A stretch of DNA of 46,700 nt from a virus: IMG/VR virus record IMGVR_UViG_3300005467_000015, positions 1-46,700 of that record, one strand, 5' to 3'. Positions within the stretch are counted from its first letter, which is position 1. Each line of letters begins with the position of its first letter. The notes beneath the pieces were generated by a model. That model saw only the letters and a program-made list of their open reading frames with translations, searched no databases and had not been told where the DNA came from. Shown in pieces: positions 1 to 46,700 of the stretch. The position numbers and the translations under genes are program-made.

Positions 1-766
1 AACGATCTGCCTCAGCTTGGCGCTCAGCCTCGGCTTTCGCTTGCGCTTCACGCTGGGCCTTACCGGCGGCCTCCTGACGGATCAGCTCGTCCCGTTCGGC
101 TTGAGCCTTAATTGCTGCTTCGGCCGCTTCCTTGGCCTCGCGCTCTGCTTGTTCAGCGCGGAATCGGGCCAGTTCAGCCTGTTCAGCGTCATACCCTTGG
201 CGACGAGTGATCGCTCCGCGAATATCGTTCAAGGCGCGCTCTTGAGTAAAAACGGCCTCATCGGTAAATTCCTGCCAAACATCCTTGCTCATGCTGGCAT
301 GGCCAATATCCTTGTACCAATCCTGCGCGTCAGCGATATTCATTGTCTGCCAATCGCGAACACATTCAGCGGCCATTCCCTCCATAGAGCCAAGAGCTTC
401 TTTAATATCAGAAATACGTTTTTCCTCCTTGGCCTCCCACTCTGTCAGAGGCTTGCGCACCTCATCCTGCCAACCTTGCAAGGTAGTTTTCGCATAGTTG
501 CGCGCGCTATCGATAAGGTCGGGGATTTTTTTCTGTTCATCCTTTAACTCCTTGCCGATTTTATCTACGGCAGATTTGACTTGTGCCACTTTGTAGGCTA
601 ATGACGCAATGGCTTCGCGACCTTTCTTTGTGGAAACGTCAGGCTTGTGTTTGTCAATTTCTGCCTTCACCAGATTCAGATAAGGTTCTAACGCCTTGTC
701 AGTAGTGAATACGGCCAGCGCCTTTTCAGGCTCGATAACGATTAATTCATTAAGGTCTTTGCTCAT
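1..766 (-). CDS. N-terminal part of a long coiled-coil phage protein (DUF1351-like), cut by the window end
   Basis: The frame opens at an ATG at 766, just after the stop of the exonuclease gene (TAATATG arrangement), and stays open to base 1. The first ~190 residues are mixed helical. The rest is Ala/Glu/Arg/Gln-rich coiled coil (repeats such as AEAERQAEADR). The minus-strand frame at 46344-46700 has the same composition and supplies a plausible C-terminus, so this is probably one gene split by the linear cut. A direct join would put the frame out and create TGA, so 2 (mod 3) bases must be missing if they are one gene. Such proteins commonly lie beside ERF/exonuclease recombination genes in phages. 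Function unknown; resemblance to DUF1351 is by layout and composition only. Confidence 0.8.
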   Translation of the reverse strand, partial: MSKDLNELIVIEPEKALAVFTTDKALEPYLNLVKAEIDKHKPDVSTKKGREAIASLAYKVAQVKSAVDKIGKELKDEQKKIPDLIDSARNYAKTTLQGWQDEVRKPLTEWEAKEEKRISDIKEALGSMEGMAAECVRDWQTMNIADAQDWYKDIGHASMSKDVWQEFTDEAVFTQERALNDIRGAITRRQGYDAEQAELARFRAEQAEREAKEAAEAAIKAQAERDELIRQEAAGKAQREAQAKAEAERQAEADR

Positions 767-767
767 A

Positions 768-1370
768 TTACCCCACAGAAAAGTTGGTTATTAGCTCTTG
801 CAGTTCTTTGACAAATTCATCAACCGCGCGTTGGATTTCAAATATGAATTTGTCGTCACGATAGACGCGTTTAACAAACAGGTTCTTTGTTTTCAGGCGG
901 CCATCATAGGAGCAGAAATCGCAGAACTCTCGTTCGGATACCCAAAGTTGCCCCTGCACTTGCTGACGATATTCAGGCGGCAGCCGATCATCCAGCCAAT
1001 ACTGCATATGCGTGGTGGTATACGGACATTTAAGTTCGAGCAATCCATTATCACCGACAAGTCCATCGGGTGATGCCGCGATCCACTCGCCCGATTGAAT
1101 GAGTCCGATTTGCTCAACGGCTACATCGTGTTCAAACTCGTAGGATGCGCGTGCCAATGGCTCGAATTCGTGGCCGGCTTCCATGGCTGCATTGCTGTAA
1201 CTGTCCTGGCGCAATCCGGTTAACCGCTCAGCCGCTAGTCTCATCATATACTTATTGCGGGTAATGCCTTTGCCGCCGGCCATTACATCGCTGAAACACG
1301 AAGCAGTCACTCGACCAAGGCGGGCCTGATACCACTCTTCGCTATTTTGTGGCATTCGCAGAATCTGCAT
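768..1370 (-). CDS. YqaJ-type viral recombinase / lambda-exonuclease-like nuclease
   Basis: 200 aa. The protein has the YqaJ/PD-(D/E)XK layout: an N-terminal WYQARLGRVTAS motif (residues ~13-24), GHEFEPLAR (~67-75), ASPDGLVG holding the metal-binding Asp (~98-105), and LELKCP holding the catalytic E-x-K (~110-115). A Gln-rich helix (QQVQGQLWV) follows. Family members are processive 5'-3' double-strand DNA exonucleases that leave 3' tails for an annealing protein. The ERF-family annealing gene lies directly upstream and overlaps it by 29 bp, so the two should form a recombination pair. Length fits the family. Confidence 0.93.
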   Translation of the reverse strand: MQILRMPQNSEEWYQARLGRVTASCFSDVMAGGKGITRNKYMMRLAAERLTGLRQDSYSNAAMEAGHEFEPLARASYEFEHDVAVEQIGLIQSGEWIAASPDGLVGDNGLLELKCPYTTTHMQYWLDDRLPPEYRQQVQGQLWVSEREFCDFCSYDGRLKTKNLFVKRVYRDDKFIFEIQRAVDEFVKELQELITNFSVG

Positions 1371-2133
1371 TCGCTTTCTCCTTTTTCTTGTTGAGCATAT
1401 TAATGGCGCGCTGATAGTGAACGGCGGGCATGGTATCGACGGTTTGTATGCCGAACACGCCCAAGAAGCGCTTTACATCGCTGTCGGTTTCTTGCAGCAA
1501 GCGCTTGATTTCTGCAGCTTGCTCGATAGTAATATTCTGCGCAGGTTCGCTACCTCTGCCGTCATCGTCCTGATCTTCTTCGGCCAATCCGAACGCTGCC
1601 AGCAGTGTCGTTCTTTGCAGATAGGACACGGTAGATTTTTTGGCCTGAATCGTGTTTTTCCCTCCCGATTCATCCGGTGGTCCTGACATGGACACTTGTT
1701 TTTCATGGCCGGAAATATGCGAGACGATGCATGTCACCACGATGGGATTCACGCTGTCTTGTATATTCCAGTCATACGATAATCCGAGTGGCCCGGCGAT
1801 AGGCCCAATGGCCTTGGTGATATTTGATAGGCGCGCATGCCAATATTCCGTCACAGTGCCCGCACGATTGGTAAAATGGACATGCTTATCTTTCAGCACC
1901 TGCGGCGCATTAACCTGAAACCTTGCCATGGCTCCAATATAGGATTTCCTGGATTCCTTAGCCTCCCACTGATCATAAATGGCCACGAGCCTTTCAATCA
2001 TATCCGGGCTGGCATTGCGCTCTATCGCGCTCTGCAGCATAAATGCCGGAGTGCCAGCCAGAGGATTGGCCTCCTGCCGAATCACCGATGCTGGCCCATA
2101 TTGTTCCTGCTCCTGTTCAATCAATTCGCTCAC
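1342..2133 (-). CDS. erf: ERF-family single-strand annealing protein
   Basis: 263 aa from a GTG at 2133. This start has a GGAG 7 nt upstream and sits just after the upstream gene's TGA; a longer frame up to 2211 would overlap that gene. Recognisable ERF features are an N-terminal helix with IYDQWEAKESRKSY, the middle WHARLSNITKAIGPIAGPLGLSYDW segment, SGGKNTIQAKKSTVSYLQR, and the terminal LLAAFGLAEEDQDDDG acidic turn. ERF proteins anneal complementary single strands in phage recombination and genome circularisation. The partner exonuclease is the next gene. The C-terminal ~80 residues are variable, as usual in the family. Confidence 0.92.
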   Translation of the reverse strand: MSELIEQEQEQYGPASVIRQEANPLAGTPAFMLQSAIERNASPDMIERLVAIYDQWEAKESRKSYIGAMARFQVNAPQVLKDKHVHFTNRAGTVTEYWHARLSNITKAIGPIAGPLGLSYDWNIQDSVNPIVVTCIVSHISGHEKQVSMSGPPDESGGKNTIQAKKSTVSYLQRTTLLAAFGLAEEDQDDDGRGSEPAQNITIEQAAEIKRLLQETDSDVKRFLGVFGIQTVDTMPAVHYQRAINMLNKKKEKANADSANATK

Positions 2134-2134
2134 T

Positions 2135-2341
2135 TCATTTCTCCGTAAACAATCTAACGCGGCTGGTTTGCTGCTGAACACACGCATCAATGAGCGCTTG
2201 ACAGTATCCAACCATGCCAGCGCTCGCTAATGGATAGGGAATTACACCTACTGATCGACGATTCGCAATCAACATCGCCGCGTAGTTATAGCCCTGTTTA
2301 ACCAACTCTTCGTCATCCACTTTCACATCTACAGTATTCAT
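2135..2341 (-). CDS. small early phage protein, unknown function
   Basis: 68 aa starting MNTVDVKVDDEELVKQGYN with a good ribosome site (GGAG, from ...cgaaggagtg) before ATG 2341. Nothing catalytic is visible. It sits between a zinc-finger-like protein gene and erf in the leftward operon. Its stop (TGA) is 1 nt from the erf GTG start, suggesting translational coupling. Confidence 0.75.
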   Translation of the reverse strand: MNTVDVKVDDEELVKQGYNYAAMLIANRRSVGVIPYPLASAGMVGYCQALIDACVQQQTSRVRLFTEK

Positions 2342-2358
2342 GACACACTCCTTCGACG

Positions 2359-2736
2359 TTAGTTGGTTTCCTCTAATGCCGCTCTGCCAAGATCAGTAAT
2401 TGTTGCGCGTGTTTTATGCACTGGATTATGTGGGTGATATTCCTCCAGCAATCCGCGCGCAATGAGCTTTCTGATTTGTCCCGGTGCATCATCAATGTAA
2501 ATACCAGGATACATGCCAATGGGTTTGTCGGTGCGCTCCAGCGCCATCTTCAGATGACGCAATTGATTCTTTGCAATAGGCCCGACTTTTCCCGCGCTTA
2601 CTGGCTTTGATATACAACGTTGATCGCGCTTGCAGCTTCTGCAATATCTGGGAACTCCACAGCCTTCACCATCCAGATATACGCCGCATCCTTCGCACAG
2701 AATTCCCTCAAGCATCATGTCCGCTATATCGCCCAT
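2359..2736 (-). CDS. early phage protein with Cys-rich zinc-binding N-terminus
   Basis: 125 aa. Residues ~12-38 contain CEGCG...GCG...CRSCKRD, a likely zinc knuckle. The C-terminal half (RATITDLGRAALEE, LIARGLLEEYHPHNP) has the pattern of a small winged-helix region. I chose ATG 2736 because it overlaps the upstream stop as TGATG; two in-frame GTG codons lie just upstream (2739, 2742). The combination suggests a nucleic-acid-binding protein. Specific function unknown. Confidence 0.75.
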   Translation of the reverse strand: MGDIADMMLEGILCEGCGVYLDGEGCGVPRYCRSCKRDQRCISKPVSAGKVGPIAKNQLRHLKMALERTDKPIGMYPGIYIDDAPGQIRKLIARGLLEEYHPHNPVHKTRATITDLGRAALEETN

Positions 2737-2801
2737 CACCACGCCCCATTAATCAGCACATACACCAAACACCCGGCCACGATGAGCAGCCAGTCTTCCA
2801 T
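2736..2801 (-). CDS. 21-aa single-pass membrane peptide
   Basis: MEDWLLIVAGCLVYVLINGAW: one hydrophobic helix. The start overlaps the preceding peptide's stop (TAATG) and the stop overlaps the next start (TGATG). This tight coupling on both sides is the main support for a real gene. Function unknown. Confidence 0.5.
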   Translation of the reverse strand: MEDWLLIVAGCLVYVLINGAW

Positions 2802-2881
2802 TACAACCCAAGCGCCAACATAGCGCCGATTCCACCGGCAATAATTGCGGCAACAATAAAGCCTTCAATCCACTCGCGCAT
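2801..2881 (-). CDS. 26-aa membrane peptide
   Basis: MREWIEGFIVAAIIAGGIGA... is one Gly/Ala/Ile-rich transmembrane helix after a short charged N-terminus. It overlaps the end of the upstream gene by 17 bp and is coupled to the next peptide through TAATG. Phage early operons often carry such peptides. Function unknown. Confidence 0.5.
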   Translation of the reverse strand: MREWIEGFIVAAIIAGGIGAMLALGL

Positions 2882-3116
2882 TGCGTTTCTCCGATTCGGC
2901 CAACATGGCTTCCGCAATATCGAAAGCGCGTTTGGCGATTTCTATTTCATTGCCGTATGATGAATGGCCTTTGGTTGCATTCTCAACGAGCGGGGCCATT
3001 GCCTTTGCCGCGAAATATTCCAGTTTCGTCAATCCAGATTCTGGCCAAGTGAAATCGCCATTGGGCTGAATAAATCCATTAACTGGAAATGCCGGGCCAC
3101 CATTATTAACGCCCAT
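2865..3116 (-). CDS. small conserved early phage protein (NGGPAFPV type)
   Basis: 83 aa. It begins MGVNNGGPAFPVN, a pattern recurring in many small proteins of tailed phages of Proteobacteria, followed by a helix-rich segment (FAAKAMAPLVENATKG, RAFDIAEAMLAESEKR). ATG 3116 lies inside the upstream gene's last codons, giving an 11-bp overlap, and fits the usual start of this type better than the frame's first ATG at 3131. Function unknown. Confidence 0.75.
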   Translation of the reverse strand: MGVNNGGPAFPVNGFIQPNGDFTWPESGLTKLEYFAAKAMAPLVENATKGHSSYGNEIEIAKRAFDIAEAMLAESEKRNARVD

Positions 3117-3351
3117 TCTCCATCTCCTCAATCGTCATGCCTTTGCAGTAGTTCAGCGCAGCCCGAAGGCGTCTGCAAATCTGTTGTCCATCAAGATCGC
3201 CATCGGCATATATGGTTGCATCGAATATGTCAGCGCTTACATATCCATTTGTAAACTTGTAGTTAAGCAACATATCTTCCATGCCAGCTAGCGGTCCAAT
3301 TTCAACAGGTGTTGATTCCCATTCGGCATCCTTTAGTTTATCGAAGCTCAT
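3106..3351 (-). CDS. small early phage protein, unknown function
   Basis: 81 aa, starting MSFDKLKDAEWESTPVE. ATG 3351 overlaps the stop of the upstream gene. No recognisable domain; the C-terminus (CRRLRAALNYCKGMTIEEME) is helical and charged. Confidence 0.7.
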   Translation of the reverse strand: MSFDKLKDAEWESTPVEIGPLAGMEDMLLNYKFTNGYVSADIFDATIYADGDLDGQQICRRLRAALNYCKGMTIEEMENGR

Positions 3352-3722
3352 TCGCAAAGCTCCTTGATAAAACGCTCGGCGCAGACGCGATACGCACGCT
3401 CTCTGACCGCGTTCATCACGAAACTAACCGGGCTGAGATTGGAGATTCGTCCTTGCACCAGATTGATAGCCACTTGATCAGCTTCGTCATCGGTGATTTC
3501 ATCGAACAGGATTTGTACGAAGTCATCCCAGTAGGGAGAGGTTTGCAACTGTTTCAGGCTCTCCCGCAATCTGCGTTCAGCCATATCGAGATTGGCCTCT
3601 TTTGGCTCCGGTGGATTCACCGGCCGCTCCGGCTCTCTCTGGTAAAACGTAGGCGTTGACTTATTCAGCATGGGTGCAAACATCTCGTTTAGACAGACGG
3701 TTAGAATTTCGGTGGAGTTCAT
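3348..3722 (-). CDS. first gene of the leftward early operon, unknown function
   Basis: 124 aa beginning MNSTEILTVCLNEMF. A GAGG 8 nt upstream supports this start; an in-frame ATG at 3749 would add 9 residues but lacks a ribosome site. The protein is acidic and helical, with a Pro-rich linker (REPERPVNPPEPKE). It is the promoter-proximal gene of the leftward operon, facing the Cro-like gene across a ~120-bp divergent control region. Function unknown. Confidence 0.75.
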   Translation of the reverse strand: MNSTEILTVCLNEMFAPMLNKSTPTFYQREPERPVNPPEPKEANLDMAERRLRESLKQLQTSPYWDDFVQILFDEITDDEADQVAINLVQGRISNLSPVSFVMNAVRERAYRVCAERFIKELCE

Positions 3723-3790
3723 TCCTGCGCCCTCGGTTGTGGTTGCCATGGAAGCAATCCTATATCATGCAACGGCTATGCGCAAGGTGC

Positions 3791-3819
3791 TTGCGGAAAA
3801 TATTTTCATCGTTTAGAAT
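3791..3819 (+). promoter_or_regulatory. sigma70-like promoter for the rightward early operon
   Basis: TTGCGG (3791-3796), a 17-bp spacer and TAGAAT (3814-3819) end 25 bp before the ATG of the Cro-like gene. Position, spacing and the divergent gene layout match a lambdoid pR-like promoter. No promoter of comparable quality is obvious for the leftward gene. Confidence 0.6.
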
Positions 3820-3844
3820 CAGTGCATACAAACGAGGAATAACC

Positions 3845-4030
3845 ATGAAGTCTAAAGAGGTATTCAAACATTTCGGTGGCAAGATGGAGACGGCCAGGGC
3901 TTTAGGAATCAGTCATCAGGCTATCTATAAATGGGGCGCTGATGTTCCTTATATCAGCCAGCTATTAATCCAAGAGCTAACCGATGGAAAGTTTAAGGCC
4001 GACAAACACCCCGCGCTGAGGAATAAGTGA
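3845..4030 (+). CDS. cro: Cro-like repressor
   Basis: 61 aa. It has the P22-type Cro layout: a short N-terminus (MKSKEVFKHFGGKMETARALGIS), then a recognition-type helix (HQAIYKWGADVPYISQLLIQEL), then a basic tail ending HPALRNK. Such proteins bind operators in a divergent early control region and turn down early transcription. It is first behind a sigma70-like promoter, and the opposite strand starts the recombination operon, just as expected for Cro. No cI-like gene is seen on the opposite strand. ATG 3845 has AGGAA upstream. Confidence 0.85.
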   Translation: MKSKEVFKHFGGKMETARALGISHQAIYKWGADVPYISQLLIQELTDGKFKADKHPALRNK

Positions 4031-4197
4031 TGGACTACAAAGAATGGTTTAAAGCACATAATATGATTGATTGTCGCAATGGGTTTATTCCTGAAGAAGA
4101 AGCCCGTTATCAAGCCTTCAAAGCTCGCTTGCAGGCTGAAATTGCTATACAGGCACCTTCTTTAAGGACGCTTGGTATTTTGGTCGATAAGCCATGA
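4030..4197 (+). CDS. 55-aa early protein, unknown
   Basis: MDYKEWFKAHNMIDC... is mostly helical and charged (PEEEARYQAFKARLQAE). Its start overlaps the Cro stop (GTGATG) and its stop overlaps the next gene's ATG. The coupling on both sides supports translation. No known domain. Confidence 0.7.
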   Translation: MDYKEWFKAHNMIDCRNGFIPEEEARYQAFKARLQAEIAIQAPSLRTLGILVDKP

Positions 4198-4400
4198 CTT
4201 TCGGAGAGCGATTAATCATTGCCATGAGTGTTACTGGTATTACTTCTATGGATCTTGCCAAAGCTACCGGCATGGAGCAATCAGCCATTAGTCATATGCG
4301 CTCAGATAATAGATCGCCATCGTTTGAGACGCTTTCTAAAGTATTAAAGGCTATGCCAAATATTGATGCGCGATGGCTAATTCTTGGAGATAAATCATGA
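4194..4400 (+). CDS. XRE-family helix-turn-helix protein
   Basis: 68 aa, a complete small HTH_XRE domain: GERLIIAMSVTG / TSMDLAKATGMEQSAISHMRSDNRSPS / FETLSKVLKAMPNIDARWLILGD. It is a DNA-binding regulator, most similar in layout to stand-alone lambda-repressor-like domains. It follows the Cro-like gene in the same operon and in the same orientation, so it is not a classical divergent CI. It may be a second early regulator. Confidence 0.85.
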   Translation: MTFGERLIIAMSVTGITSMDLAKATGMEQSAISHMRSDNRSPSFETLSKVLKAMPNIDARWLILGDKS

Positions 4401-4738
4401 CCGAGCCATTACATTTATTCTCCAAGATAAGTGTCCATGTAAAAGACGTGTACGATGATATTCTCGAAAGGCCAGTGACTATTATTGATTGGGGAGCAAT
4501 TCAGGAAATTTGCGCAGATTACGAATATCGAATAGCCGCACTAGAGCGCAATAACGAGCTCATGGCCGAGCGCCTGCTAAGCAAAGCTCCTGAAGGCATG
4601 TGGCTGGCGCCATATAATCTTGATGATGAACTTTGCTTAATTGCTGCAGAAGCGCCACGACCTGCAGGCAGGCATTCAATTGTTCGTGAAATGTGGAAGG
4701 CCATGCGTGATAACTATCTATCAAGGACAAAGCCATGA
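4397..4738 (+). CDS. early protein, unknown function
   Basis: 113 aa, overlapping the XRE gene by 4 bp. The centre is a predicted coiled segment (DYEYRIAALERNNELMAERLL). The C-terminus carries HSIVREMWKAMRDNYLSR. No known domain recognised. Confidence 0.7.
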   Translation: MTEPLHLFSKISVHVKDVYDDILERPVTIIDWGAIQEICADYEYRIAALERNNELMAERLLSKAPEGMWLAPYNLDDELCLIAAEAPRPAGRHSIVREMWKAMRDNYLSRTKP

Positions 4739-4941
4739 TTCTAATTTTTGAACTTATACAAGTTCGCATATGTGTTTATCTGCTTAGCGGGTGGCTGGTA
4801 TTCTGGGATTTTATTTCTGCTAAAGATACGAAGCTGCGCAGAGATATTATCGACGTGCAAAACGAATGTGCAGCACTCCACAACCAATATTGTCCGAAAT
4901 GGATTCCAAAAGTGCGTACCTATAAGGAGAAAAGACCATGA
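4735..4941 (+). CDS. single-pass membrane protein
   Basis: 68 aa. The N-terminal ~28 residues form a hydrophobic helix (FELIQVRICVYLLSGWLVFWDF) followed by a charged cytoplasmic or periplasmic tail ending in a Lys/Arg-rich stretch. The start overlaps the previous stop (ATGA). Function unknown. Confidence 0.6.
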   Translation: MILIFELIQVRICVYLLSGWLVFWDFISAKDTKLRRDIIDVQNECAALHNQYCPKWIPKVRTYKEKRP

Positions 4942-5009
4942 TCACCTCCTACCTATTAGCCCTATGGCTTTGGTTCGGATCGTTTGTGATGGAGGTGCTG
5001 CGTGGATGA
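4938..5009 (+). CDS. 23-aa membrane peptide
   Basis: MITSYLLALWLWFGSFVMEV... is one transmembrane helix. The ATG overlaps the upstream TGA (ATGA) and is preceded by AAGGAG, a strong ribosome site. Function unknown. Confidence 0.5.
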   Translation: MITSYLLALWLWFGSFVMEVLRG

Positions 5010-5061
5010 TCTAACTGAAGATGACGCAACACCAGTAACCAGTATTTTTGATTGGGAATAG
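5002..5061 (+). CDS. possible 19-aa acidic peptide
   Basis: GTG-initiated MDDLTEDDATPVTSIFDWE overlaps the end of the membrane peptide (GTGGATGA). It is very short and supported only by the overlap pattern, which recurs in this operon. Confidence 0.25.
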   Translation: MDDLTEDDATPVTSIFDWE

Positions 5062-5071
5062 GAGCAATAGC

Positions 5072-5356
5072 ATGGCGCACGACAAGGTGGATTGGTATAA
5101 AGGTCTCAGTGTTGCATCAGCCAATGCGCTTTTACTGGCCGGTTTTAAAAGCAAGGAGGAAGTGAAAGAGGCATCGTATAATCAGCCCTACAATCTCCTG
5201 AAGATCCCCAATATTGGAAAGACTCGGTTTAAAGAAATATGCGAATGGTGCGACGGGCTTAATTACTCTAAAAACCTGAAATTACTGGCTGCAATCACAT
5301 TGCTGGAAGGCTATGGATATAAAATCACAGAGCCGCCCACCGAGGAGCCATCATGA
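5072..5356 (+). CDS. RNA polymerase alpha-CTD-like helix-hairpin-helix protein
   Basis: 94 aa from ATG 5072, which has AGGAG upstream. Residues ~10-55 read GLSVASANALLLAGFKSKEEV...LLKIPNIGKTRFKEICEW. This is the arrangement of the alpha-subunit C-terminal domain of bacterial RNA polymerase (LSVRSANxLxxAGI... LLxIPNxGxKSLxEI), with two helix-hairpin-helix-like units. The host domain binds UP-element DNA and activators. A free-standing phage copy could bind DNA or compete in transcription control (inference). It lies within the early operon, after membrane peptides. Confidence 0.8.
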   Translation: MAHDKVDWYKGLSVASANALLLAGFKSKEEVKEASYNQPYNLLKIPNIGKTRFKEICEWCDGLNYSKNLKLLAAITLLEGYGYKITEPPTEEPS

Positions 5357-5658
5357 CCGAAGAACTGAAACAACGCGCACTGGATTTGTATAAGCCGCCG
5401 TTTCGACAACGGTTTCTTGGAATTATTGATGCCAATGGCGCCCTAATAGCAGCTATTAATCCAGAGCCATGCTTGCGGACAGAGGTGGCTGAGGCCAATA
5501 AAATTGCTGAAATGATCGCCGAAGCCCTCACCCAATACTGGACTGCTGCTCTGACATTGCGTGGTGGTATCTATAAGTGCAACAAACACGGTGGTTATGG
5601 TTTTGTGCAAGACTGCATTGAATGTCAGCCCGCGACCATCGACAAGGGGGAGGTATGA
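5353..5658 (+). CDS. early phage protein, unknown function
   Basis: 101 aa, overlapping the HhH gene by 4 bp (ATGA). The middle is a helix-rich, Ala-rich region (EANKIAEMIAEALTQYW). The C-terminus has CNKHGGYGFVQDCIEC, a possible C-x-H...C-x2-C metal site. Function unknown. Confidence 0.7.
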   Translation: MTEELKQRALDLYKPPFRQRFLGIIDANGALIAAINPEPCLRTEVAEANKIAEMIAEALTQYWTAALTLRGGIYKCNKHGGYGFVQDCIECQPATIDKGEV

Positions 5659-5792
5659 CCGACGAAGAGCTGGAGCTATTTAGAATAGCCGCATCGCTAT
5701 ATCAAGGCTTGGAGGGCGCCAATGCAGATTACGCCTACAAAAACCTCGTTGATATTGTTAATGACATGCTGGCAAAGAGGGAGGGGGAATAA
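5655..5792 (+). CDS. 45-aa acidic helical protein
   Basis: MTDEELELFRIAASLYQG... overlaps both neighbours (ATGA at the start, TAATG at the end) and has GGGGGAGG before its ATG. Function unknown. Confidence 0.6.
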   Translation: MTDEELELFRIAASLYQGLEGANADYAYKNLVDIVNDMLAKREGE

Positions 5793-6061
5793 TGCACCCG
5801 GATTACATCTACAAGTCCGAAGGCAAATTCTCGGTGAGGGGCAATCCGGTCTATGCCACTCGAAACAATCGTGACTATGCCGATCGGGATGCAATGGGGC
5901 TGGATCTAATCGGACGCTCGGTTGAAATTGATGGCCAGGAATTCCTTGTGAAGGGTGTAGAGAGCTACGCCATTGGTGGCGTATACCGCAAAGGCCGCGA
6001 GATAGCCCTGATGGTGGGCGAACCCCAGATCATCGCCCCAAAGCCCGCTGAGGAGGTTTAA
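5792..6061 (+). CDS. early phage protein, unknown function
   Basis: 89 aa, starting in the previous gene's stop codon. It is beta-rich in the middle (GRSVEIDGQEFLVKGVESYAIGGVYRKGREIALMVG), which looks like a small barrel, and is preceded by RNNRDYADRDAMGLDLIG. No confident family. Confidence 0.65.
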   Translation: MHPDYIYKSEGKFSVRGNPVYATRNNRDYADRDAMGLDLIGRSVEIDGQEFLVKGVESYAIGGVYRKGREIALMVGEPQIIAPKPAEEV

Positions 6062-6065
6062 ACGC

Positions 6066-6260
6066 ATGAAAAGGATTAAGCCAGAAATCGGAGAAGTTCA
6101 TGCCGAATCCAATGGCCACAAATGGTGCATGGTCAAATTCACGCTGACCACTCTCGAGTCCTGCCAAGTCTGCGGAATTGTGCGGCGGAGCGACGACAAG
6201 AATTCACCTTGCAAGGGGCCGGTCAAAATCACTCGTCGTATAGCGCTTGCGCAAGCCTAG
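6066..6260 (+). CDS. small zinc-ribbon-like protein
   Basis: 64 aa. Cysteines in SCQVCGIVRR and a later PCKGPV are consistent with a single zinc site, and HKWCMVKF precedes them. Such mini zinc ribbons are frequent in phage early operons. Function unknown. Confidence 0.65.
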   Translation: MKRIKPEIGEVHAESNGHKWCMVKFTLTTLESCQVCGIVRRSDDKNSPCKGPVKITRRIALAQA

Positions 6261-6308
6261 AATCAACGATCTATTCAAAACAGTAGGATAGAGAGGGTAA
6301 GCCTTAAA

Positions 6309-6509
6309 ATGGTCAGAATCAGGCTAGAGGACCGCATACAGGAGCTGATCGAGCATCATGGTAGTGTCAGGGCTGCAGCTAGAGTGTTGCAGGTCGACCA
6401 TGCTTATCTGTGGCGGCTCAAGGAGGGCGAGAAAGCCGTACCGAGTGATAAGTTACTCAGGAAGATGGGGCTGAAGCGCACCGTTGTTGTGCAATATGAA
6501 CGACTGTAA
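6309..6509 (+). CDS. small helix-turn-helix protein
   Basis: 66 aa. HHGSVRAAARVLQVDHAYLWRLKEGEKAVPSDKLLRKMGLKR is a typical Cro/CI-like or YdaS-like HTH, with the conserved SVRAAARxLxVxxxYLWRLK recognition helix. It is the third small DNA-binding protein in this operon. A ~50-bp gap with GAGAGGG precedes it. Confidence 0.75.
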   Translation: MVRIRLEDRIQELIEHHGSVRAAARVLQVDHAYLWRLKEGEKAVPSDKLLRKMGLKRTVVVQYERL

Positions 6510-6530
6510 TCGACATTTAGAGGGCTTTAT

Positions 6531-6809
6531 ATGTGTAGAATACTTTCCAAAACTGAGCCAATTGCCCGCAAGAAATATGGTTGTGATGCAGCCGACTGGC
6601 TTTTAAATAGTGAAATAATGCCTAGTGAATTGACTTTTACAGAGAGAAAATCGATCGTTCTTGCGCGCCGTAATCGATGGTGCGTTTATCCGGGCGAACG
6701 ATATATTAAGGCTGCACAAATTCAGTGCGGTGAGTTTGTTGTATTTAGGGCAATCCCTGCTATTCATCAACTTTGTCTGAAATATGATCTATACGAAGAT
6801 GTCTGCTGA
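6531..6809 (+). CDS. early phage protein, unknown function
   Basis: 92 aa. The N-terminal pattern IARKKYGCDAADWLL and the middle RNRWCVYPGERYIKAAQIQCGEF resemble a widespread small phage protein type with scattered cysteines. Several usual Cys positions appear lost, so metal binding is doubtful. Confidence 0.65.
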   Translation: MCRILSKTEPIARKKYGCDAADWLLNSEIMPSELTFTERKSIVLARRNRWCVYPGERYIKAAQIQCGEFVVFRAIPAIHQLCLKYDLYEDVC

Positions 6810-6963
6810 ATCCTGGCTCTGTTACCGCTGCCTAACCAACCAAACTAAGGCCCAGATGGTCGACAAGGAGATCAAGGGCTTCTGGTTCAAGGCGTGCCAT
6901 CAGTGTGGCTGCAGGACGTTCTGGGAGGGTGGAAACGTGTTCCAGATACCGCGATGGACGTGA
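6784..6963 (+). CDS. small zinc-ribbon protein
   Basis: 59 aa from ATG 6784, or 54 aa from ATG 6799, which lies inside the overlap with the upstream gene. CYRC (residues ~13-16) and CHQCGC (~38-43) form a four-Cys zinc ribbon. The arrangement resembles the many transcription-factor-like zinc ribbons of phages. Function unknown. Confidence 0.6.
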   Translation: MIYTKMSAESWLCYRCLTNQTKAQMVDKEIKGFWFKACHQCGCRTFWEGGNVFQIPRWT

Positions 6964-7031
6964 TAAGCATCATCAGCATAGCGGGTGTTGCCTGGCTATT
7001 ACTATTATGGATGATCTTCAAGGATTTATAG
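6954..7031 (+). CDS. 25-aa membrane peptide
   Basis: MDVISIISIAGVAWLLLLWM... is one strongly hydrophobic helix ending in a short basic/acidic tail. It overlaps the end of the zinc-ribbon gene and is the last gene of this rightward run before the gene-free stretch. Confidence 0.4.
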   Translation: MDVISIISIAGVAWLLLLWMIFKDL

Positions 7032-7149
7032 CAAGGTTATGGAGTTTAGTGTTTTTCGATAACTTGCCTAAACTTCCTATACATAAGTTAACGGTCGCGC
7101 ATCACCTGCGCGGATTTCTGCCTAAATTATTAATAACTGGTTAATTAAT

Positions 7150-7574
7150 AATAGATTTTCGGTGCGCGGCGAGAGAGAAAATAGCCGGTCCCGCTGCGTT
7201 GGCTATCCGAGGAAGCACTCAGGAGCGCTTATCACCAGGCTTGGGAATCCGGCATAGGTTCGCCGGTTTACGTCCGGCAACGAAATTGGCTCCAGCGCGC
7301 CTTACCCCTCCTAACGGAGCATGCTTCACGCCAGAACTCCCGCGATGCTTAGAGGTGGGAGGTTTCGTTTAACGTCCGGCGACGGTGCTAAGCCCACCGC
7401 CCCTATCCCAAACAGTACTTGAGAGTCAGGCAGGGCGGCAGGCTTTGCGCGATGGCCAATCTATTCGGCAAACTCGCACTGAGCTACGAGCGTTATGGAA
7501 TTCGAATAACGAATCCTTTGCCTTATTCATCATCGCATCCCTCCCCACCCATCACGACGGGGCTGGACAAGCCA
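7150..7574. other. 425-bp gene-free stretch with many hairpins
   Basis: There is no convincing gene on either strand between 7032 and 7574, and the base composition becomes GC-richer. Perfect hairpin stems include ATAGCC 7181-7186 with GGCTAT 7201-7206, CCGGC 7249-7253 with GCCGG 7262-7266, CTCC/GGAG with loop TAAC (7308-7319), CGGTG/CACCG (7383-7399) and CGTTAT 7491-7496 with ATAACG 7506-7511. A motif, TTTA(A)CGTCCGGC(A/G)ACG, occurs at 7267-7282 and 7368-7384. It may be a structured RNA (strand unknown), a replication origin or decayed sequence. Confidence 0.4.
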
Positions 7575-7937
7575 TTATACGAACAATTTGTCTTCGTACA
7601 ACTTCTGACGTAACAGATACCCTTCCAATGCCCAAATCTTGTTGCGGGCATTGTCCCAGGCAATCTTCCGGCCTAGCTCCATGTCGAAGTTCTCGGGAGA
7701 CGCGCAGGCACTCTCACCAACCACGCTGTAACCGTTTTTGAGCGATAACAGGCATACGGTAGTGGTTGAGCCTGGGAATACATGGTAATACTCTCCGACG
7801 ATCGTAGCGTCGATGAGAGCGGGATTCAGGCGGGGAGCGTTCAGGTTCTTGGCTTGGACTTCAGATTCAACAGCGGTTTCGTCTCTCATTGCGTCTTCCT
7901 CTGTGGGTTCAATGGCCGGCTTAATCCGGTCAGCCAT
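7575..7937 (-). CDS. Gp49/Gp66-family phage protein
   Basis: 120 aa. The C-terminal ~75 residues match the conserved phage Gp49/66 pattern: VGEYYHVFPGSTTTVCLLSLKNGYSVVGESACASPENFDMELGRKIAWDNARNKIWALEGYLLRQKL. The N-terminal ~35 residues are a variable acidic linker. The family is widespread in tailed phages and has no known activity. The gene lies on the leftward strand, in an island of three leftward genes inside the rightward region. Confidence 0.9.
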   Translation of the reverse strand: MADRIKPAIEPTEEDAMRDETAVESEVQAKNLNAPRLNPALIDATIVGEYYHVFPGSTTTVCLLSLKNGYSVVGESACASPENFDMELGRKIAWDNARNKIWALEGYLLRQKLYEDKLFV

Positions 7938-7974
7938 TTTACCACAACCTGCCTTTCCTTAGCCTCCCCGCTAG

Positions 7975-8157
7975 TTAAGGCAAATAGAATGCATCAGCCT
8001 CTCGTTTGGCCAATATCTGTCTGCGCCATTCCTTGCAGAGCGCTATCAGCTCCTCTCTACGAGCTTTAGGCACCCTGACCTGCACCGGAATGAAGGCAAG
8101 GCTCCTATCGCGTTCCAGGAGCCTTGCCTTGCGTTGTTTGATGGTTTTGTCGGGCAT
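7975..8157 (-). CDS. small basic helical protein
   Basis: 60 aa, Lys/Arg-rich (MPDKTIKQRKARLLERDRS...KARREELIALCKEWRRQILAKRE), and likely to bind nucleic acid. RVPKARREELIALCKEW resembles a ribbon-helix-helix layout (beta strand QVRVP then two helices), which is inference. It lies between two leftward genes in the same orientation. Confidence 0.55.
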   Translation of the reverse strand: MPDKTIKQRKARLLERDRSLAFIPVQVRVPKARREELIALCKEWRRQILAKREADAFYLP

Positions 8158-8166
8158 GATACAGTC

Positions 8167-8346
8167 TCAATATCCTAACCAATTGCGAACATCACGCAGT
8201 GTTGGGTATATCCGTTCTATCACTACATCACTTTGCCCATTGCGATAGACGACAACACAAGTGGCAGCAATATCATCTTCAGCTGTGGGTTGCGCTTGGT
8301 GACCATGGGCACGGATAAAATCGCAAAGCTGCTGGATGGTGGCCAT
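8167..8346 (-). CDS. 59-aa small phage protein, first gene of the leftward island
   Basis: MATIQQLCDFIRAHGHQ... then CVVVYRNGQSDVVIERIYPTLRDVRNWLGY, a small alpha/beta protein. It is preceded by GAGGAAG and by a good leftward promoter (8379-8407), which supports an expressed unit containing this gene and the two that follow. Function unknown. Confidence 0.6.
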   Translation of the reverse strand: MATIQQLCDFIRAHGHQAQPTAEDDIAATCVVVYRNGQSDVVIERIYPTLRDVRNWLGY

Positions 8347-8378
8347 GATGACTTCCTCAGTACGCTGTTGTTGAGATA

Positions 8379-8407
8379 ACTATAGCCTCTGTACCACGAG
8401 TACGCAA
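8379..8407 (-). promoter_or_regulatory. sigma70-like leftward promoter
   Basis: On the minus strand, TTGCGT (8407-8402), a 17-bp spacer and TATAGT (8384-8379) sit ~33 bp upstream of the 8346 start codon. It would drive the three-gene leftward island. Confidence 0.6.
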
Positions 8408-8441
8408 CTACAATCTTGTTGAGAGTTTTCGAACGACTTCA

Positions 8442-8456
8442 TTCAAATAATTTGAA
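8442..8456. promoter_or_regulatory. perfect inverted repeat, possible operator
   Basis: TTCAAAT-A-ATTTGAA is a perfect 7+1+7 palindrome ~35 bp upstream of the leftward promoter and ~85 bp before the first hairpin of the structured RNA candidate. Its place in a divergent control region suggests a protein-binding site. A second symmetric element, TTTCC-ATAGA-GGAAA, lies at 8466-8480. Confidence 0.35.
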
Positions 8457-8539
8457 CATCCACTGTTTCCATAGAGGAAATGGTTATTTTCCTAATTGTT
8501 GGTGAAAACACGATGGTCAGGCGCCGCAAGGTTTGATAA

Positions 8540-9060
8540 GCTGAGCCCTGAAATAGAAAGGCCCCAGGAACGTATCCACGGGGCCTGACGTTCCATAAGC
8601 TCTTGCGGGGCTGGAACGATGAAGAGATTCTACTTAGTTCTCCTTCCTCTGTAAATCCCGCAATGAACTTCTGGAACATACCTAACGGTGTGCAGCCAGA
8701 GCACTTCAATGACTTCTCCGAGCAGTCAGCCGTGAAACCTCGATCTGCGGGTATAGAACCGGGCTTTTCGAGGTAATGGGCTACCGGGATCGTATACAGC
8801 CCAGCAGGTGGCAAAGGTCTTAGCAGTGCAGTGCGCTTAGATTGGGGAAACCCTTGGGCGCAGGGCCGGCTAAGGCGTGGAGAGCCTGTCTACAACGGGT
8901 GCGCCAGGCATCTAAAACAAGTCTCCAATCTGCATACCGGCGTGGATGCGGACCAGAGTGGCTCTACAGACCCCTCGAAAGGTTTATGGGCTGCTTCGCC
9001 TGAAGGGGTGCAAACCTCTCTAGGCGAAGTCTTGCCTCGGGATACGACATCGAAGGTTTA
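8540..9060 (+). ncRNA. candidate large structured non-coding RNA
   Basis: About 520 bp without a supported gene on either strand, but with successive perfect stems read on the plus strand. These are AGGCCCC 8559-8565 / GGGGCCT 8580-8586; ACCTCGA 8737-8743 / TCGAGGT 8768-8774, with an inner GGT/ACC; TGGGCT 8777-8782 / AGCCCA 8798-8803; and AGATTGG 8839-8845 / CCAATCT 8925-8931, enclosing GGCGCA 8857-8862 / TGCGCC 8900-8905 and AGGC/GCCT (8873-8887). Last is a near-continuous 16-bp hairpin, 8993-9030, with a GCAA tetraloop at 9010-9013. A GGG-GAAA-CCC element is also present (8844-8853). Multiple nested stems and GNRA loops resemble the large ornate RNAs known from phages (GOLLD/ROOL type), but I cannot assign a class. 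The + strand is favoured because the gene at 9073 follows directly. Confidence 0.5.
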
Positions 9061-9072
9061 TGAGGTTAAGCA

Positions 9073-9375
9073 GTGGACAATCAAAAGGTCGAAGTAACAC
9101 GAGAGTACTTATTCAAACACCGAACAAAAAAAGGAAGTTGGACAAGGCATCAAATACAAGCATTGGGGATTGATTGGCCGCCCCGCTCTGGATGGATCGA
9201 AGAATTGGTAGGCACGTGGATTAACTTGGATCAGGCCAGAGAGTTTGAAATTGGACGAGAAATTATGGCAGGCAAGGAGAAGCTCACCTTTGCAAAAGTC
9301 TGCGAATTTATCAAACTATGTACAGCTAAAGAGCTTGCTACCATTCGTAACATTATTACTCAGAGGAAACTTTAA
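9073..9375 (+). CDS. small conserved phage protein (RTKKGSWTRHQIQALGI type)
   Basis: 100 aa from GTG 9073, preceded by GAGG. The N-terminus TREYLFKHRTKKGSWTRHQIQALGIDWPPRSGWIEELVG is a pattern seen in many small phage proteins of unknown function. The C-terminal half is helical (LTFAKVCEFIKLCTAKELATIRNII). It is the first gene downstream of the structured RNA candidate. Confidence 0.7.
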   Translation: MDNQKVEVTREYLFKHRTKKGSWTRHQIQALGIDWPPRSGWIEELVGTWINLDQAREFEIGREIMAGKEKLTFAKVCEFIKLCTAKELATIRNIITQRKL

Positions 9376-9657
9376 ATGCACTACACCTGTGAAATTGTTA
9401 TGCCGAATGTCGAAGATGTTAATGCAGCCATTGAGCAAATCATGGCGCCGTTTTCCGAGAACACAAAAGGCGACGAAGATTACAGTGGTTATGCGTTCTG
9501 GGATTATTGGGTAATTGGTGGGCGATGGTCTGGCCGCAAGCTCAGGCATTCGCTGGGCAAAGATCGGCTCGACGCATTCCATAAGCTTCTGGTCGATATG
9601 AACGTTACAGTTAGTGGCGTTGTTGCCGGCAAAGAAAGGTTGCAGCCAGCTACATAG
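9376..9657 (+). CDS. N-terminal part of a conserved phage protein, ended by an in-frame amber codon
   Basis: 93 aa, starting one base after the previous stop. It has the WDYWVIGGRWSGRK motif typical of a phage protein of unknown function that is normally longer. The frame stops at TAG 9655-9657 and then continues open for 124 more codons with protein-like sequence (IPAVDALWRDYFPDSGLDVCPLF). That points to a single nonsense change (for example CAG to TAG) or programmed readthrough, rather than two separate genes. Confidence 0.7.
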   Translation: MHYTCEIVMPNVEDVNAAIEQIMAPFSENTKGDEDYSGYAFWDYWVIGGRWSGRKLRHSLGKDRLDAFHKLLVDMNVTVSGVVAGKERLQPAT

Positions 9658-9666
9658 ATTCCGGCA

Positions 9667-10029
9667 GTGGATGCGCTATGGCGCGATTATTTTCCTGATT
9701 CCGGTTTGGATGTTTGCCCGCTCTTCGATCATTCGGGCGAACAACTGTCAGGCGATATCATGGAATTCGTCAAAATGGCTGACGATTACGAATGCAGCCG
9801 AATTATATTTGCGGGGCCAAAATATGATGATAGCGGCATGGAGGCAACATTTATGGCCCAAGATGATTTTTGGAATGGCGTTAACCATGTTAAATCAACG
9901 TGGGATGGAACCTTTGGTGGCGCCGTGAAAGAGTTCAACGCAAAGCTGGATCGCTACTCCGATGAATACAAAGCGAAAATTACGCCTCAGCCTGATTGGA
10001 TTGTTGTCACGGTTGATTATCACTCTTAA
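9667..10029 (+). CDS. C-terminal part of the amber-interrupted protein
   Basis: 120 aa if started at GTG 9667, in the same frame as the preceding gene and only 3 codons after its TAG. There is no good ribosome site in front of the GTG. The content (DIMEFVKMADDYECSRIIFAGPKYDDSGMEATFMAQDDFWNGVNHVKSTW...PDWIVVTVDYHS) reads as the natural continuation of the upstream part. It may be made only by readthrough or weak re-initiation. Confidence 0.6.
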   Translation: MDALWRDYFPDSGLDVCPLFDHSGEQLSGDIMEFVKMADDYECSRIIFAGPKYDDSGMEATFMAQDDFWNGVNHVKSTWDGTFGGAVKEFNAKLDRYSDEYKAKITPQPDWIVVTVDYHS

Positions 10030-10059
10030 CCCTTTTGACCGAACCCACAGGAGCTTGAA

Positions 10060-10386
10060 ATGAACATCAACACCGTCAAGGCTCGGCTCGAAGATCGATC
10101 GATTAACCATGTCGGCATATCTGTCTGCATCGAAGCCGGCTGTGATGTTCAGGAGGGCGAATACTCGATTGTCATTGCTGGGCTTATCGGTGGCCTAGAT
10201 ATTAGCGCTCCCGGCGGCGTTGACGATGTTTCGCTGATCAAGGAATGCGTTGATGAATATATTCTCGGCGGCAACTATTCCGGCGACTTAGTGATTGATC
10301 TGATCCTGAAAGAGTCCGGCGAGTGGGAAGATGTTTTCTGGCACAAGTATTATGTCGTTGAACATGAAATAAAACATGAGCTTTAA
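10060..10386 (+). CDS. phage protein, unknown function
   Basis: 108 aa, acidic. It has a Gly-rich core (SIVIAGLIGGLDISAPGGVDDVSLIKECVDEYILGGNYSGDLVIDLI). CAGGAGC precedes the ATG. No family recognised. Confidence 0.65.
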   Translation: MNINTVKARLEDRSINHVGISVCIEAGCDVQEGEYSIVIAGLIGGLDISAPGGVDDVSLIKECVDEYILGGNYSGDLVIDLILKESGEWEDVFWHKYYVVEHEIKHEL

Positions 10387-10410
10387 GGCCCAACCAACAA
10401 GGGGTGTGAA

Positions 10411-10659
10411 ATGAGTGAAGAGAAAATAATGTTTCAGCTCGATGTGGAAATAAATGCCGAAGGGGATAAATTGGCAGTGCTCGGCGTTGTGGGAGCCGGT
10501 CACGCCTTCAGGCTCGCCGGTCCGAAGGCGTGGGGCGGCAGTCGAAACATCGCTCGCCTCAAGTTTGATGAGCATGATTTAATCAGATTCATCAAAGAAT
10601 ACGCACCTGAGATCATTCCGAAGCTTACTGAGACTAACCCCACCCCGGCTGGAGCGTGA
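10411..10659 (+). CDS. phage protein, unknown function
   Basis: 82 aa, starting MSEEKIMFQLDVEINAEGDKLAVLG. It is an alpha/beta mix with FRLAGPKAWGGSRNIARLKFDEHDLIRFIKEYAPEI. The ATG is preceded by AAGGGGTG. No family recognised. Confidence 0.65.
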   Translation: MSEEKIMFQLDVEINAEGDKLAVLGVVGAGHAFRLAGPKAWGGSRNIARLKFDEHDLIRFIKEYAPEIIPKLTETNPTPAGA

Positions 10660-10665
10660 ACTGTA

Positions 10666-10932
10666 ATGGACAAAGAATTACATCAAAAGGCCAAAGATAT
10701 TCATAATGAGCAATCTATTGAAGTTAGAACATTGCTTTGCATATCAGCAACGAACACACAAATACACACATTGGAAATGCTCAAGATAGATATTATGAAT
10801 GATGCGAAACGCAGGTGCGATAAAATCAACAATTGGATTAAAAGCTTAGAGAATGGTTCTTTCGGCCTGCGGCAGAATATTGAACAGTACGAAAAGCACA
10901 AAGTATCAATACAGTTGGAGCGCGAACTGTGA
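10666..10932 (+). CDS. small coiled-coil protein
   Basis: 88 aa, helical and charged throughout (INNWIKSLENGSFGLRQNIEQYEKHKVSIQLERE). The stop overlaps the next GTG start. Function unknown. Confidence 0.6.
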   Translation: MDKELHQKAKDIHNEQSIEVRTLLCISATNTQIHTLEMLKIDIMNDAKRRCDKINNWIKSLENGSFGLRQNIEQYEKHKVSIQLEREL

Positions 10933-11108
10933 ATGTCGATGCAATGTTTTCTGATTTCGCCGATAAAATATTAAGCTTTCACGATGAGGCAAAGGATGTT
11001 GTTGAGTTTATTAATCTGGCGAAGTCATATGGATATACCACAGATGAGGCAAGGATATTTTGGTATTTAATCGATAGATGTTTTTATAGAGCCGGGCTAT
11101 CTAAATAA
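10929..11108 (+). CDS. 59-aa protein, unknown
   Basis: GTG start inside the previous stop (GTGA) and stop overlapping the next ATG (TAATG). The sequence NVDAMFSDFADKILSFHDEA... then DEARIFWYLIDRCFYRAGL is helical. No family. Confidence 0.55.
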   Translation: MNVDAMFSDFADKILSFHDEAKDVVEFINLAKSYGYTTDEARIFWYLIDRCFYRAGLSK

Positions 11109-11347
11109 TGACCAACAAATTCTCCGCCAACGCCCATCACCTTCGGCACAACCACGAGATTTATATCGCCACCATGCGATTAGCTCTGGAGGATTATCAG
11201 GTGCTCAGGACTGTGACTAGCCAAGAGGGGCCGAGCATTGAGATCGATCGGCCGCTGGAAGGTGTTGAGGTCAAAATCGCAATGCATGGAAACCAGAAAT
11301 ATGCTTCAGCGCAAAAATGGAAATGCCGGATATTTTGGAGAATATGA
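11108..11347 (+). CDS. phage protein, unknown function
   Basis: 79 aa, MTNKFSANAHHLRHNHEIYIATMRLALEDYQVL..., overlapping both neighbours. The C-terminus is basic and aromatic (QKWKCRIFWRI). No family. Confidence 0.55.
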   Translation: MTNKFSANAHHLRHNHEIYIATMRLALEDYQVLRTVTSQEGPSIEIDRPLEGVEVKIAMHGNQKYASAQKWKCRIFWRI

Positions 11348-11511
11348 TGAATTTTGGAGATTCAGTCGGAATAGATTGCGCTTGCTGTGGCGCGTTTAAT
11401 CGACATTCTGAATGCGGGACGTATGAATTTCTATTCCCCATTTGTATTTATTGTTTTTGCTGCACAGAAAGCGTGGATGAGGATAGTTCATCAGATGAAA
11501 TGGCAGTATAA
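11344..11511 (+). CDS. Cys-rich small protein
   Basis: 55 aa from ATG 11344, which overlaps the upstream TGA (ATGA) and has GGAG before it; a longer frame opens at 11317. CACCGAF, ECGTYEF, and CIYCFCC provide seven or more cysteines, probably a zinc-binding fold. Function unknown. Confidence 0.55.
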   Translation: MMNFGDSVGIDCACCGAFNRHSECGTYEFLFPICIYCFCCTESVDEDSSSDEMAV

Positions 11512-11671
11512 AAATATCTTTATTTCTCAATATAATTTAGAAAGATATGATGTAATCCATGAATTGAATTGTCATGGCAATGATGGCTGGGAAGTAATCC
11601 TATGTGTTCCTGAAAAAGATGGCATCTCATTTATTGCTAAACGCGCCGCCATAACACCGGAGAATGAGTAA
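11495..11671 (+). CDS. DUF4177-like small protein
   Basis: 58 aa from ATG 11495 (MKWQYKNIFISQ...). The pattern W-x-YK..........ELN..G..GWEVI......F.AKR is that of DUF4177 proteins, a ~55-residue domain of unknown role found in bacteria and phages. The frame is open further upstream, but that part overlaps the Cys-rich gene. Confidence 0.65.
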   Translation: MKWQYKNIFISQYNLERYDVIHELNCHGNDGWEVILCVPEKDGISFIAKRAAITPENE

Positions 11672-12555
11672 TGGTGGATATTATTTGCAAACAGAGAAAT
11701 CCTTATTTCATTGATGGTCCTGCGCAAATTGGGTTCAGTGGTGGCAGGTCATCTGGCTATATGCTTAAAAGAGTTCTAAATGCTCATAATGGAAAATTAC
11801 CAGAAGATGTATACATTCTTTTCGAGAATACGGGAAAAGAGCGGGAGGAAACATTAATCTTTGTAGATGAATGTAATAGAAATTGGGGTATCAATGTTAT
11901 CTATCTAGAATACTGTAGGATATTCGGCCGCGATGATTTGCCACGATATAAGATAGTCAATTTTGAAACAGCTGCCAGGAAGGGCGAGCCGTTTGAATGC
12001 ATGATGGCTTATTACGATGCGTTACGTGCTTCGAAGGGTTTGATGCCTATCCTGCCCAATCATTCTAACAAAATGTGTTCTGCTTATCTGAAAACAAAAG
12101 CGGCCGCTTGGTTTATGCGTGAACGTGGCTATGATCGTTGGGATGCCGTTGTGGGTATTCGTTATGATGAGCCGAGACGTTATCATAATGGCATGGCGGC
12201 TAACAATGCGCGTACGGAACGATGGGAAAGTTATTTCCCTATGTATTTGGATGGAATCACCAAAGAGAGAGTGAATGAGTTTTGGAAAGAACAGCCATTT
12301 GATTTGGGCATTGATTCTGATCTAGGGAATTGTGATATTTGCTGGAAAAAGCACCCTCTGAAAATTATGCGATCCATCAGAGAAAATCCTTCCGCCGTAG
12401 ACTGGTGGATTGCCCAGGAAAAGCGGACAGGCCAACGATTCAGGAATGATGGTTGGACATACGAAGCTTTCAAATCGTCAGTATTGGATCAAACGGCCTT
12501 TGATTTCTCTATCCCTGATTCTGGCGAATCCATAGATTGTGCCTGCACGGATTAG
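11671..12555 (+). CDS. PAPS-reductase-like PP-loop (adenine nucleotide alpha hydrolase) protein
   Basis: 294 aa. An N-terminal SGGRSSGYM (residues ~24-32) is the PP-loop that binds ATP/PAPS pyrophosphate. It is followed by the family's ...VLFENTGKEREETL...(F) strand-helix and later CSAYLKTKAAAWF...VVGIRYDEPRR. Two Cys near residues ~225-230 (GNCDICWKKH) and a C-terminal CAC could bind metal or a cluster. Phage relatives are annotated as phosphoadenosine phosphosulfate reductase domain proteins; their real substrate is mostly unknown. Options include sulfur chemistry on nucleic acids (DndC-like) or nucleotide activation. No dnd or queuosine genes are nearby. Confidence 0.85.
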   Translation: MVDIICKQRNPYFIDGPAQIGFSGGRSSGYMLKRVLNAHNGKLPEDVYILFENTGKEREETLIFVDECNRNWGINVIYLEYCRIFGRDDLPRYKIVNFETAARKGEPFECMMAYYDALRASKGLMPILPNHSNKMCSAYLKTKAAAWFMRERGYDRWDAVVGIRYDEPRRYHNGMAANNARTERWESYFPMYLDGITKERVNEFWKEQPFDLGIDSDLGNCDICWKKHPLKIMRSIRENPSAVDWWIAQEKRTGQRFRNDGWTYEAFKSSVLDQTAFDFSIPDSGESIDCACTD

Positions 12556-12591
12556 CTTGACAAAGAACCCCAGCAGGGTTAATGTAAACCC

Positions 12592-12735
12592 ATGAACTAT
12601 TGCAAACGTAACGTGTACCTAACCGAACCGCAGGACAAAGCTTTGCGAAAGATCGCAGAGAAGTCCGGCCTAACAGTAAGCGAGCATCTGCGGCGTATTG
12701 TGGATGAGTATCTGGCGAGGGTGGAGAGGAAATGA
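12592..12735 (+). CDS. small ribbon-helix-helix-like regulator
   Basis: 47 aa: KRNVYLTEPQDKALRKIAEKSGLTVSEHLRRIVDEYLARVERK has the CopG/Arc pattern, a short strand followed by two helices with the SGLTVSEHLRRIVDEYL signature. Likely a DNA-binding dimer. The stop overlaps the next ATG. Confidence 0.75.
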   Translation: MNYCKRNVYLTEPQDKALRKIAEKSGLTVSEHLRRIVDEYLARVERK

Positions 12736-12917
12736 GTCCAGAGATGAAAGCGTTTTTGCGAGAGCTTGCCGATCTGCTGGACAAGCATGATGCAACTCTT
12801 TCATGCACAAACGATATGAGCGGAATATTATTTGGCATTGGTGGTATGAATGGCGAGATGGAATTAGCTTGGGGCGGCGCCGATGAATTGCGCGAGATTG
12901 CAGGCAGGGCGGAGTAG
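12732..12917 (+). CDS. small phage protein, unknown
   Basis: 61 aa, MSPEMKAFLRELADLLDKHDATL... with an acidic C-terminus (GADELREIAGRAE). It overlaps the RHH gene by 4 bp. This is a common small phage protein type with unknown role. Confidence 0.65.
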   Translation: MSPEMKAFLRELADLLDKHDATLSCTNDMSGILFGIGGMNGEMELAWGGADELREIAGRAE

Positions 12918-12951
12918 AAATAATTCAGCCGTCACCCATTGGGAGAGAGCG

Positions 12952-13152
12952 ATGACCGATAGATACAACTCCGTAGTCGTAGCATTTGACCGCGATATTC
13001 GTGAAGACGATGCACAGGCGTTGCTGAATGCGATCAGGATGCTCAAGGGCGTTATTGCGGTAGATCCGCAAACACCCGACTGCCAAACCTTCGTTGCTGA
13101 AGCACGGATTCGTCGTGAGTTGACTAACAAACTTTATGATGCGTTGAAATGA
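12952..13152 (+). CDS. small conserved phage protein (MTDRYNS...DIREDDA type)
   Basis: 66 aa from ATG 12952 with GGGAGAG upstream. TDRYNSVVVAFDRDIREDDAQALLNAIRMLKGVIAVDPQTPDCQTFVAEARIRRELTNKLYDAL is a pattern widely seen in phages of Proteobacteria. Function unknown. The frame is open earlier (to 12883), but that part overlaps the previous gene. Confidence 0.8.
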   Translation: MTDRYNSVVVAFDRDIREDDAQALLNAIRMLKGVIAVDPQTPDCQTFVAEARIRRELTNKLYDALK

Positions 13153-13180
13153 CCGACCAAGCCCGAGCAGAGAGAGCACT

Positions 13181-13390
13181 ATGATCGCAGACATTGATTT
13201 CAGGTGGGTTAAGCGGATTGAAAACGTCCCAATCAAAGGGTGTGAAATGACGCTGGCCACGGAGGTAAAAGCGCTGCAGTATCGGAAAAATGTAGAAATT
13301 GAGCCTAAGTGGGTCGACACTGATAATGGACTAATGCTTTGTTCGCATCAGTGGACCGACTGGCAAGACGTACCGGTGGTGGAAGAATGA
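13181..13390 (+). CDS. small phage protein, unknown
   Basis: 69 aa. The C-terminal pattern LQYRKNVEIEPKWVDTDNGL...QWTDWQDVPVVEE resembles short phage proteins of the W...WQDVPxV type. The N-terminal third is uncertain, and ATG 13248 is an alternative start. Overlaps the next gene by 4 bp. Confidence 0.6.
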   Translation: MIADIDFRWVKRIENVPIKGCEMTLATEVKALQYRKNVEIEPKWVDTDNGLMLCSHQWTDWQDVPVVEE

Positions 13391-13707
13391 ACGATAGCGA
13401 ACTGTTGGCATTGGCTGCAAAGGCGGCTGGGATTAAATGGCCACAAAACTTCACCAGCTTTCAGCTTCAGGTGGGGGCTGAACGAGCATGGAGCCCACTC
13501 ACAGACGATGGCGATGCGCTGCGGCTGGCCGTGAAACTGAATATCGATATCTCATTCGATCCAGAGGCTGGTCTAGTCAGTGTTTTATCGCCGGGAGCAT
13601 CCTCCTTCAAGTCTATGGTGGTGGAAGACACAAATGGCGATTGGTATGAAACTACATGCCGCGCCATCGTCAGGGCCGCCGCAGAAATTGGAAAGACGAT
13701 GCCATGA
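13387..13707 (+). CDS. conserved phage protein, unknown function
   Basis: 106 aa from ATG 13387 (ATGA overlap). ELLALAAKAAGIKW, RAWSPLTDDGDALRLAVKL and RAIVRAAAEIGKTMP form a layout common in phages of Gammaproteobacteria and Betaproteobacteria. Function unknown. It precedes ninB, with a stop/start overlap. Confidence 0.75.
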   Translation: MNDSELLALAAKAAGIKWPQNFTSFQLQVGAERAWSPLTDDGDALRLAVKLNIDISFDPEAGLVSVLSPGASSFKSMVVEDTNGDWYETTCRAIVRAAAEIGKTMP

Positions 13708-14066
13708 TCGACCAGCAGCGCGCCGAGAAAGTAGAGCAGATTCGGTCGCTTGATCAGAATGCGTTGCTCCATGCAATTTGCGGTGATGTTGCAAAACAGA
13801 AACAATGGGCCGGACAGAAATTGGATTGCGAAGGCTGGAAACGTTTATTCACTGATGCGTGGTGCCGCGAAGCCGGATTGTCGCCGGGCAAAGTTGTGCC
13901 AAGCCTTGATGGCCAATCGGTTGTGATCCTGAATATTTCTACTCGTAAACTCAAGAAAGCGCAAATGACCGAATTGATTACCTGGATTTATGCCTACTGT
14001 GATACGAATGCAATTAAATTGCGCGTACCCGAATATTACGAACTCTACCCGGAGGCTCAATCATGA
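13704..14066 (+). CDS. ninB: NinB-family recombination protein
   Basis: 120 aa from ATG 13704, overlapping the previous TGA. NinB features are IRSLDQNALLHAICGDVAKQKQWAGQKLDCEGWKRLFTDAW, VPSLDGQSVVILNISTRKLKKAQMTELITWIYAYC and YELYPEAQ. The lambda homologue (NinB/Orf) binds single-stranded DNA and SSB and works as a recombination mediator in place of RecFOR. It likely assists the ERF/YqaJ pair encoded on the opposite strand. The frame is open upstream to 13656, but that would overlap 52 bp of the preceding gene. Confidence 0.9.
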   Translation: MIDQQRAEKVEQIRSLDQNALLHAICGDVAKQKQWAGQKLDCEGWKRLFTDAWCREAGLSPGKVVPSLDGQSVVILNISTRKLKKAQMTELITWIYAYCDTNAIKLRVPEYYELYPEAQS

Positions 14067-14242
14067 ATGCAATAATTTTCACAGGTGGTGGTAAAGGGAA
14101 TCCATTGCCGCAATGGTTTGTTGATGAATTTTGTTCAAAAGAATTTTGGGATAAAATGGACGCTATTCGCGATTCCAGTAAATATTTAAGAAAGGATGAA
14201 TGTAGTCCTGAATTGCGTCATGCAACCATGCTCGAATTCTAG
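14063..14242 (+). CDS. 59-aa phage protein, unknown
   Basis: MNAIIFTGGGKGNPLPQWFVDEF... starts within the NinB stop (ATGA) with GGAGG in front. The C-terminus is KDECSPELRHATMLEF. No family recognised. Confidence 0.6.
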   Translation: MNAIIFTGGGKGNPLPQWFVDEFCSKEFWDKMDAIRDSSKYLRKDECSPELRHATMLEF

Positions 14243-14296
14243 ATTACTTACATTCAGCGCAGGCTACGAACAATACGCTAATCGCCGGGGTGGATA

Positions 14297-14800
14297 ATGA
14301 CTAAATTCAGATGGCATCGTGGTGGGCTTGATGAATCCATGGCAACAGTTATAGACGTTGAATCATTCGAGCATTTGCGTCTGCTTATACAGGAAAGGGA
14401 TCAACGGACTTTTCCTGATATGCCAGTTACGATTGAAATGAAAGTAGAGCCCTATGGCTTTGATGACAGAATAAACTGGAATACTTATATCGTTACGAAA
14501 AGAATCGTGGAGGCCAACGAATCTTTTATGGCTTGCGGATTTACCAATGGACCATTATTTCGTGAGGTACAGCTTCCTGATGCACAACCAAATGTATATA
14601 TTGATCAGTTTGCAATGGCAAATATCGATCCACAAATCCAATACCGCGAATGCATGACGCCAGGATGCGGGCAGCGCTTCAGAATTCAGGCTGAGGATTC
14701 ATGGCTCTGTGAGGTCTGCACTAACAAAGCGCTGGAGAAGCGCCGGCAGGATCGGGTGGCTGAATCGGTCAACAGGGCTAATCGGCGGGCGATGAAGTGA
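14297..14800 (+). CDS. phage protein with C-terminal zinc ribbon
   Basis: 167 aa. The N-terminal ~110 residues are of unknown fold. Residues ~118-142 contain CMTPGCGQRFRIQAEDSWLCEVC, a clear four-Cys zinc ribbon. A basic tail follows (EKRRQDRVAESVNRANRRAMK). It is likely nucleic-acid binding, perhaps a transcription or replication accessory (inference). Confidence 0.7.
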   Translation: MTKFRWHRGGLDESMATVIDVESFEHLRLLIQERDQRTFPDMPVTIEMKVEPYGFDDRINWNTYIVTKRIVEANESFMACGFTNGPLFREVQLPDAQPNVYIDQFAMANIDPQIQYRECMTPGCGQRFRIQAEDSWLCEVCTNKALEKRRQDRVAESVNRANRRAMK

Positions 14801-15003
14801 TTGATGAGAAAGGTCGTTGTTGTGGTAGAAAGCCATTAGTGTATAAGCGGCCAATACATTATCTATACTGCTGCCGTTGCAATTCTGAATATCATTTTGG
14901 CAGTCATGAACAAATAGCCAATTGGGCGTGGCAAAAAGTTGATGATAAATTCGAGCCAACACAGCTAATTAAAAACGCCTATCCAAATGGCAAGAAAGAA
15001 TAA
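14797..15003 (+). CDS. small zinc-ribbon protein
   Basis: 68 aa from GTG 14797, overlapping the previous stop (GTGA). CCGRKPLV...YLYCCRCNSEYHFGS supplies two Cys pairs of a zinc ribbon. The stop overlaps the next ATG (TAATG). Confidence 0.6.
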   Translation: MIDEKGRCCGRKPLVYKRPIHYLYCCRCNSEYHFGSHEQIANWAWQKVDDKFEPTQLIKNAYPNGKKE

Positions 15004-15389
15004 TGTATATCGAACGCAAGATTAATAAATACAAAGCCATCAAGACAAATTATGGCGGATATAACTATCCAAGCAAGCTCGAAGCCTCGATGGCTTATGA
15101 GCTAGACATTCGCAAGAAGGCCGGAGAGATTGCTGACTGGGAACGACAATTCTCCGTAGAAATGCCTATTTACAATGCGCATGGAAAAGTGATTTATTCG
15201 ATAAAGCACAAAATTGATTTCAGAACGCATGAGCATGATGGAACATTTGTGCTGATAGAGACGAAGGGGTTTTTAACAAGCGATTATGTATTTCGCAGGA
15301 ATCTGTTAGAAAAGGTTTGGTTGCCGGAACACCCTGATCATACTTATGAAGTGGTTAAAGAGAAATCTAAGCGCTGGAGATTGGCATGA
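15003..15389 (+). CDS. DUF1064 endonuclease-like protein
   Basis: 128 aa. KYKAIKTNYGGYNYPSKLEASMAYELD, the E-W...R region (GEIADWERQFSVEM), HKIDFRTHEHDGTFVLIETKG (a D...E-x-K metal site) and a C-terminal RW match DUF1064, a small restriction-endonuclease-fold protein found in phages. It may act as a Holliday junction or structure-specific nuclease, a role suggested for some relatives. It lies between zinc-ribbon genes, in the late part of the early operon. Confidence 0.85.
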   Translation: MYIERKINKYKAIKTNYGGYNYPSKLEASMAYELDIRKKAGEIADWERQFSVEMPIYNAHGKVIYSIKHKIDFRTHEHDGTFVLIETKGFLTSDYVFRRNLLEKVWLPEHPDHTYEVVKEKSKRWRLA

Positions 15390-15811
15390 AACAAGATCAG
15401 TTCATGGAATTGATTGGTGCGAAAGTTAATCAAGAAACCGATGCTATGTGTGCTGAAGCGGGCCAAATGACATTGGGCGAATTACTGGCGTGGATGGAAG
15501 GATTCGATCATGCGCTGCCTGTTGAATTTGACATAGGATATGCGCCGTATAGTTTTATGAGTTATCGTGGCTATTATCGATATATTGCTATTGATAGGAG
15601 TGATGGCGTTAAAACTGTCGATCAGTTTATCAAAGATATTAAAGATGCCATTGGCCACACTTATACAGGCTATAAAGGTGGTGATTTTACTATGACTAAA
15701 ATGACGCCAGTTTGGGTTTCTGAATATGGAGCTAGCTCCAGTATTGGCATTATTGGCGTTGAAACTACAACTGATAAAGTTATTTTGAAGACTGCGCAGA
15801 TTGATCAATGA
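15386..15811 (+). CDS. phage protein, unknown function
   Basis: 141 aa. It contains MTLGELLAWMEGFDHALPVEFDIGYAPYSFMSYRGYYRYIAI, a pattern of small phage proteins of unknown function, and ends with a beta-rich region. It overlaps DUF1064 by 4 bp and the next gene by 4 bp. Confidence 0.7.
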   Translation: MKQDQFMELIGAKVNQETDAMCAEAGQMTLGELLAWMEGFDHALPVEFDIGYAPYSFMSYRGYYRYIAIDRSDGVKTVDQFIKDIKDAIGHTYTGYKGGDFTMTKMTPVWVSEYGASSSIGIIGVETTTDKVILKTAQIDQ

Positions 15812-16158
15812 TCGAACACAGAACCTACAGCGACAAGAAACTAAAAGCGCCGGTTGACTCGGATTCCATTGAACAACAGGTGCAAGCCTTTCTGGCCAAG
15901 GGTGGAAAGATCAATCAGATTCCGACAGGTCAAGGCGGCGAAGGCTGGACGCCAATCATCAGCCCATCCACCGGCATGATTGCGGGACAGGATGGCAAGA
16001 TGGGCATCAAAGGCTTGTGCGATCTGGTCAATCGCTCGCACTCCTGGGTGGTCAAACAGATTCAGTTGGGCAAAGGCCCACGATTCACCCTGAATGCCAA
16101 AGGCGAAAAGCGATTTGACAGGGATGAATCATTGGCCTGGTATCGGAGTTTGAAATGA
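15808..16158 (+). CDS. phage regulator-like protein
   Basis: 116 aa. VQAFLAKGGKINQIPTGQGG (residues ~25-44) is a recurrent N-terminal module of phage DNA-binding proteins. The C-terminal half (MGIKGLCDLVNRSHSWVVKQIQLGKGPRFTLNAKGEKRFDRDESLAWYRSLK) has the layout of an excisionase/AlpA-like winged helix. It could regulate the late genes (inference). Confidence 0.65.
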   Translation: MIEHRTYSDKKLKAPVDSDSIEQQVQAFLAKGGKINQIPTGQGGEGWTPIISPSTGMIAGQDGKMGIKGLCDLVNRSHSWVVKQIQLGKGPRFTLNAKGEKRFDRDESLAWYRSLK

Positions 16159-16481
16159 TTGAATTAAAAGATTGCCCATTCTGCGATATGCGTCCACCAG
16201 TCCATATGGAAGGCTGCTTCCTGGATAGGATTTTGGTTAAGGCCGACGATATTAAGAGGTTTGCCAGTGCTTGGAATGAGCGCGCTCATCAAATAAATCC
16301 AGCAGTTTCTTCTGATGCACAGATGTTCCATATTGTTATGCAGCATTTGCAAAATATGAATATGGAGCACGGCCTCTGTCAGCCAAGAGAACGGATGGCG
16401 TGCACAAACTGTAATTCTCGCGAGGCATTAAAGAAAATAGAAATGTCTTATCAAGGTCCGCGAATAATGCCTGCCAGTTAG
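16155..16481 (+). CDS. Lar-like restriction-alleviation protein
   Basis: 108 aa. It begins MIELKDCPFCDMRPPVHMEGC and has AFxSAWNERAH-like spacing typical of Lar family proteins (CPFC ... W N x R). A second Cys cluster (CQPRERMACTNCN) follows. Lar of prophage Rac reduces host type I restriction. Assignment rests on the N-terminal motif only. Confidence 0.6.
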   Translation: MIELKDCPFCDMRPPVHMEGCFLDRILVKADDIKRFASAWNERAHQINPAVSSDAQMFHIVMQHLQNMNMEHGLCQPRERMACTNCNSREALKKIEMSYQGPRIMPAS

Positions 16482-16509
16482 GATACATCAAACCATCGGA
16501 TTATTTGAA

Positions 16510-16629
16510 ATGGGCCAATCCATGACCGCCTTCCAGCTCAAGCTACAGATAGCCAAATGGTATCGGCCCATCCAGAAAGGCATACGGGCTGAGAATGTGA
16601 GGCTGGCGAATAAGTTGGTGATGGTTTAA
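16510..16629 (+). CDS. 39-aa basic peptide
   Basis: MGQSMTAFQLKLQIAKWYRP... is helical and basic (KGIRAENVRLANKLVMV). An internal ATG at 16522 is an alternative start. It is the last small gene before the Y RNA promoter. Confidence 0.4.
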   Translation: MGQSMTAFQLKLQIAKWYRPIQKGIRAENVRLANKLVMV

Positions 16630-16634
16630 ATAGT

Positions 16635-16662
16635 TTGACTTTGTTGGATTCTGTTGTAATAT
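16635..16662 (+). promoter_or_regulatory. sigma70-like promoter of the Y RNA / Ro60 locus
   Basis: TTGACT (16635-16640), a 16-bp spacer and TAATAT (16657-16662), directly after the stop of the preceding small gene. It predicts transcription from about 16669, at the 5' edge of the first candidate Y RNA, and continuing into the TROVE gene. Confidence 0.65.
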
Positions 16663-16668
16663 GGTTTC

Positions 16669-16838
16669 AGCAGTGGCGTAGTTAAGAACTTCTTCGACTT
16701 GTAATCGAGTGGTCGGTGGTTCGAATCCATCCGCGTGGTTTAAAGACTCCGCGTAGCTCAGTTGGTAGAGCACTTTAGGTCTTAGCGCTTGTTCCCTGCA
16801 CAGTTTTAGATTTGCCGTGGTGAATGGTTAACCGTTAC
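16669..16838 (+). ncRNA. candidate YrlA-type Y RNA with a tRNA-like module
   Basis: The RNA is placed by the promoter at 16635-16662, by its position immediately upstream of a Ro60-like (TROVE) gene, and by its structure. GTGGC (16673-16677) near the 5' end can pair with GCCGT (16814-16818, with G-U pairs), enclosing a full tRNA-like fold at 16693-16772. GGTTAACC at 16826-16833 fits the UURACC motif of the 3' strand of the Ro-binding stem of bacterial Y RNAs. The partner 5' motif is only approximate (GGCGTAG, 16675-16681, against GNCGAA-G). Y RNAs bind Ro60 and tether it to effectors such as PNPase in Deinococcus. The exact ends are not certain. Confidence 0.65.
16693..16772 (+). other. circularly permuted tRNA(Thr)-like module
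   Basis: In order: anticodon arm TTCGA-CTTGTAA-TCGAG (16693-16709, anticodon TGT at 16700-16702); variable loop TGGTC; T arm GGTGG-TTCGAAT-CCATC (16715-16731); acceptor 3' strand CGCGTGG (16732-16738); 8-nt closing loop; acceptor 5' strand CTCCGCG (16747-16753, one mismatch and one G-U); TA; D arm GCTC-AGTTGGTA-GAGC (16756-16771). Every tRNA arm is there, but the 3' half precedes the 5' half, the acceptor end is closed by a loop, and no CCA follows. The D-loop GG and T-loop TTC needed for the elbow contact are present. It therefore should mimic tRNA shape without being charged. Confidence 0.75.
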
Positions 16839-16842
16839 TTCT

Positions 16843-16973
16843 TGGGGGAGCGGAAGCGGGTCGAAAGACAGCGCACGTATACACGGTGCCAGTTTGTTCC
16901 CGGCTCATAATTTGGGTGGTGAAGATCAGGAATCCTTCTTGCTATGAAATGAGCCTGATCGCTTATTCCCCCA
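16843..16973 (+). ncRNA. second candidate Y RNA / structured leader of the TROVE gene
   Basis: Closed by TGGGGGA (16843-16849) with TCCCCCA (16967-16973). Inside, AGC-GGG (16855-16860) pairs with CCC-g-GCT (16899-16905), and GTCGAAAG (16860-16867) matches the GNCGAAN(0-1)G motif of the Ro-binding stem. AAA 16864-16866 faces TTT 16893-16895, and C16862 faces G16896, leaving the bulged G expected in that stem. An apical hairpin, GCACGT/AC-g-GTGC with an ATAC loop, occupies 16873-16889. A further hairpin, GATCAGG/CCTGATC, is at 16924-16930/16953-16960. It ends 27 bp before the TROVE start. It could be a separate YrlB-like RNA or a 5' UTR bound by the protein. Confidence 0.5.
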
Positions 16974-17000
16974 CTATGAGCCCTCAACCGAGGACTTGCT

Positions 17001-18308
17001 ATGCGTACCAACGTTAAGAATGTAAACACCCTGAAAACCGCCGAAGGCGCACCCGCTGCGCACTTGACTCCTATTCAACAACTCCGTCGTTCCGTCATGG
17101 CGTGCCTTCTGTGGGAAGATTCCTTCTACGAAAATGGCGAGTCAATCGCTGACCGCATCCAGAATATCGTAGAACAGCTCACCGCGCATGAGATCTCCGA
17201 GATCGCTATCGAGGCCCGCACGAAGTTCAAACTGCGCCACGCGCCTTTGCTGCTCGCCGTAGCGATGGCCAAGAAAGGCGGCCGTGTGGTCGGTCAAACG
17301 ATTGAGCAAGTGATTCAGCGTGCTGACGAATTGGCCGAATTCCTCTCGCTGTACTGGCGCAACGGGAAAACCCCGCTATCCAAACAGGTCAAAATTGGAT
17401 TGGCGCGTGCGTTCCGTAAATTCGATGCCTACGCACTGGCGAAATACAACCGCGACAATGCGGTGAAATTGCGTGACGTATTATTCCTGACCCACGCCAA
17501 ACCGAAGGACGAAACACAAGCAGCCATTTGGAAACAATTGGTCGAAGGCACTCTGGCTGCGCCCGATACTTGGGAGGTCGCCCTATCAGGTGGCGCGGAC
17601 AAGAAAGAAACGTTCACCCGGCTGCTGGCCGAAAAGAAACTCGGCTATATGGCGTTACTGCGCAATCTGCGGAATATGGAGCAAGCTGATGTCGATCGCG
17701 CCTTGGTCGAAGTCGCTTTACTGGAAGGGGCCGCAAAGTCCAAAGCCTTGCCGTTTCGCTTCATCGCTGCGGTACGTGCAGCTCCTTCGTTCGCGCAGTC
17801 GATCAATGCGGCGCTGCTGGCCTCTCTGGGCAATATGGAGCGCCTGCCCGGCAAAACGGTGTTGCTAATTGATGTGTCAGGCTCGATGGATGGCAAATTG
17901 TCGGTGAGGTCGGATTTGACCCGGATGGATGCGGCTGCCGCTCTGGGTGCGCTGATTGCGGGAATTGCACAAACACGCGTGTTCACTTTCTCGCACAAAT
18001 TGGTCGAAGTGCCTGCATGGGCTGGATTGCCTTTATGTGATGGGATTATCCAATCTCAGCCGCATGGCGGGACTTATTTAGGTCAAGCGATTCACGACCT
18101 GTTAGCGCATGTGGAGGATTTCGATCGTTTGATCGTGCTCACCGACGAGCAAAGTCATGATCGTGTGGATGCGCCGCAAGGCAGTAAAAACTACATGATC
18201 AACGTGGCTTGTGAAAAAAAAGGTGTGGGTTATGGGGCATGGACGCGTATCGATGGATTTAGCGAGGCAATTGTTGAATACGTCCGACAGTCCGAAGTTC
18301 CTCACTGA
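17001..18308 (+). CDS. rsr: Ro60/Rsr-like TROVE-vWA protein
   Basis: 435 aa. Residues ~20-280 form the all-helical TROVE ring of Ro60/Rsr (RRSVMACLLWEDSFYENGESIADRI, KFKLRHAPLLLAVAMAK, FLSLYWRNGKTPLSKQVKIGLARAFRKFDAYALAKYNR, RDVLFLTHAKPKDETQ, GYMALLRNLRNMEQADVD). Residues ~285-430 are a von Willebrand A domain with intact MIDAS: DVSGS at ~291-295, the Thr in GGTYLG, and LTDEQSHD. Ro60 proteins bind Y RNAs on the outer ring surface and misfolded RNA 3' ends in the hole. In Deinococcus, Rsr works with a Y RNA and PNPase in RNA degradation. Two candidate Y RNAs lie directly upstream. ATG 17001 has GAGGA upstream. Full family length and no broken residues seen. Confidence 0.95.
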   Translation: MRTNVKNVNTLKTAEGAPAAHLTPIQQLRRSVMACLLWEDSFYENGESIADRIQNIVEQLTAHEISEIAIEARTKFKLRHAPLLLAVAMAKKGGRVVGQTIEQVIQRADELAEFLSLYWRNGKTPLSKQVKIGLARAFRKFDAYALAKYNRDNAVKLRDVLFLTHAKPKDETQAAIWKQLVEGTLAAPDTWEVALSGGADKKETFTRLLAEKKLGYMALLRNLRNMEQADVDRALVEVALLEGAAKSKALPFRFIAAVRAAPSFAQSINAALLASLGNMERLPGKTVLLIDVSGSMDGKLSVRSDLTRMDAAAALGALIAGIAQTRVFTFSHKLVEVPAWAGLPLCDGIIQSQPHGGTYLGQAIHDLLAHVEDFDRLIVLTDEQSHDRVDAPQGSKNYMINVACEKKGVGYGAWTRIDGFSEAIVEYVRQSEVPH

Positions 18309-18474
18309 GGCGGAGCTTGCTGAGCGGTGGAAGTTGAGCAAAGATTATTTGTCCAATCTCCGCCGTGCTGGCAGGGTTCCACCCTACATTCAGCGTGGCC
18401 AAGGCAGGGCGCTTTACCCGTTGGATGGTGTTGAGGCTTATGAAAAAGCCAATCTGCATATAGCTAAGCCGTGA
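18253..18474 (+). CDS. excisionase/MerR-like helix-turn-helix protein
   Basis: 73 aa from ATG 18253. FLTEAELAERWKLSKDYLSNLRRAGRVPPYIQRGQGRALYPLDGVEAYEKAN is a complete HTH_17/excisionase-type winged helix. The start is uncertain: GTG 18211 would overlap TROVE by 98 bp, while TTG 18271/18274 lie behind a GAGG and give ~66-67 residues, all of which keep the domain. It lies between TROVE and the terminator at 18540. It might control the lysis/late promoter or act as a Xis-like protein, though no integrase is visible. Confidence 0.75.
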   Translation: MDLARQLLNTSDSPKFLTEAELAERWKLSKDYLSNLRRAGRVPPYIQRGQGRALYPLDGVEAYEKANLHIAKP

Positions 18475-18539
18475 ATTGCAAGTATCTGACGAACAATCTA
18501 AAATGGCCTCAGCTACGAGGTCTTGGCTTCTTTAGGCAT

Positions 18540-18563
18540 GCCGGTCTGGTGATCGGCCTTTTT
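18540..18563 (+). terminator. intrinsic terminator after the Ro60 operon
   Basis: GCCGGTC (18540-18546), loop TGGT, GATCGGC (18551-18557, one G-U pair), then CTTTTT. It separates the early/Ro60 transcription unit from the lysis cassette. Confidence 0.75.
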
Positions 18564-18577
18564 ACTGAGGATGAAAC

Positions 18578-18652
18578 ATGATTTATGCAGCTGGAGGCGG
18601 CAGGCAGCCGACCAAAAACAAGTCAAAACCCTCTAAGCCAAAGGGGAAGTAG
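18578..18652 (+). CDS. 24-aa Lys/Pro/Gly-rich peptide
   Basis: MIYAAGGGRQPTKNKSKPSK... ends KPKGK. The TAG shares a base with the GTG of the next gene (TAGTG). AAGGGGAAG inside its last codons doubles as the ribosome site of that gene. It may be a leader peptide for translational coupling or a small nucleic-acid-binding peptide. A similar Lys/Pro-rich mini-gene is at 28089. Confidence 0.45.
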   Translation: MIYAAGGGRQPTKNKSKPSKPKGK

Positions 18653-19140
18653 TGGATTTACAACAACAGATATACGGCGTTCTGCTTCTCATCGCCGCCA
18701 TTCTGAACATCCGCCAGCCCAAGATGCTGGCACTCACTGCCGTCTCCGCCCTGTATTTGCTCGTTCTCCCCCTGTTCCTCCAGTATCTCTTCCCGGTCAA
18801 TCTGCCTGATACTGTAATTTGGTACTGGTTCCTGGCCGTGGTAGAGCTAAGTTACCTGATTTCCGCCATTGCCCTATGCTGTGGCCCGGCATCCCAAGCG
18901 ATTGCAGCGATCTGCGGTTGGAACATCCTTGCTCATGGCATGGGTGCTTGGGCTTATAGCCATGATGGCCCGTTTTATTATGTTTACCCAATTGCCTTGG
19001 TAACGGGTGAAGTTTGTCAGATATTGGCCTGTCTAATCATGGCAAAACCCTGTGTACGGGTTTTATACCTGGCCAGCCAAAAACTAAAAATAGGAAAAAA
19101 TTGGGATGGATGGCATCAATTGGTGGGGGACATTGGCTAG
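18652..19140 (+). CDS. polytopic membrane protein in the lysis cassette
   Basis: 162 aa from GTG 18652, with four to five hydrophobic segments (QQIYGVLLLIAAILNI, LALTAVSALYLLVLPLFLQYLF, VIWYWFLAVVELSYLISAIALCC, ASQAIAAICGWNILAHGMGAW, PIALVTGEVCQILACLIMA). Position first in the lysis cassette suggests a role in the cytoplasmic membrane, perhaps as a holin/antiholin accessory or superinfection-exclusion factor. Its family is not recognised. Confidence 0.65.
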   Translation: MDLQQQIYGVLLLIAAILNIRQPKMLALTAVSALYLLVLPLFLQYLFPVNLPDTVIWYWFLAVVELSYLISAIALCCGPASQAIAAICGWNILAHGMGAWAYSHDGPFYYVYPIALVTGEVCQILACLIMAKPCVRVLYLASQKLKIGKNWDGWHQLVGDIG

Positions 19141-19450
19141 TGTTCTCTCCTCCCTGGGAGTAGTGGGCACTTTCCTGATTTTCGTAGGCAAGCGTATGAT
19201 TGCTGAACAGGCTGTGTCGCGTGACGAATACGAAGAGGATCAGTTCAAATTACGCACCGATATCGAGGAAATCCGGCGTTTTGATGGTCGCTTGAACACT
19301 ATTGAAGCCAAGGTCGATGTACTGAAGGATTCAATAGACGATGCCTCTGACCGTAGTGAAAAACAATTGACTGGCGCTATGTCCAATGTCCGTGATCGAA
19401 TCGAAGATTTAAAAGGTCTTATTGAGGCAAGGGTGGGGCGCCGGCCATGA
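19106..19450 (+). CDS. membrane-anchored coiled-coil protein, lysis cassette
   Basis: 114 aa: one N-terminal transmembrane helix (WWGTLASVLSSLGVVGTFLIFVG), then ~75 residues of charged coiled coil (EEIRRFDGRLNTIEAKVDVLKDSIDDASDRSEKQL). This topology fits an i-spanin or a pinholin-associated protein. Its neighbours (holin and lipoprotein) make an inner-membrane spanin plausible, but the sequence alone does not settle it. It overlaps the previous gene by 35 bp. Confidence 0.6.
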   Translation: MDGINWWGTLASVLSSLGVVGTFLIFVGKRMIAEQAVSRDEYEEDQFKLRTDIEEIRRFDGRLNTIEAKVDVLKDSIDDASDRSEKQLTGAMSNVRDRIEDLKGLIEARVGRRP

Positions 19451-19662
19451 GCGAATGGAAATGCTGGTATCTCAGTCGAGCCATCTGGGGCGGTCTCGTA
19501 GCGCTTGGTGCAGGGGTAGCGGGTCTCTATGGCTATGAGGTGACCCCCGATGACCAAAAGACGCTGGCTGAGTTTCTGACCGCTTCGGGCGCCGCCATAG
19601 GAGGTATAGCTGCTGTCTTTGGTAGAATCATGGCTACCCATCAAATAGGTAAACCCGAATGA
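19447..19662 (+). CDS. putative holin
   Basis: 71 aa with two hydrophobic segments (AIWGGLVALGAGVAGLYGYEV and FLTASGAAIGGIAAVFGRIMA) joined by a short polar turn, and charged ends. Size, Gly/Ala-rich helices and position before a lipoprotein and the endolysin are typical of a class II holin. Overlaps both neighbours by 4 bp. Confidence 0.75.
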   Translation: MSEWKCWYLSRAIWGGLVALGAGVAGLYGYEVTPDDQKTLAEFLTASGAAIGGIAAVFGRIMATHQIGKPE

Positions 19663-20009
19663 ACCGACTCATCGACAACCGCCGGATCGAATACCTGTTT
19701 TGGGGCATCTGCCTAACCCTGCTGCTGACCGGCTGCGTGACTCCTCCCCCCGCTCAAAGCCCTGCCGATGCTCTAGGACAAGCGATCAGTTCCATTGATG
19801 CTGCAGCCCTCTCAGTACGCTCTGCCGAGCTGTCAGGCACGATCACGACTGAACAGGCCCTGATGGCCAAAGGTAAGCTGGATCAAGCCTATGCGCTCGC
19901 TGATAAGGTCAGGCTAGGCGATCCCACGGTTAACCCTAAGGATGCTCCAGCGCAGATTCACACAATCCTCAGCGCCGTTCTTGCCATGATCCCGGAGACT
20001 ACGCCATGA
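19659..20009 (+). CDS. lipoprotein of the lysis cassette (possible o-spanin)
   Basis: 116 aa with a signal sequence ending in the lipobox LLTGC (Cys ~27), followed by a Pro-rich segment (VTPPPAQSP) and a helical C-terminus (TTEQALMAKGKLDQAYALADKVRL). The mature protein should be lipid-anchored in a Gram-negative envelope. Rz1-type o-spanins are short and Pro-rich, and this one is longer, so the spanin role is tentative. Confidence 0.7.
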   Translation: MNRLIDNRRIEYLFWGICLTLLLTGCVTPPPAQSPADALGQAISSIDAAALSVRSAELSGTITTEQALMAKGKLDQAYALADKVRLGDPTVNPKDAPAQIHTILSAVLAMIPETTP

Positions 20010-20221
20010 CAGAAACGCCTACTTTCCAGCTGCGCGTTGTTCAAGAAAAGGCCGAACTGGATGAAAAGCTGAAGAAGCTGATTGCCTTTTTTGAGACAGA
20101 AAGCTATCGACAACTGCTCGAGGAGGAGCGCGACCGGCTTGATCGTCAATGCGGCGCAATGAGTGATTACTCGCGAATCCTTGGCGAACGAATCAATGCA
20201 TTTATGGAGGTTGCCCAATGA
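20006..20221 (+). CDS. crAss001_48-related small coiled-coil protein
   Basis: 71 aa. FQLRVVQEKAELDEKLKKLIAFFET...LLEEERDRLDRQCGAMSDYSRILGERINAF matches the compact pattern (xRVVxEKxELDxKLxKLxxF...MxxYSxILGERIxxF) of a small helical-hairpin family found across many phages. Role unknown. Overlaps the lipoprotein and the next gene by 4 bp. Confidence 0.85.
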   Translation: MTETPTFQLRVVQEKAELDEKLKKLIAFFETESYRQLLEEERDRLDRQCGAMSDYSRILGERINAFMEVAQ

Positions 20222-20415
20222 AAGAGCCGGAGCCCAGCCGATTTCAAATGATCGTAATTGGTGCAGTTTTTGTATTGGTGCCAGCTTTGTTTTTTGGAGT
20301 TATCACTGGCGTACTAATCAATCCTTGGGTCGGTGCTCTATTTGGTTGGGCGGCAATTGGCATCGGCATCAATGCTGTCCGCCCCCGTCCTGAGCGTGGA
20401 GAATATCGCCTATGA
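20218..20415 (+). CDS. two-helix membrane protein
   Basis: 65 aa with two transmembrane helices (MIVIGAVFVLVPALFFGVITGVLI and WVGALFGWAAIGIGINAV) and a basic tail. It is a second holin-like or antiholin-like candidate next to the putative holin at 19447. Confidence 0.6.
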   Translation: MKEPEPSRFQMIVIGAVFVLVPALFFGVITGVLINPWVGALFGWAAIGIGINAVRPRPERGEYRL

Positions 20416-20612
20416 ATCCCGAAGAGATCGTCCTGGCCCTCAAAATCATCGATGCCGGTTTCGTGGCCCTAGCCAACTACAACATCACAGAACAAGCCTA
20501 CATCGATCTGCGCAAGGCCAAAGGTGGCCCGCTCGAGATGGCGGACCTTGCCCCTCTATTCGCCAAAACACGTCAGGATATTGACGCTATAGGCACCGGA
20601 AAACCCGCATGA
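20412..20612 (+). CDS. small helical protein, unknown
   Basis: 66 aa: LALKIIDAGFVALANYNITEQAYIDLRKAKGGPLEMADLAPLFAKTRQDIDAI. The layout of helices and the GGPLEM turn parallel the next gene's protein, so the two may be old paralogues. Function unknown. Confidence 0.65.
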   Translation: MNPEEIVLALKIIDAGFVALANYNITEQAYIDLRKAKGGPLEMADLAPLFAKTRQDIDAIGTGKPA

Positions 20613-20824
20613 ACGCCAGTGGCGCTTGGCAGATAACCGATGATCTACTCATAGCCTTGAGGGCTTACGAGATCATTGGTGGGGATATTATCAGCCTCCT
20701 CAGTCTGCGTGCCCAGGCTAAAGCCGAAGGTCGGGACATGAACAGCGTTGAGATTCAATCATTACTGGACGAGGCAAAAAGTACTTTGGATCAACTTGAA
20801 GAAGATTTAAGGAAGAAGCATTAA
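20609..20824 (+). CDS. small helical protein, possible paralogue of the upstream gene
   Basis: 71 aa: DDLLIALRAYEIIGGDIISLLSLRAQAKAEGRDMNSVEIQSLLDEAKSTLDQLEEDL. It shares spacing with the preceding protein (LxALxxYxI...LRxxAKxxGxxM...LLxxAxxxxDxL). Starts within the previous stop (ATGA). Function unknown. Confidence 0.65.
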   Translation: MNASGAWQITDDLLIALRAYEIIGGDIISLLSLRAQAKAEGRDMNSVEIQSLLDEAKSTLDQLEEDLRKKH

Positions 20825-21193
20825 ATGGGCGATGTGAGTGAACACTTCAACAGGAAAAACTTCGAATGTCGTTGCGGCCAGTGCGGGTTTGACGCAGTCG
20901 ATGTTGAGTTGCTGGGCCATCTCGAGGATGCTAGGCACTATTTCAATGCCCCCATCATCATCAATGATGCCTGTCGTTGTGTGATTCATAATGCCTCTGT
21001 AGGTGGGTCTATCCATAGTCAGCATCTATTGGGCAAGGCAGCCGATATTCAGATCACCACGGTCCACCCCAATGCCGTGGCTGACTATTTTGAGATGCTA
21101 TTCCCAGATAAATATGGAATTGGAAGATACCCAACAGCTGGATTTACCCATTTTGACGTGCGGGATATCAAGGCCAGGTGGACCATTAAATGA
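20825..21193 (+). CDS. M15 (peptidase M15A) endolysin
   Basis: 122 aa. The M15/DD-carboxypeptidase zinc site is visible: SIHSQHLLGKAADI (His and Asp of the H-x6-D motif, residues ~60-73) and the C-terminal THFDVR (His ~113). An N-terminal HFNRKNFECRCGQCGFDAVD gives Cys residues typical of this short form. It should cleave peptidoglycan peptide cross-links during lysis. No signal peptide, so it depends on the holin. Starts one base after the previous stop. Confidence 0.9.
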   Translation: MGDVSEHFNRKNFECRCGQCGFDAVDVELLGHLEDARHYFNAPIIINDACRCVIHNASVGGSIHSQHLLGKAADIQITTVHPNAVADYFEMLFPDKYGIGRYPTAGFTHFDVRDIKARWTIK

Positions 21194-21348
21194 CTCCTTG
21201 CGCCTGCGTCGGCCCTGCTGGAGCCTGTCCCTGTATAACAGGTGACTGGTCCGCTTATCGCTGGACGGACGCGGATATACAGCGATTTAAGGATGCGTTC
21301 AGGGAGATTGCTAACGAGGAAAAACAGATCAAAGAGGAGCAAAATTAA
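21190..21348 (+). CDS. 52-aa Cys-rich small protein
   Basis: MTPCACVGPAGACPCITGDW... has four Cys in the first 15 residues, then an aromatic turn (SAYRWTDADIQRF), then a charged helix (REIANEEKQIKEEQN). It overlaps the endolysin stop (ATGA) and ends in TAATG. It could be membrane-associated or metal-binding. Function unknown. Confidence 0.6.
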   Translation: MTPCACVGPAGACPCITGDWSAYRWTDADIQRFKDAFREIANEEKQIKEEQN

Positions 21349-21746
21349 TGCCACAATGGGCCAGAATCTCACTTTTCATCGGTATCGGGCTGCTCTTTTT
21401 TGCCAACTCGGGGTATGCAGCCACCAAGATTGTGATGACTTGCACCGTCCCCACGACACGGTCTGATACTCCTCCCTCTGTTTTTTCCACCGCTGAAGTA
21501 GGGAATTATCTGTTCCAAATAACGGAACCGAGTAAACCCTTGACCAGCTTGGCGACTTTACCTGCCTGCAGCTACACTGTGCCTATTCCGGCCGGGAGTT
21601 GTTTTAAGGCAGGGACCGTGTTTGCGATCAGCATCAGTGATACTTTGGGGCAATGGTCCGATCCGGGCAAAGCGACTCTCTTGGCAGATGCGTGTAACCC
21701 CCTCCCAAAGCCGAACCCACCAGTTGTGACAATTACCGTACAATAG
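21348..21746 (+). CDS. secreted protein with fibronectin-like layout
   Basis: 132 aa. A signal peptide (RISLFIGIGLLFFANSGYA, cleavage after ~24) is followed by a beta-rich domain with paired cysteines (MTCTVP, ACSYTVPIPAGSC, ADAC). The pattern NYLFQITEPSKP...SCFKAGTVFAISISDTLGQWSDPGKATL resembles one fibronectin-III-like repeat. A phage-encoded exported protein between lysis and tail-fibre genes could act at the host envelope (inference). Confidence 0.65.
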   Translation: MPQWARISLFIGIGLLFFANSGYAATKIVMTCTVPTTRSDTPPSVFSTAEVGNYLFQITEPSKPLTSLATLPACSYTVPIPAGSCFKAGTVFAISISDTLGQWSDPGKATLLADACNPLPKPNPPVVTITVQ

Positions 21747-21790
21747 TCCGCTGGTGGTACCGTTGGATCAGTCGGTGTAGATAAGAAAGT

Positions 21791-21832
21791 TTGGCGTCGT
21801 GATGACGCTGTAGTCCGGGGCTGACGAGCCCG
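21791..21832 (+). other. two adjacent hairpins upstream of the tail-protein run
   Basis: The 104-bp gap before the gene at 21851 holds TGGCGTC/GACGCTG (21792-21798 / 21804-21810, loop GTGAT) and GGGCT/AGCCC (21818-21822 / 21827-21831, loop GACG). There is no T-run, so a simple terminator is unlikely. It could be an RNA control element at the start of the late tail genes. Confidence 0.35.
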
Positions 21833-21850
21833 TTACGCGGAACCCTTTGA

Positions 21851-22969
21851 ATGAGCATGATCATTCGCCAGCGCCCGATCTTTCGTCCGACCTATTCGGC
21901 CTCGGGCGGGGGTGGCGGCTCGGCAACAGATGGCAGCAACTACAACCTCACCAGTGCTCAATCCATTACTACCGCTCCTTCCATTGAAGATTTAGGGGGG
22001 CTCGGTGGTCCCATTGCTTCTGGCACCAATAACACCCATTTCACCCGTTCTGGCTGGGTAGAGCTGTATGCGGGTCTGAGCGATTGGTATTACAGCAATG
22101 GTCAAACATTAAACCGCTCTCTTTCCCTTTTGTATGACGGCGCAGCCCGAGGTGAATCGACCTCACCGGGTGGAAATGCGAGGGGGACTTATCAGTTCGA
22201 CGTCGGGGCAGCGGGTTGGAAGAAATGCTTTCGGACAATTTATTACTATTGGAATTGGCCCCACCCCAGTGCTACGCAAACTCAATGGAAGCTGCAGCGC
22301 TGGCAACAACAGATGGATGGCTCACAACCCGAGGTCGTGGATGGAAACCGACCTTCTGGTTACATGTCCTCCCACCAAAACTATGACAACTTTTTCTTCA
22401 ATGTGTATGCCACGGGGGGAGCTGGGGATACATCGAGTATTAATGATCTGCCTGCTCATGTCGTTCCGCGTAACTCCTGGTTCCGCTTTGACAATTACAT
22501 GGAGGAAAACTCGGTCCCCAGTGCGGCAGATGGTGTTATCCGCCTAACCATGACCGAGATCAGCAATCCTTCCAATACTTGGACGATCAACAAAACTAAC
22601 GTGCAATTCCGGGGACCGAGTGATAACTCGAATGTCTTCCGGTATGCCATTTACCAAAATTATCTGGGTAATTCCGCTGAGCTTTTTGGGCCATGGGAGG
22701 ATTCCACGATCTACATGGAAAACCTCATGATCCAATGGCTCGCCGCTGCGGATTCTGGCTCGACCCTGACTTATTGGGAAATGACTGACGCCTCCACCGT
22801 CGCCGCTTCGAGCAAAGCCGGTGTTGTTCAGCGTTGGGTTTCCCGGTCAGGCACGAGTTGTGTGGTGAGAATCGATAAAGGGCACTGGTCCAGTACTTCT
22901 GGGAAATATTTGCTGGAACGCAATGCGGCGACTGGTGCCGTGATAACTACTGTAGGACCTTTAACCTAA
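21851..22969 (+). CDS. putative receptor-binding / carbohydrate-active tail protein
   Basis: 372 aa. After a Gly-rich linker (SASGGGGGSATDG) the protein is rich in Trp, Tyr and Asn with beta-strand patterns (FRTIYYYWNWPHPSATQTQWKLQRW, NYDNFFFNVYATGG, NSWFRFDNYMEENS, FRYAIYQNYLGNS), in keeping with a concanavalin-A-like jelly-roll lectin or lyase domain. The C-terminal third looks like small beta repeats. It lies in a block of tail-fibre genes. The family assignment is inference. Confidence 0.65.
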   Translation: MSMIIRQRPIFRPTYSASGGGGGSATDGSNYNLTSAQSITTAPSIEDLGGLGGPIASGTNNTHFTRSGWVELYAGLSDWYYSNGQTLNRSLSLLYDGAARGESTSPGGNARGTYQFDVGAAGWKKCFRTIYYYWNWPHPSATQTQWKLQRWQQQMDGSQPEVVDGNRPSGYMSSHQNYDNFFFNVYATGGAGDTSSINDLPAHVVPRNSWFRFDNYMEENSVPSAADGVIRLTMTEISNPSNTWTINKTNVQFRGPSDNSNVFRYAIYQNYLGNSAELFGPWEDSTIYMENLMIQWLAAADSGSTLTYWEMTDASTVAASSKAGVVQRWVSRSGTSCVVRIDKGHWSSTSGKYLLERNAATGAVITTVGPLT

Positions 22970-23703
22970 TGGCCTGGGCGCATATCCAGAGTGAGACATT
23001 TAGTACCGTCTCAGGGTCAGCCACCAGGACCTTGACGCCAGCGTCTGGGTTTACCACAGGGTCCCGCGTATTCGCGGGATTGTTGTACTACCAGAATGGG
23101 GGTGATGCTGCTCGTACCATAACCAGTGTCACTGATCAAAGCGACAATGCAATTACCTATAGTCAAGAAGGCGTGACGGATCGATACGCCACCGATACTG
23201 GCATGGTGGTTTTCAACATACGAAGTATGCCAGCGAGTGTTACGGCTTTAAAAATTACATTGTCCGCGTCTCCAGCGTTCGGCATGAATGGATTTATTTC
23301 TGAGTTCAGCGGATTGGATACCGGCGCCGCTGATGGTGTAAACAGTAATAGTGCATCCGCCAGTACGAGTACGGATGCCGTTGTCTCTGGTTCTGCTACC
23401 CGAGGTTCGAATACCGCTTTGACCTGGGGTGTTGCAACGGATTCTGCTTTTAATACAGTGCCCGCAGCGGGTACAGGGTTCACCAGCGGTGCCGGGGCGA
23501 ATGCGCTTAGGGTTGAATATAAAACAGCGGCATCGGGCTCTCAACAAACCACATTTACAAACACGCACGGCAGTTCCTGTAACCATATTGCTTATATTTT
23601 TATAGTTCCTGAGCCAGCGGCTGGTGGAGGCGGTTCATTGTTGACACGCCCGCGCGGACTCGTGGGCGGTATGCGCGAACTATTAGGTGGCATGAATTCT
23701 TAA
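22969..23703 (+). CDS. beta-rich structural (tail) protein
   Basis: 244 aa, Ser/Thr/Ala/Gly-rich, with beta sandwich-like repeats (SGSATRTLTPASGFTTGSRVFAGLLYYQNGG, AYIFIVPEP). It ends in a Gly linker plus a basic C-terminal tag (GGGGSLLTRPRGLVGGMRELLGGM). A Gly-rich linker and a short terminal peptide also occur in the neighbouring fibre proteins, perhaps for attachment to the virion. The ATG overlaps the previous stop (TAATG). Confidence 0.6.
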   Translation: MAWAHIQSETFSTVSGSATRTLTPASGFTTGSRVFAGLLYYQNGGDAARTITSVTDQSDNAITYSQEGVTDRYATDTGMVVFNIRSMPASVTALKITLSASPAFGMNGFISEFSGLDTGAADGVNSNSASASTSTDAVVSGSATRGSNTALTWGVATDSAFNTVPAAGTGFTSGAGANALRVEYKTAASGSQQTTFTNTHGSSCNHIAYIFIVPEPAAGGGGSLLTRPRGLVGGMRELLGGMNS

Positions 23704-23729
23704 TCTCATCGCTATGAAGCGAGGATGCA

Positions 23730-25898
23730 ATGGCTAAATTATCGATAAAACCGGGGTCCACGAGCCAGGCGCTCTATGTATTCATTCGCGATTCCTCGGT
23801 CACAACAGGAGCGGGTTTAACCGGGCTGGCATTCAATACCGGCAGTTTGGTGGCTAGTTATGTTCGACCGCTCGCCGCGCGCACTGCGATTACCTTGGCC
23901 ACGCAAACCACCACAGGGGCTTTCAGCTCAGGCGGATTCGTCGAGGTTGATGCCACCAACATGCCGGGCGTCTATCGATTCGATATTCCCGATGCCGCCA
24001 TTGCAACCGGCGTTCGATCGGTCGTGGCGATGCTCAAAGGTGCTGCCAACATGGAGCCCTGTGTGCTCGAAATTGATTTGAATGCTGAAGTGAATGCGAC
24101 CCATTTGCTGGGGACGGCGATTTCTACGCCTGCCACAGCGGGCATTCTCGACGTCAACACCAAAAATATTAATAACGTTGCCGCTGCAACACCGGGAGCC
24201 TCGGGAGGCGTACTGATTTCAGGTTCTAACTCGGGCACTACGACCTTGGGAGCCCTGACAGTGACCGGGGCAACAACCTGTACGGGCAACGTCTCCATGG
24301 CGGCGGGCCTGAATATCACTCAGTCGTCCTCCAACACGTCCGCTCTCGTGATTACCGGGAACGGTACGGGGCATGGAGCGATCTTCACGTCGGGGTCTGG
24401 AGCCACTGGGAACGGTATTCAATCGACTTCTGCAGCCACCAACGGCCATGGTATTGCGGGTACTGGCGTAGGGACGGGTGCTGGTGCCATTGTGACGGGG
24501 GGCGCCACGGGGCAAGGGCTAAGGCTAGTGGGCGGCTCTACCAGTGGCGCCGCATTGGCGCTCAACAACACGTCTGGAGACCCACTCACGCTCCCTGTGG
24601 GGGCGATTCCTGCGCTGGGTATCACGGATAACGGAACCGCTCAATCCGCTACAGGAACGACGCTGGTGCTTCGCTCTGCAGCTGCGTTTGCTGATGATGA
24701 GTTGATTGGTGCTTCCATCCTGATTACAGGTGGCTCGGCCGGTGTGGGTCAGGTCAGAGTTATCACGGATTATGTCGGTTCGACCGATACAGCCACCGTT
24801 GATACATGGACTACCACGCCAACAGGAACGATTACCTACGCCATCTTCGGTGGTTCGCCGGCCTCTGCCAGCCTGATTCCTACGGTTGATGTGGCGAAAT
24901 GGAACGGTACAACGGTGGCTACACCGGCGACTGCAGGTATCCCTGACATCAACGTCAAGAACATCAATAACGTCGTCGCGGCCACCCCTGGAGCCTCGGG
25001 AGGCATCCTTATCTCGGGTTCGAACTCGGGTACTACCACGCTGGGCGCTCTCACAATCACTGGCACTACGACCCATACCGGAGCGACCGTCCATACGGGT
25101 AATGTGAGTATGGCAGCGGGTCTCAACATCACCCAATCCAGCTCCAATACCACGGCTCTCGTGGTAACAGGCAATGGTACGGGCAACGGCGCCACCTTCA
25201 CGTCGGGTTCGGGTGCAACCGGTCAGGGGATCAACATCAGCTCCGCAGCCACCAACGGCTCTGCTCTGGTACTCACGGCCGCTGGTTCTGGGTCGGGTCT
25301 CAGTGCCTCGGGAGGCGCTTCGGGCAAAGGGGCTCTGTTCGCCGCCGGGGCAACAGGTACGGCAGGTCTGGCGATTACAGGCGGTGCTACCAGTGGAGCC
25401 GGTATCACGGTCACCACCACGGCGGGGGATGCGATTCAAGCCATTGCCACAGCGGGGAACGGTCTCACACTCACCGCTAACGGTACGAGCAAACACGGTG
25501 CTGTGATTACCGGAGGTACTGCAGGAACGAGTGATGGCTTGAAACTCGTCGCGGGTACGGGTGGCGTGGACATGCGCGCTGCAATCACTGGGAATATCAC
25601 CGGAACAACATCCACTTCAGCTGCTAGTTACCAGAAAAACGTGGCCGCCAACGATATTCCGATTGTCATGGTGGATAGCACGGACCATGTGACCCGAAAA
25701 ACGGGATTGACTGTCACCTGCACCCGAAGCATCGACGGCGCAGCCTTTGGTGCAGCTACAGGCACGGTGTCAGAAGTGGCCAGTGGGGTCTATGTATTGG
25801 ATGCCAGTCAGGCAGATATGAACGGCAACAACATTACGTTCCGATTTACGGGTACAGCGGCTGATCCAGTCGAACTCCACATCAAGACATATACCTGA
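23730..25898 (+). CDS. large tail-fibre protein with internal duplication
   Basis: 722 aa. The N-terminal ~125 residues (LSIKPGSTSQALYVFIRDSSVTTGAGLTGL...GVYRFDIPDAA) form a module that recurs in phage fibre proteins and probably anchors it. Then come two long copies of a Gly/Thr/Ser/Asn-rich segment (residues ~133-240 and ~397-510) sharing PGASGG(V/I)LISGSNSG and GNVSMAAGLNITQSSSNT, typical of beta-helical fibres. The C-terminal ~90 residues (SCTRSIDGAAFGAATGTVSEVASGVYVLD) form a small beta domain. No catalytic motif seen. Confidence 0.8.
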   Translation: MAKLSIKPGSTSQALYVFIRDSSVTTGAGLTGLAFNTGSLVASYVRPLAARTAITLATQTTTGAFSSGGFVEVDATNMPGVYRFDIPDAAIATGVRSVVAMLKGAANMEPCVLEIDLNAEVNATHLLGTAISTPATAGILDVNTKNINNVAAATPGASGGVLISGSNSGTTTLGALTVTGATTCTGNVSMAAGLNITQSSSNTSALVITGNGTGHGAIFTSGSGATGNGIQSTSAATNGHGIAGTGVGTGAGAIVTGGATGQGLRLVGGSTSGAALALNNTSGDPLTLPVGAIPALGITDNGTAQSATGTTLVLRSAAAFADDELIGASILITGGSAGVGQVRVITDYVGSTDTATVDTWTTTPTGTITYAIFGGSPASASLIPTVDVAKWNGTTVATPATAGIPDINVKNINNVVAATPGASGGILISGSNSGTTTLGALTITGTTTHTGATVHTGNVSMAAGLNITQSSSNTTALVVTGNGTGNGATFTSGSGATGQGINISSAATNGSALVLTAAGSGSGLSASGGASGKGALFAAGATGTAGLAITGGATSGAGITVTTTAGDAIQAIATAGNGLTLTANGTSKHGAVITGGTAGTSDGLKLVAGTGGVDMRAAITGNITGTTSTSAASYQKNVAANDIPIVMVDSTDHVTRKTGLTVTCTRSIDGAAFGAATGTVSEVASGVYVLDASQADMNGNNITFRFTGTAADPVELHIKTYT
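24127..24447 (+). repeat. first copy of the fibre-gene internal repeat
   Basis: Codes for TPATAGILDVNTKNINNV... through TSGSGATGNGIQSTSAATNG. A second copy at 24920-25261 has the same residue order with ~7 extra residues. Confidence 0.8.
24920..25261 (+). repeat. second copy of the fibre-gene internal repeat
   Basis: Codes for TPATAGIPDINVKNINNV... through TSGSGATGQGINISSAATNG. Synonymous differences are frequent between the two copies, so the duplication is not recent. Confidence 0.8.
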
Positions 25899-27700
25899 TG
25901 AGTAGCGCATTTCGCGTCTTAGGCCCCACCACGTATGCCGGTTCACTCGACCGGCTGTCTCCCGTGGTGCACGGTTCTACAACGCCAGCTACTTATAAGT
26001 GCGGGGTCTATTATTTTCCCGGTTGGTCCACGCCCGGAGGCGGCCCGAATCCTTCCGACCCCTGGCCCCTGATCACGCCCTATCCCGATCGGATTCCCCT
26101 GGCCCTCGGGCAATATGACGAGACCAATCAAACTGTCGTCGATACACAGCTGAATTGGATGTATCAGTACGGGGTGACGTTCGTTGCTATCGACTGGTTC
26201 ATGCAATGGAGTGGGTCCACTCTTCAGCCTTATTTAGATCACGTCATTACCAAATACCTGACATCAGCGGTTTCCAAACCCCTGTTCTGTATTCAGTTCG
26301 CCAACCAAACGAATGCGGGGGGATTAAATACTTCAACCGCACATTCTCTGTGGGATTACTGGATAGCGAACTATTTTGCCGATTCCAACTACTACAAAAT
26401 AGGCAATAAGCCTGTCGTTATCATTAACAGCGGGCCCACCCTGAGAAATAACTTCGCCAGTCATGCTGAAGTTAAATCTGCCTTCCTGGATGCGGGTGAT
26501 GCCGCTGCGGTTACGGCAGGGTATGCCGGTATCCATTGGATGGATGGTCAGGCTGACTCGAGCAGTGCCTGGATTGATGTTAGCGATCCGGCTCATGGGT
26601 GGACCGGAGTCACGGGGTCGAATGTCTACACCACCACCAAAGTCAGTGACAATTCCGCCGGCCCGAGTCCAACGACCTATGCCGATCTGGACAATGCTGT
26701 CTTTTCTGGTTTGGTTGGTGGCTATCGGGGCTTCTGTTATGGCTGGATGAACGATCCCGACATCACCGTATTCTGGCCACCTCTGACTGCAGGCTTTGAT
26801 AGCACCCCCTGGAGCCCCTCCACAACACTCCACGGCATGCCCACCAGTGCAGAGTGGGGTACCCATTTAAGCAACGCTAAGACCCTCCTAGACGCCAACG
26901 CCACCCAGACTCAGCTGACGTTCATGATTGAGGCGTGGAACGAGTTTGGCGAAGGGTCGATTCTCTGCCCCACGGTAGGCAATGGCGGATTTGATCGACT
27001 CAGACAGTTAAATAGCACTTTCTCACTCAATGCCGCCGATATGACCCCGGCGGCATTTAGCTTTACAGATGTCACTAGCGCAACCATAAGCACTGTTTAC
27101 ACATCAAACACGATCACGGCGACCAGTATTGATGTCACGGGGGAATATTCGGTTAGCGGAACTGGAGTCACTGTCAGCAAGAATGGCGGGGCCTATAGCG
27201 CAGATCCAGGTATTTACGTCGTTAATGACACCTTTACCTTAAGGCTGACCTCGGCAGCGACGGGTAATGTAGCCACCAGCGGGACTCTTACCCTCAGTGG
27301 TGTCAGTGATACTTATACTGTCACTACAGCCAATACAGCCCCGACCAATATCACTCTTAGCAACAGTTCAGTCCTGACCACCAGCGGTGTTAATGCCGTT
27401 GTTGGCACCTTGTCCACCACCGATATCGATATTGGACAAACCTACACCTATACCTTGGTTGCTGGAACAGGCAGTACCAATAATGCCTCCTTCAATATTT
27501 CTGGCGCCAACCTGAGAGTGAACGATCCCAATGCTTTAGGAGCGGGAAGTTATTCAGTCCGCATCCAAACAGATGATGGATCAGCCACTTTTGCGAAAGC
27601 CTTCTCCATTGATGTATTCGGCCCATCCACTGGCCGTGGATTGATAAAATCTATTGAACGAAATATGATCATTGCATTAGAGCGGCCTGTGGCCGTCTGA
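25898..27700 (+). CDS. GH99/WbsX-like glycosidase fused to cadherin-like domains (receptor-binding depolymerase)
   Basis: 600 aa. Residues ~25-370 have the GH99/WbsX-like (alpha/beta)8 pattern: GVYYFPGW near the start, IPLALGQYDETNQTVVDTQLNWMYQYGVTFVAIDWF, KPVVIINSGPTLR, and EAWNEFGEG (345-353) carrying the Glu pair expected for catalysis. Members act on mannan-type or O-antigen-like glycans. After ~380 come two Ig/cadherin-like units (SATISTVYTSNTITATS..., then NTAPTNITLSNSSVLTTSGVNAVVGTLSTTDIDIGQTYTYTLVAGTGST). A short C-terminal tail (RGLIKSIERNMIIAL) follows. Best reading: a tail-associated enzyme degrading a surface polysaccharide. Substrate unknown. Confidence 0.8.
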   Translation: MSSAFRVLGPTTYAGSLDRLSPVVHGSTTPATYKCGVYYFPGWSTPGGGPNPSDPWPLITPYPDRIPLALGQYDETNQTVVDTQLNWMYQYGVTFVAIDWFMQWSGSTLQPYLDHVITKYLTSAVSKPLFCIQFANQTNAGGLNTSTAHSLWDYWIANYFADSNYYKIGNKPVVIINSGPTLRNNFASHAEVKSAFLDAGDAAAVTAGYAGIHWMDGQADSSSAWIDVSDPAHGWTGVTGSNVYTTTKVSDNSAGPSPTTYADLDNAVFSGLVGGYRGFCYGWMNDPDITVFWPPLTAGFDSTPWSPSTTLHGMPTSAEWGTHLSNAKTLLDANATQTQLTFMIEAWNEFGEGSILCPTVGNGGFDRLRQLNSTFSLNAADMTPAAFSFTDVTSATISTVYTSNTITATSIDVTGEYSVSGTGVTVSKNGGAYSADPGIYVVNDTFTLRLTSAATGNVATSGTLTLSGVSDTYTVTTANTAPTNITLSNSSVLTTSGVNAVVGTLSTTDIDIGQTYTYTLVAGTGSTNNASFNISGANLRVNDPNALGAGSYSVRIQTDDGSATFAKAFSIDVFGPSTGRGLIKSIERNMIIALERPVAV

Positions 27701-27709
27701 GGATAAATT

Positions 27710-28021
27710 ATGGCCAGTTATGGAACGCTTTCTGCCGATGGCACAACCGATCTGCAATGGATCGATGGGCCATTTGTCTTCAAAGCCAATGGAACCTGGG
27801 GCTCTGGGACTTTCACCGTCTATTTCAAATCTAAGACCGGGAGTTATAAAAGCTGGGTCACTGCGACTGCTCTTACTTCGGATGCTACAGGTCAGCTTTT
27901 ATACGATGTTCCACGTGGAACACTGCTTACCGTCAAGGCTACTCTGGCCGGCTCAACTACCCCCAGTCTTGCATGGGAATTCATTGGGCCCAATGTGCAT
28001 CCCGCACCGAACGAAACCTAA
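27710..28021 (+). CDS. small beta-rich structural protein
   Basis: 103 aa: SADGTTDLQWIDGPFVFKANGTWGSGTFTVYFKSKTGSYKSWVTATALTSDATGQLLYDVPRGTLLTVKATLAGSTTPSLAWEFIG. It looks like a single beta-sandwich of the kind used as minor head or tail decoration. It contains the first perfect parS palindrome (27907-27922), reading V-P-R-G-T. It follows the glycosidase gene by 9 bp. Confidence 0.65.
   Translation: MASYGTLSADGTTDLQWIDGPFVFKANGTWGSGTFTVYFKSKTGSYKSWVTATALTSDATGQLLYDVPRGTLLTVKATLAGSTTPSLAWEFIGPNVHPAPNET
27907..27922. other. perfect parS-type palindrome, copy 1
   Basis: TGTTCCACGTGGAACA is identical to the 16-bp chromosomal parS consensus of many Proteobacteria, bound by ParB. It lies inside the coding sequence of 27710-28021. 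The same 16 bp recur at 38644-38659. Confidence 0.75.
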
Positions 28022-28088
28022 TCATTGATGCTATGAATTAACACTTCATTGCCCGTTAATAATGAAAAATAATGAATAGGATTAACAT

Positions 28089-28133
28089 ATGAAGAAGAAA
28101 GGGAAGGGTAAACCCAAGCCGATGCCTTGCTAA
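28089..28133 (+). CDS. 14-aa Lys/Pro-rich mini-gene
   Basis: MKKKGKGKPKPMPC, preceded by AGGATTAAC. It is very short, but the composition is that of similar mini-genes seen between phage structural genes, and a second Lys/Pro-rich peptide is encoded at 18578. It lies alone in a 153-bp gap before the terminase genes. Confidence 0.35.
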   Translation: MKKKGKGKPKPMPC

Positions 28134-28174
28134 CATAGTGGCATTATGTTTTTCAGACGTTTAATTGAGTCAAC

Positions 28175-28453
28175 ATGGCCGCACCAAAAGGGAACCAAAA
28201 CGCAGTAAAAGCCAAGATTTGGTCTGATCGACTTCGACAGCAAATTGAGGAGAGAAAGCTTTGGCCACAACTGGCTGATGCCCTATTAGCCAAAGCTCTA
28301 GAGGGTGATGTGGCTGCCTTAAAAGAGGTAGGCGATCGGATTGAAGGTAAAGTCGCTCAAGCCATTATTGGTGGCGATCCAGACGATAATCCTATTTACA
28401 TTGTGGAGCGCACCATTGTCCGCCCGGCGCAAACTCATGATTCCAACAGCTGA
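28175..28453 (+). CDS. terS: terminase small subunit
   Basis: 92 aa. The N-terminal MAAPKGNQNAVKA is the usual opening of a phage small-terminase family. The body (RLRQQIEERKLWPQLADALLAKALEGDVAALKEVGDRIEGKVAQAI) is a helical oligomerisation region. It recognises the packaging site and loads the large subunit. It overlaps the large-subunit gene by 17 bp. Confidence 0.85.
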   Translation: MAAPKGNQNAVKAKIWSDRLRQQIEERKLWPQLADALLAKALEGDVAALKEVGDRIEGKVAQAIIGGDPDDNPIYIVERTIVRPAQTHDSNS

Positions 28454-29732
28454 GGTGTTTGAACCTCTGCTGGCCCCCGCTCGCTATAAAGGGGCGTGGG
28501 GTGGGCGTGGATCGGGGAAGTCTCACTTCTTTGCAGGCGCTATGGTTGAGGACTCGGTATGTGAGCCCGGCGAGAATGGCGGCCAAGGCCTATTGTCTGT
28601 TTGTATTCGTGAAGTCCAGAGGGACTTATCACAATCCTCAAAACTTCTGCTTGAGCAAAAGCTTCGCGATTTCGGATTGGGCGAATCAGATGGATTCAAG
28701 GTTTACCATGACCGAATTGCAACGCCTGGCGATGGGTTAATCATTTTCAAGGGGATGAAGGATTACACGGCCGAATCCATAAAATCTCTGGAAGGGTTTA
28801 AGCGCGCTTGGTGGGAAGAGGCACAGGTGGCTTCGGCAACATCGCTCAGTCTATTACGGCCAACTATCCGTGCCGCAAATTCTGAACTCTGGTTCAGTTG
28901 GAATGCACGGCGGCGCACAGACGCCGTTGATATTTTATTGCGAGGCCAAGAGCTGCCAACAGGCGCTGTCGTGGTTGAGGCGAACTGGCGCGATAACCCA
29001 TGGTTTACGGGCGTGCTGGAACAGGAGCGTCAGGATTGCCTGCGCACTGACCCGGATGAGTATGACCATATCTGGGAGGGTGGTTATATCACCTTTGCGA
29101 AGGGGGCTTACTATGCTACGCATCTTGCACAGGCCAAACTGGATGGTCGGATAGGGTTTGTTCCTCCTGACCCATTGATGACCATTCGTCTATTTGTGGA
29201 CATTGGAGGTACTGGGGCAAGAGCAGATGCGTTCACAATCTGGGCCGTTCAATTTATCGGTCTGGAAATTCGCCTGTTGAAATATTATGAAGCGGTGGGC
29301 CAGCCGATTGCTACGCATCTGGCCTGGCTTAGACAACAGGGATATACGCCAGATAAAGCTCAAATCTGGTTGCCCCATGACGGCGCAAGTAATGACAAGG
29401 TTTACGATGTGTCCTATGAGTCCGCATTGCAATCGGCAGGTTATAGCGTGACTGTAGTTCCCAACCAAGGGAAAGGTGCCGCCTCAGCGCGCATAGAAGC
29501 AGGACGCCGTTTATTTCCATCAATGCGATTTGATAAAGACGGCTGCGAAGGCGGCCTTGAGGCATTGGGCTGGTATCACGAGAAGAAAGATGACATCCGC
29601 AATATTGGTTTAGGGCCAGAGCATGATTGGTCTAGTCATGGCGCCGATTCTTTCGGTTTAATGGCCATTGTACATGCGCCGCCCAGCGGTAAGCGTGAAC
29701 CTATTAAATATCCCAAGGCTAAAGTCGCATGA
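28437..29732 (+). CDS. terL: terminase large subunit
   Basis: 431 aa from ATG 28437. The longer frame back to 28341 lies inside the small-subunit gene. Walker A GGRGSGKS at residues 22-29; Walker B region FKRAWWEEAQ at ~120-129. The nuclease domain shows LFVDIGGTGARADAFTIW (first catalytic Asp), QIWLPHDGAS (middle Asp) and EHDWSSHGADSFGLMA (C-terminal Asp). It drives ATP-dependent packaging and cuts the concatemer. P22-like or BPP-1-like neighbours point to headful packaging. Confidence 0.95.
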   Translation: MIPTAEVFEPLLAPARYKGAWGGRGSGKSHFFAGAMVEDSVCEPGENGGQGLLSVCIREVQRDLSQSSKLLLEQKLRDFGLGESDGFKVYHDRIATPGDGLIIFKGMKDYTAESIKSLEGFKRAWWEEAQVASATSLSLLRPTIRAANSELWFSWNARRRTDAVDILLRGQELPTGAVVVEANWRDNPWFTGVLEQERQDCLRTDPDEYDHIWEGGYITFAKGAYYATHLAQAKLDGRIGFVPPDPLMTIRLFVDIGGTGARADAFTIWAVQFIGLEIRLLKYYEAVGQPIATHLAWLRQQGYTPDKAQIWLPHDGASNDKVYDVSYESALQSAGYSVTVVPNQGKGAASARIEAGRRLFPSMRFDKDGCEGGLEALGWYHEKKDDIRNIGLGPEHDWSSHGADSFGLMAIVHAPPSGKREPIKYPKAKVA

Positions 29733-31783
29733 CCCAGATGTCAGAAAGTGATCTGCTGAAGTTTCTCGACTCTGCGCAAGCGGATGCCGTGAAGTATAAC
29801 GGCGAGTTCATGAAAACGAATGAGATGCTGCTGGATTATTATCTCGGCAATCCTTATGGCGATGAAGTTGAGGGGCAGTCGCAAGCTATCTCCACCGACG
29901 TGGCGGATGTAATCGAAGCGGATATGCCAAGCCTTGCTCGCATCTTTCTCGGATCGCATGATATTCTGGAATTTACAGCAAACACGAATAATCCCGAGGA
30001 AGAAAAAGAAGCTGACGAGAAAACAAAATACATTAATTGGTTGGTAAGAAACCAGCCGACCAGCTTCAAGACCATTCATGACTGGCTCAAGAATGCAGAG
30101 ATTCAAAAGTTCGGCGCGGTAAAGTTTTATATCGATGAACAAGAGACGCCTGACGAAAAGACCTACAAGGGATTATCGGCCGATGAATTCGCTTTATTAA
30201 AAGAAGATTTGAAATCCGGGCGTGGCAAGGAAATGAAAGTCCTCAGCGAGGAGGAGGTAGATGGTGCATTCGATGTGAAATTCCGGATTACCACGAAGAA
30301 GAAGAAAGTCGTCATTCAGAGTGTGCCGGTCGAAGATTTCATTATCACGCGCAATGCAACCAGCAAGGACAAAGCTGAATTAGTCGGTGATATTTATATT
30401 GCTACTCGTGGACAGTTAATTGCTCAAGGTTTTCCAAAAGAGAAAGTCGCTCTGATTCCCAAGAAAGGCCAAGACTCCAATAGCTCTCGCATGAAGGATA
30501 TTCGCTTTGCCGATCAAGGCGGATTTGTCGAGCTTTCCAGTACAGAATTGAACGAAGAGGTGCAAATCTGCAATCTGTTTCCTCTGGTTGATTTCGATGG
30601 CGATGGGATTCCCGAGCGCAGAAACATTGTTCGTGGTGGCCCCATTATCTTGCAGAATGAAGCCTACGGGATTGTGCCTTACGCCATCTTCTCCACTATT
30701 CTAATGCCAGACAGTGCAATTGGTAGAAGTCGTGCTGAAATCACCAAGCCTACTCAATACATAAAGTCTCATCTTTATCGTCAAATCCTAAACAATATCT
30801 ATCAGGTCAATAAGCCCCGCACGGCGATCGACGATTCGCAGAATGGTGGCGTCGATATGGATGATCTATTGACCCAGCGGCTCGATGGGATTGTCCGTTG
30901 TTCAGGCAGCCCCTACGAAAAGATCATGCCGTTGGTTACCCCCTACATTGGGGATAAAGCGCTACAGGTTGTTCAATATATCGACTCGGCGCGGGCCCAA
31001 TCCACAGGATCCTTAATGGCCTCTCAAGGGCTATCGATCGATGATCTGCATAAGGAGACGGCTACCCGATTTGAAGGCGTAGAGGACGCCTCAGAGGCCA
31101 AGATCGAGTTAGTGGCTAGAGTACTGGCTGAAACGGGATTCAGGGAGCTGTACGAGGGCCTAGCTTGGCTGGTCTCACACTATCAGGATGAGGCCACCGA
31201 GATTAGAGTCCTTGGTAAACCCCTGACAATTGATCCCACCAAATGGCGTTATGAACATTATTGTGTATCAAACGTCGGTTTAGGGGCCGGGGATACCCAG
31301 GAAATCCTCCAGAATATGAGCGGAGTCCTATCCATCCAGCAACAGTTAATGGCTATCCAAAGCCCTTTAGTCGATAGTAAAAAGGTATACAATACAGCCA
31401 CACGAATCATTAAGGCGATGGGATTAAGCCGGGTCTCGGACTTCTTCAACGATCCCGAGCAGCCACAAGAAATCTTGCTGGCCCAGAATGAGATTCTGAA
31501 GCAAGCGGTTCAGGCCTTGCAGCAGCAGATGCAGAACCCCCTGGCGGAGGCTGAGAAAATCAAAGCCCAAGCGAAGATCATGGTGGATGGCGCTAAACAG
31601 CAGGGGGATATGGCGATTGAGGAAGCCAGACAGACCTCAGACCTCAATAAGTTCCTGCTGAAACTGGCCTCTGATCAAGAGCAATTCAGACGAGATATGG
31701 CGCTTAAATTGACTGAGTTGGAACTCAAATATCAGCAAGGCTCCCAAGAGCAGACTGCAGATATTCCGGGGTCTTTGGTATGA
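29729..31783 (+). CDS. portal protein
   Basis: 684 aa, a P22/BPP-1-type large portal. Landmarks are YYLGNPYGDEVEGQSQAISTDVADVIEADMPSLARIF at the N-terminus, VPVEDFIITRNATSKDKAELVGD, the PLVDFDGDGIPERRNIV loop, PYAIFSTILMPDSAIGRSRAE, and a long C-terminal barrel-type coiled coil (QQQMQNPLAEAEKIKAQAKIMVDGAKQQGDMAIEEARQTSDLNKF). It forms the dodecameric DNA channel. Start overlaps terL (ATGA). Confidence 0.93.
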   Translation: MTQMSESDLLKFLDSAQADAVKYNGEFMKTNEMLLDYYLGNPYGDEVEGQSQAISTDVADVIEADMPSLARIFLGSHDILEFTANTNNPEEEKEADEKTKYINWLVRNQPTSFKTIHDWLKNAEIQKFGAVKFYIDEQETPDEKTYKGLSADEFALLKEDLKSGRGKEMKVLSEEEVDGAFDVKFRITTKKKKVVIQSVPVEDFIITRNATSKDKAELVGDIYIATRGQLIAQGFPKEKVALIPKKGQDSNSSRMKDIRFADQGGFVELSSTELNEEVQICNLFPLVDFDGDGIPERRNIVRGGPIILQNEAYGIVPYAIFSTILMPDSAIGRSRAEITKPTQYIKSHLYRQILNNIYQVNKPRTAIDDSQNGGVDMDDLLTQRLDGIVRCSGSPYEKIMPLVTPYIGDKALQVVQYIDSARAQSTGSLMASQGLSIDDLHKETATRFEGVEDASEAKIELVARVLAETGFRELYEGLAWLVSHYQDEATEIRVLGKPLTIDPTKWRYEHYCVSNVGLGAGDTQEILQNMSGVLSIQQQLMAIQSPLVDSKKVYNTATRIIKAMGLSRVSDFFNDPEQPQEILLAQNEILKQAVQALQQQMQNPLAEAEKIKAQAKIMVDGAKQQGDMAIEEARQTSDLNKFLLKLASDQEQFRRDMALKLTELELKYQQGSQEQTADIPGSLV

Positions 31784-32067
31784 CGAGCAGCAATGATTTG
31801 CGATTGGCCGAGGATAGTGATCGGGGCAAGAAAGCCCTCATGATCCTCAACAACCCGATTTATCAAGAATCTCTGCTGGCCATTCGCGGGGAATTAATGA
31901 ACGCTTTTGAATTGACAAAATCGGATGATTCGAAAGCCCGGGATGAAATCTGGCGAAAATTACAAATTGTCGGCTGGTTTGAAAACCATATCAGACGGGT
32001 AATGCAAACCGGAAAACTGGCTGATGAAACCCTGATGCAAAAAGTCAAACGCACGATGAGACTGTGA
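31780..32067 (+). CDS. small protein between portal and scaffold, unknown
   Basis: 95 aa, helical (LRLAEDSDRGKKALMILNNPIYQESLLAIRGELMNAFELTKSDDSKARDEIWRKLQIVGWFENHIRRVMQTGKLADETL). This size and composition commonly occur between portal and scaffold in P22-like and BPP-1-like phages. Function unknown. Confidence 0.75.
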   Translation: MTSSNDLRLAEDSDRGKKALMILNNPIYQESLLAIRGELMNAFELTKSDDSKARDEIWRKLQIVGWFENHIRRVMQTGKLADETLMQKVKRTMRL

Positions 32068-32068
32068 C

Positions 32069-32908
32069 ATGACCGAAAAAGTCCTGAGCGATTTGTTATA
32101 CAGCGATCCCGTGGTCAAGGAGCCTACGCCAACCGAGGCCGCGATCGTTGAAGAGCCTGTTGTTGAAGAACAGCAGGAGGAAGTGCCCGAGACTGAAACG
32201 GTCGAGGGAGAAACGTCAGAGGCCGAAGAAACCACCGACGAGGTCGATGAAGAAACCGAGCAAACCCACACCGTGAAAATCCGCGGTGAGGAGAAGACGG
32301 TCAACCTCAAAGAACTCAAGAACGGGTATCAGAGGAACGAAGACTATGCCATAGCCACGCGCGAGCTGAAGGACAAAGAAAAGGTTGTCCTCGAAAAGGC
32401 TTCCAAGGCCGACGAAACCCTGAAGGTCTTAAATGACATCACGGGTGAATTGGACGCGCTGATTATGGGTGATGTGAAAAACATCAATTGGGATGAGCTG
32501 CGCCAATCCGATACCGCAGAATATTTGCGGCTGAAGGAAGTGGTGGACGAGCGGAAGAAAACCTTGAGTGGCTTGGTTGAGAAGCGCAACCAAATCATTA
32601 AGGAAAAAACCGCTGCGGAATCCGAGGCGCTGCATAAAGCATTGGGTTGGAATACGGATGCAGTCAAGAAAGAGGCCGATATCAAGCAGTTGACAGAATA
32701 CATGGCCAGTGAGGGCATTACCGAACAGGTGACTAGCTCGAAACTGATGGCATCGATTCTGAAGGCAGCGAAATACGACCAGCTGCAGAAAACGCGGAAG
32801 GAGACTACGAAGGAAGTAAAAACTCCTCAAAAAGTCACCAAGCCCGTCCCCAAACCCAAACAGGCTGCTCCCAAGTCACTCGAAGATCGACTCTATGCTA
32901 ACTCTTGA
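32069..32908 (+). CDS. scaffolding protein
   Basis: 279 aa. The N-terminal ~70 residues are highly acidic (EEPVVEEQQEEVPETETVEGETSEAEETTDEVDEETEQ). A helical middle (KIRGEEKTVNLKELKNGYQRNEDY..., EYLRLKEVVDERKKTLSGLVEKRNQI) follows, and a basic C-terminus (KETTKEVKTPQKVTKPVPKPKQ) of the type that binds the coat protein. It is positioned directly before the major capsid gene. It directs procapsid assembly and is lost from the mature head. Confidence 0.85.
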   Translation: MTEKVLSDLLYSDPVVKEPTPTEAAIVEEPVVEEQQEEVPETETVEGETSEAEETTDEVDEETEQTHTVKIRGEEKTVNLKELKNGYQRNEDYAIATRELKDKEKVVLEKASKADETLKVLNDITGELDALIMGDVKNINWDELRQSDTAEYLRLKEVVDERKKTLSGLVEKRNQIIKEKTAAESEALHKALGWNTDAVKKEADIKQLTEYMASEGITEQVTSSKLMASILKAAKYDQLQKTRKETTKEVKTPQKVTKPVPKPKQAAPKSLEDRLYANS

Positions 32909-32918
32909 GGATTAACTT

Positions 32919-33917
32919 ATGGCCACTATCGGCTCTAGCGTACTTACGCTGTCGGACTGGGCGAAACGCCTTGATCCGGATGGCACGACTGCTGACATCG
33001 TGGAGATGTTGGCGCAAGACAATGCAATCCTGGATGATGCCATGTGGAAAGTGGGCAACCTGCCTACCGGCCACCAGGCAACGATCCGCACCGCTCTGCC
33101 CTCTGTTGCCTGGCGACTGCTGAACCAGGGTACGGCGCCCAGCAAATCCACCACAGCGCAAGTCAGCTTCCAAACCGGCATTCTGGAAGCGTGGTCGGAA
33201 ACCGATGTTGACGTCGCCAATCTCAACGGCAATGTGAAATCCTTTCGCCTGAGCGAAGCCAAGGCATTCGTAGAAGCGATGGCGCAGGAAGTCGCACAGA
33301 CCATGATCTATGGCACCGCTGCAGCGCCTGAGGAGTTTGTGGGCCTAGCCTCTTACTACGATTCTCTCACCGATAACAGCGGCGAGAACATTGTGGATGC
33401 GGGTGGCACCGGGTCGGACAATATGTCTATTTATCTCGTGGGCTGGGGTGATCGATCGATTTACGGGATTTTCCCGAAAGGGTCGAAAGCCGGTATCGAT
33501 CATGAGGACCTGGGGATTGTCACGGTCGAAACCACGGCAGGCATTGCGGGCAACCGGATGCGCGCCTATCAAGACCATTGGAAGTGGAAGCCGGGTCTGG
33601 TGGTAGAAGATTGGCGGTACGGCGTACGGATTGCCAATATCGACAATTCCGCCCTGCTGGCGGACGGTGCAGGCTCTTCGGTCAAGCTGATCGAATACAT
33701 GATCGGCGCTATCCACAAGTTGTACAAAACCTCGGGCGTGAACTTGGCGTTTTATGCCAACCGCACCGTCTCGAAAATGCTGGATATCCAGGCGCAGAAC
33801 AAGGCTAACGTCTATCTGCAAGCGGGTATGGAGGAAGGTAAGCGCAAGCTGACTTTCCGCGGCATTCCCATCCGCACGGTCGATGCTTTGACGATCGCCG
33901 AAGCGCGCGTTGTCTAA
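32919..33917 (+). CDS. major capsid protein (P22/BPP-1-type)
   Basis: 332 aa. LTLSDWAKRLDPDG...VEMLAQDNAILDDAMWKVGNLPTGHQATIRTALPSVAWRLLNQGTAPSKSTTAQV matches the N-terminus of BPP-1-type major capsid proteins, and the later EEFVGLASYYDSLTDNSGENIVDAGGTGSDNMSIYLVGWG is equally typical. It folds as an HK97-type subunit. A strong ribosome site (TTGAGGATTAACTT) precedes the ATG. Confidence 0.95.
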   Translation: MATIGSSVLTLSDWAKRLDPDGTTADIVEMLAQDNAILDDAMWKVGNLPTGHQATIRTALPSVAWRLLNQGTAPSKSTTAQVSFQTGILEAWSETDVDVANLNGNVKSFRLSEAKAFVEAMAQEVAQTMIYGTAAAPEEFVGLASYYDSLTDNSGENIVDAGGTGSDNMSIYLVGWGDRSIYGIFPKGSKAGIDHEDLGIVTVETTAGIAGNRMRAYQDHWKWKPGLVVEDWRYGVRIANIDNSALLADGAGSSVKLIEYMIGAIHKLYKTSGVNLAFYANRTVSKMLDIQAQNKANVYLQAGMEEGKRKLTFRGIPIRTVDALTIAEARVV

Positions 33918-33930
33918 CGGGAGAATCATC

Positions 33931-34407
33931 ATGTACGTAGACGCACAACAACTCTTCTCCGATGCTCAGGCAGTAACTACTGACGCCGTGGGGACCAATG
34001 TCATCGATCTTTCGTCTGACCGGAGCATTGGGAATGGCGAGCCGATGGCGGTCGTTTTCGTGATTGATGTGGCCGCTGATCAAACCACGGGCGATGAGGA
34101 TTATACCTTCGATGTGGAGTATGCCTCGAATGCCGCTCAAACCACGGGCCGTCAATTGATTGGGCGTCGTGTTTTTGAATCGGGTACTCCCACTGCGCCG
34201 GCGCAAGATGCCGATCTGCTGGTGGCCGGATTCAAATTTACGATTCCCATCCCGCCGACCGCTCTATCGGAGAGTGAGCGCTATCTGGGTGTGCGTTATG
34301 ACACCACAGGCACCACGCCCACTATCACGGTGACCTCATTCCTCATCCCGCAATCGATGATCGATATGAGTGAACCGACCTATCCCAATGCTTATTTGGT
34401 AGGTTGA
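33931..34407 (+). CDS. Bbp16-family capsid cement protein
   Basis: 158 aa from ATG 33931, preceded by GGGAGAATCATC. MYVDAQQLFSDAQAVTTDAVGTNVIDLSSDRSIGNGEPMAVVFVIDVAAD and FKFTIPIPPTALSESERYLGVRYDTTGTTPTITVTSFLIPQSM give the jelly-roll pattern of Bbp16 of Bordetella phage BPP-1, a decoration protein that strengthens the capsid. It lies directly after the capsid gene, as in BPP-1. Confidence 0.88.
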   Translation: MYVDAQQLFSDAQAVTTDAVGTNVIDLSSDRSIGNGEPMAVVFVIDVAADQTTGDEDYTFDVEYASNAAQTTGRQLIGRRVFESGTPTAPAQDADLLVAGFKFTIPIPPTALSESERYLGVRYDTTGTTPTITVTSFLIPQSMIDMSEPTYPNAYLVG

Positions 34408-34408
34408 T

Positions 34409-34579
34409 ATGGGCATACTGGTTCGGGCTATAAAGCTGGGCTGGTATGGCAAACAACGACGCCGTCCGGGCGCCGAGTTCGAGATTAAAAGTCTGCAAGA
34501 ACTCGGCGCTTGGATGGTGCGCGTTAATAAGCCAGGTCCGAAGAAGAAACCGGAAGATGACGAGTCGACCGATGAATGA
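34409..34579 (+). CDS. 56-aa small protein between cement and adaptor genes
   Basis: MGILVRAIKLGWYGKQRRRPGAEFEIKSLQELG..., with a basic N-terminal half and an acidic C-terminus (KKPEDDESTDE). Short proteins beginning LGWYGKQRRRPG-like occupy this slot in several phages. The stop overlaps the adaptor ATG (ATGA). Confidence 0.7.
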   Translation: MGILVRAIKLGWYGKQRRRPGAEFEIKSLQELGAWMVRVNKPGPKKKPEDDESTDE

Positions 34580-35202
34580 CGATACAAACATATGCCGAGC
34601 TGAAAACAGCGATTCAGGACTGGTCTAAACGGTCTGATACGAATAGTCTGCTCGATACATTTATCGATATTGCCGAGGCGGAAATGTATGCCAACGGCCA
34701 AGAATCTCTACGTATTCGCGATATGGAAGTGGCGACTACCGGGGTCACAAGTATTACGACCCGGTATATGGCACTTCCCACCCGCTATCTGGAATTTCGC
34801 CGCCTCAAAATCAATTTGACACAGGGTGATTTGAGGCTGCAGTTTGCGCCCATCGATCAGATGCGTATTTCACCCACTTCAGGATTGCCGAAATTCTTTA
34901 CGGTGACCTCCCAAGTGGAGTTTGATCGGATCAGCGATACGGTGTACACGCTGGGTATTGATTATTACCAGTCGCTGGCTCCCTTGACGGCCGCTGCACC
35001 GACTAATGCCATTCTGACCCGATTCCCCACTATTTACCTCTGGGGCTCGCTTGCAGCGCTGTACCAATGGGCTGTTCAGCCTGACAAGGCGGATTATTAC
35101 TACACCCAATTTCTCGGGGCCATTGGCAAAGCGAACATGCAGGATCGCAAAGGGCGTTATGGCCCGGCGCCCGCCATCAAGATGGAAGGGCCGACACCAT
35201 GA
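34576..35202 (+). CDS. head-tail adaptor protein (P22 gp4-like)
   Basis: 208 aa. TYAELKTAIQDWSKRSD...LLDTFIDIAEAEMYANGQESLRIRDMEVATTGVTSITTRYMALPTRYLEFRRLKI is the usual start of adaptor proteins bound beneath the portal. Later parts have PTNAILTRFPTIYLWGSLAALYQWAVQPDKADYYYTQFLGAI. It forms the ring joining portal and tail. Confidence 0.88.
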   Translation: MTIQTYAELKTAIQDWSKRSDTNSLLDTFIDIAEAEMYANGQESLRIRDMEVATTGVTSITTRYMALPTRYLEFRRLKINLTQGDLRLQFAPIDQMRISPTSGLPKFFTVTSQVEFDRISDTVYTLGIDYYQSLAPLTAAAPTNAILTRFPTIYLWGSLAALYQWAVQPDKADYYYTQFLGAIGKANMQDRKGRYGPAPAIKMEGPTP

Positions 35203-36593
35203 AAACCGTTCCGGTGGAAGTGGCAGGACCCTCGTATAAAGATCGATCCAATCAATTGTCTAACCAGAAGACCCAGAATATGTATCTAGGTCCTGGCCGT
35301 GAAACAAAATGGTGCGCCTATGACTTTTATGGCTGTAAAGCGTTTATAACGAGGGCCGGCACTAATAGAGGGTTCCATGTATTTAATGAGTCGCTCTATC
35401 AAGTCGCTGGAAACTCTCTCATGCTGATTAATAGCGCGGGCTCCGTCACCGTGCTGGGTACCATTACGGGATCGCAACGGTGTTTATTCGATGACGATGG
35501 GCTGAATATTTTCATCACCACCGGGAATGATGTTTTCAAATACAACGGTACTACAGTTTCCTTGGTGACCAGTGCCAACTTGGAAACGCCAAACAGCGTG
35601 AGTTATTTGAATGGATTCTTTCTCTATGATGGTGATGAAGGTCGGTTTCAGGCATCCGATTCGGGTGATGGCGGGACAATTAATGATTTGTCAGTTGGAG
35701 TAGCCAATTCTAACGGCGACGATATTATGCGAGGCATTTCGCATGATCAAATTATTTATTGGTTCGGTCCCCGTTCGATAGAGCCATGGTATTTTAGCGG
35801 TTCAGGTGATCTTCCCTTTGAGCGTTTGGAGCAAGGAATTATCGAGATTGGCCTGGGCGCCACTTATTCCATTGGTGAAAATAAAGATGTCATGGTTTTT
35901 CTGGGCTCTGATCGACAGTTCTATAAACTCTCGCAATCCGTGGCTGAGCCCATTTCAACGCCGGCCGTTAGAGAGGTGGAGGGATTTGACACTATCTATG
36001 ATGCAATTGGCTGGTGTTTTGTGCTGGAAACACAGCAATTCTATTGGGTCACATTCCCCACCGAATCAAGAACTTTTCTTTATTCCATCACATTAAACTA
36101 TTGGGTGGAGCTGTCCTTTGGGATGAATGGCGAAAGACATTTAGCCGATGCCTATGCTTTCTGTTATGGGAAACATCTGATTGCTGATTACCGCAATGGC
36201 AATATTTATGAGCTGGATAAAGACACATTTACCGATAATGGAGAAGCCAGGCTCAGAATACGTGATATGGCGCCGATTACAGGCGGTCAATTGGGCATAC
36301 CAGGAAATCGGGTCATTTGTGGACGTCTACAGATTGATATGGAGGTTGGTGTGGGATTGGCTGTTGGCCAAGGCGTTGACCCTGAAATCATGTGCCGTTA
36401 TTCCAATGATGGGGGAAAGACTTTTGGCGCTGAAGAACAAGTTTCTATCGGTGTAATGGGAAATTATGGCAAGCGCGTGGATTTCTTTAAGTTCGTGGAT
36501 GGGTATTCCATCGTTCCTCGGATCTTATGCACTGATCCTGTTTATCTCTCCCTATTCGCTGGGTTTGCGGATATTGAAGACGGAGGATTCTAA
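35199..36593 (+). CDS. packaged DNA stabilisation protein (P22 gp10-like)
   Basis: 464 aa with a beta-propeller-like layout (QNMYLGPGRE...LYQVAGNSLMLINSAGSVTVLGTITG, YFSGSGDLPFERLEQGIIEIGLGATYSIGENKDVMVFLGSDRQFYKLSQ, GFDTIYDAIGWCFVLETQQFYWVTFPT, DYRNGNIYELDKDTFTDNG). P22 gp10 forms the hexameric hub that closes the tail and keeps DNA in. Position after the gp4-like adaptor matches. Start overlaps the previous stop. Confidence 0.9.
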   Translation: MKTVPVEVAGPSYKDRSNQLSNQKTQNMYLGPGRETKWCAYDFYGCKAFITRAGTNRGFHVFNESLYQVAGNSLMLINSAGSVTVLGTITGSQRCLFDDDGLNIFITTGNDVFKYNGTTVSLVTSANLETPNSVSYLNGFFLYDGDEGRFQASDSGDGGTINDLSVGVANSNGDDIMRGISHDQIIYWFGPRSIEPWYFSGSGDLPFERLEQGIIEIGLGATYSIGENKDVMVFLGSDRQFYKLSQSVAEPISTPAVREVEGFDTIYDAIGWCFVLETQQFYWVTFPTESRTFLYSITLNYWVELSFGMNGERHLADAYAFCYGKHLIADYRNGNIYELDKDTFTDNGEARLRIRDMAPITGGQLGIPGNRVICGRLQIDMEVGVGLAVGQGVDPEIMCRYSNDGGKTFGAEEQVSIGVMGNYGKRVDFFKFVDGYSIVPRILCTDPVYLSLFAGFADIEDGGF

Positions 36594-36934
36594 TGGTTTC
36601 TGTTAATCCGCCGCCCCTAAAAGTGCCTGCCGCCTTCCGCAAGGATGCTGAAGTGAACGGGGCATACAGTGCTTTGTTAACGGTTGTTCGCCAGCTATGG
36701 GCGCGCACAGGTGGGGCTGACGATGCCATTGAGGGGAATATCACTTTCACTTCCTTGTCCGATGGTACGAATGCGTTTTTGTTACAGCGGATTGATGAGC
36801 TTGAAAGACGGTTGGCACTTGTTTCTTCGCAACTGAATCGTTACGAATCATTAATCGATAAGATGGCGCATAAGCAGCGCCCCCCCATAATTCCTGAGGA
36901 TGCCATTAAACTGGCAGTATTAAAACATGGATGA
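36593..36934 (+). CDS. small tail-associated protein with coiled coil
   Basis: 113 aa: N-terminal VSVNPPPLKVPAAFRKDAEVNGAYSALLTVVRQLWARTGG, a central short beta stretch, then a coiled coil (FLLQRIDELERRLALVSSQLNRYESLIDKMA). Such proteins often sit between hub and needle genes. Starts in the previous stop (TAATG). Confidence 0.7.
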   Translation: MVSVNPPPLKVPAAFRKDAEVNGAYSALLTVVRQLWARTGGADDAIEGNITFTSLSDGTNAFLLQRIDELERRLALVSSQLNRYESLIDKMAHKQRPPIIPEDAIKLAVLKHG

Positions 36935-37292
36935 TATGACGAAATTATCAATAGCCAAGCAGCCGCCGGCACAAACAGCCATGTGTATCATGATGCCGGA
37001 TGGAATGGTGCATCATGCGCGTATTTGGATGGGCACTACTACTACAACAGGGGGTGCGTGGACTGTTGATTATACCGAAGCCTCCTTTACCAAGGCGCCT
37101 ATGGTTTTTCCCGTCATCCAGTTATCGGATACAGACATATTTGATCGTGGTATGGCCAGTCTGAGTTCAGCACCTACAGCTGCATCAGCTTCAGGTTATG
37201 GAGTACGAGGAGCCAACTTATTGGTTTTGGGGGCAACCGTGCGAACGGTTCCTGATGGCACAACTGTTCATATCATTGCATTAGGAGCCTGA
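36927..37292 (+). CDS. small beta-rich structural protein
   Basis: 121 aa: MPDGMVHHARIWMGTTTTTGGAWTVDYTEASFTKAPMVFPVIQLSDT...GANLLVLGATVRTVPDGTTVHIIALGA. The layout resembles the C-terminal domain of tail fibres or spikes (TGGxWTxDYTxAxFTxxPxVxP). Probably a tail appendage part. Function inferred from neighbours. Confidence 0.65.
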   Translation: MDDMTKLSIAKQPPAQTAMCIMMPDGMVHHARIWMGTTTTTGGAWTVDYTEASFTKAPMVFPVIQLSDTDIFDRGMASLSSAPTAASASGYGVRGANLLVLGATVRTVPDGTTVHIIALGA

Positions 37293-37293
37293 G

Positions 37294-37638
37294 ATGGCTG
37301 TCACTTATAAATCACTGGATTTAAACGATCAAATCACGGCAACGACCACGACAGTTGATACATTATTCACATCTACAAGTGGCGTAGCACAAATCAATAC
37401 AGCCACGGCCTATAACAACTCCGCCAGTTCAGTGACTTTGTTCTGTTATATATTGGCGGCAGGGGTGGCAGCAAGTGCGGTCGATCCAGCATGGCGACAA
37501 GATATCCCTGCGAACAGCTCAGCGATTCTGACGGGGCTCATTGGTCATGTGATTCCCAATTTGGGCTCGTTGGGGGCTTATGCGGGGACGACGAATGTGA
37601 TCCGAGTTACGGTATCGGGCATTGAGATTGTGAACTAA
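37294..37638 (+). CDS. small beta-sandwich structural protein
   Basis: 114 aa: LDLNDQITATTTTVDTLFTSTSGVAQINTATAYNNSASSVTLFCYILAAGV...GTTNVIRVTVSGIEIVN, all beta. Similar small proteins lie near capsid-decoration or tail genes of phages. Starts 2 bp after the preceding stop. Confidence 0.65.
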   Translation: MAVTYKSLDLNDQITATTTTVDTLFTSTSGVAQINTATAYNNSASSVTLFCYILAAGVAASAVDPAWRQDIPANSSAILTGLIGHVIPNLGSLGAYAGTTNVIRVTVSGIEIVN

Positions 37639-38018
37639 TGCAATTAGTGAATAGAGATTTTGCGCAAAGCCTGCTGAATGATCCCCTCTTTGGATCGTTC
37701 TGGGCCGAGCTGGGAGGCCCTATACGCCTTCCCGAGACATTCCATTATCTCTATGAGCCGGGCGTCGGATTGTTCGTTATAGAGCCGCTCCTGCAATGCC
37801 ATGGCATCCATGTGGCCACTTATCCATCAAGTCGGGGCAAAGCCGCTGTAGAGGCGGGTAAACAGGCGATTGAATGGGTTTTAGGCCAATCGGGCAAAGC
37901 GCTAGCCCGGGTTCGTAAAGGTCAGCCCGAAACACGATTCTATGCAGCCCAATGTGGCATGAAACGGTATACGACCGATGAAACCCATGTTTATTATGAG
38001 GTGGTGAAATGTCATTAG
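37638..38018 (+). CDS. GNAT-fold-like head assembly protein (DUF2824-like)
   Basis: 126 aa: LLNDPLFGSFWAELGGPIRLPETFHYLYEPGVGLFVIEPLLQCHGIHVATYPSSRGKAAVEAGKQAIEWVLGQSG...[26 protein letters not shown]. The strand/helix order (SSRGKAAVEAG..., ARQCGMKR) matches GNAT folds; phage members of DUF2824 are annotated as head assembly proteins. Acetyltransferase activity is not shown by the sequence. Confidence 0.7.
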   Translation: MQLVNRDFAQSLLNDPLFGSFWAELGGPIRLPETFHYLYEPGVGLFVIEPLLQCHGIHVATYPSSRGKAAVEAGKQAIEWVLGQSGKALARVRKGQPETRFYAAQCGMKRYTTDETHVYYEVVKCH

Positions 38019-38818
38019 GAGCTTATTTGGTGGGCGGCGAGGACCTAGCCAAGAAAACCTCATTGGGCTATCACATCAGCGGTATGGCCGGCGAGGATGC
38101 AGCTAATGCAGCTGCTGATACCCAAGCGGCAGCCGGTAGGGATGCCATTGCGCTCACGAGAGAAACTCGGGATATTGCCCGGTCTGATCTGGCGCCTTTC
38201 CGGACTTTTGGCCAAAATAATCTGGGGGGATTACAGGACATCTTATCGCCACAAGGCCAGGCGGATTATCTGAAAAATAATCCTCTATTCGGTATCGCCA
38301 TGGATAATCTAAATCGGCAATCCAACAATACCTTTTTAGGGAGAGGCAAGCTGGGCGATGCGACCGGACAATTAGTCAATAATGCCTTCCTGGCTGGCCA
38401 ACCTTTATTGCAGAACCAAACATCCAATCTTTTCAATGCGGTCAATCTGGGTCAGGCATCAGCAGCTGGACAAGCAAATACATCGCTCCAGTCTGGGAAT
38501 ACTATTAATGATCTGATTACAGGCATTGGCAATTCTCAGGCGGCGGGATTGGTGGGGGGCGCCAATTCACGGCAGCAGGGTGCCGGTAATGCGGTGGGAT
38601 TGTTGGGTGCCCTTTTCTCCGATCGTCGCCTTAAGAGAAATATTGTTCCACGTGGAACACATGGGAAATATCCCATTTATGACTTCCGGTATATATGGTC
38701 GGATGAATGGTATAGAGGGGTGATGGCCGATGAAATCAGGCTGATCAATCCCGAAGCCGTTATCCAGCACTCATCGGGTTATGACATGGTGAATTACGCC
38801 ATGCTGGAGGGCCAATAA
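38009..38818 (+). CDS. ejection/structural protein with S74-like C-terminal chaperone motif
   Basis: 269 aa. Its Ala/Asn/Gln-rich body ([47 protein letters not shown]) is typical of P22 gp7/gp20-type internal virion proteins. The end, [65 protein letters not shown], has the SDRRLKxxI start and intramolecular-chaperone layout of S74 proteins but lacks an obvious complete cleavage site. It contains the second parS palindrome. Confidence 0.75.
38644..38659. other. perfect parS-type palindrome, copy 2
   Basis: TGTTCCACGTGGAACA again, in the gene at 38009-38818 and coding for V-P-R-G-T, as in copy 1. The two copies share only this block; surrounding bases differ. Confidence 0.75.
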
Positions 38819-40308
38819 TGCCCATTGATTGGTCTATTCCTCTACAAACCCAAACAGTGGATGCGACAGGCGTTCTCAATCAGGGCTTGTTAGCCCGGGC
38901 CCGCTATGATCAGGCGCAGCAGCTGAAAAAAGATGAGCCCTACCGCCAGCGGATATTGGAGTCTCAGGCGAAAAGCGCCGAATTACAAAATACCGCAGCC
39001 AGTCAACAACAGCTGGGCGATGAGGATAAATCGGTCATCCTAGGATCGGCTGCAGTGCAGCAGTTCCTGAATCGTAATGATATGGCTGGGGCTAAATCCT
39101 ATTTGACCCAGCGCAAAGCCCAGCTTCAGCAATTGGGGCTCAGCACTTCGCACACCGATCAAGCCCTGCAACTCATTGATCAGGACCCGAATCAGCTCAA
39201 AAGCCTGGTCGATCAGAATGTCGAAATGGGCGCACGATTGGGGCTGTTTGGCAAAGCCCCTGCCCCCACGAACGAACAGCAGAATCTGGAAGCCTTGGGG
39301 TATAAGCCGGGAACACCGGAATATGCCCAGGCATTTCAGAAAATCTACGGCAAGGCCGATCCCAATACATTGACCCCTTATCAGCAATCACAGCTGGCCA
39401 TTGATAATGCCAGGCTGAAATTGGAGCAGGATAAGTTTAATCGAGGCGAGCCCAATAAACCGCCGGCGGGCTATCGTGCCAATCCCGATGGAACGCTTTC
39501 GTTCATCCCCGGCGGCCCTGCCGACCCCGCCACAGGCCGAAATAATGCCGTGCCTAGTGAGGGTGAGCGTAAAGCGGGTACGTTATTGCACCGGCTGGAG
39601 TTTTCGCAGAAACAACTCACCGAGGCGATCGGCGATAAGCCAGACGCTGCAAAGCCTTCAGTACTTTCTGAAGCAGTGCGCTCCTTCCCACTGATTGGCG
39701 GCGATACACCTGCCAATCTATTGACGGGTGAGGCTCGTCAGCGGGTAGAGTCCGCTCAACTAGACCTGTTGGATGCCGCTCTGACTTTGGGTACAGGCGC
39801 GGCCTACACGAAAGAACAGCTTAGAGGTTATGCACGCAGCTATTTCCCGCAAATCGGGGATGGCAAGAAAGCAGTCGCTGACAAGCAAGAGCGGCTTCAG
39901 AATGTGATTTCAGCTGCGCGTATTGCGGCGGGCCGCGCAGCAGAGCTTGGCACTAATGATCCCGGTGTGCCCCGTGGCACACAAACACAGGGGATGACCG
40001 AGCCCGGCAATATTGATTTGAATGCGCGGCCGGTTGTCAAGAATGCTGACGGCTCCATCAGTACGGTGCGCTCTATTGGCGTAAACATTGGCGGTCAGGA
40101 AGTATTAATCCCCACGGTGAGCGATGACGGGAAAATCCTCAGTAATGCGGAGGCCATTGCGCTCTACAAAAATACAGGTAAGCATCTAGGTAAATTTAAT
40201 ACGCCTGAAGAGGCCACGGCCTACGCCAAACAGCTCCATAATGACCAAGCCAAACAATATGGCGCAAAACCCAGCCTCGATGATCTGGTAAAAAAGTATG
40301 CCGACTAA
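38818..40308 (+). CDS. internal virion / DNA ejection protein
   Basis: 496 aa. A long Gln/Ala-rich helical N-terminus ([46 protein letters not shown]) is followed by a central linker. The C-terminal ~100 residues ([83 protein letters not shown]) form a recurrent domain of phage internal and tail proteins. Likely ejected with DNA, like P22 gp20/gp16. Starts in the preceding stop (TAATG). Confidence 0.8.
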
Positions 40309-42457
40309 GGCCCAGCTCGAATCCGCTTTGCGTAACGCCGATACCGCTGGGGATATTGACGCGGCCCGGCAGATTGCGAACGCGCTGAAGGCGGGGGATT
40401 ACAGTGCGGATAAAGCCGCGGGTAATGAGGGCTCATTTCTCAGCGATGCTGCCCGAGGAATTGGGCTGGGTGTCCGCTCGACTATCGAGGGCTTGGCAGG
40501 ACTGCCTGCCGCTGCCGCCGATCTTGCCGCCTACCCTGTCAATGCAGCTTCTCGCGCCATTACAGGCGAACCGCTGATACCCTCCTACCGGAACACCCTG
40601 AGCCAAGGACTGACCGATGCTGGACTCCCTACACCGTCATCTGGTACGGAGCGTTTATTGGATGCCGCTACACGCGGTGTTGCCAGCGTACCTGCCGGTC
40701 TTGGCGTGGGCGGTTTGCTCGCCGGCTCTGCAAGTCCTGTTGCTGCGGGAGTTGGGAATCTTTTGCGGTCTGCTCCTGGCGCTCAAGCAGTTGCTGGTGG
40801 TTCCGCTGGTGCTAGCAGTGAGTTGGCACGACAAGCCGGGGCAGGTCCAGAAATGCAGCAAGTCGCGGGACTGGCCGGAGGACTCGCTGGCGGTATTGCG
40901 GCCCGTAACATTGATCCACGAGCCGCGCAAGCAAGCCTTCCGGCAGGCTCTGCAACGACTGCGCCTCAAGCAGCTGCACTGAGGGCATCAAATGCCCAGG
41001 CGGAGGCTATAGCCCAGCAGGGCGCCCAGCGGATAGGCTTCGATTGGGGGGCTTTGGATGATGGGCTGAAAACCCGCATGCTGAAGAATGCACAGCAGGC
41101 GCTCAGTGTTAATTCCGATCTGCCGCCCGAGGCGGTGGCGCGTAAGGCATTGTACGAATCGTTGGGCATCAAGCCCACCCGCGCTCTGATTACGCGCTCC
41201 TTCGATGACGCCCTGAATGAACAAAACCTGTTGACTGAAACCGAGGGCCAGGCATTACGGAATGTTTATATTGAGAACAACCAGGCTATCCGTTCGCAGA
41301 TTGAAGGATTAGCCCCCGCAGGAGTGAAGGCTGTTGATGCGCCAACCTTTGGTGAATCGCTGCGCGCCGATCTGGCAAAGGGGGCTAAGCAGTCGGCCAA
41401 AACTACTGAAAAGTTCTACGAAACCGCCAGAGCGCAGGAAGGGGAAAATCCTGCGAATATCGATGGGCTGTTTTCGTTCATGCAATCCAACCGATCGAGA
41501 CTGGCTACCTCAAACGCCTCATCGCCGGTGATTTCGTACCTCAAGGATGTTGGATTGTGGACCAAGGAGTCGGCCAAAGCCTATTCAAAGGGTGATCCCG
41601 TACGGCTTTCCCGAGAGCCGACCCTCAACGAATTAACGGATTTGCGCAAGGTCATTAACAATGCGTCATCGTCATCGACGGACAAGAACGCACAGAGTTT
41701 GCTTGGCAGCATGCGGGGCATTCTGGACGATGCCGAAGCGGCGGCAGGAGGGGAGGCCTTTAAACAAGCCAGGCGCGTATTCGGGCAGCAGAAAAGCGTT
41801 TGGGAGGGGAACCCATTGCTCGTCAATTTACTCAAGGATAAACGCGGATTTCGTGGTGTTGATACGGTTCCCGATGAAGAGGTATTCAAGACCGCTATTA
41901 TTAACAGCACAAATGATGATTTCTCGGCTGTCTGGAGCCGCGCCAACAGCACGCAGAAAAACCTGACACGTGCTCAGCTGGCTAAATACATTGGCGACAA
42001 AACCTTTTCAAACATGGGCATGAATGAAGCGGGTGATGTTGTTGCCTCAGCAGCCAAAGTAAACAGCGTTTTGCAGGAAATCAATCCACAGAAGCTCAAG
42101 ATTATTTTCGGGCCAGAGAAGGCGGCGAAGCTGGAGCGGTTGAATCAGGTCGTTAAAGAGATTTCCAACCCGCCACGCGGAACGGTGCCGCAAGGATCGG
42201 CGCCTAAGCTCAGCTATTTGTACCGCAATACGTTGAGCATTTTGGGACTGGCAGGAAAGGTTCCTGGTCTCAATGTTATCGTGGATGTTGCTGAAAAGCG
42301 CGCGGCGGCGGCGGCCAACAGAGCCGCTGCTCAATCCGCCGTCACACCTCTGCCTATCGCCCCGCAAGCCGGCCAGCCGCTCCTGCAGCGTCTAGAGCAG
42401 CGCCTTGAGGATTTCTCTCCGCTCCTCGCCCCTTCAGCCGTTGGAGGCAATCGCTAA
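40298..42457 (+). CDS. large internal virion / DNA transfer protein
   Basis: 719 aa. An N-terminal short domain ([37 protein letters not shown]) is common in phage DNA-transfer proteins. Then come long Ala/Gly-rich amphipathic segments ([30 protein letters not shown]) able to insert in membranes, and a helical C-terminal half. It is the last of the ejection proteins and overlaps the previous gene by 11 bp. No transglycosylase motif seen. Confidence 0.8.
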
Positions 42458-43998
42458 TGGCCTATCTCAAAGCACAACCGTTCAAGCCACAATTCGAAGA
42501 TGCCAATGGCAATCCATTAAACTTGGGCACGGTGGAATTTTTCCTCTGGAACACCTCCACGCCGACGCCGTACTACACGGATTCCATCGGCACATCGGGC
42601 GGTACTTCATTGACCCTGAATACTCTCGGTAAACCGGCCAACGATTTGTTCTGGGATACCTCAATCAGCTACAAGATTGTAACTAAGGATGCTGCGGGTA
42701 CTGTTATCGATACATTGGGGCCTTATTCGGTCTCTGCCTCGGATGCTGATGATATCGGCTTTGATGAAGACACAACCTATACTGCCACGAGTGTGGGTGG
42801 CAATATTCGCAAGAAGCTAACAGGCTCCAGAACCTATTATGTCCGTACGGATGGTAGCGATGGCAATACGGGACGGACAGCCACCTCAGGCGGCGCCTTC
42901 CTCACCATTCAAAAAGCCATCGATACCATAAAAAACAAGATTGATCTCAATGGTTATGATGTCACGGTGCAGGTGGCAGATGGGACCTATACAGCGGGGC
43001 TCACTGTTAAAGGGGGTTGGGTCGGTCAGGGGAATGTATATGTCTTCGGAAACACGACCACCCCGGCCAATTGCGTCATCAACGCTACAAGTGCCGATTG
43101 TTTCCGAGCAGAGAATGGAGCTGCGTTAGTCATCCGTGGTTTCAAAATGACCACTACTACAAGCGGAGCCTGTATTGTTTCCTATACAGGTTCTTATATC
43201 AGTTGCCAGGCATTGGATTTTGGCAGCAGTGCTGGCTCGCATTTCGAAGCGGGTACAGGAGGAGTCATTCTCCCTGATGGGAATTACACCATTTCTGGAG
43301 GTGCTGTCAGCCATTTCCATGTCGGCTCCGAAGGGATGATTTTCTGCTCGACGATTACGGTTACTAACGGTAGTGCGCCCACCTTCTCCAGCTATTTTGC
43401 GGGCTGTGCAGAGGGCAGCATCAGTTGTGGCAGCGTTACCTGGAGTTCCACTGCAGCAACCGGACCGTTCTTTCTCGCCCACAAAAACGGCACCATCGAT
43501 ATCGGAGCAGCGAATGTAGCTTCTTTCTTCCCAGGCAGTATTAGTGGGACATGTAATACAGGCGGGATCATTGCAACCACGACCAGGACATGGACGCCGG
43601 TACTCACCTTTAACACGCCAGGTAATCTGGCTGTCACCTATTCGAAACAAGTCGGTTATTGGAGCCGGATAGGGGATATTACGTATTATAGCTGTGATGT
43701 GGAAACCTCGGCATTTACCCATACCACGGCATCGGGGCCGCTGATTATTTCGGGATTGCCATTCAGTTCGAAAAACGTGACTGATTTGAATCATCTTGGG
43801 TCTGTTTATTGGACGGGCATAACCAAAGCTAGCTATACCCAAATCGGCGTTCAACTGCCGGCAAACGCCACTGCGTTCTCATTCCCCGCTTTTGGTTCAG
43901 GACAAGCAGTTAGCAGTGTGGCGGCCGCTGACATGCCCACTGGAGGATCGGTTGTTATTCGATTCAGTATTGCTGTGCTCTCCGCTACAGCCGATTAA
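42457..43998 (+). CDS. tailspike with head-binding domain and beta-helix
   Basis: 513 aa. Residues 1-~110: phage-attachment domain (AQPFKPQFEDANGNPLNLGTVEFFLWNTSTPTPYYTD...LNTLGKPANDLFWDTSISYKIVTKDAAG). Residues ~125-370: pectin-lyase-like right-handed beta-helix beginning TYYVRTDGSDGNTGRTATSGGAFLTIQKAIDTI. Residues ~380-513: C-terminal domain (TWTPVLTFNTPGNLAVTYSKQVGYWSRIGDITYYSCDV) frequent in trimeric fibres. It probably binds or degrades a surface polysaccharide. Its stop codon shares TTAA with the convergent neighbour. Confidence 0.87.
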   Translation: MAYLKAQPFKPQFEDANGNPLNLGTVEFFLWNTSTPTPYYTDSIGTSGGTSLTLNTLGKPANDLFWDTSISYKIVTKDAAGTVIDTLGPYSVSASDADDIGFDEDTTYTATSVGGNIRKKLTGSRTYYVRTDGSDGNTGRTATSGGAFLTIQKAIDTIKNKIDLNGYDVTVQVADGTYTAGLTVKGGWVGQGNVYVFGNTTTPANCVINATSADCFRAENGAALVIRGFKMTTTTSGACIVSYTGSYISCQALDFGSSAGSHFEAGTGGVILPDGNYTISGGAVSHFHVGSEGMIFCSTITVTNGSAPTFSSYFAGCAEGSISCGSVTWSSTAATGPFFLAHKNGTIDIGAANVASFFPGSISGTCNTGGIIATTTRTWTPVLTFNTPGNLAVTYSKQVGYWSRIGDITYYSCDVETSAFTHTTASGPLIISGLPFSSKNVTDLNHLGSVYWTGITKASYTQIGVQLPANATAFSFPAFGSGQAVSSVAAADMPTGGSVVIRFSIAVLSATAD

Positions 43999-44279
43999 GC
44001 CGCCATCCCGGCCCTATATACTACTCGGACCAACTGAGCCTGAGTGTGTGTATAGGTCTTGGCCTGGGCTCGCTTGATATAGGTCCTGACGGCGCCTTCG
44101 GTATACCCGGTTAATCCCGCCATCTCGGGGACGGTATATCCATCCGCTAACAGAGCCAAGACCCGCGCTTCTGGCTGCAGCAGATCAAAGACGGTCGTGA
44201 TATACAATATGACCCCTAATGGCAAAGGATCATGGCTAATTAAGCGAGCGGCTATCTGGTCCTTCTGGTTCGCATGCAT
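43995..44279 (-). CDS. LuxR-type helix-turn-helix protein
   Basis: 94 aa from ATG 44279, preceded by GGGGAG; the frame opens earlier at 44354 within the upstream gene. VFDLLQPEARVLALLADGYTVPEMAGLTGYTEGAVRTYIKRAQAKTYTHTQAQLVRVVYRAG is the GerE/LuxR DNA-binding domain (LxPxExxVLxLLAxGxxxxExAxxxxxxxxTVxxxIxxAxxKxxxxxxxxxV). There is no receiver or ligand domain. It is the last gene of the leftward operon; a possible regulator of late genes. Confidence 0.8.
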   Translation of the reverse strand: MHANQKDQIAARLISHDPLPLGVILYITTVFDLLQPEARVLALLADGYTVPEMAGLTGYTEGAVRTYIKRAQAKTYTHTQAQLVRVVYRAGMAA

Positions 44280-44445
44280 CCTGAATCTCCCCATTATTAT
44301 TCTGCAATCGATACTGTCCCAATAAATCCCGCGCATTATCAATACAGGTATCACAAATAGAGCAGGATTCAGCTTTCACTATCGCAAAGCAATTATCGGC
44401 CTTTTTTCCGCAGAAGCTGCAATATTTCTCGGTTATGTCAGTCAT
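44236..44445 (-). CDS. stand-alone ClpX-type C4 zinc finger protein
   Basis: 69 aa. Residues ~9-43 read CSFCGKKADNCFAIVKAESCSICDTCIDNARDLL, the C-x2-C...C-x2-C zinc-binding domain of ClpX (CSFCGKxxxxVxxLIAGPxxxICDECVxLCxxII). The AAA+ part is absent. In ClpX this domain dimerises and receives adaptors and substrates, so a free copy could alter ClpXP choice during infection (inference). Overlaps its neighbours on both sides. Confidence 0.88.
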   Translation of the reverse strand: MTDITEKYCSFCGKKADNCFAIVKAESCSICDTCIDNARDLLGQYRLQNNNGEIQDACEPEGPDSRSLN

Positions 44446-45181
44446 TAATATTCCTCTCCAGGTCGGCGGCTAATGCAGAACGCATTGCAGCCCTCATCTT
44501 TTCAACTGTTCCGTTTAGTGTGTAGTGTCGCAGGGCAGAACCCGAAGCCTTGAGCACGGCATCCAGATGACGATCAATCTCAGAGTCAGGCACTGCCGCT
44601 AGCTGGGGCCGCGTGTAGAGCTTCGTGCCGTCGGGCAGCATTGGATCAAGCCATTCAACGTTCCCGCTAATATGCTGCCGATTGACTATTGCGACATGCT
44701 CAGCAACCGGCTCGGCCTGCGCTTGTGTCATTTCCACAAAGCGGCCATCTTCATATGCCGCAGCCAATTCCATAGCCACTTTTTCACAATTTTTCTTCTG
44801 TCCTATAAATAATTCACGTGTACCAGTTCCGCATAAGACTTTGTATGGCCAAAAACCGCCGTTAGTTGGCTCAACTCGATAGCGCTCGTGCCCAGGTTGA
44901 GGCAGTTCTGCAGCGGGCTGGTCGGGCTCGTCTCTGCTAAGCAGCGCTTGGATGCGTTGCACTCCGTCCTCAATGCCTTCGTCAGGCAGGAGTTGCGCAG
45001 CGGCCCATATCTCATGTGACAATGCAGCGGGCTGGTCGGGCGCTGGCGCATAATGTTCAAGCCCTTCAACAATCACCCTGATCGCGTTGGTGATCCAAAA
45101 GCTCGTTATGTTTGGATGCTGCCCCAACAAACGAAGCTCATTGATCCAGCCCTGCAACGATGTTTGATTACGTTCGCTCAT
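44438..45181 (-). CDS. phage protein of unknown function
   Basis: 247 aa from ATG 45181, which has GGAGAAG upstream; the open frame extends to 45319, but that part overlaps another gene. It contains two copies of a DQPAAxL linker (APDQPAALSHEIW; EPDQPAAELPQP), a middle YRVEPTNGGFWPYKVLCGTGTRELFIGQKKNCEKVAMELAAAYEDGRF domain, VDPMLPDGTKLYTRPQLAAVPD (common in phage early proteins) and a helical C-terminus. No enzymatic motif. Confidence 0.75.
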   Translation of the reverse strand: MSERNQTSLQGWINELRLLGQHPNITSFWITNAIRVIVEGLEHYAPAPDQPAALSHEIWAAAQLLPDEGIEDGVQRIQALLSRDEPDQPAAELPQPGHERYRVEPTNGGFWPYKVLCGTGTRELFIGQKKNCEKVAMELAAAYEDGRFVEMTQAQAEPVAEHVAIVNRQHISGNVEWLDPMLPDGTKLYTRPQLAAVPDSEIDRHLDAVLKASGSALRHYTLNGTVEKMRAAMRSALAADLERNIND

Positions 45182-45182
45182 G

Positions 45183-45347
45183 CTATTTCTTCTCCGGCAG
45201 CGGGGTTGTCCACCGCATACGCTCGTCAATATATTGGTCAATGATTTCTGAAATTGGCTCAAGGATTTCCCATTCAAGCCGCCAGTGATATTTTCTGCCA
45301 GCTTCGGTGATCCGCTCAAACAGCGTCTGCTCAGTGGGTGCGGTCAT
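45183..45347 (-). CDS. 54-aa small protein, unknown
   Basis: MTAPTEQTLFERITEAGRK... with WRLEWEILEPISEIIDQYIDERM; helical and acidic. Start overlaps the upstream stop (ATGA) and it ends 1 bp from the next start. Function unknown. Confidence 0.6.
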   Translation of the reverse strand: MTAPTEQTLFERITEAGRKYHWRLEWEILEPISEIIDQYIDERMRWTTPLPEKK

Positions 45348-45592
45348 TGCCCAGACTCCTTTGCTTCTAGCTCTCTAAGTGCCTTCCAGGCATAGAACTC
45401 TTTCTTTTCTTTACCAATTTGCTCGATCATTTCTTCAAACTCTTTTGATAAATCCAAGAGATTTTTATCATGAAAAGAATATTGAATTTTCTTTTCACCC
45501 TGTTGTGACCACGCTAAAAGCGCAAATGATTCTACGGGAGAATCAGCGGACAAAAAAAGCGTGCCATCAGATAGCATGTCAACCCGCATCAT
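45344..45592 (-). CDS. small protein, unknown
   Basis: 82 aa (or 81 from the second ATG): MRVDMLSDGTLFLSADSPVESFALLAWSQQGEKKIQYSFHDKNLLDLSKEFEEMIEQIGKEKKEFYAWKALRELEAKE. A beta-rich start and helical end. Overlaps both neighbours. Confidence 0.65.
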   Translation of the reverse strand: MMRVDMLSDGTLFLSADSPVESFALLAWSQQGEKKIQYSFHDKNLLDLSKEFEEMIEQIGKEKKEFYAWKALRELEAKESGQ

Positions 45593-45857
45593 GCACCTCC
45601 GGAGCGCTGGCGATGGCTGCTCTCAAACGAATTACGCACGACCAGGTTTCTGCTTTTCTGGCATCGCCATAGCGGTCTATAGCCTCTTGGACGTTATAAC
45701 CAAGCACATCATTGATCGCAGAATCCTTTGCTTCTATCTGCCGCTCCAGCGCGTCGATGTGATCGAGTAGGGATATCACTGCGCTTCCGATAACAGCAGG
45801 CACGTCAGAAACGCATAGCAACTGTTTGCGCCACTTATCACGCTCATCCTTATTCAT
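45579..45857 (-). CDS. small coiled-coil protein
   Basis: 92 aa with LLDHIDALERQIEAKDSAINDVLGYNVQEAIDRYG, a coiled-coil layout common in phage early proteins of unknown role. Overlaps its neighbours (ATG within the upstream gene's end). Confidence 0.65.
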   Translation of the reverse strand: MNKDERDKWRKQLLCVSDVPAVIGSAVISLLDHIDALERQIEAKDSAINDVLGYNVQEAIDRYGDARKAETWSCVIRLRAAIASAPEVHDAG

Positions 45858-46098
45858 TTTTGTTCACCATGTCTTCCTTAATATTTTTAAACCAGCAGGC
45901 GAATCCTGCGCATATCATGGTAATGATAATAATTACTAGGAAAATAGCGATCGCCTTCCCAACAACTTCCTCTGTATTTGGAAGATCAATCAAAGCATAA
46001 AGTCCATAGCCAAGCACAAGAGCGGCTATGATTACGGCTGAAGTTTGCAGAAACATTCGCCACAGTACAATTAGATTTATCCGCTGTACATCATTCAT
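45850..46098 (-). CDS. two-helix membrane protein
   Basis: 82 aa with two transmembrane segments (FLQTSAVIIAALVLGYGLYALI and AIAIFLVIIIITMICAGFACW) and a charged tail. One of several small membrane proteins of the leftward operon. Start overlaps the upstream stop. Confidence 0.65.
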   Translation of the reverse strand: MNDVQRINLIVLWRMFLQTSAVIIAALVLGYGLYALIDLPNTEEVVGKAIAIFLVIIIITMICAGFACWFKNIKEDMVNKNE

Positions 46099-46253
46099 AG
46101 ATTATGCTCCAACGAGTAGTCTTCCCATTGCGCCTTAGTCATCTCGCCCAATTTCCCATTTACCAGCACAATTGCAATTCTCTCGGTCGGTGATTCTTCG
46201 CCATCGTTGACGAGTGGTCTATCCCACCATTCCAGAAAAACAATTTCGGTCAT
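46095..46253 (-). CDS. 52-aa acidic protein, unknown
   Basis: MTEIVFLEWWDRPLVNDGEE... then RIAIVLVNGKLGEMTKAQWEDYSLEHNL. Start (46253) overlaps the upstream peptide stop and its TGA overlaps the next ATG. No family recognised. Confidence 0.6.
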   Translation of the reverse strand: MTEIVFLEWWDRPLVNDGEESPTERIAIVLVNGKLGEMTKAQWEDYSLEHNL

Positions 46254-46363
46254 TTGAATCCCTGCAACAAGCACCAGATAATCAAGCTAATTCCCCATCC
46301 CATTGGCCAGCCTAAGGTTAGCAGGATGAATGGCCAATCTTTGTTAGTACGCAATGTTAACAT
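46250..46363 (-). CDS. 37-aa membrane peptide
   Basis: MLTLRTNKDWPFILLTLGWP... is one Trp-rich transmembrane helix (WPFILLTLGWPMGWGISLIIWCLL). It starts inside the last codons of the upstream coiled-coil gene and ends in an ATGA overlap. Function unknown. Confidence 0.5.
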   Translation of the reverse strand: MLTLRTNKDWPFILLTLGWPMGWGISLIIWCLLQGFK

Positions 46364-46700
46364 TCGGAATTACTTTTTTAGCAATCAGAGTGACAGCTAA
46401 CTTTGCGCACTCCTGGGTCATGCCGCCGACAACAAATCCTTCCATCGCTTCATTATTGATCCTGGCCAGATGGCGTTTATTTCGCTCACGAGCGGCTTGA
46501 TCAGCTGCTTCTTTGCGTCGGGCCTCTTCCTTCTCACGGTTGCTCTGATCGATAGCATCCTGAGCAGCTTTGGCTTCTCGAGCCTTGGAGTCGATCAACT
46601 CCTGCGCCGCTTTCGCTTCCATATCCTTGATCCGCTGTTCGGCATCCAGTCGATTCTGTTCGGCTTGCCTAGCCTCGTCAGCCAGTTTCTGCTCGCGATC
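46344..46700 (-). CDS. C-terminal part of a long coiled-coil phage protein, cut by the window end
   Basis: The frame is open from the last base (DREQKLADEARQAEQNR...) to TAA at 46344. It is Ala/Glu/Gln/Lys-rich coiled coil, then a small C-terminal domain (HLARINNEAMEGFVVGGMTQECAKLAVTLIAKKVIPNVNIAY). That ending is typical of phage coiled-coil proteins near recombination genes. It probably continues the gene whose N-terminus is at 766-1; see that entry for the frame problem at the join. Confidence 0.75.
   Translation of the reverse strand, partial: DREQKLADEARQAEQNRLDAEQRIKDMEAKAAQELIDSKAREAKAAQDAIDQSNREKEEARRKEAADQAARERNKRHLARINNEAMEGFVVGGMTQECAKLAVTLIAKKVIPNVNIAY

Follow-up and report, generated by a model that had tools for sequence, protein, structure and literature searches.

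Chromosomal-type parS palindromes in a P22/epsilon15-like phage genome with no ParA or ParB match: candidate docking sites for host ParB

The phage genome and its parS palindromes

The stretch of DNA analysed here (the window) is a 46.7-kb virus contig from IMG/VR, whose virion genes encode an SU10/P22-type portal, an epsilon15-type capsid, a scaffold, a head-closure protein and a gp7-like ejection protein, and whose early region carries ERF, YqaJ, NinB and a P22 Cro-like regulator (Table 1). The portal (PF23899), the major capsid protein (PF20911/NF045672) and the ejection protein (PHROG 598) are those of a P22/epsilon15-like podovirus, and the Cro-like regulator points to a lambdoid early region, although no integrase was found. 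Both contig ends fall within one gene for a coiled-coil protein, with the N-terminal half on the left (1–766) and the C-terminal half on the right (46344–46700); since they abut, we take the genome to be near-complete and circularly permuted, with at most a short gap, despite a record class of linear. A further gene at 17001–18308 encodes a TROVE/Ro60-like RNA-binding protein of 435 aa (PF05731, PHROG 850).

Several weak pointers suggest that the host is probably a gammaproteobacterium: the coiled-coil protein matches those of Pseudomonas temperate phages at roughly 40%, a SutA RNAP-binding domain and a PFL_1563 small protein were matched in the window, and one of the nearest portals lies on a Colwellia metagenome-assembled (MAG) contig. 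Domain searches of the window gave no match to ParB_N (PF02195), the ParA-type AAA_31 (PF13614), tyrosine integrase (PF00589) or resolvase (PF00239), in line with an earlier note on this DNA that had found neither parA nor parB in it.

Table 1 Features of the phage genome that bear on the parS palindromes.
Feature	Coordinates	Strand	Basis and remarks
P22 Cro-like regulator	3656..4030	+	Early region
103-aa ORF with site 1	27710..28021	+	No family match; predicted all-beta (pLDDT 60, low)
parS site 1	27907..27922	.	TGTTCCACGTGGAACA, perfect palindrome; VPRGT = residues 67–71 of ORF 27710–28021
Large terminase subunit	28341..29732	+	62.7% to EBPR podovirus 2
SU10/P22-type portal protein	29729..31783	+	Query used to find relatives
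P22 gp7-like DNA-ejection protein with S74-like C-terminus, with site 2	38009..38818	+	PHROG 598 and 6121, weak PF25688/PF13884
parS site 2	38644..38659	.	TGTTCCACGTGGAACA, perfect palindrome; VPRGT = residues 213–217, variable stretch, S74-like end of ejection protein
496-aa ORF adjoining ejection gene, with third VPRGT	38818..40308	+	VPRGT at 39966..39981
Degenerate third match	39966..39981	.	TGTGCCCCGTGGCACA, 13/16, also VPRGT, in ORF 38818..40308

The 16-bp palindrome of chromosomal-type parS (TGTTNCACGTGNAACA) occurs in the window in two exact copies with zero mismatches, as the earlier note had claimed, and these lie 10.7 kb apart in or beside late genes. The same sequence is wild-type parS2 and parS3 of Pseudomonas aeruginosa (PMC4368675) and a listed parS of P. 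putida (PMC7022226), so that its description as a chromosomal ParB site is borne out by identity to proven parS. Under Markov models of order 0–4 trained on the window, about 1 × 10−5 copies (0.7–1.1 × 10−5) would be expected per window and the probability of two or more by chance is roughly 3–6 × 10−11, and none of the shuffled window sequences reaches two exact 16-mers. The two sites are thus real and not a product of chance, as had been argued. They have 17 bp in common and unlike flanks outside these, which excludes a recent duplication.

Both copies read V-P-R-G-T in frame, again as claimed. The statement that both lie inside structural genes holds for site 2, which is in the gene of the P22 gp7-like DNA-ejection protein, and is unproven for site 1 because its ORF has no family match. 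In the predicted fold of this ORF, of low confidence (pLDDT 60), VPRGT falls in a loop between strands. Directly upstream of the ORF, at 25898–27700, lies a gene for a 600-aa WbsX-like protein of a glycosyltransferase family (PF14307).

The third VPRGT differs from the other two at the DNA level by three third-codon-position changes only, with which the palindrome is gone; it can be a decayed site, a protein-level repeat or motif, or chance. It bears on a reading in which VPRGT itself, as a turn or cleavage motif of virion proteins, is what recurs, and the codons spell parS twice by accident. Three copies in three late-region ORFs, one with other codons, would fit such a motif, as would the peptide context of site 1 (DVPRGTLLTV), which resembles the VPAGT-type peptides that are common in phage proteins and explain most matches of another palindrome (see below). 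Yet given VPRGT and the codon use of the phage genome, the exact 16-mer would arise with a probability of about 8 × 10−5 per copy, a palindrome synonymous for the same peptide, TGTACCACGTGGTACA, turns up once in viral contigs, and the one relative that can be aligned at site 2, in a variable stretch, has EKVDEDEYG and no VPRGT there. We regard this explanation as rather improbable.

Relatives of the phage

Relatives were collected by portal alignment, using the best 80 of at least 581 viral relatives plus 39 genome loci. The palindrome TGTTNCACGTGNAACA is absent from 131 loci (1.59 Mb; mainly portal-derived, mostly at 25–50% identity), and no parS was found in the closest viral relatives or the nearest named phages when their records were scanned in full. 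The closest relatives among the matches listed have 46–50% portal identity and lack the palindrome, with none found above 50%; searches with the ejection protein returned no relatives, and among isolate phages there were no near DNA matches. Ancestral conservation of parS in the family of this phage was accordingly rejected, and the sites appear to be lineage-specific, acquired by this lineage. That every sampled relative lacks the sites might also be read as pure coincidence or hitch-hiking without function, but we hold this to be highly improbable in view of the chance value for two copies given above and of the general over-representation of parS in phages.

Exact parS across viral contigs

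We scanned viral contigs for the exact 16-mer and found it in at least 120 stretches; three control palindromes were found in 1, 2 and 54. The single match belongs to TGTACCACGTGGTACA, in which the CACGTG core is kept, and the 54 to a centre swap, TGTTCCAGCTGGAACA, whose Markov expectation is 2.5–3 times that of parS. Most centre-swap matches read V-P-A-G-T and 41 of the 54 are inside ORFs of at least 600 nt; they are mostly explained by VPAGT being a common phage peptide. The raw excess of parS over this most permissive control is about twofold, before removal of the peptide cause. A 60–120-fold enrichment of parS, calculated from two of the control palindromes, was overturned by the 54 matches of the third.

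Among the matches listed, parS in phage DNA tends to be clustered and intergenic: 80 of the 127 sites fall in no ORF of 600 nt or longer, in contrast to the centre swap, and 11 of 120 parS loci hold additional copies (14 in all); no second control site was found in 447 kb of control loci, and no parS in 2.24 Mb of other phage loci. Fifteen of the 20 long ORFs that contain a site could be assigned to phage families, which include baseplate wedge, DNA polymerase, primase-helicase, terminase, connector and scaffold, and ParB_N is present in 1 of 50 parS-bearing viral records. With the exact 16-mer present in bacteria at a density of roughly 0.1 per Mb, host DNA may account for some of the short viral contigs. 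The 16-mer was found in 37 of 114 sampled gammaproteobacterial genomes, often paired about 620 bp apart, and once or twice in each of four Pseudomonas genomes.

A marine phage family shows how a viral match may be misread. Here an exact parS stands downstream of the capsid gene, but of the best 80 relatives only 2 have exact parS, 7 have TGTTCCACATGGAACA (either orientation) and 2 have TGTTTCACATGAAACA, in a post-capsid slot that overlaps the Mu-gpT-DE RNA (RF03012). In five loci (L075, L274, L280, L282 and L285) this RNA contains the palindrome or a variant one base away, which in several members forms its hairpin; in two others of the same family (L046 and L264) the palindrome lies outside it. 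Because of the variant hairpins and the RNA overlap, these sites were rejected as a clean conserved family of intergenic parS next to the major capsid gene. Since the palindrome can double as a Mu-gpT-DE hairpin, a viral parS match alone is no proof of parS.

The same overlap would speak for taking the palindrome as an RNA hairpin (UGUUCC-ACGU-GGAACA) or as the site of another DNA-binding protein. For the phage studied here we consider this very unlikely: the window has no Rfam match, at the sites or elsewhere, and both sites are mid-gene; in the marine family itself, the palindromes of L046 and L264 are outside the RNA; and the centre swap, whose 6-bp stem is identical, owes its frequency mainly to matches that encode VPAGT.

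parS in isolate phages

In BLAST searches, an 18-base parS core matched 153 phage records and its centre-swap version 36, with near matches and redundant records included in both counts. Exact parS occurs in complete isolates, with four copies in phi29, five in Pseudomonas phage SYP, three in a Xenohaliotis phage, two in P. putida phage Amme-3 (vB_PpuM-Amme-3) and one in P. aeruginosa phage KPP25, and ParB_N has no match in the whole records of these five phages. Amme-3 and another phage, KoPa-4, both have a third site with a single mismatch in addition to two exact ones. In SYP (vB_PpS_SYP, our locus L397), four sites fall in the first 8 kb (294–7670) and the fifth, at 107116, is at the opposite end of this 107-kb genome record.

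The relatives of phi29 keep its parS sites, except at 17063 in Goe6, where one base is mismatched; the corresponding place in Goe18 carries parS in reverse orientation, for which two matching changes are needed. At 17243, TGTTTCACGTGGAACA has become its reverse complement, TGTTCCACGTGAAACA, in one phage by two matching substitutions, and the site at 18760 is intact in a region of 76% identity.

A possible role for host ParB

According to a passage in PMC9437464 that cites Meijer et al. (2005, EMBO J), host Spo0J (ParB) helps to carry or trap the phi29 genome in spores. The window phage is like phi29 in having several chromosomal-type parS sites (four in 19.3 kb in phi29) on a genome without ParB_N, and phi29, too, has some sites in late genes and in a VxRGT frame, one of them just past its terminase gene. 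The two genomes are otherwise unrelated: phi29 infects a sporulating Firmicute, whereas the window phage belongs with the P22/epsilon15-like podoviruses, has a lambdoid early region and is not known to have a sporulating host, so the purpose of its sites must differ from that in phi29.

We favour, by a modest leaning, the reading that the parS sites of this ParB-less phage were placed by selection and are used by host ParB to move or position the phage genome. Judged from sequence, host ParB most probably docks on them; recruitment of host ParB, as the earlier note had proposed, is the best-supported reading, to which the VPRGT of the same genome with other codons is a partial counterpoint. 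We infer a host with such a ParB, its binding to both copies and all that follows binding. Host ParB would load on the phage parS as a CTP-dependent clamp and spread across the adjacent phage DNA, and host ParA, possibly with SMC, would then move or position the phage genome. This might serve to partition an extrachromosomal prophage or a carrier state, or to place replicating genomes; as the role of ParB we would put first the partition or positioning of a genome in which no integrase was found.

Host ParB might instead be bound for takeover, with phage genomes acting as decoys that draw ParB off the chromosome, or with ParB spreading to modulate late transcription. The position of both sites in or beside late genes, 10.7 kb apart, would suit such a takeover, and the parS-bearing phi29 is virulent (PMC9437464); titration, however, would be poorly served by two copies per genome, and ParB of P. 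aeruginosa is non-essential (PMC7022226), and we think takeover unlikely.

Use of host ParB by this phage is best read as a variant of the phi29 strategy and not as a ParABS module, since no ParA or ParB gene was found with the sites in this genome. Extrachromosomal mycobacterial prophages (PMC7157519) would offer a likeness in the partition of an extrachromosomal prophage, but they encode their own ParABS, whereas neither ParA nor ParB was found in the window phage. The chromosomal ParABS of Pseudomonas uses the same 16-bp site (parS2 and parS3 of P. aeruginosa, PMC4368675; P. putida, PMC7022226); unlike its sites, those in the window are phage-borne and 10.7 kb apart, on a genome with no match to ParB_N or AAA_31 and without parAB or oriC. 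Passages in PMC4697819 and PMC3573128 report a carrier state of P22 before lysogenization and describe no mechanism based on parS; the virion architecture of P22 is related to that of the window phage, and a link to its carrier state would be by analogy.

As parS without ParB is found here, in phi29 and in many unrelated phages, host segregation machinery is probably borrowed. We propose more tentatively, at a little under even chances, that borrowed parS without ParA or ParB is widespread, taken up in many independent events by tailed phages whose hosts have ParB and whose genomes ride on host segregation, with phi29 as the first known case and the window phage as a proteobacterial example; in the open-access literature we found no report of chromosomal parS across phages. 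If host ParB acts on phage DNA beyond phi29, even phages that lack partition genes could be passed on like plasmids or be given a set position in the cell. This would account for some integrase-less phages that look temperate, and it predicts ParB ChIP-seq peaks on infecting phage genomes.

Clustered sites in other viral contigs

Among the scanned contigs, a 28.9-kb viral contig without ParB_N (L106) has five exact parS at 4324, 6308, 8135, 9161 and 10442, at a spacing of 1–2 kb. Five further loci (L050, L072, L100, L109 and L110) carry a tandem of TGTTCCACGTGGAACA and TGTTTCACGTGAAACA about 24 bp apart, upstream of a gene, which is kept despite differing neighbouring DNA.
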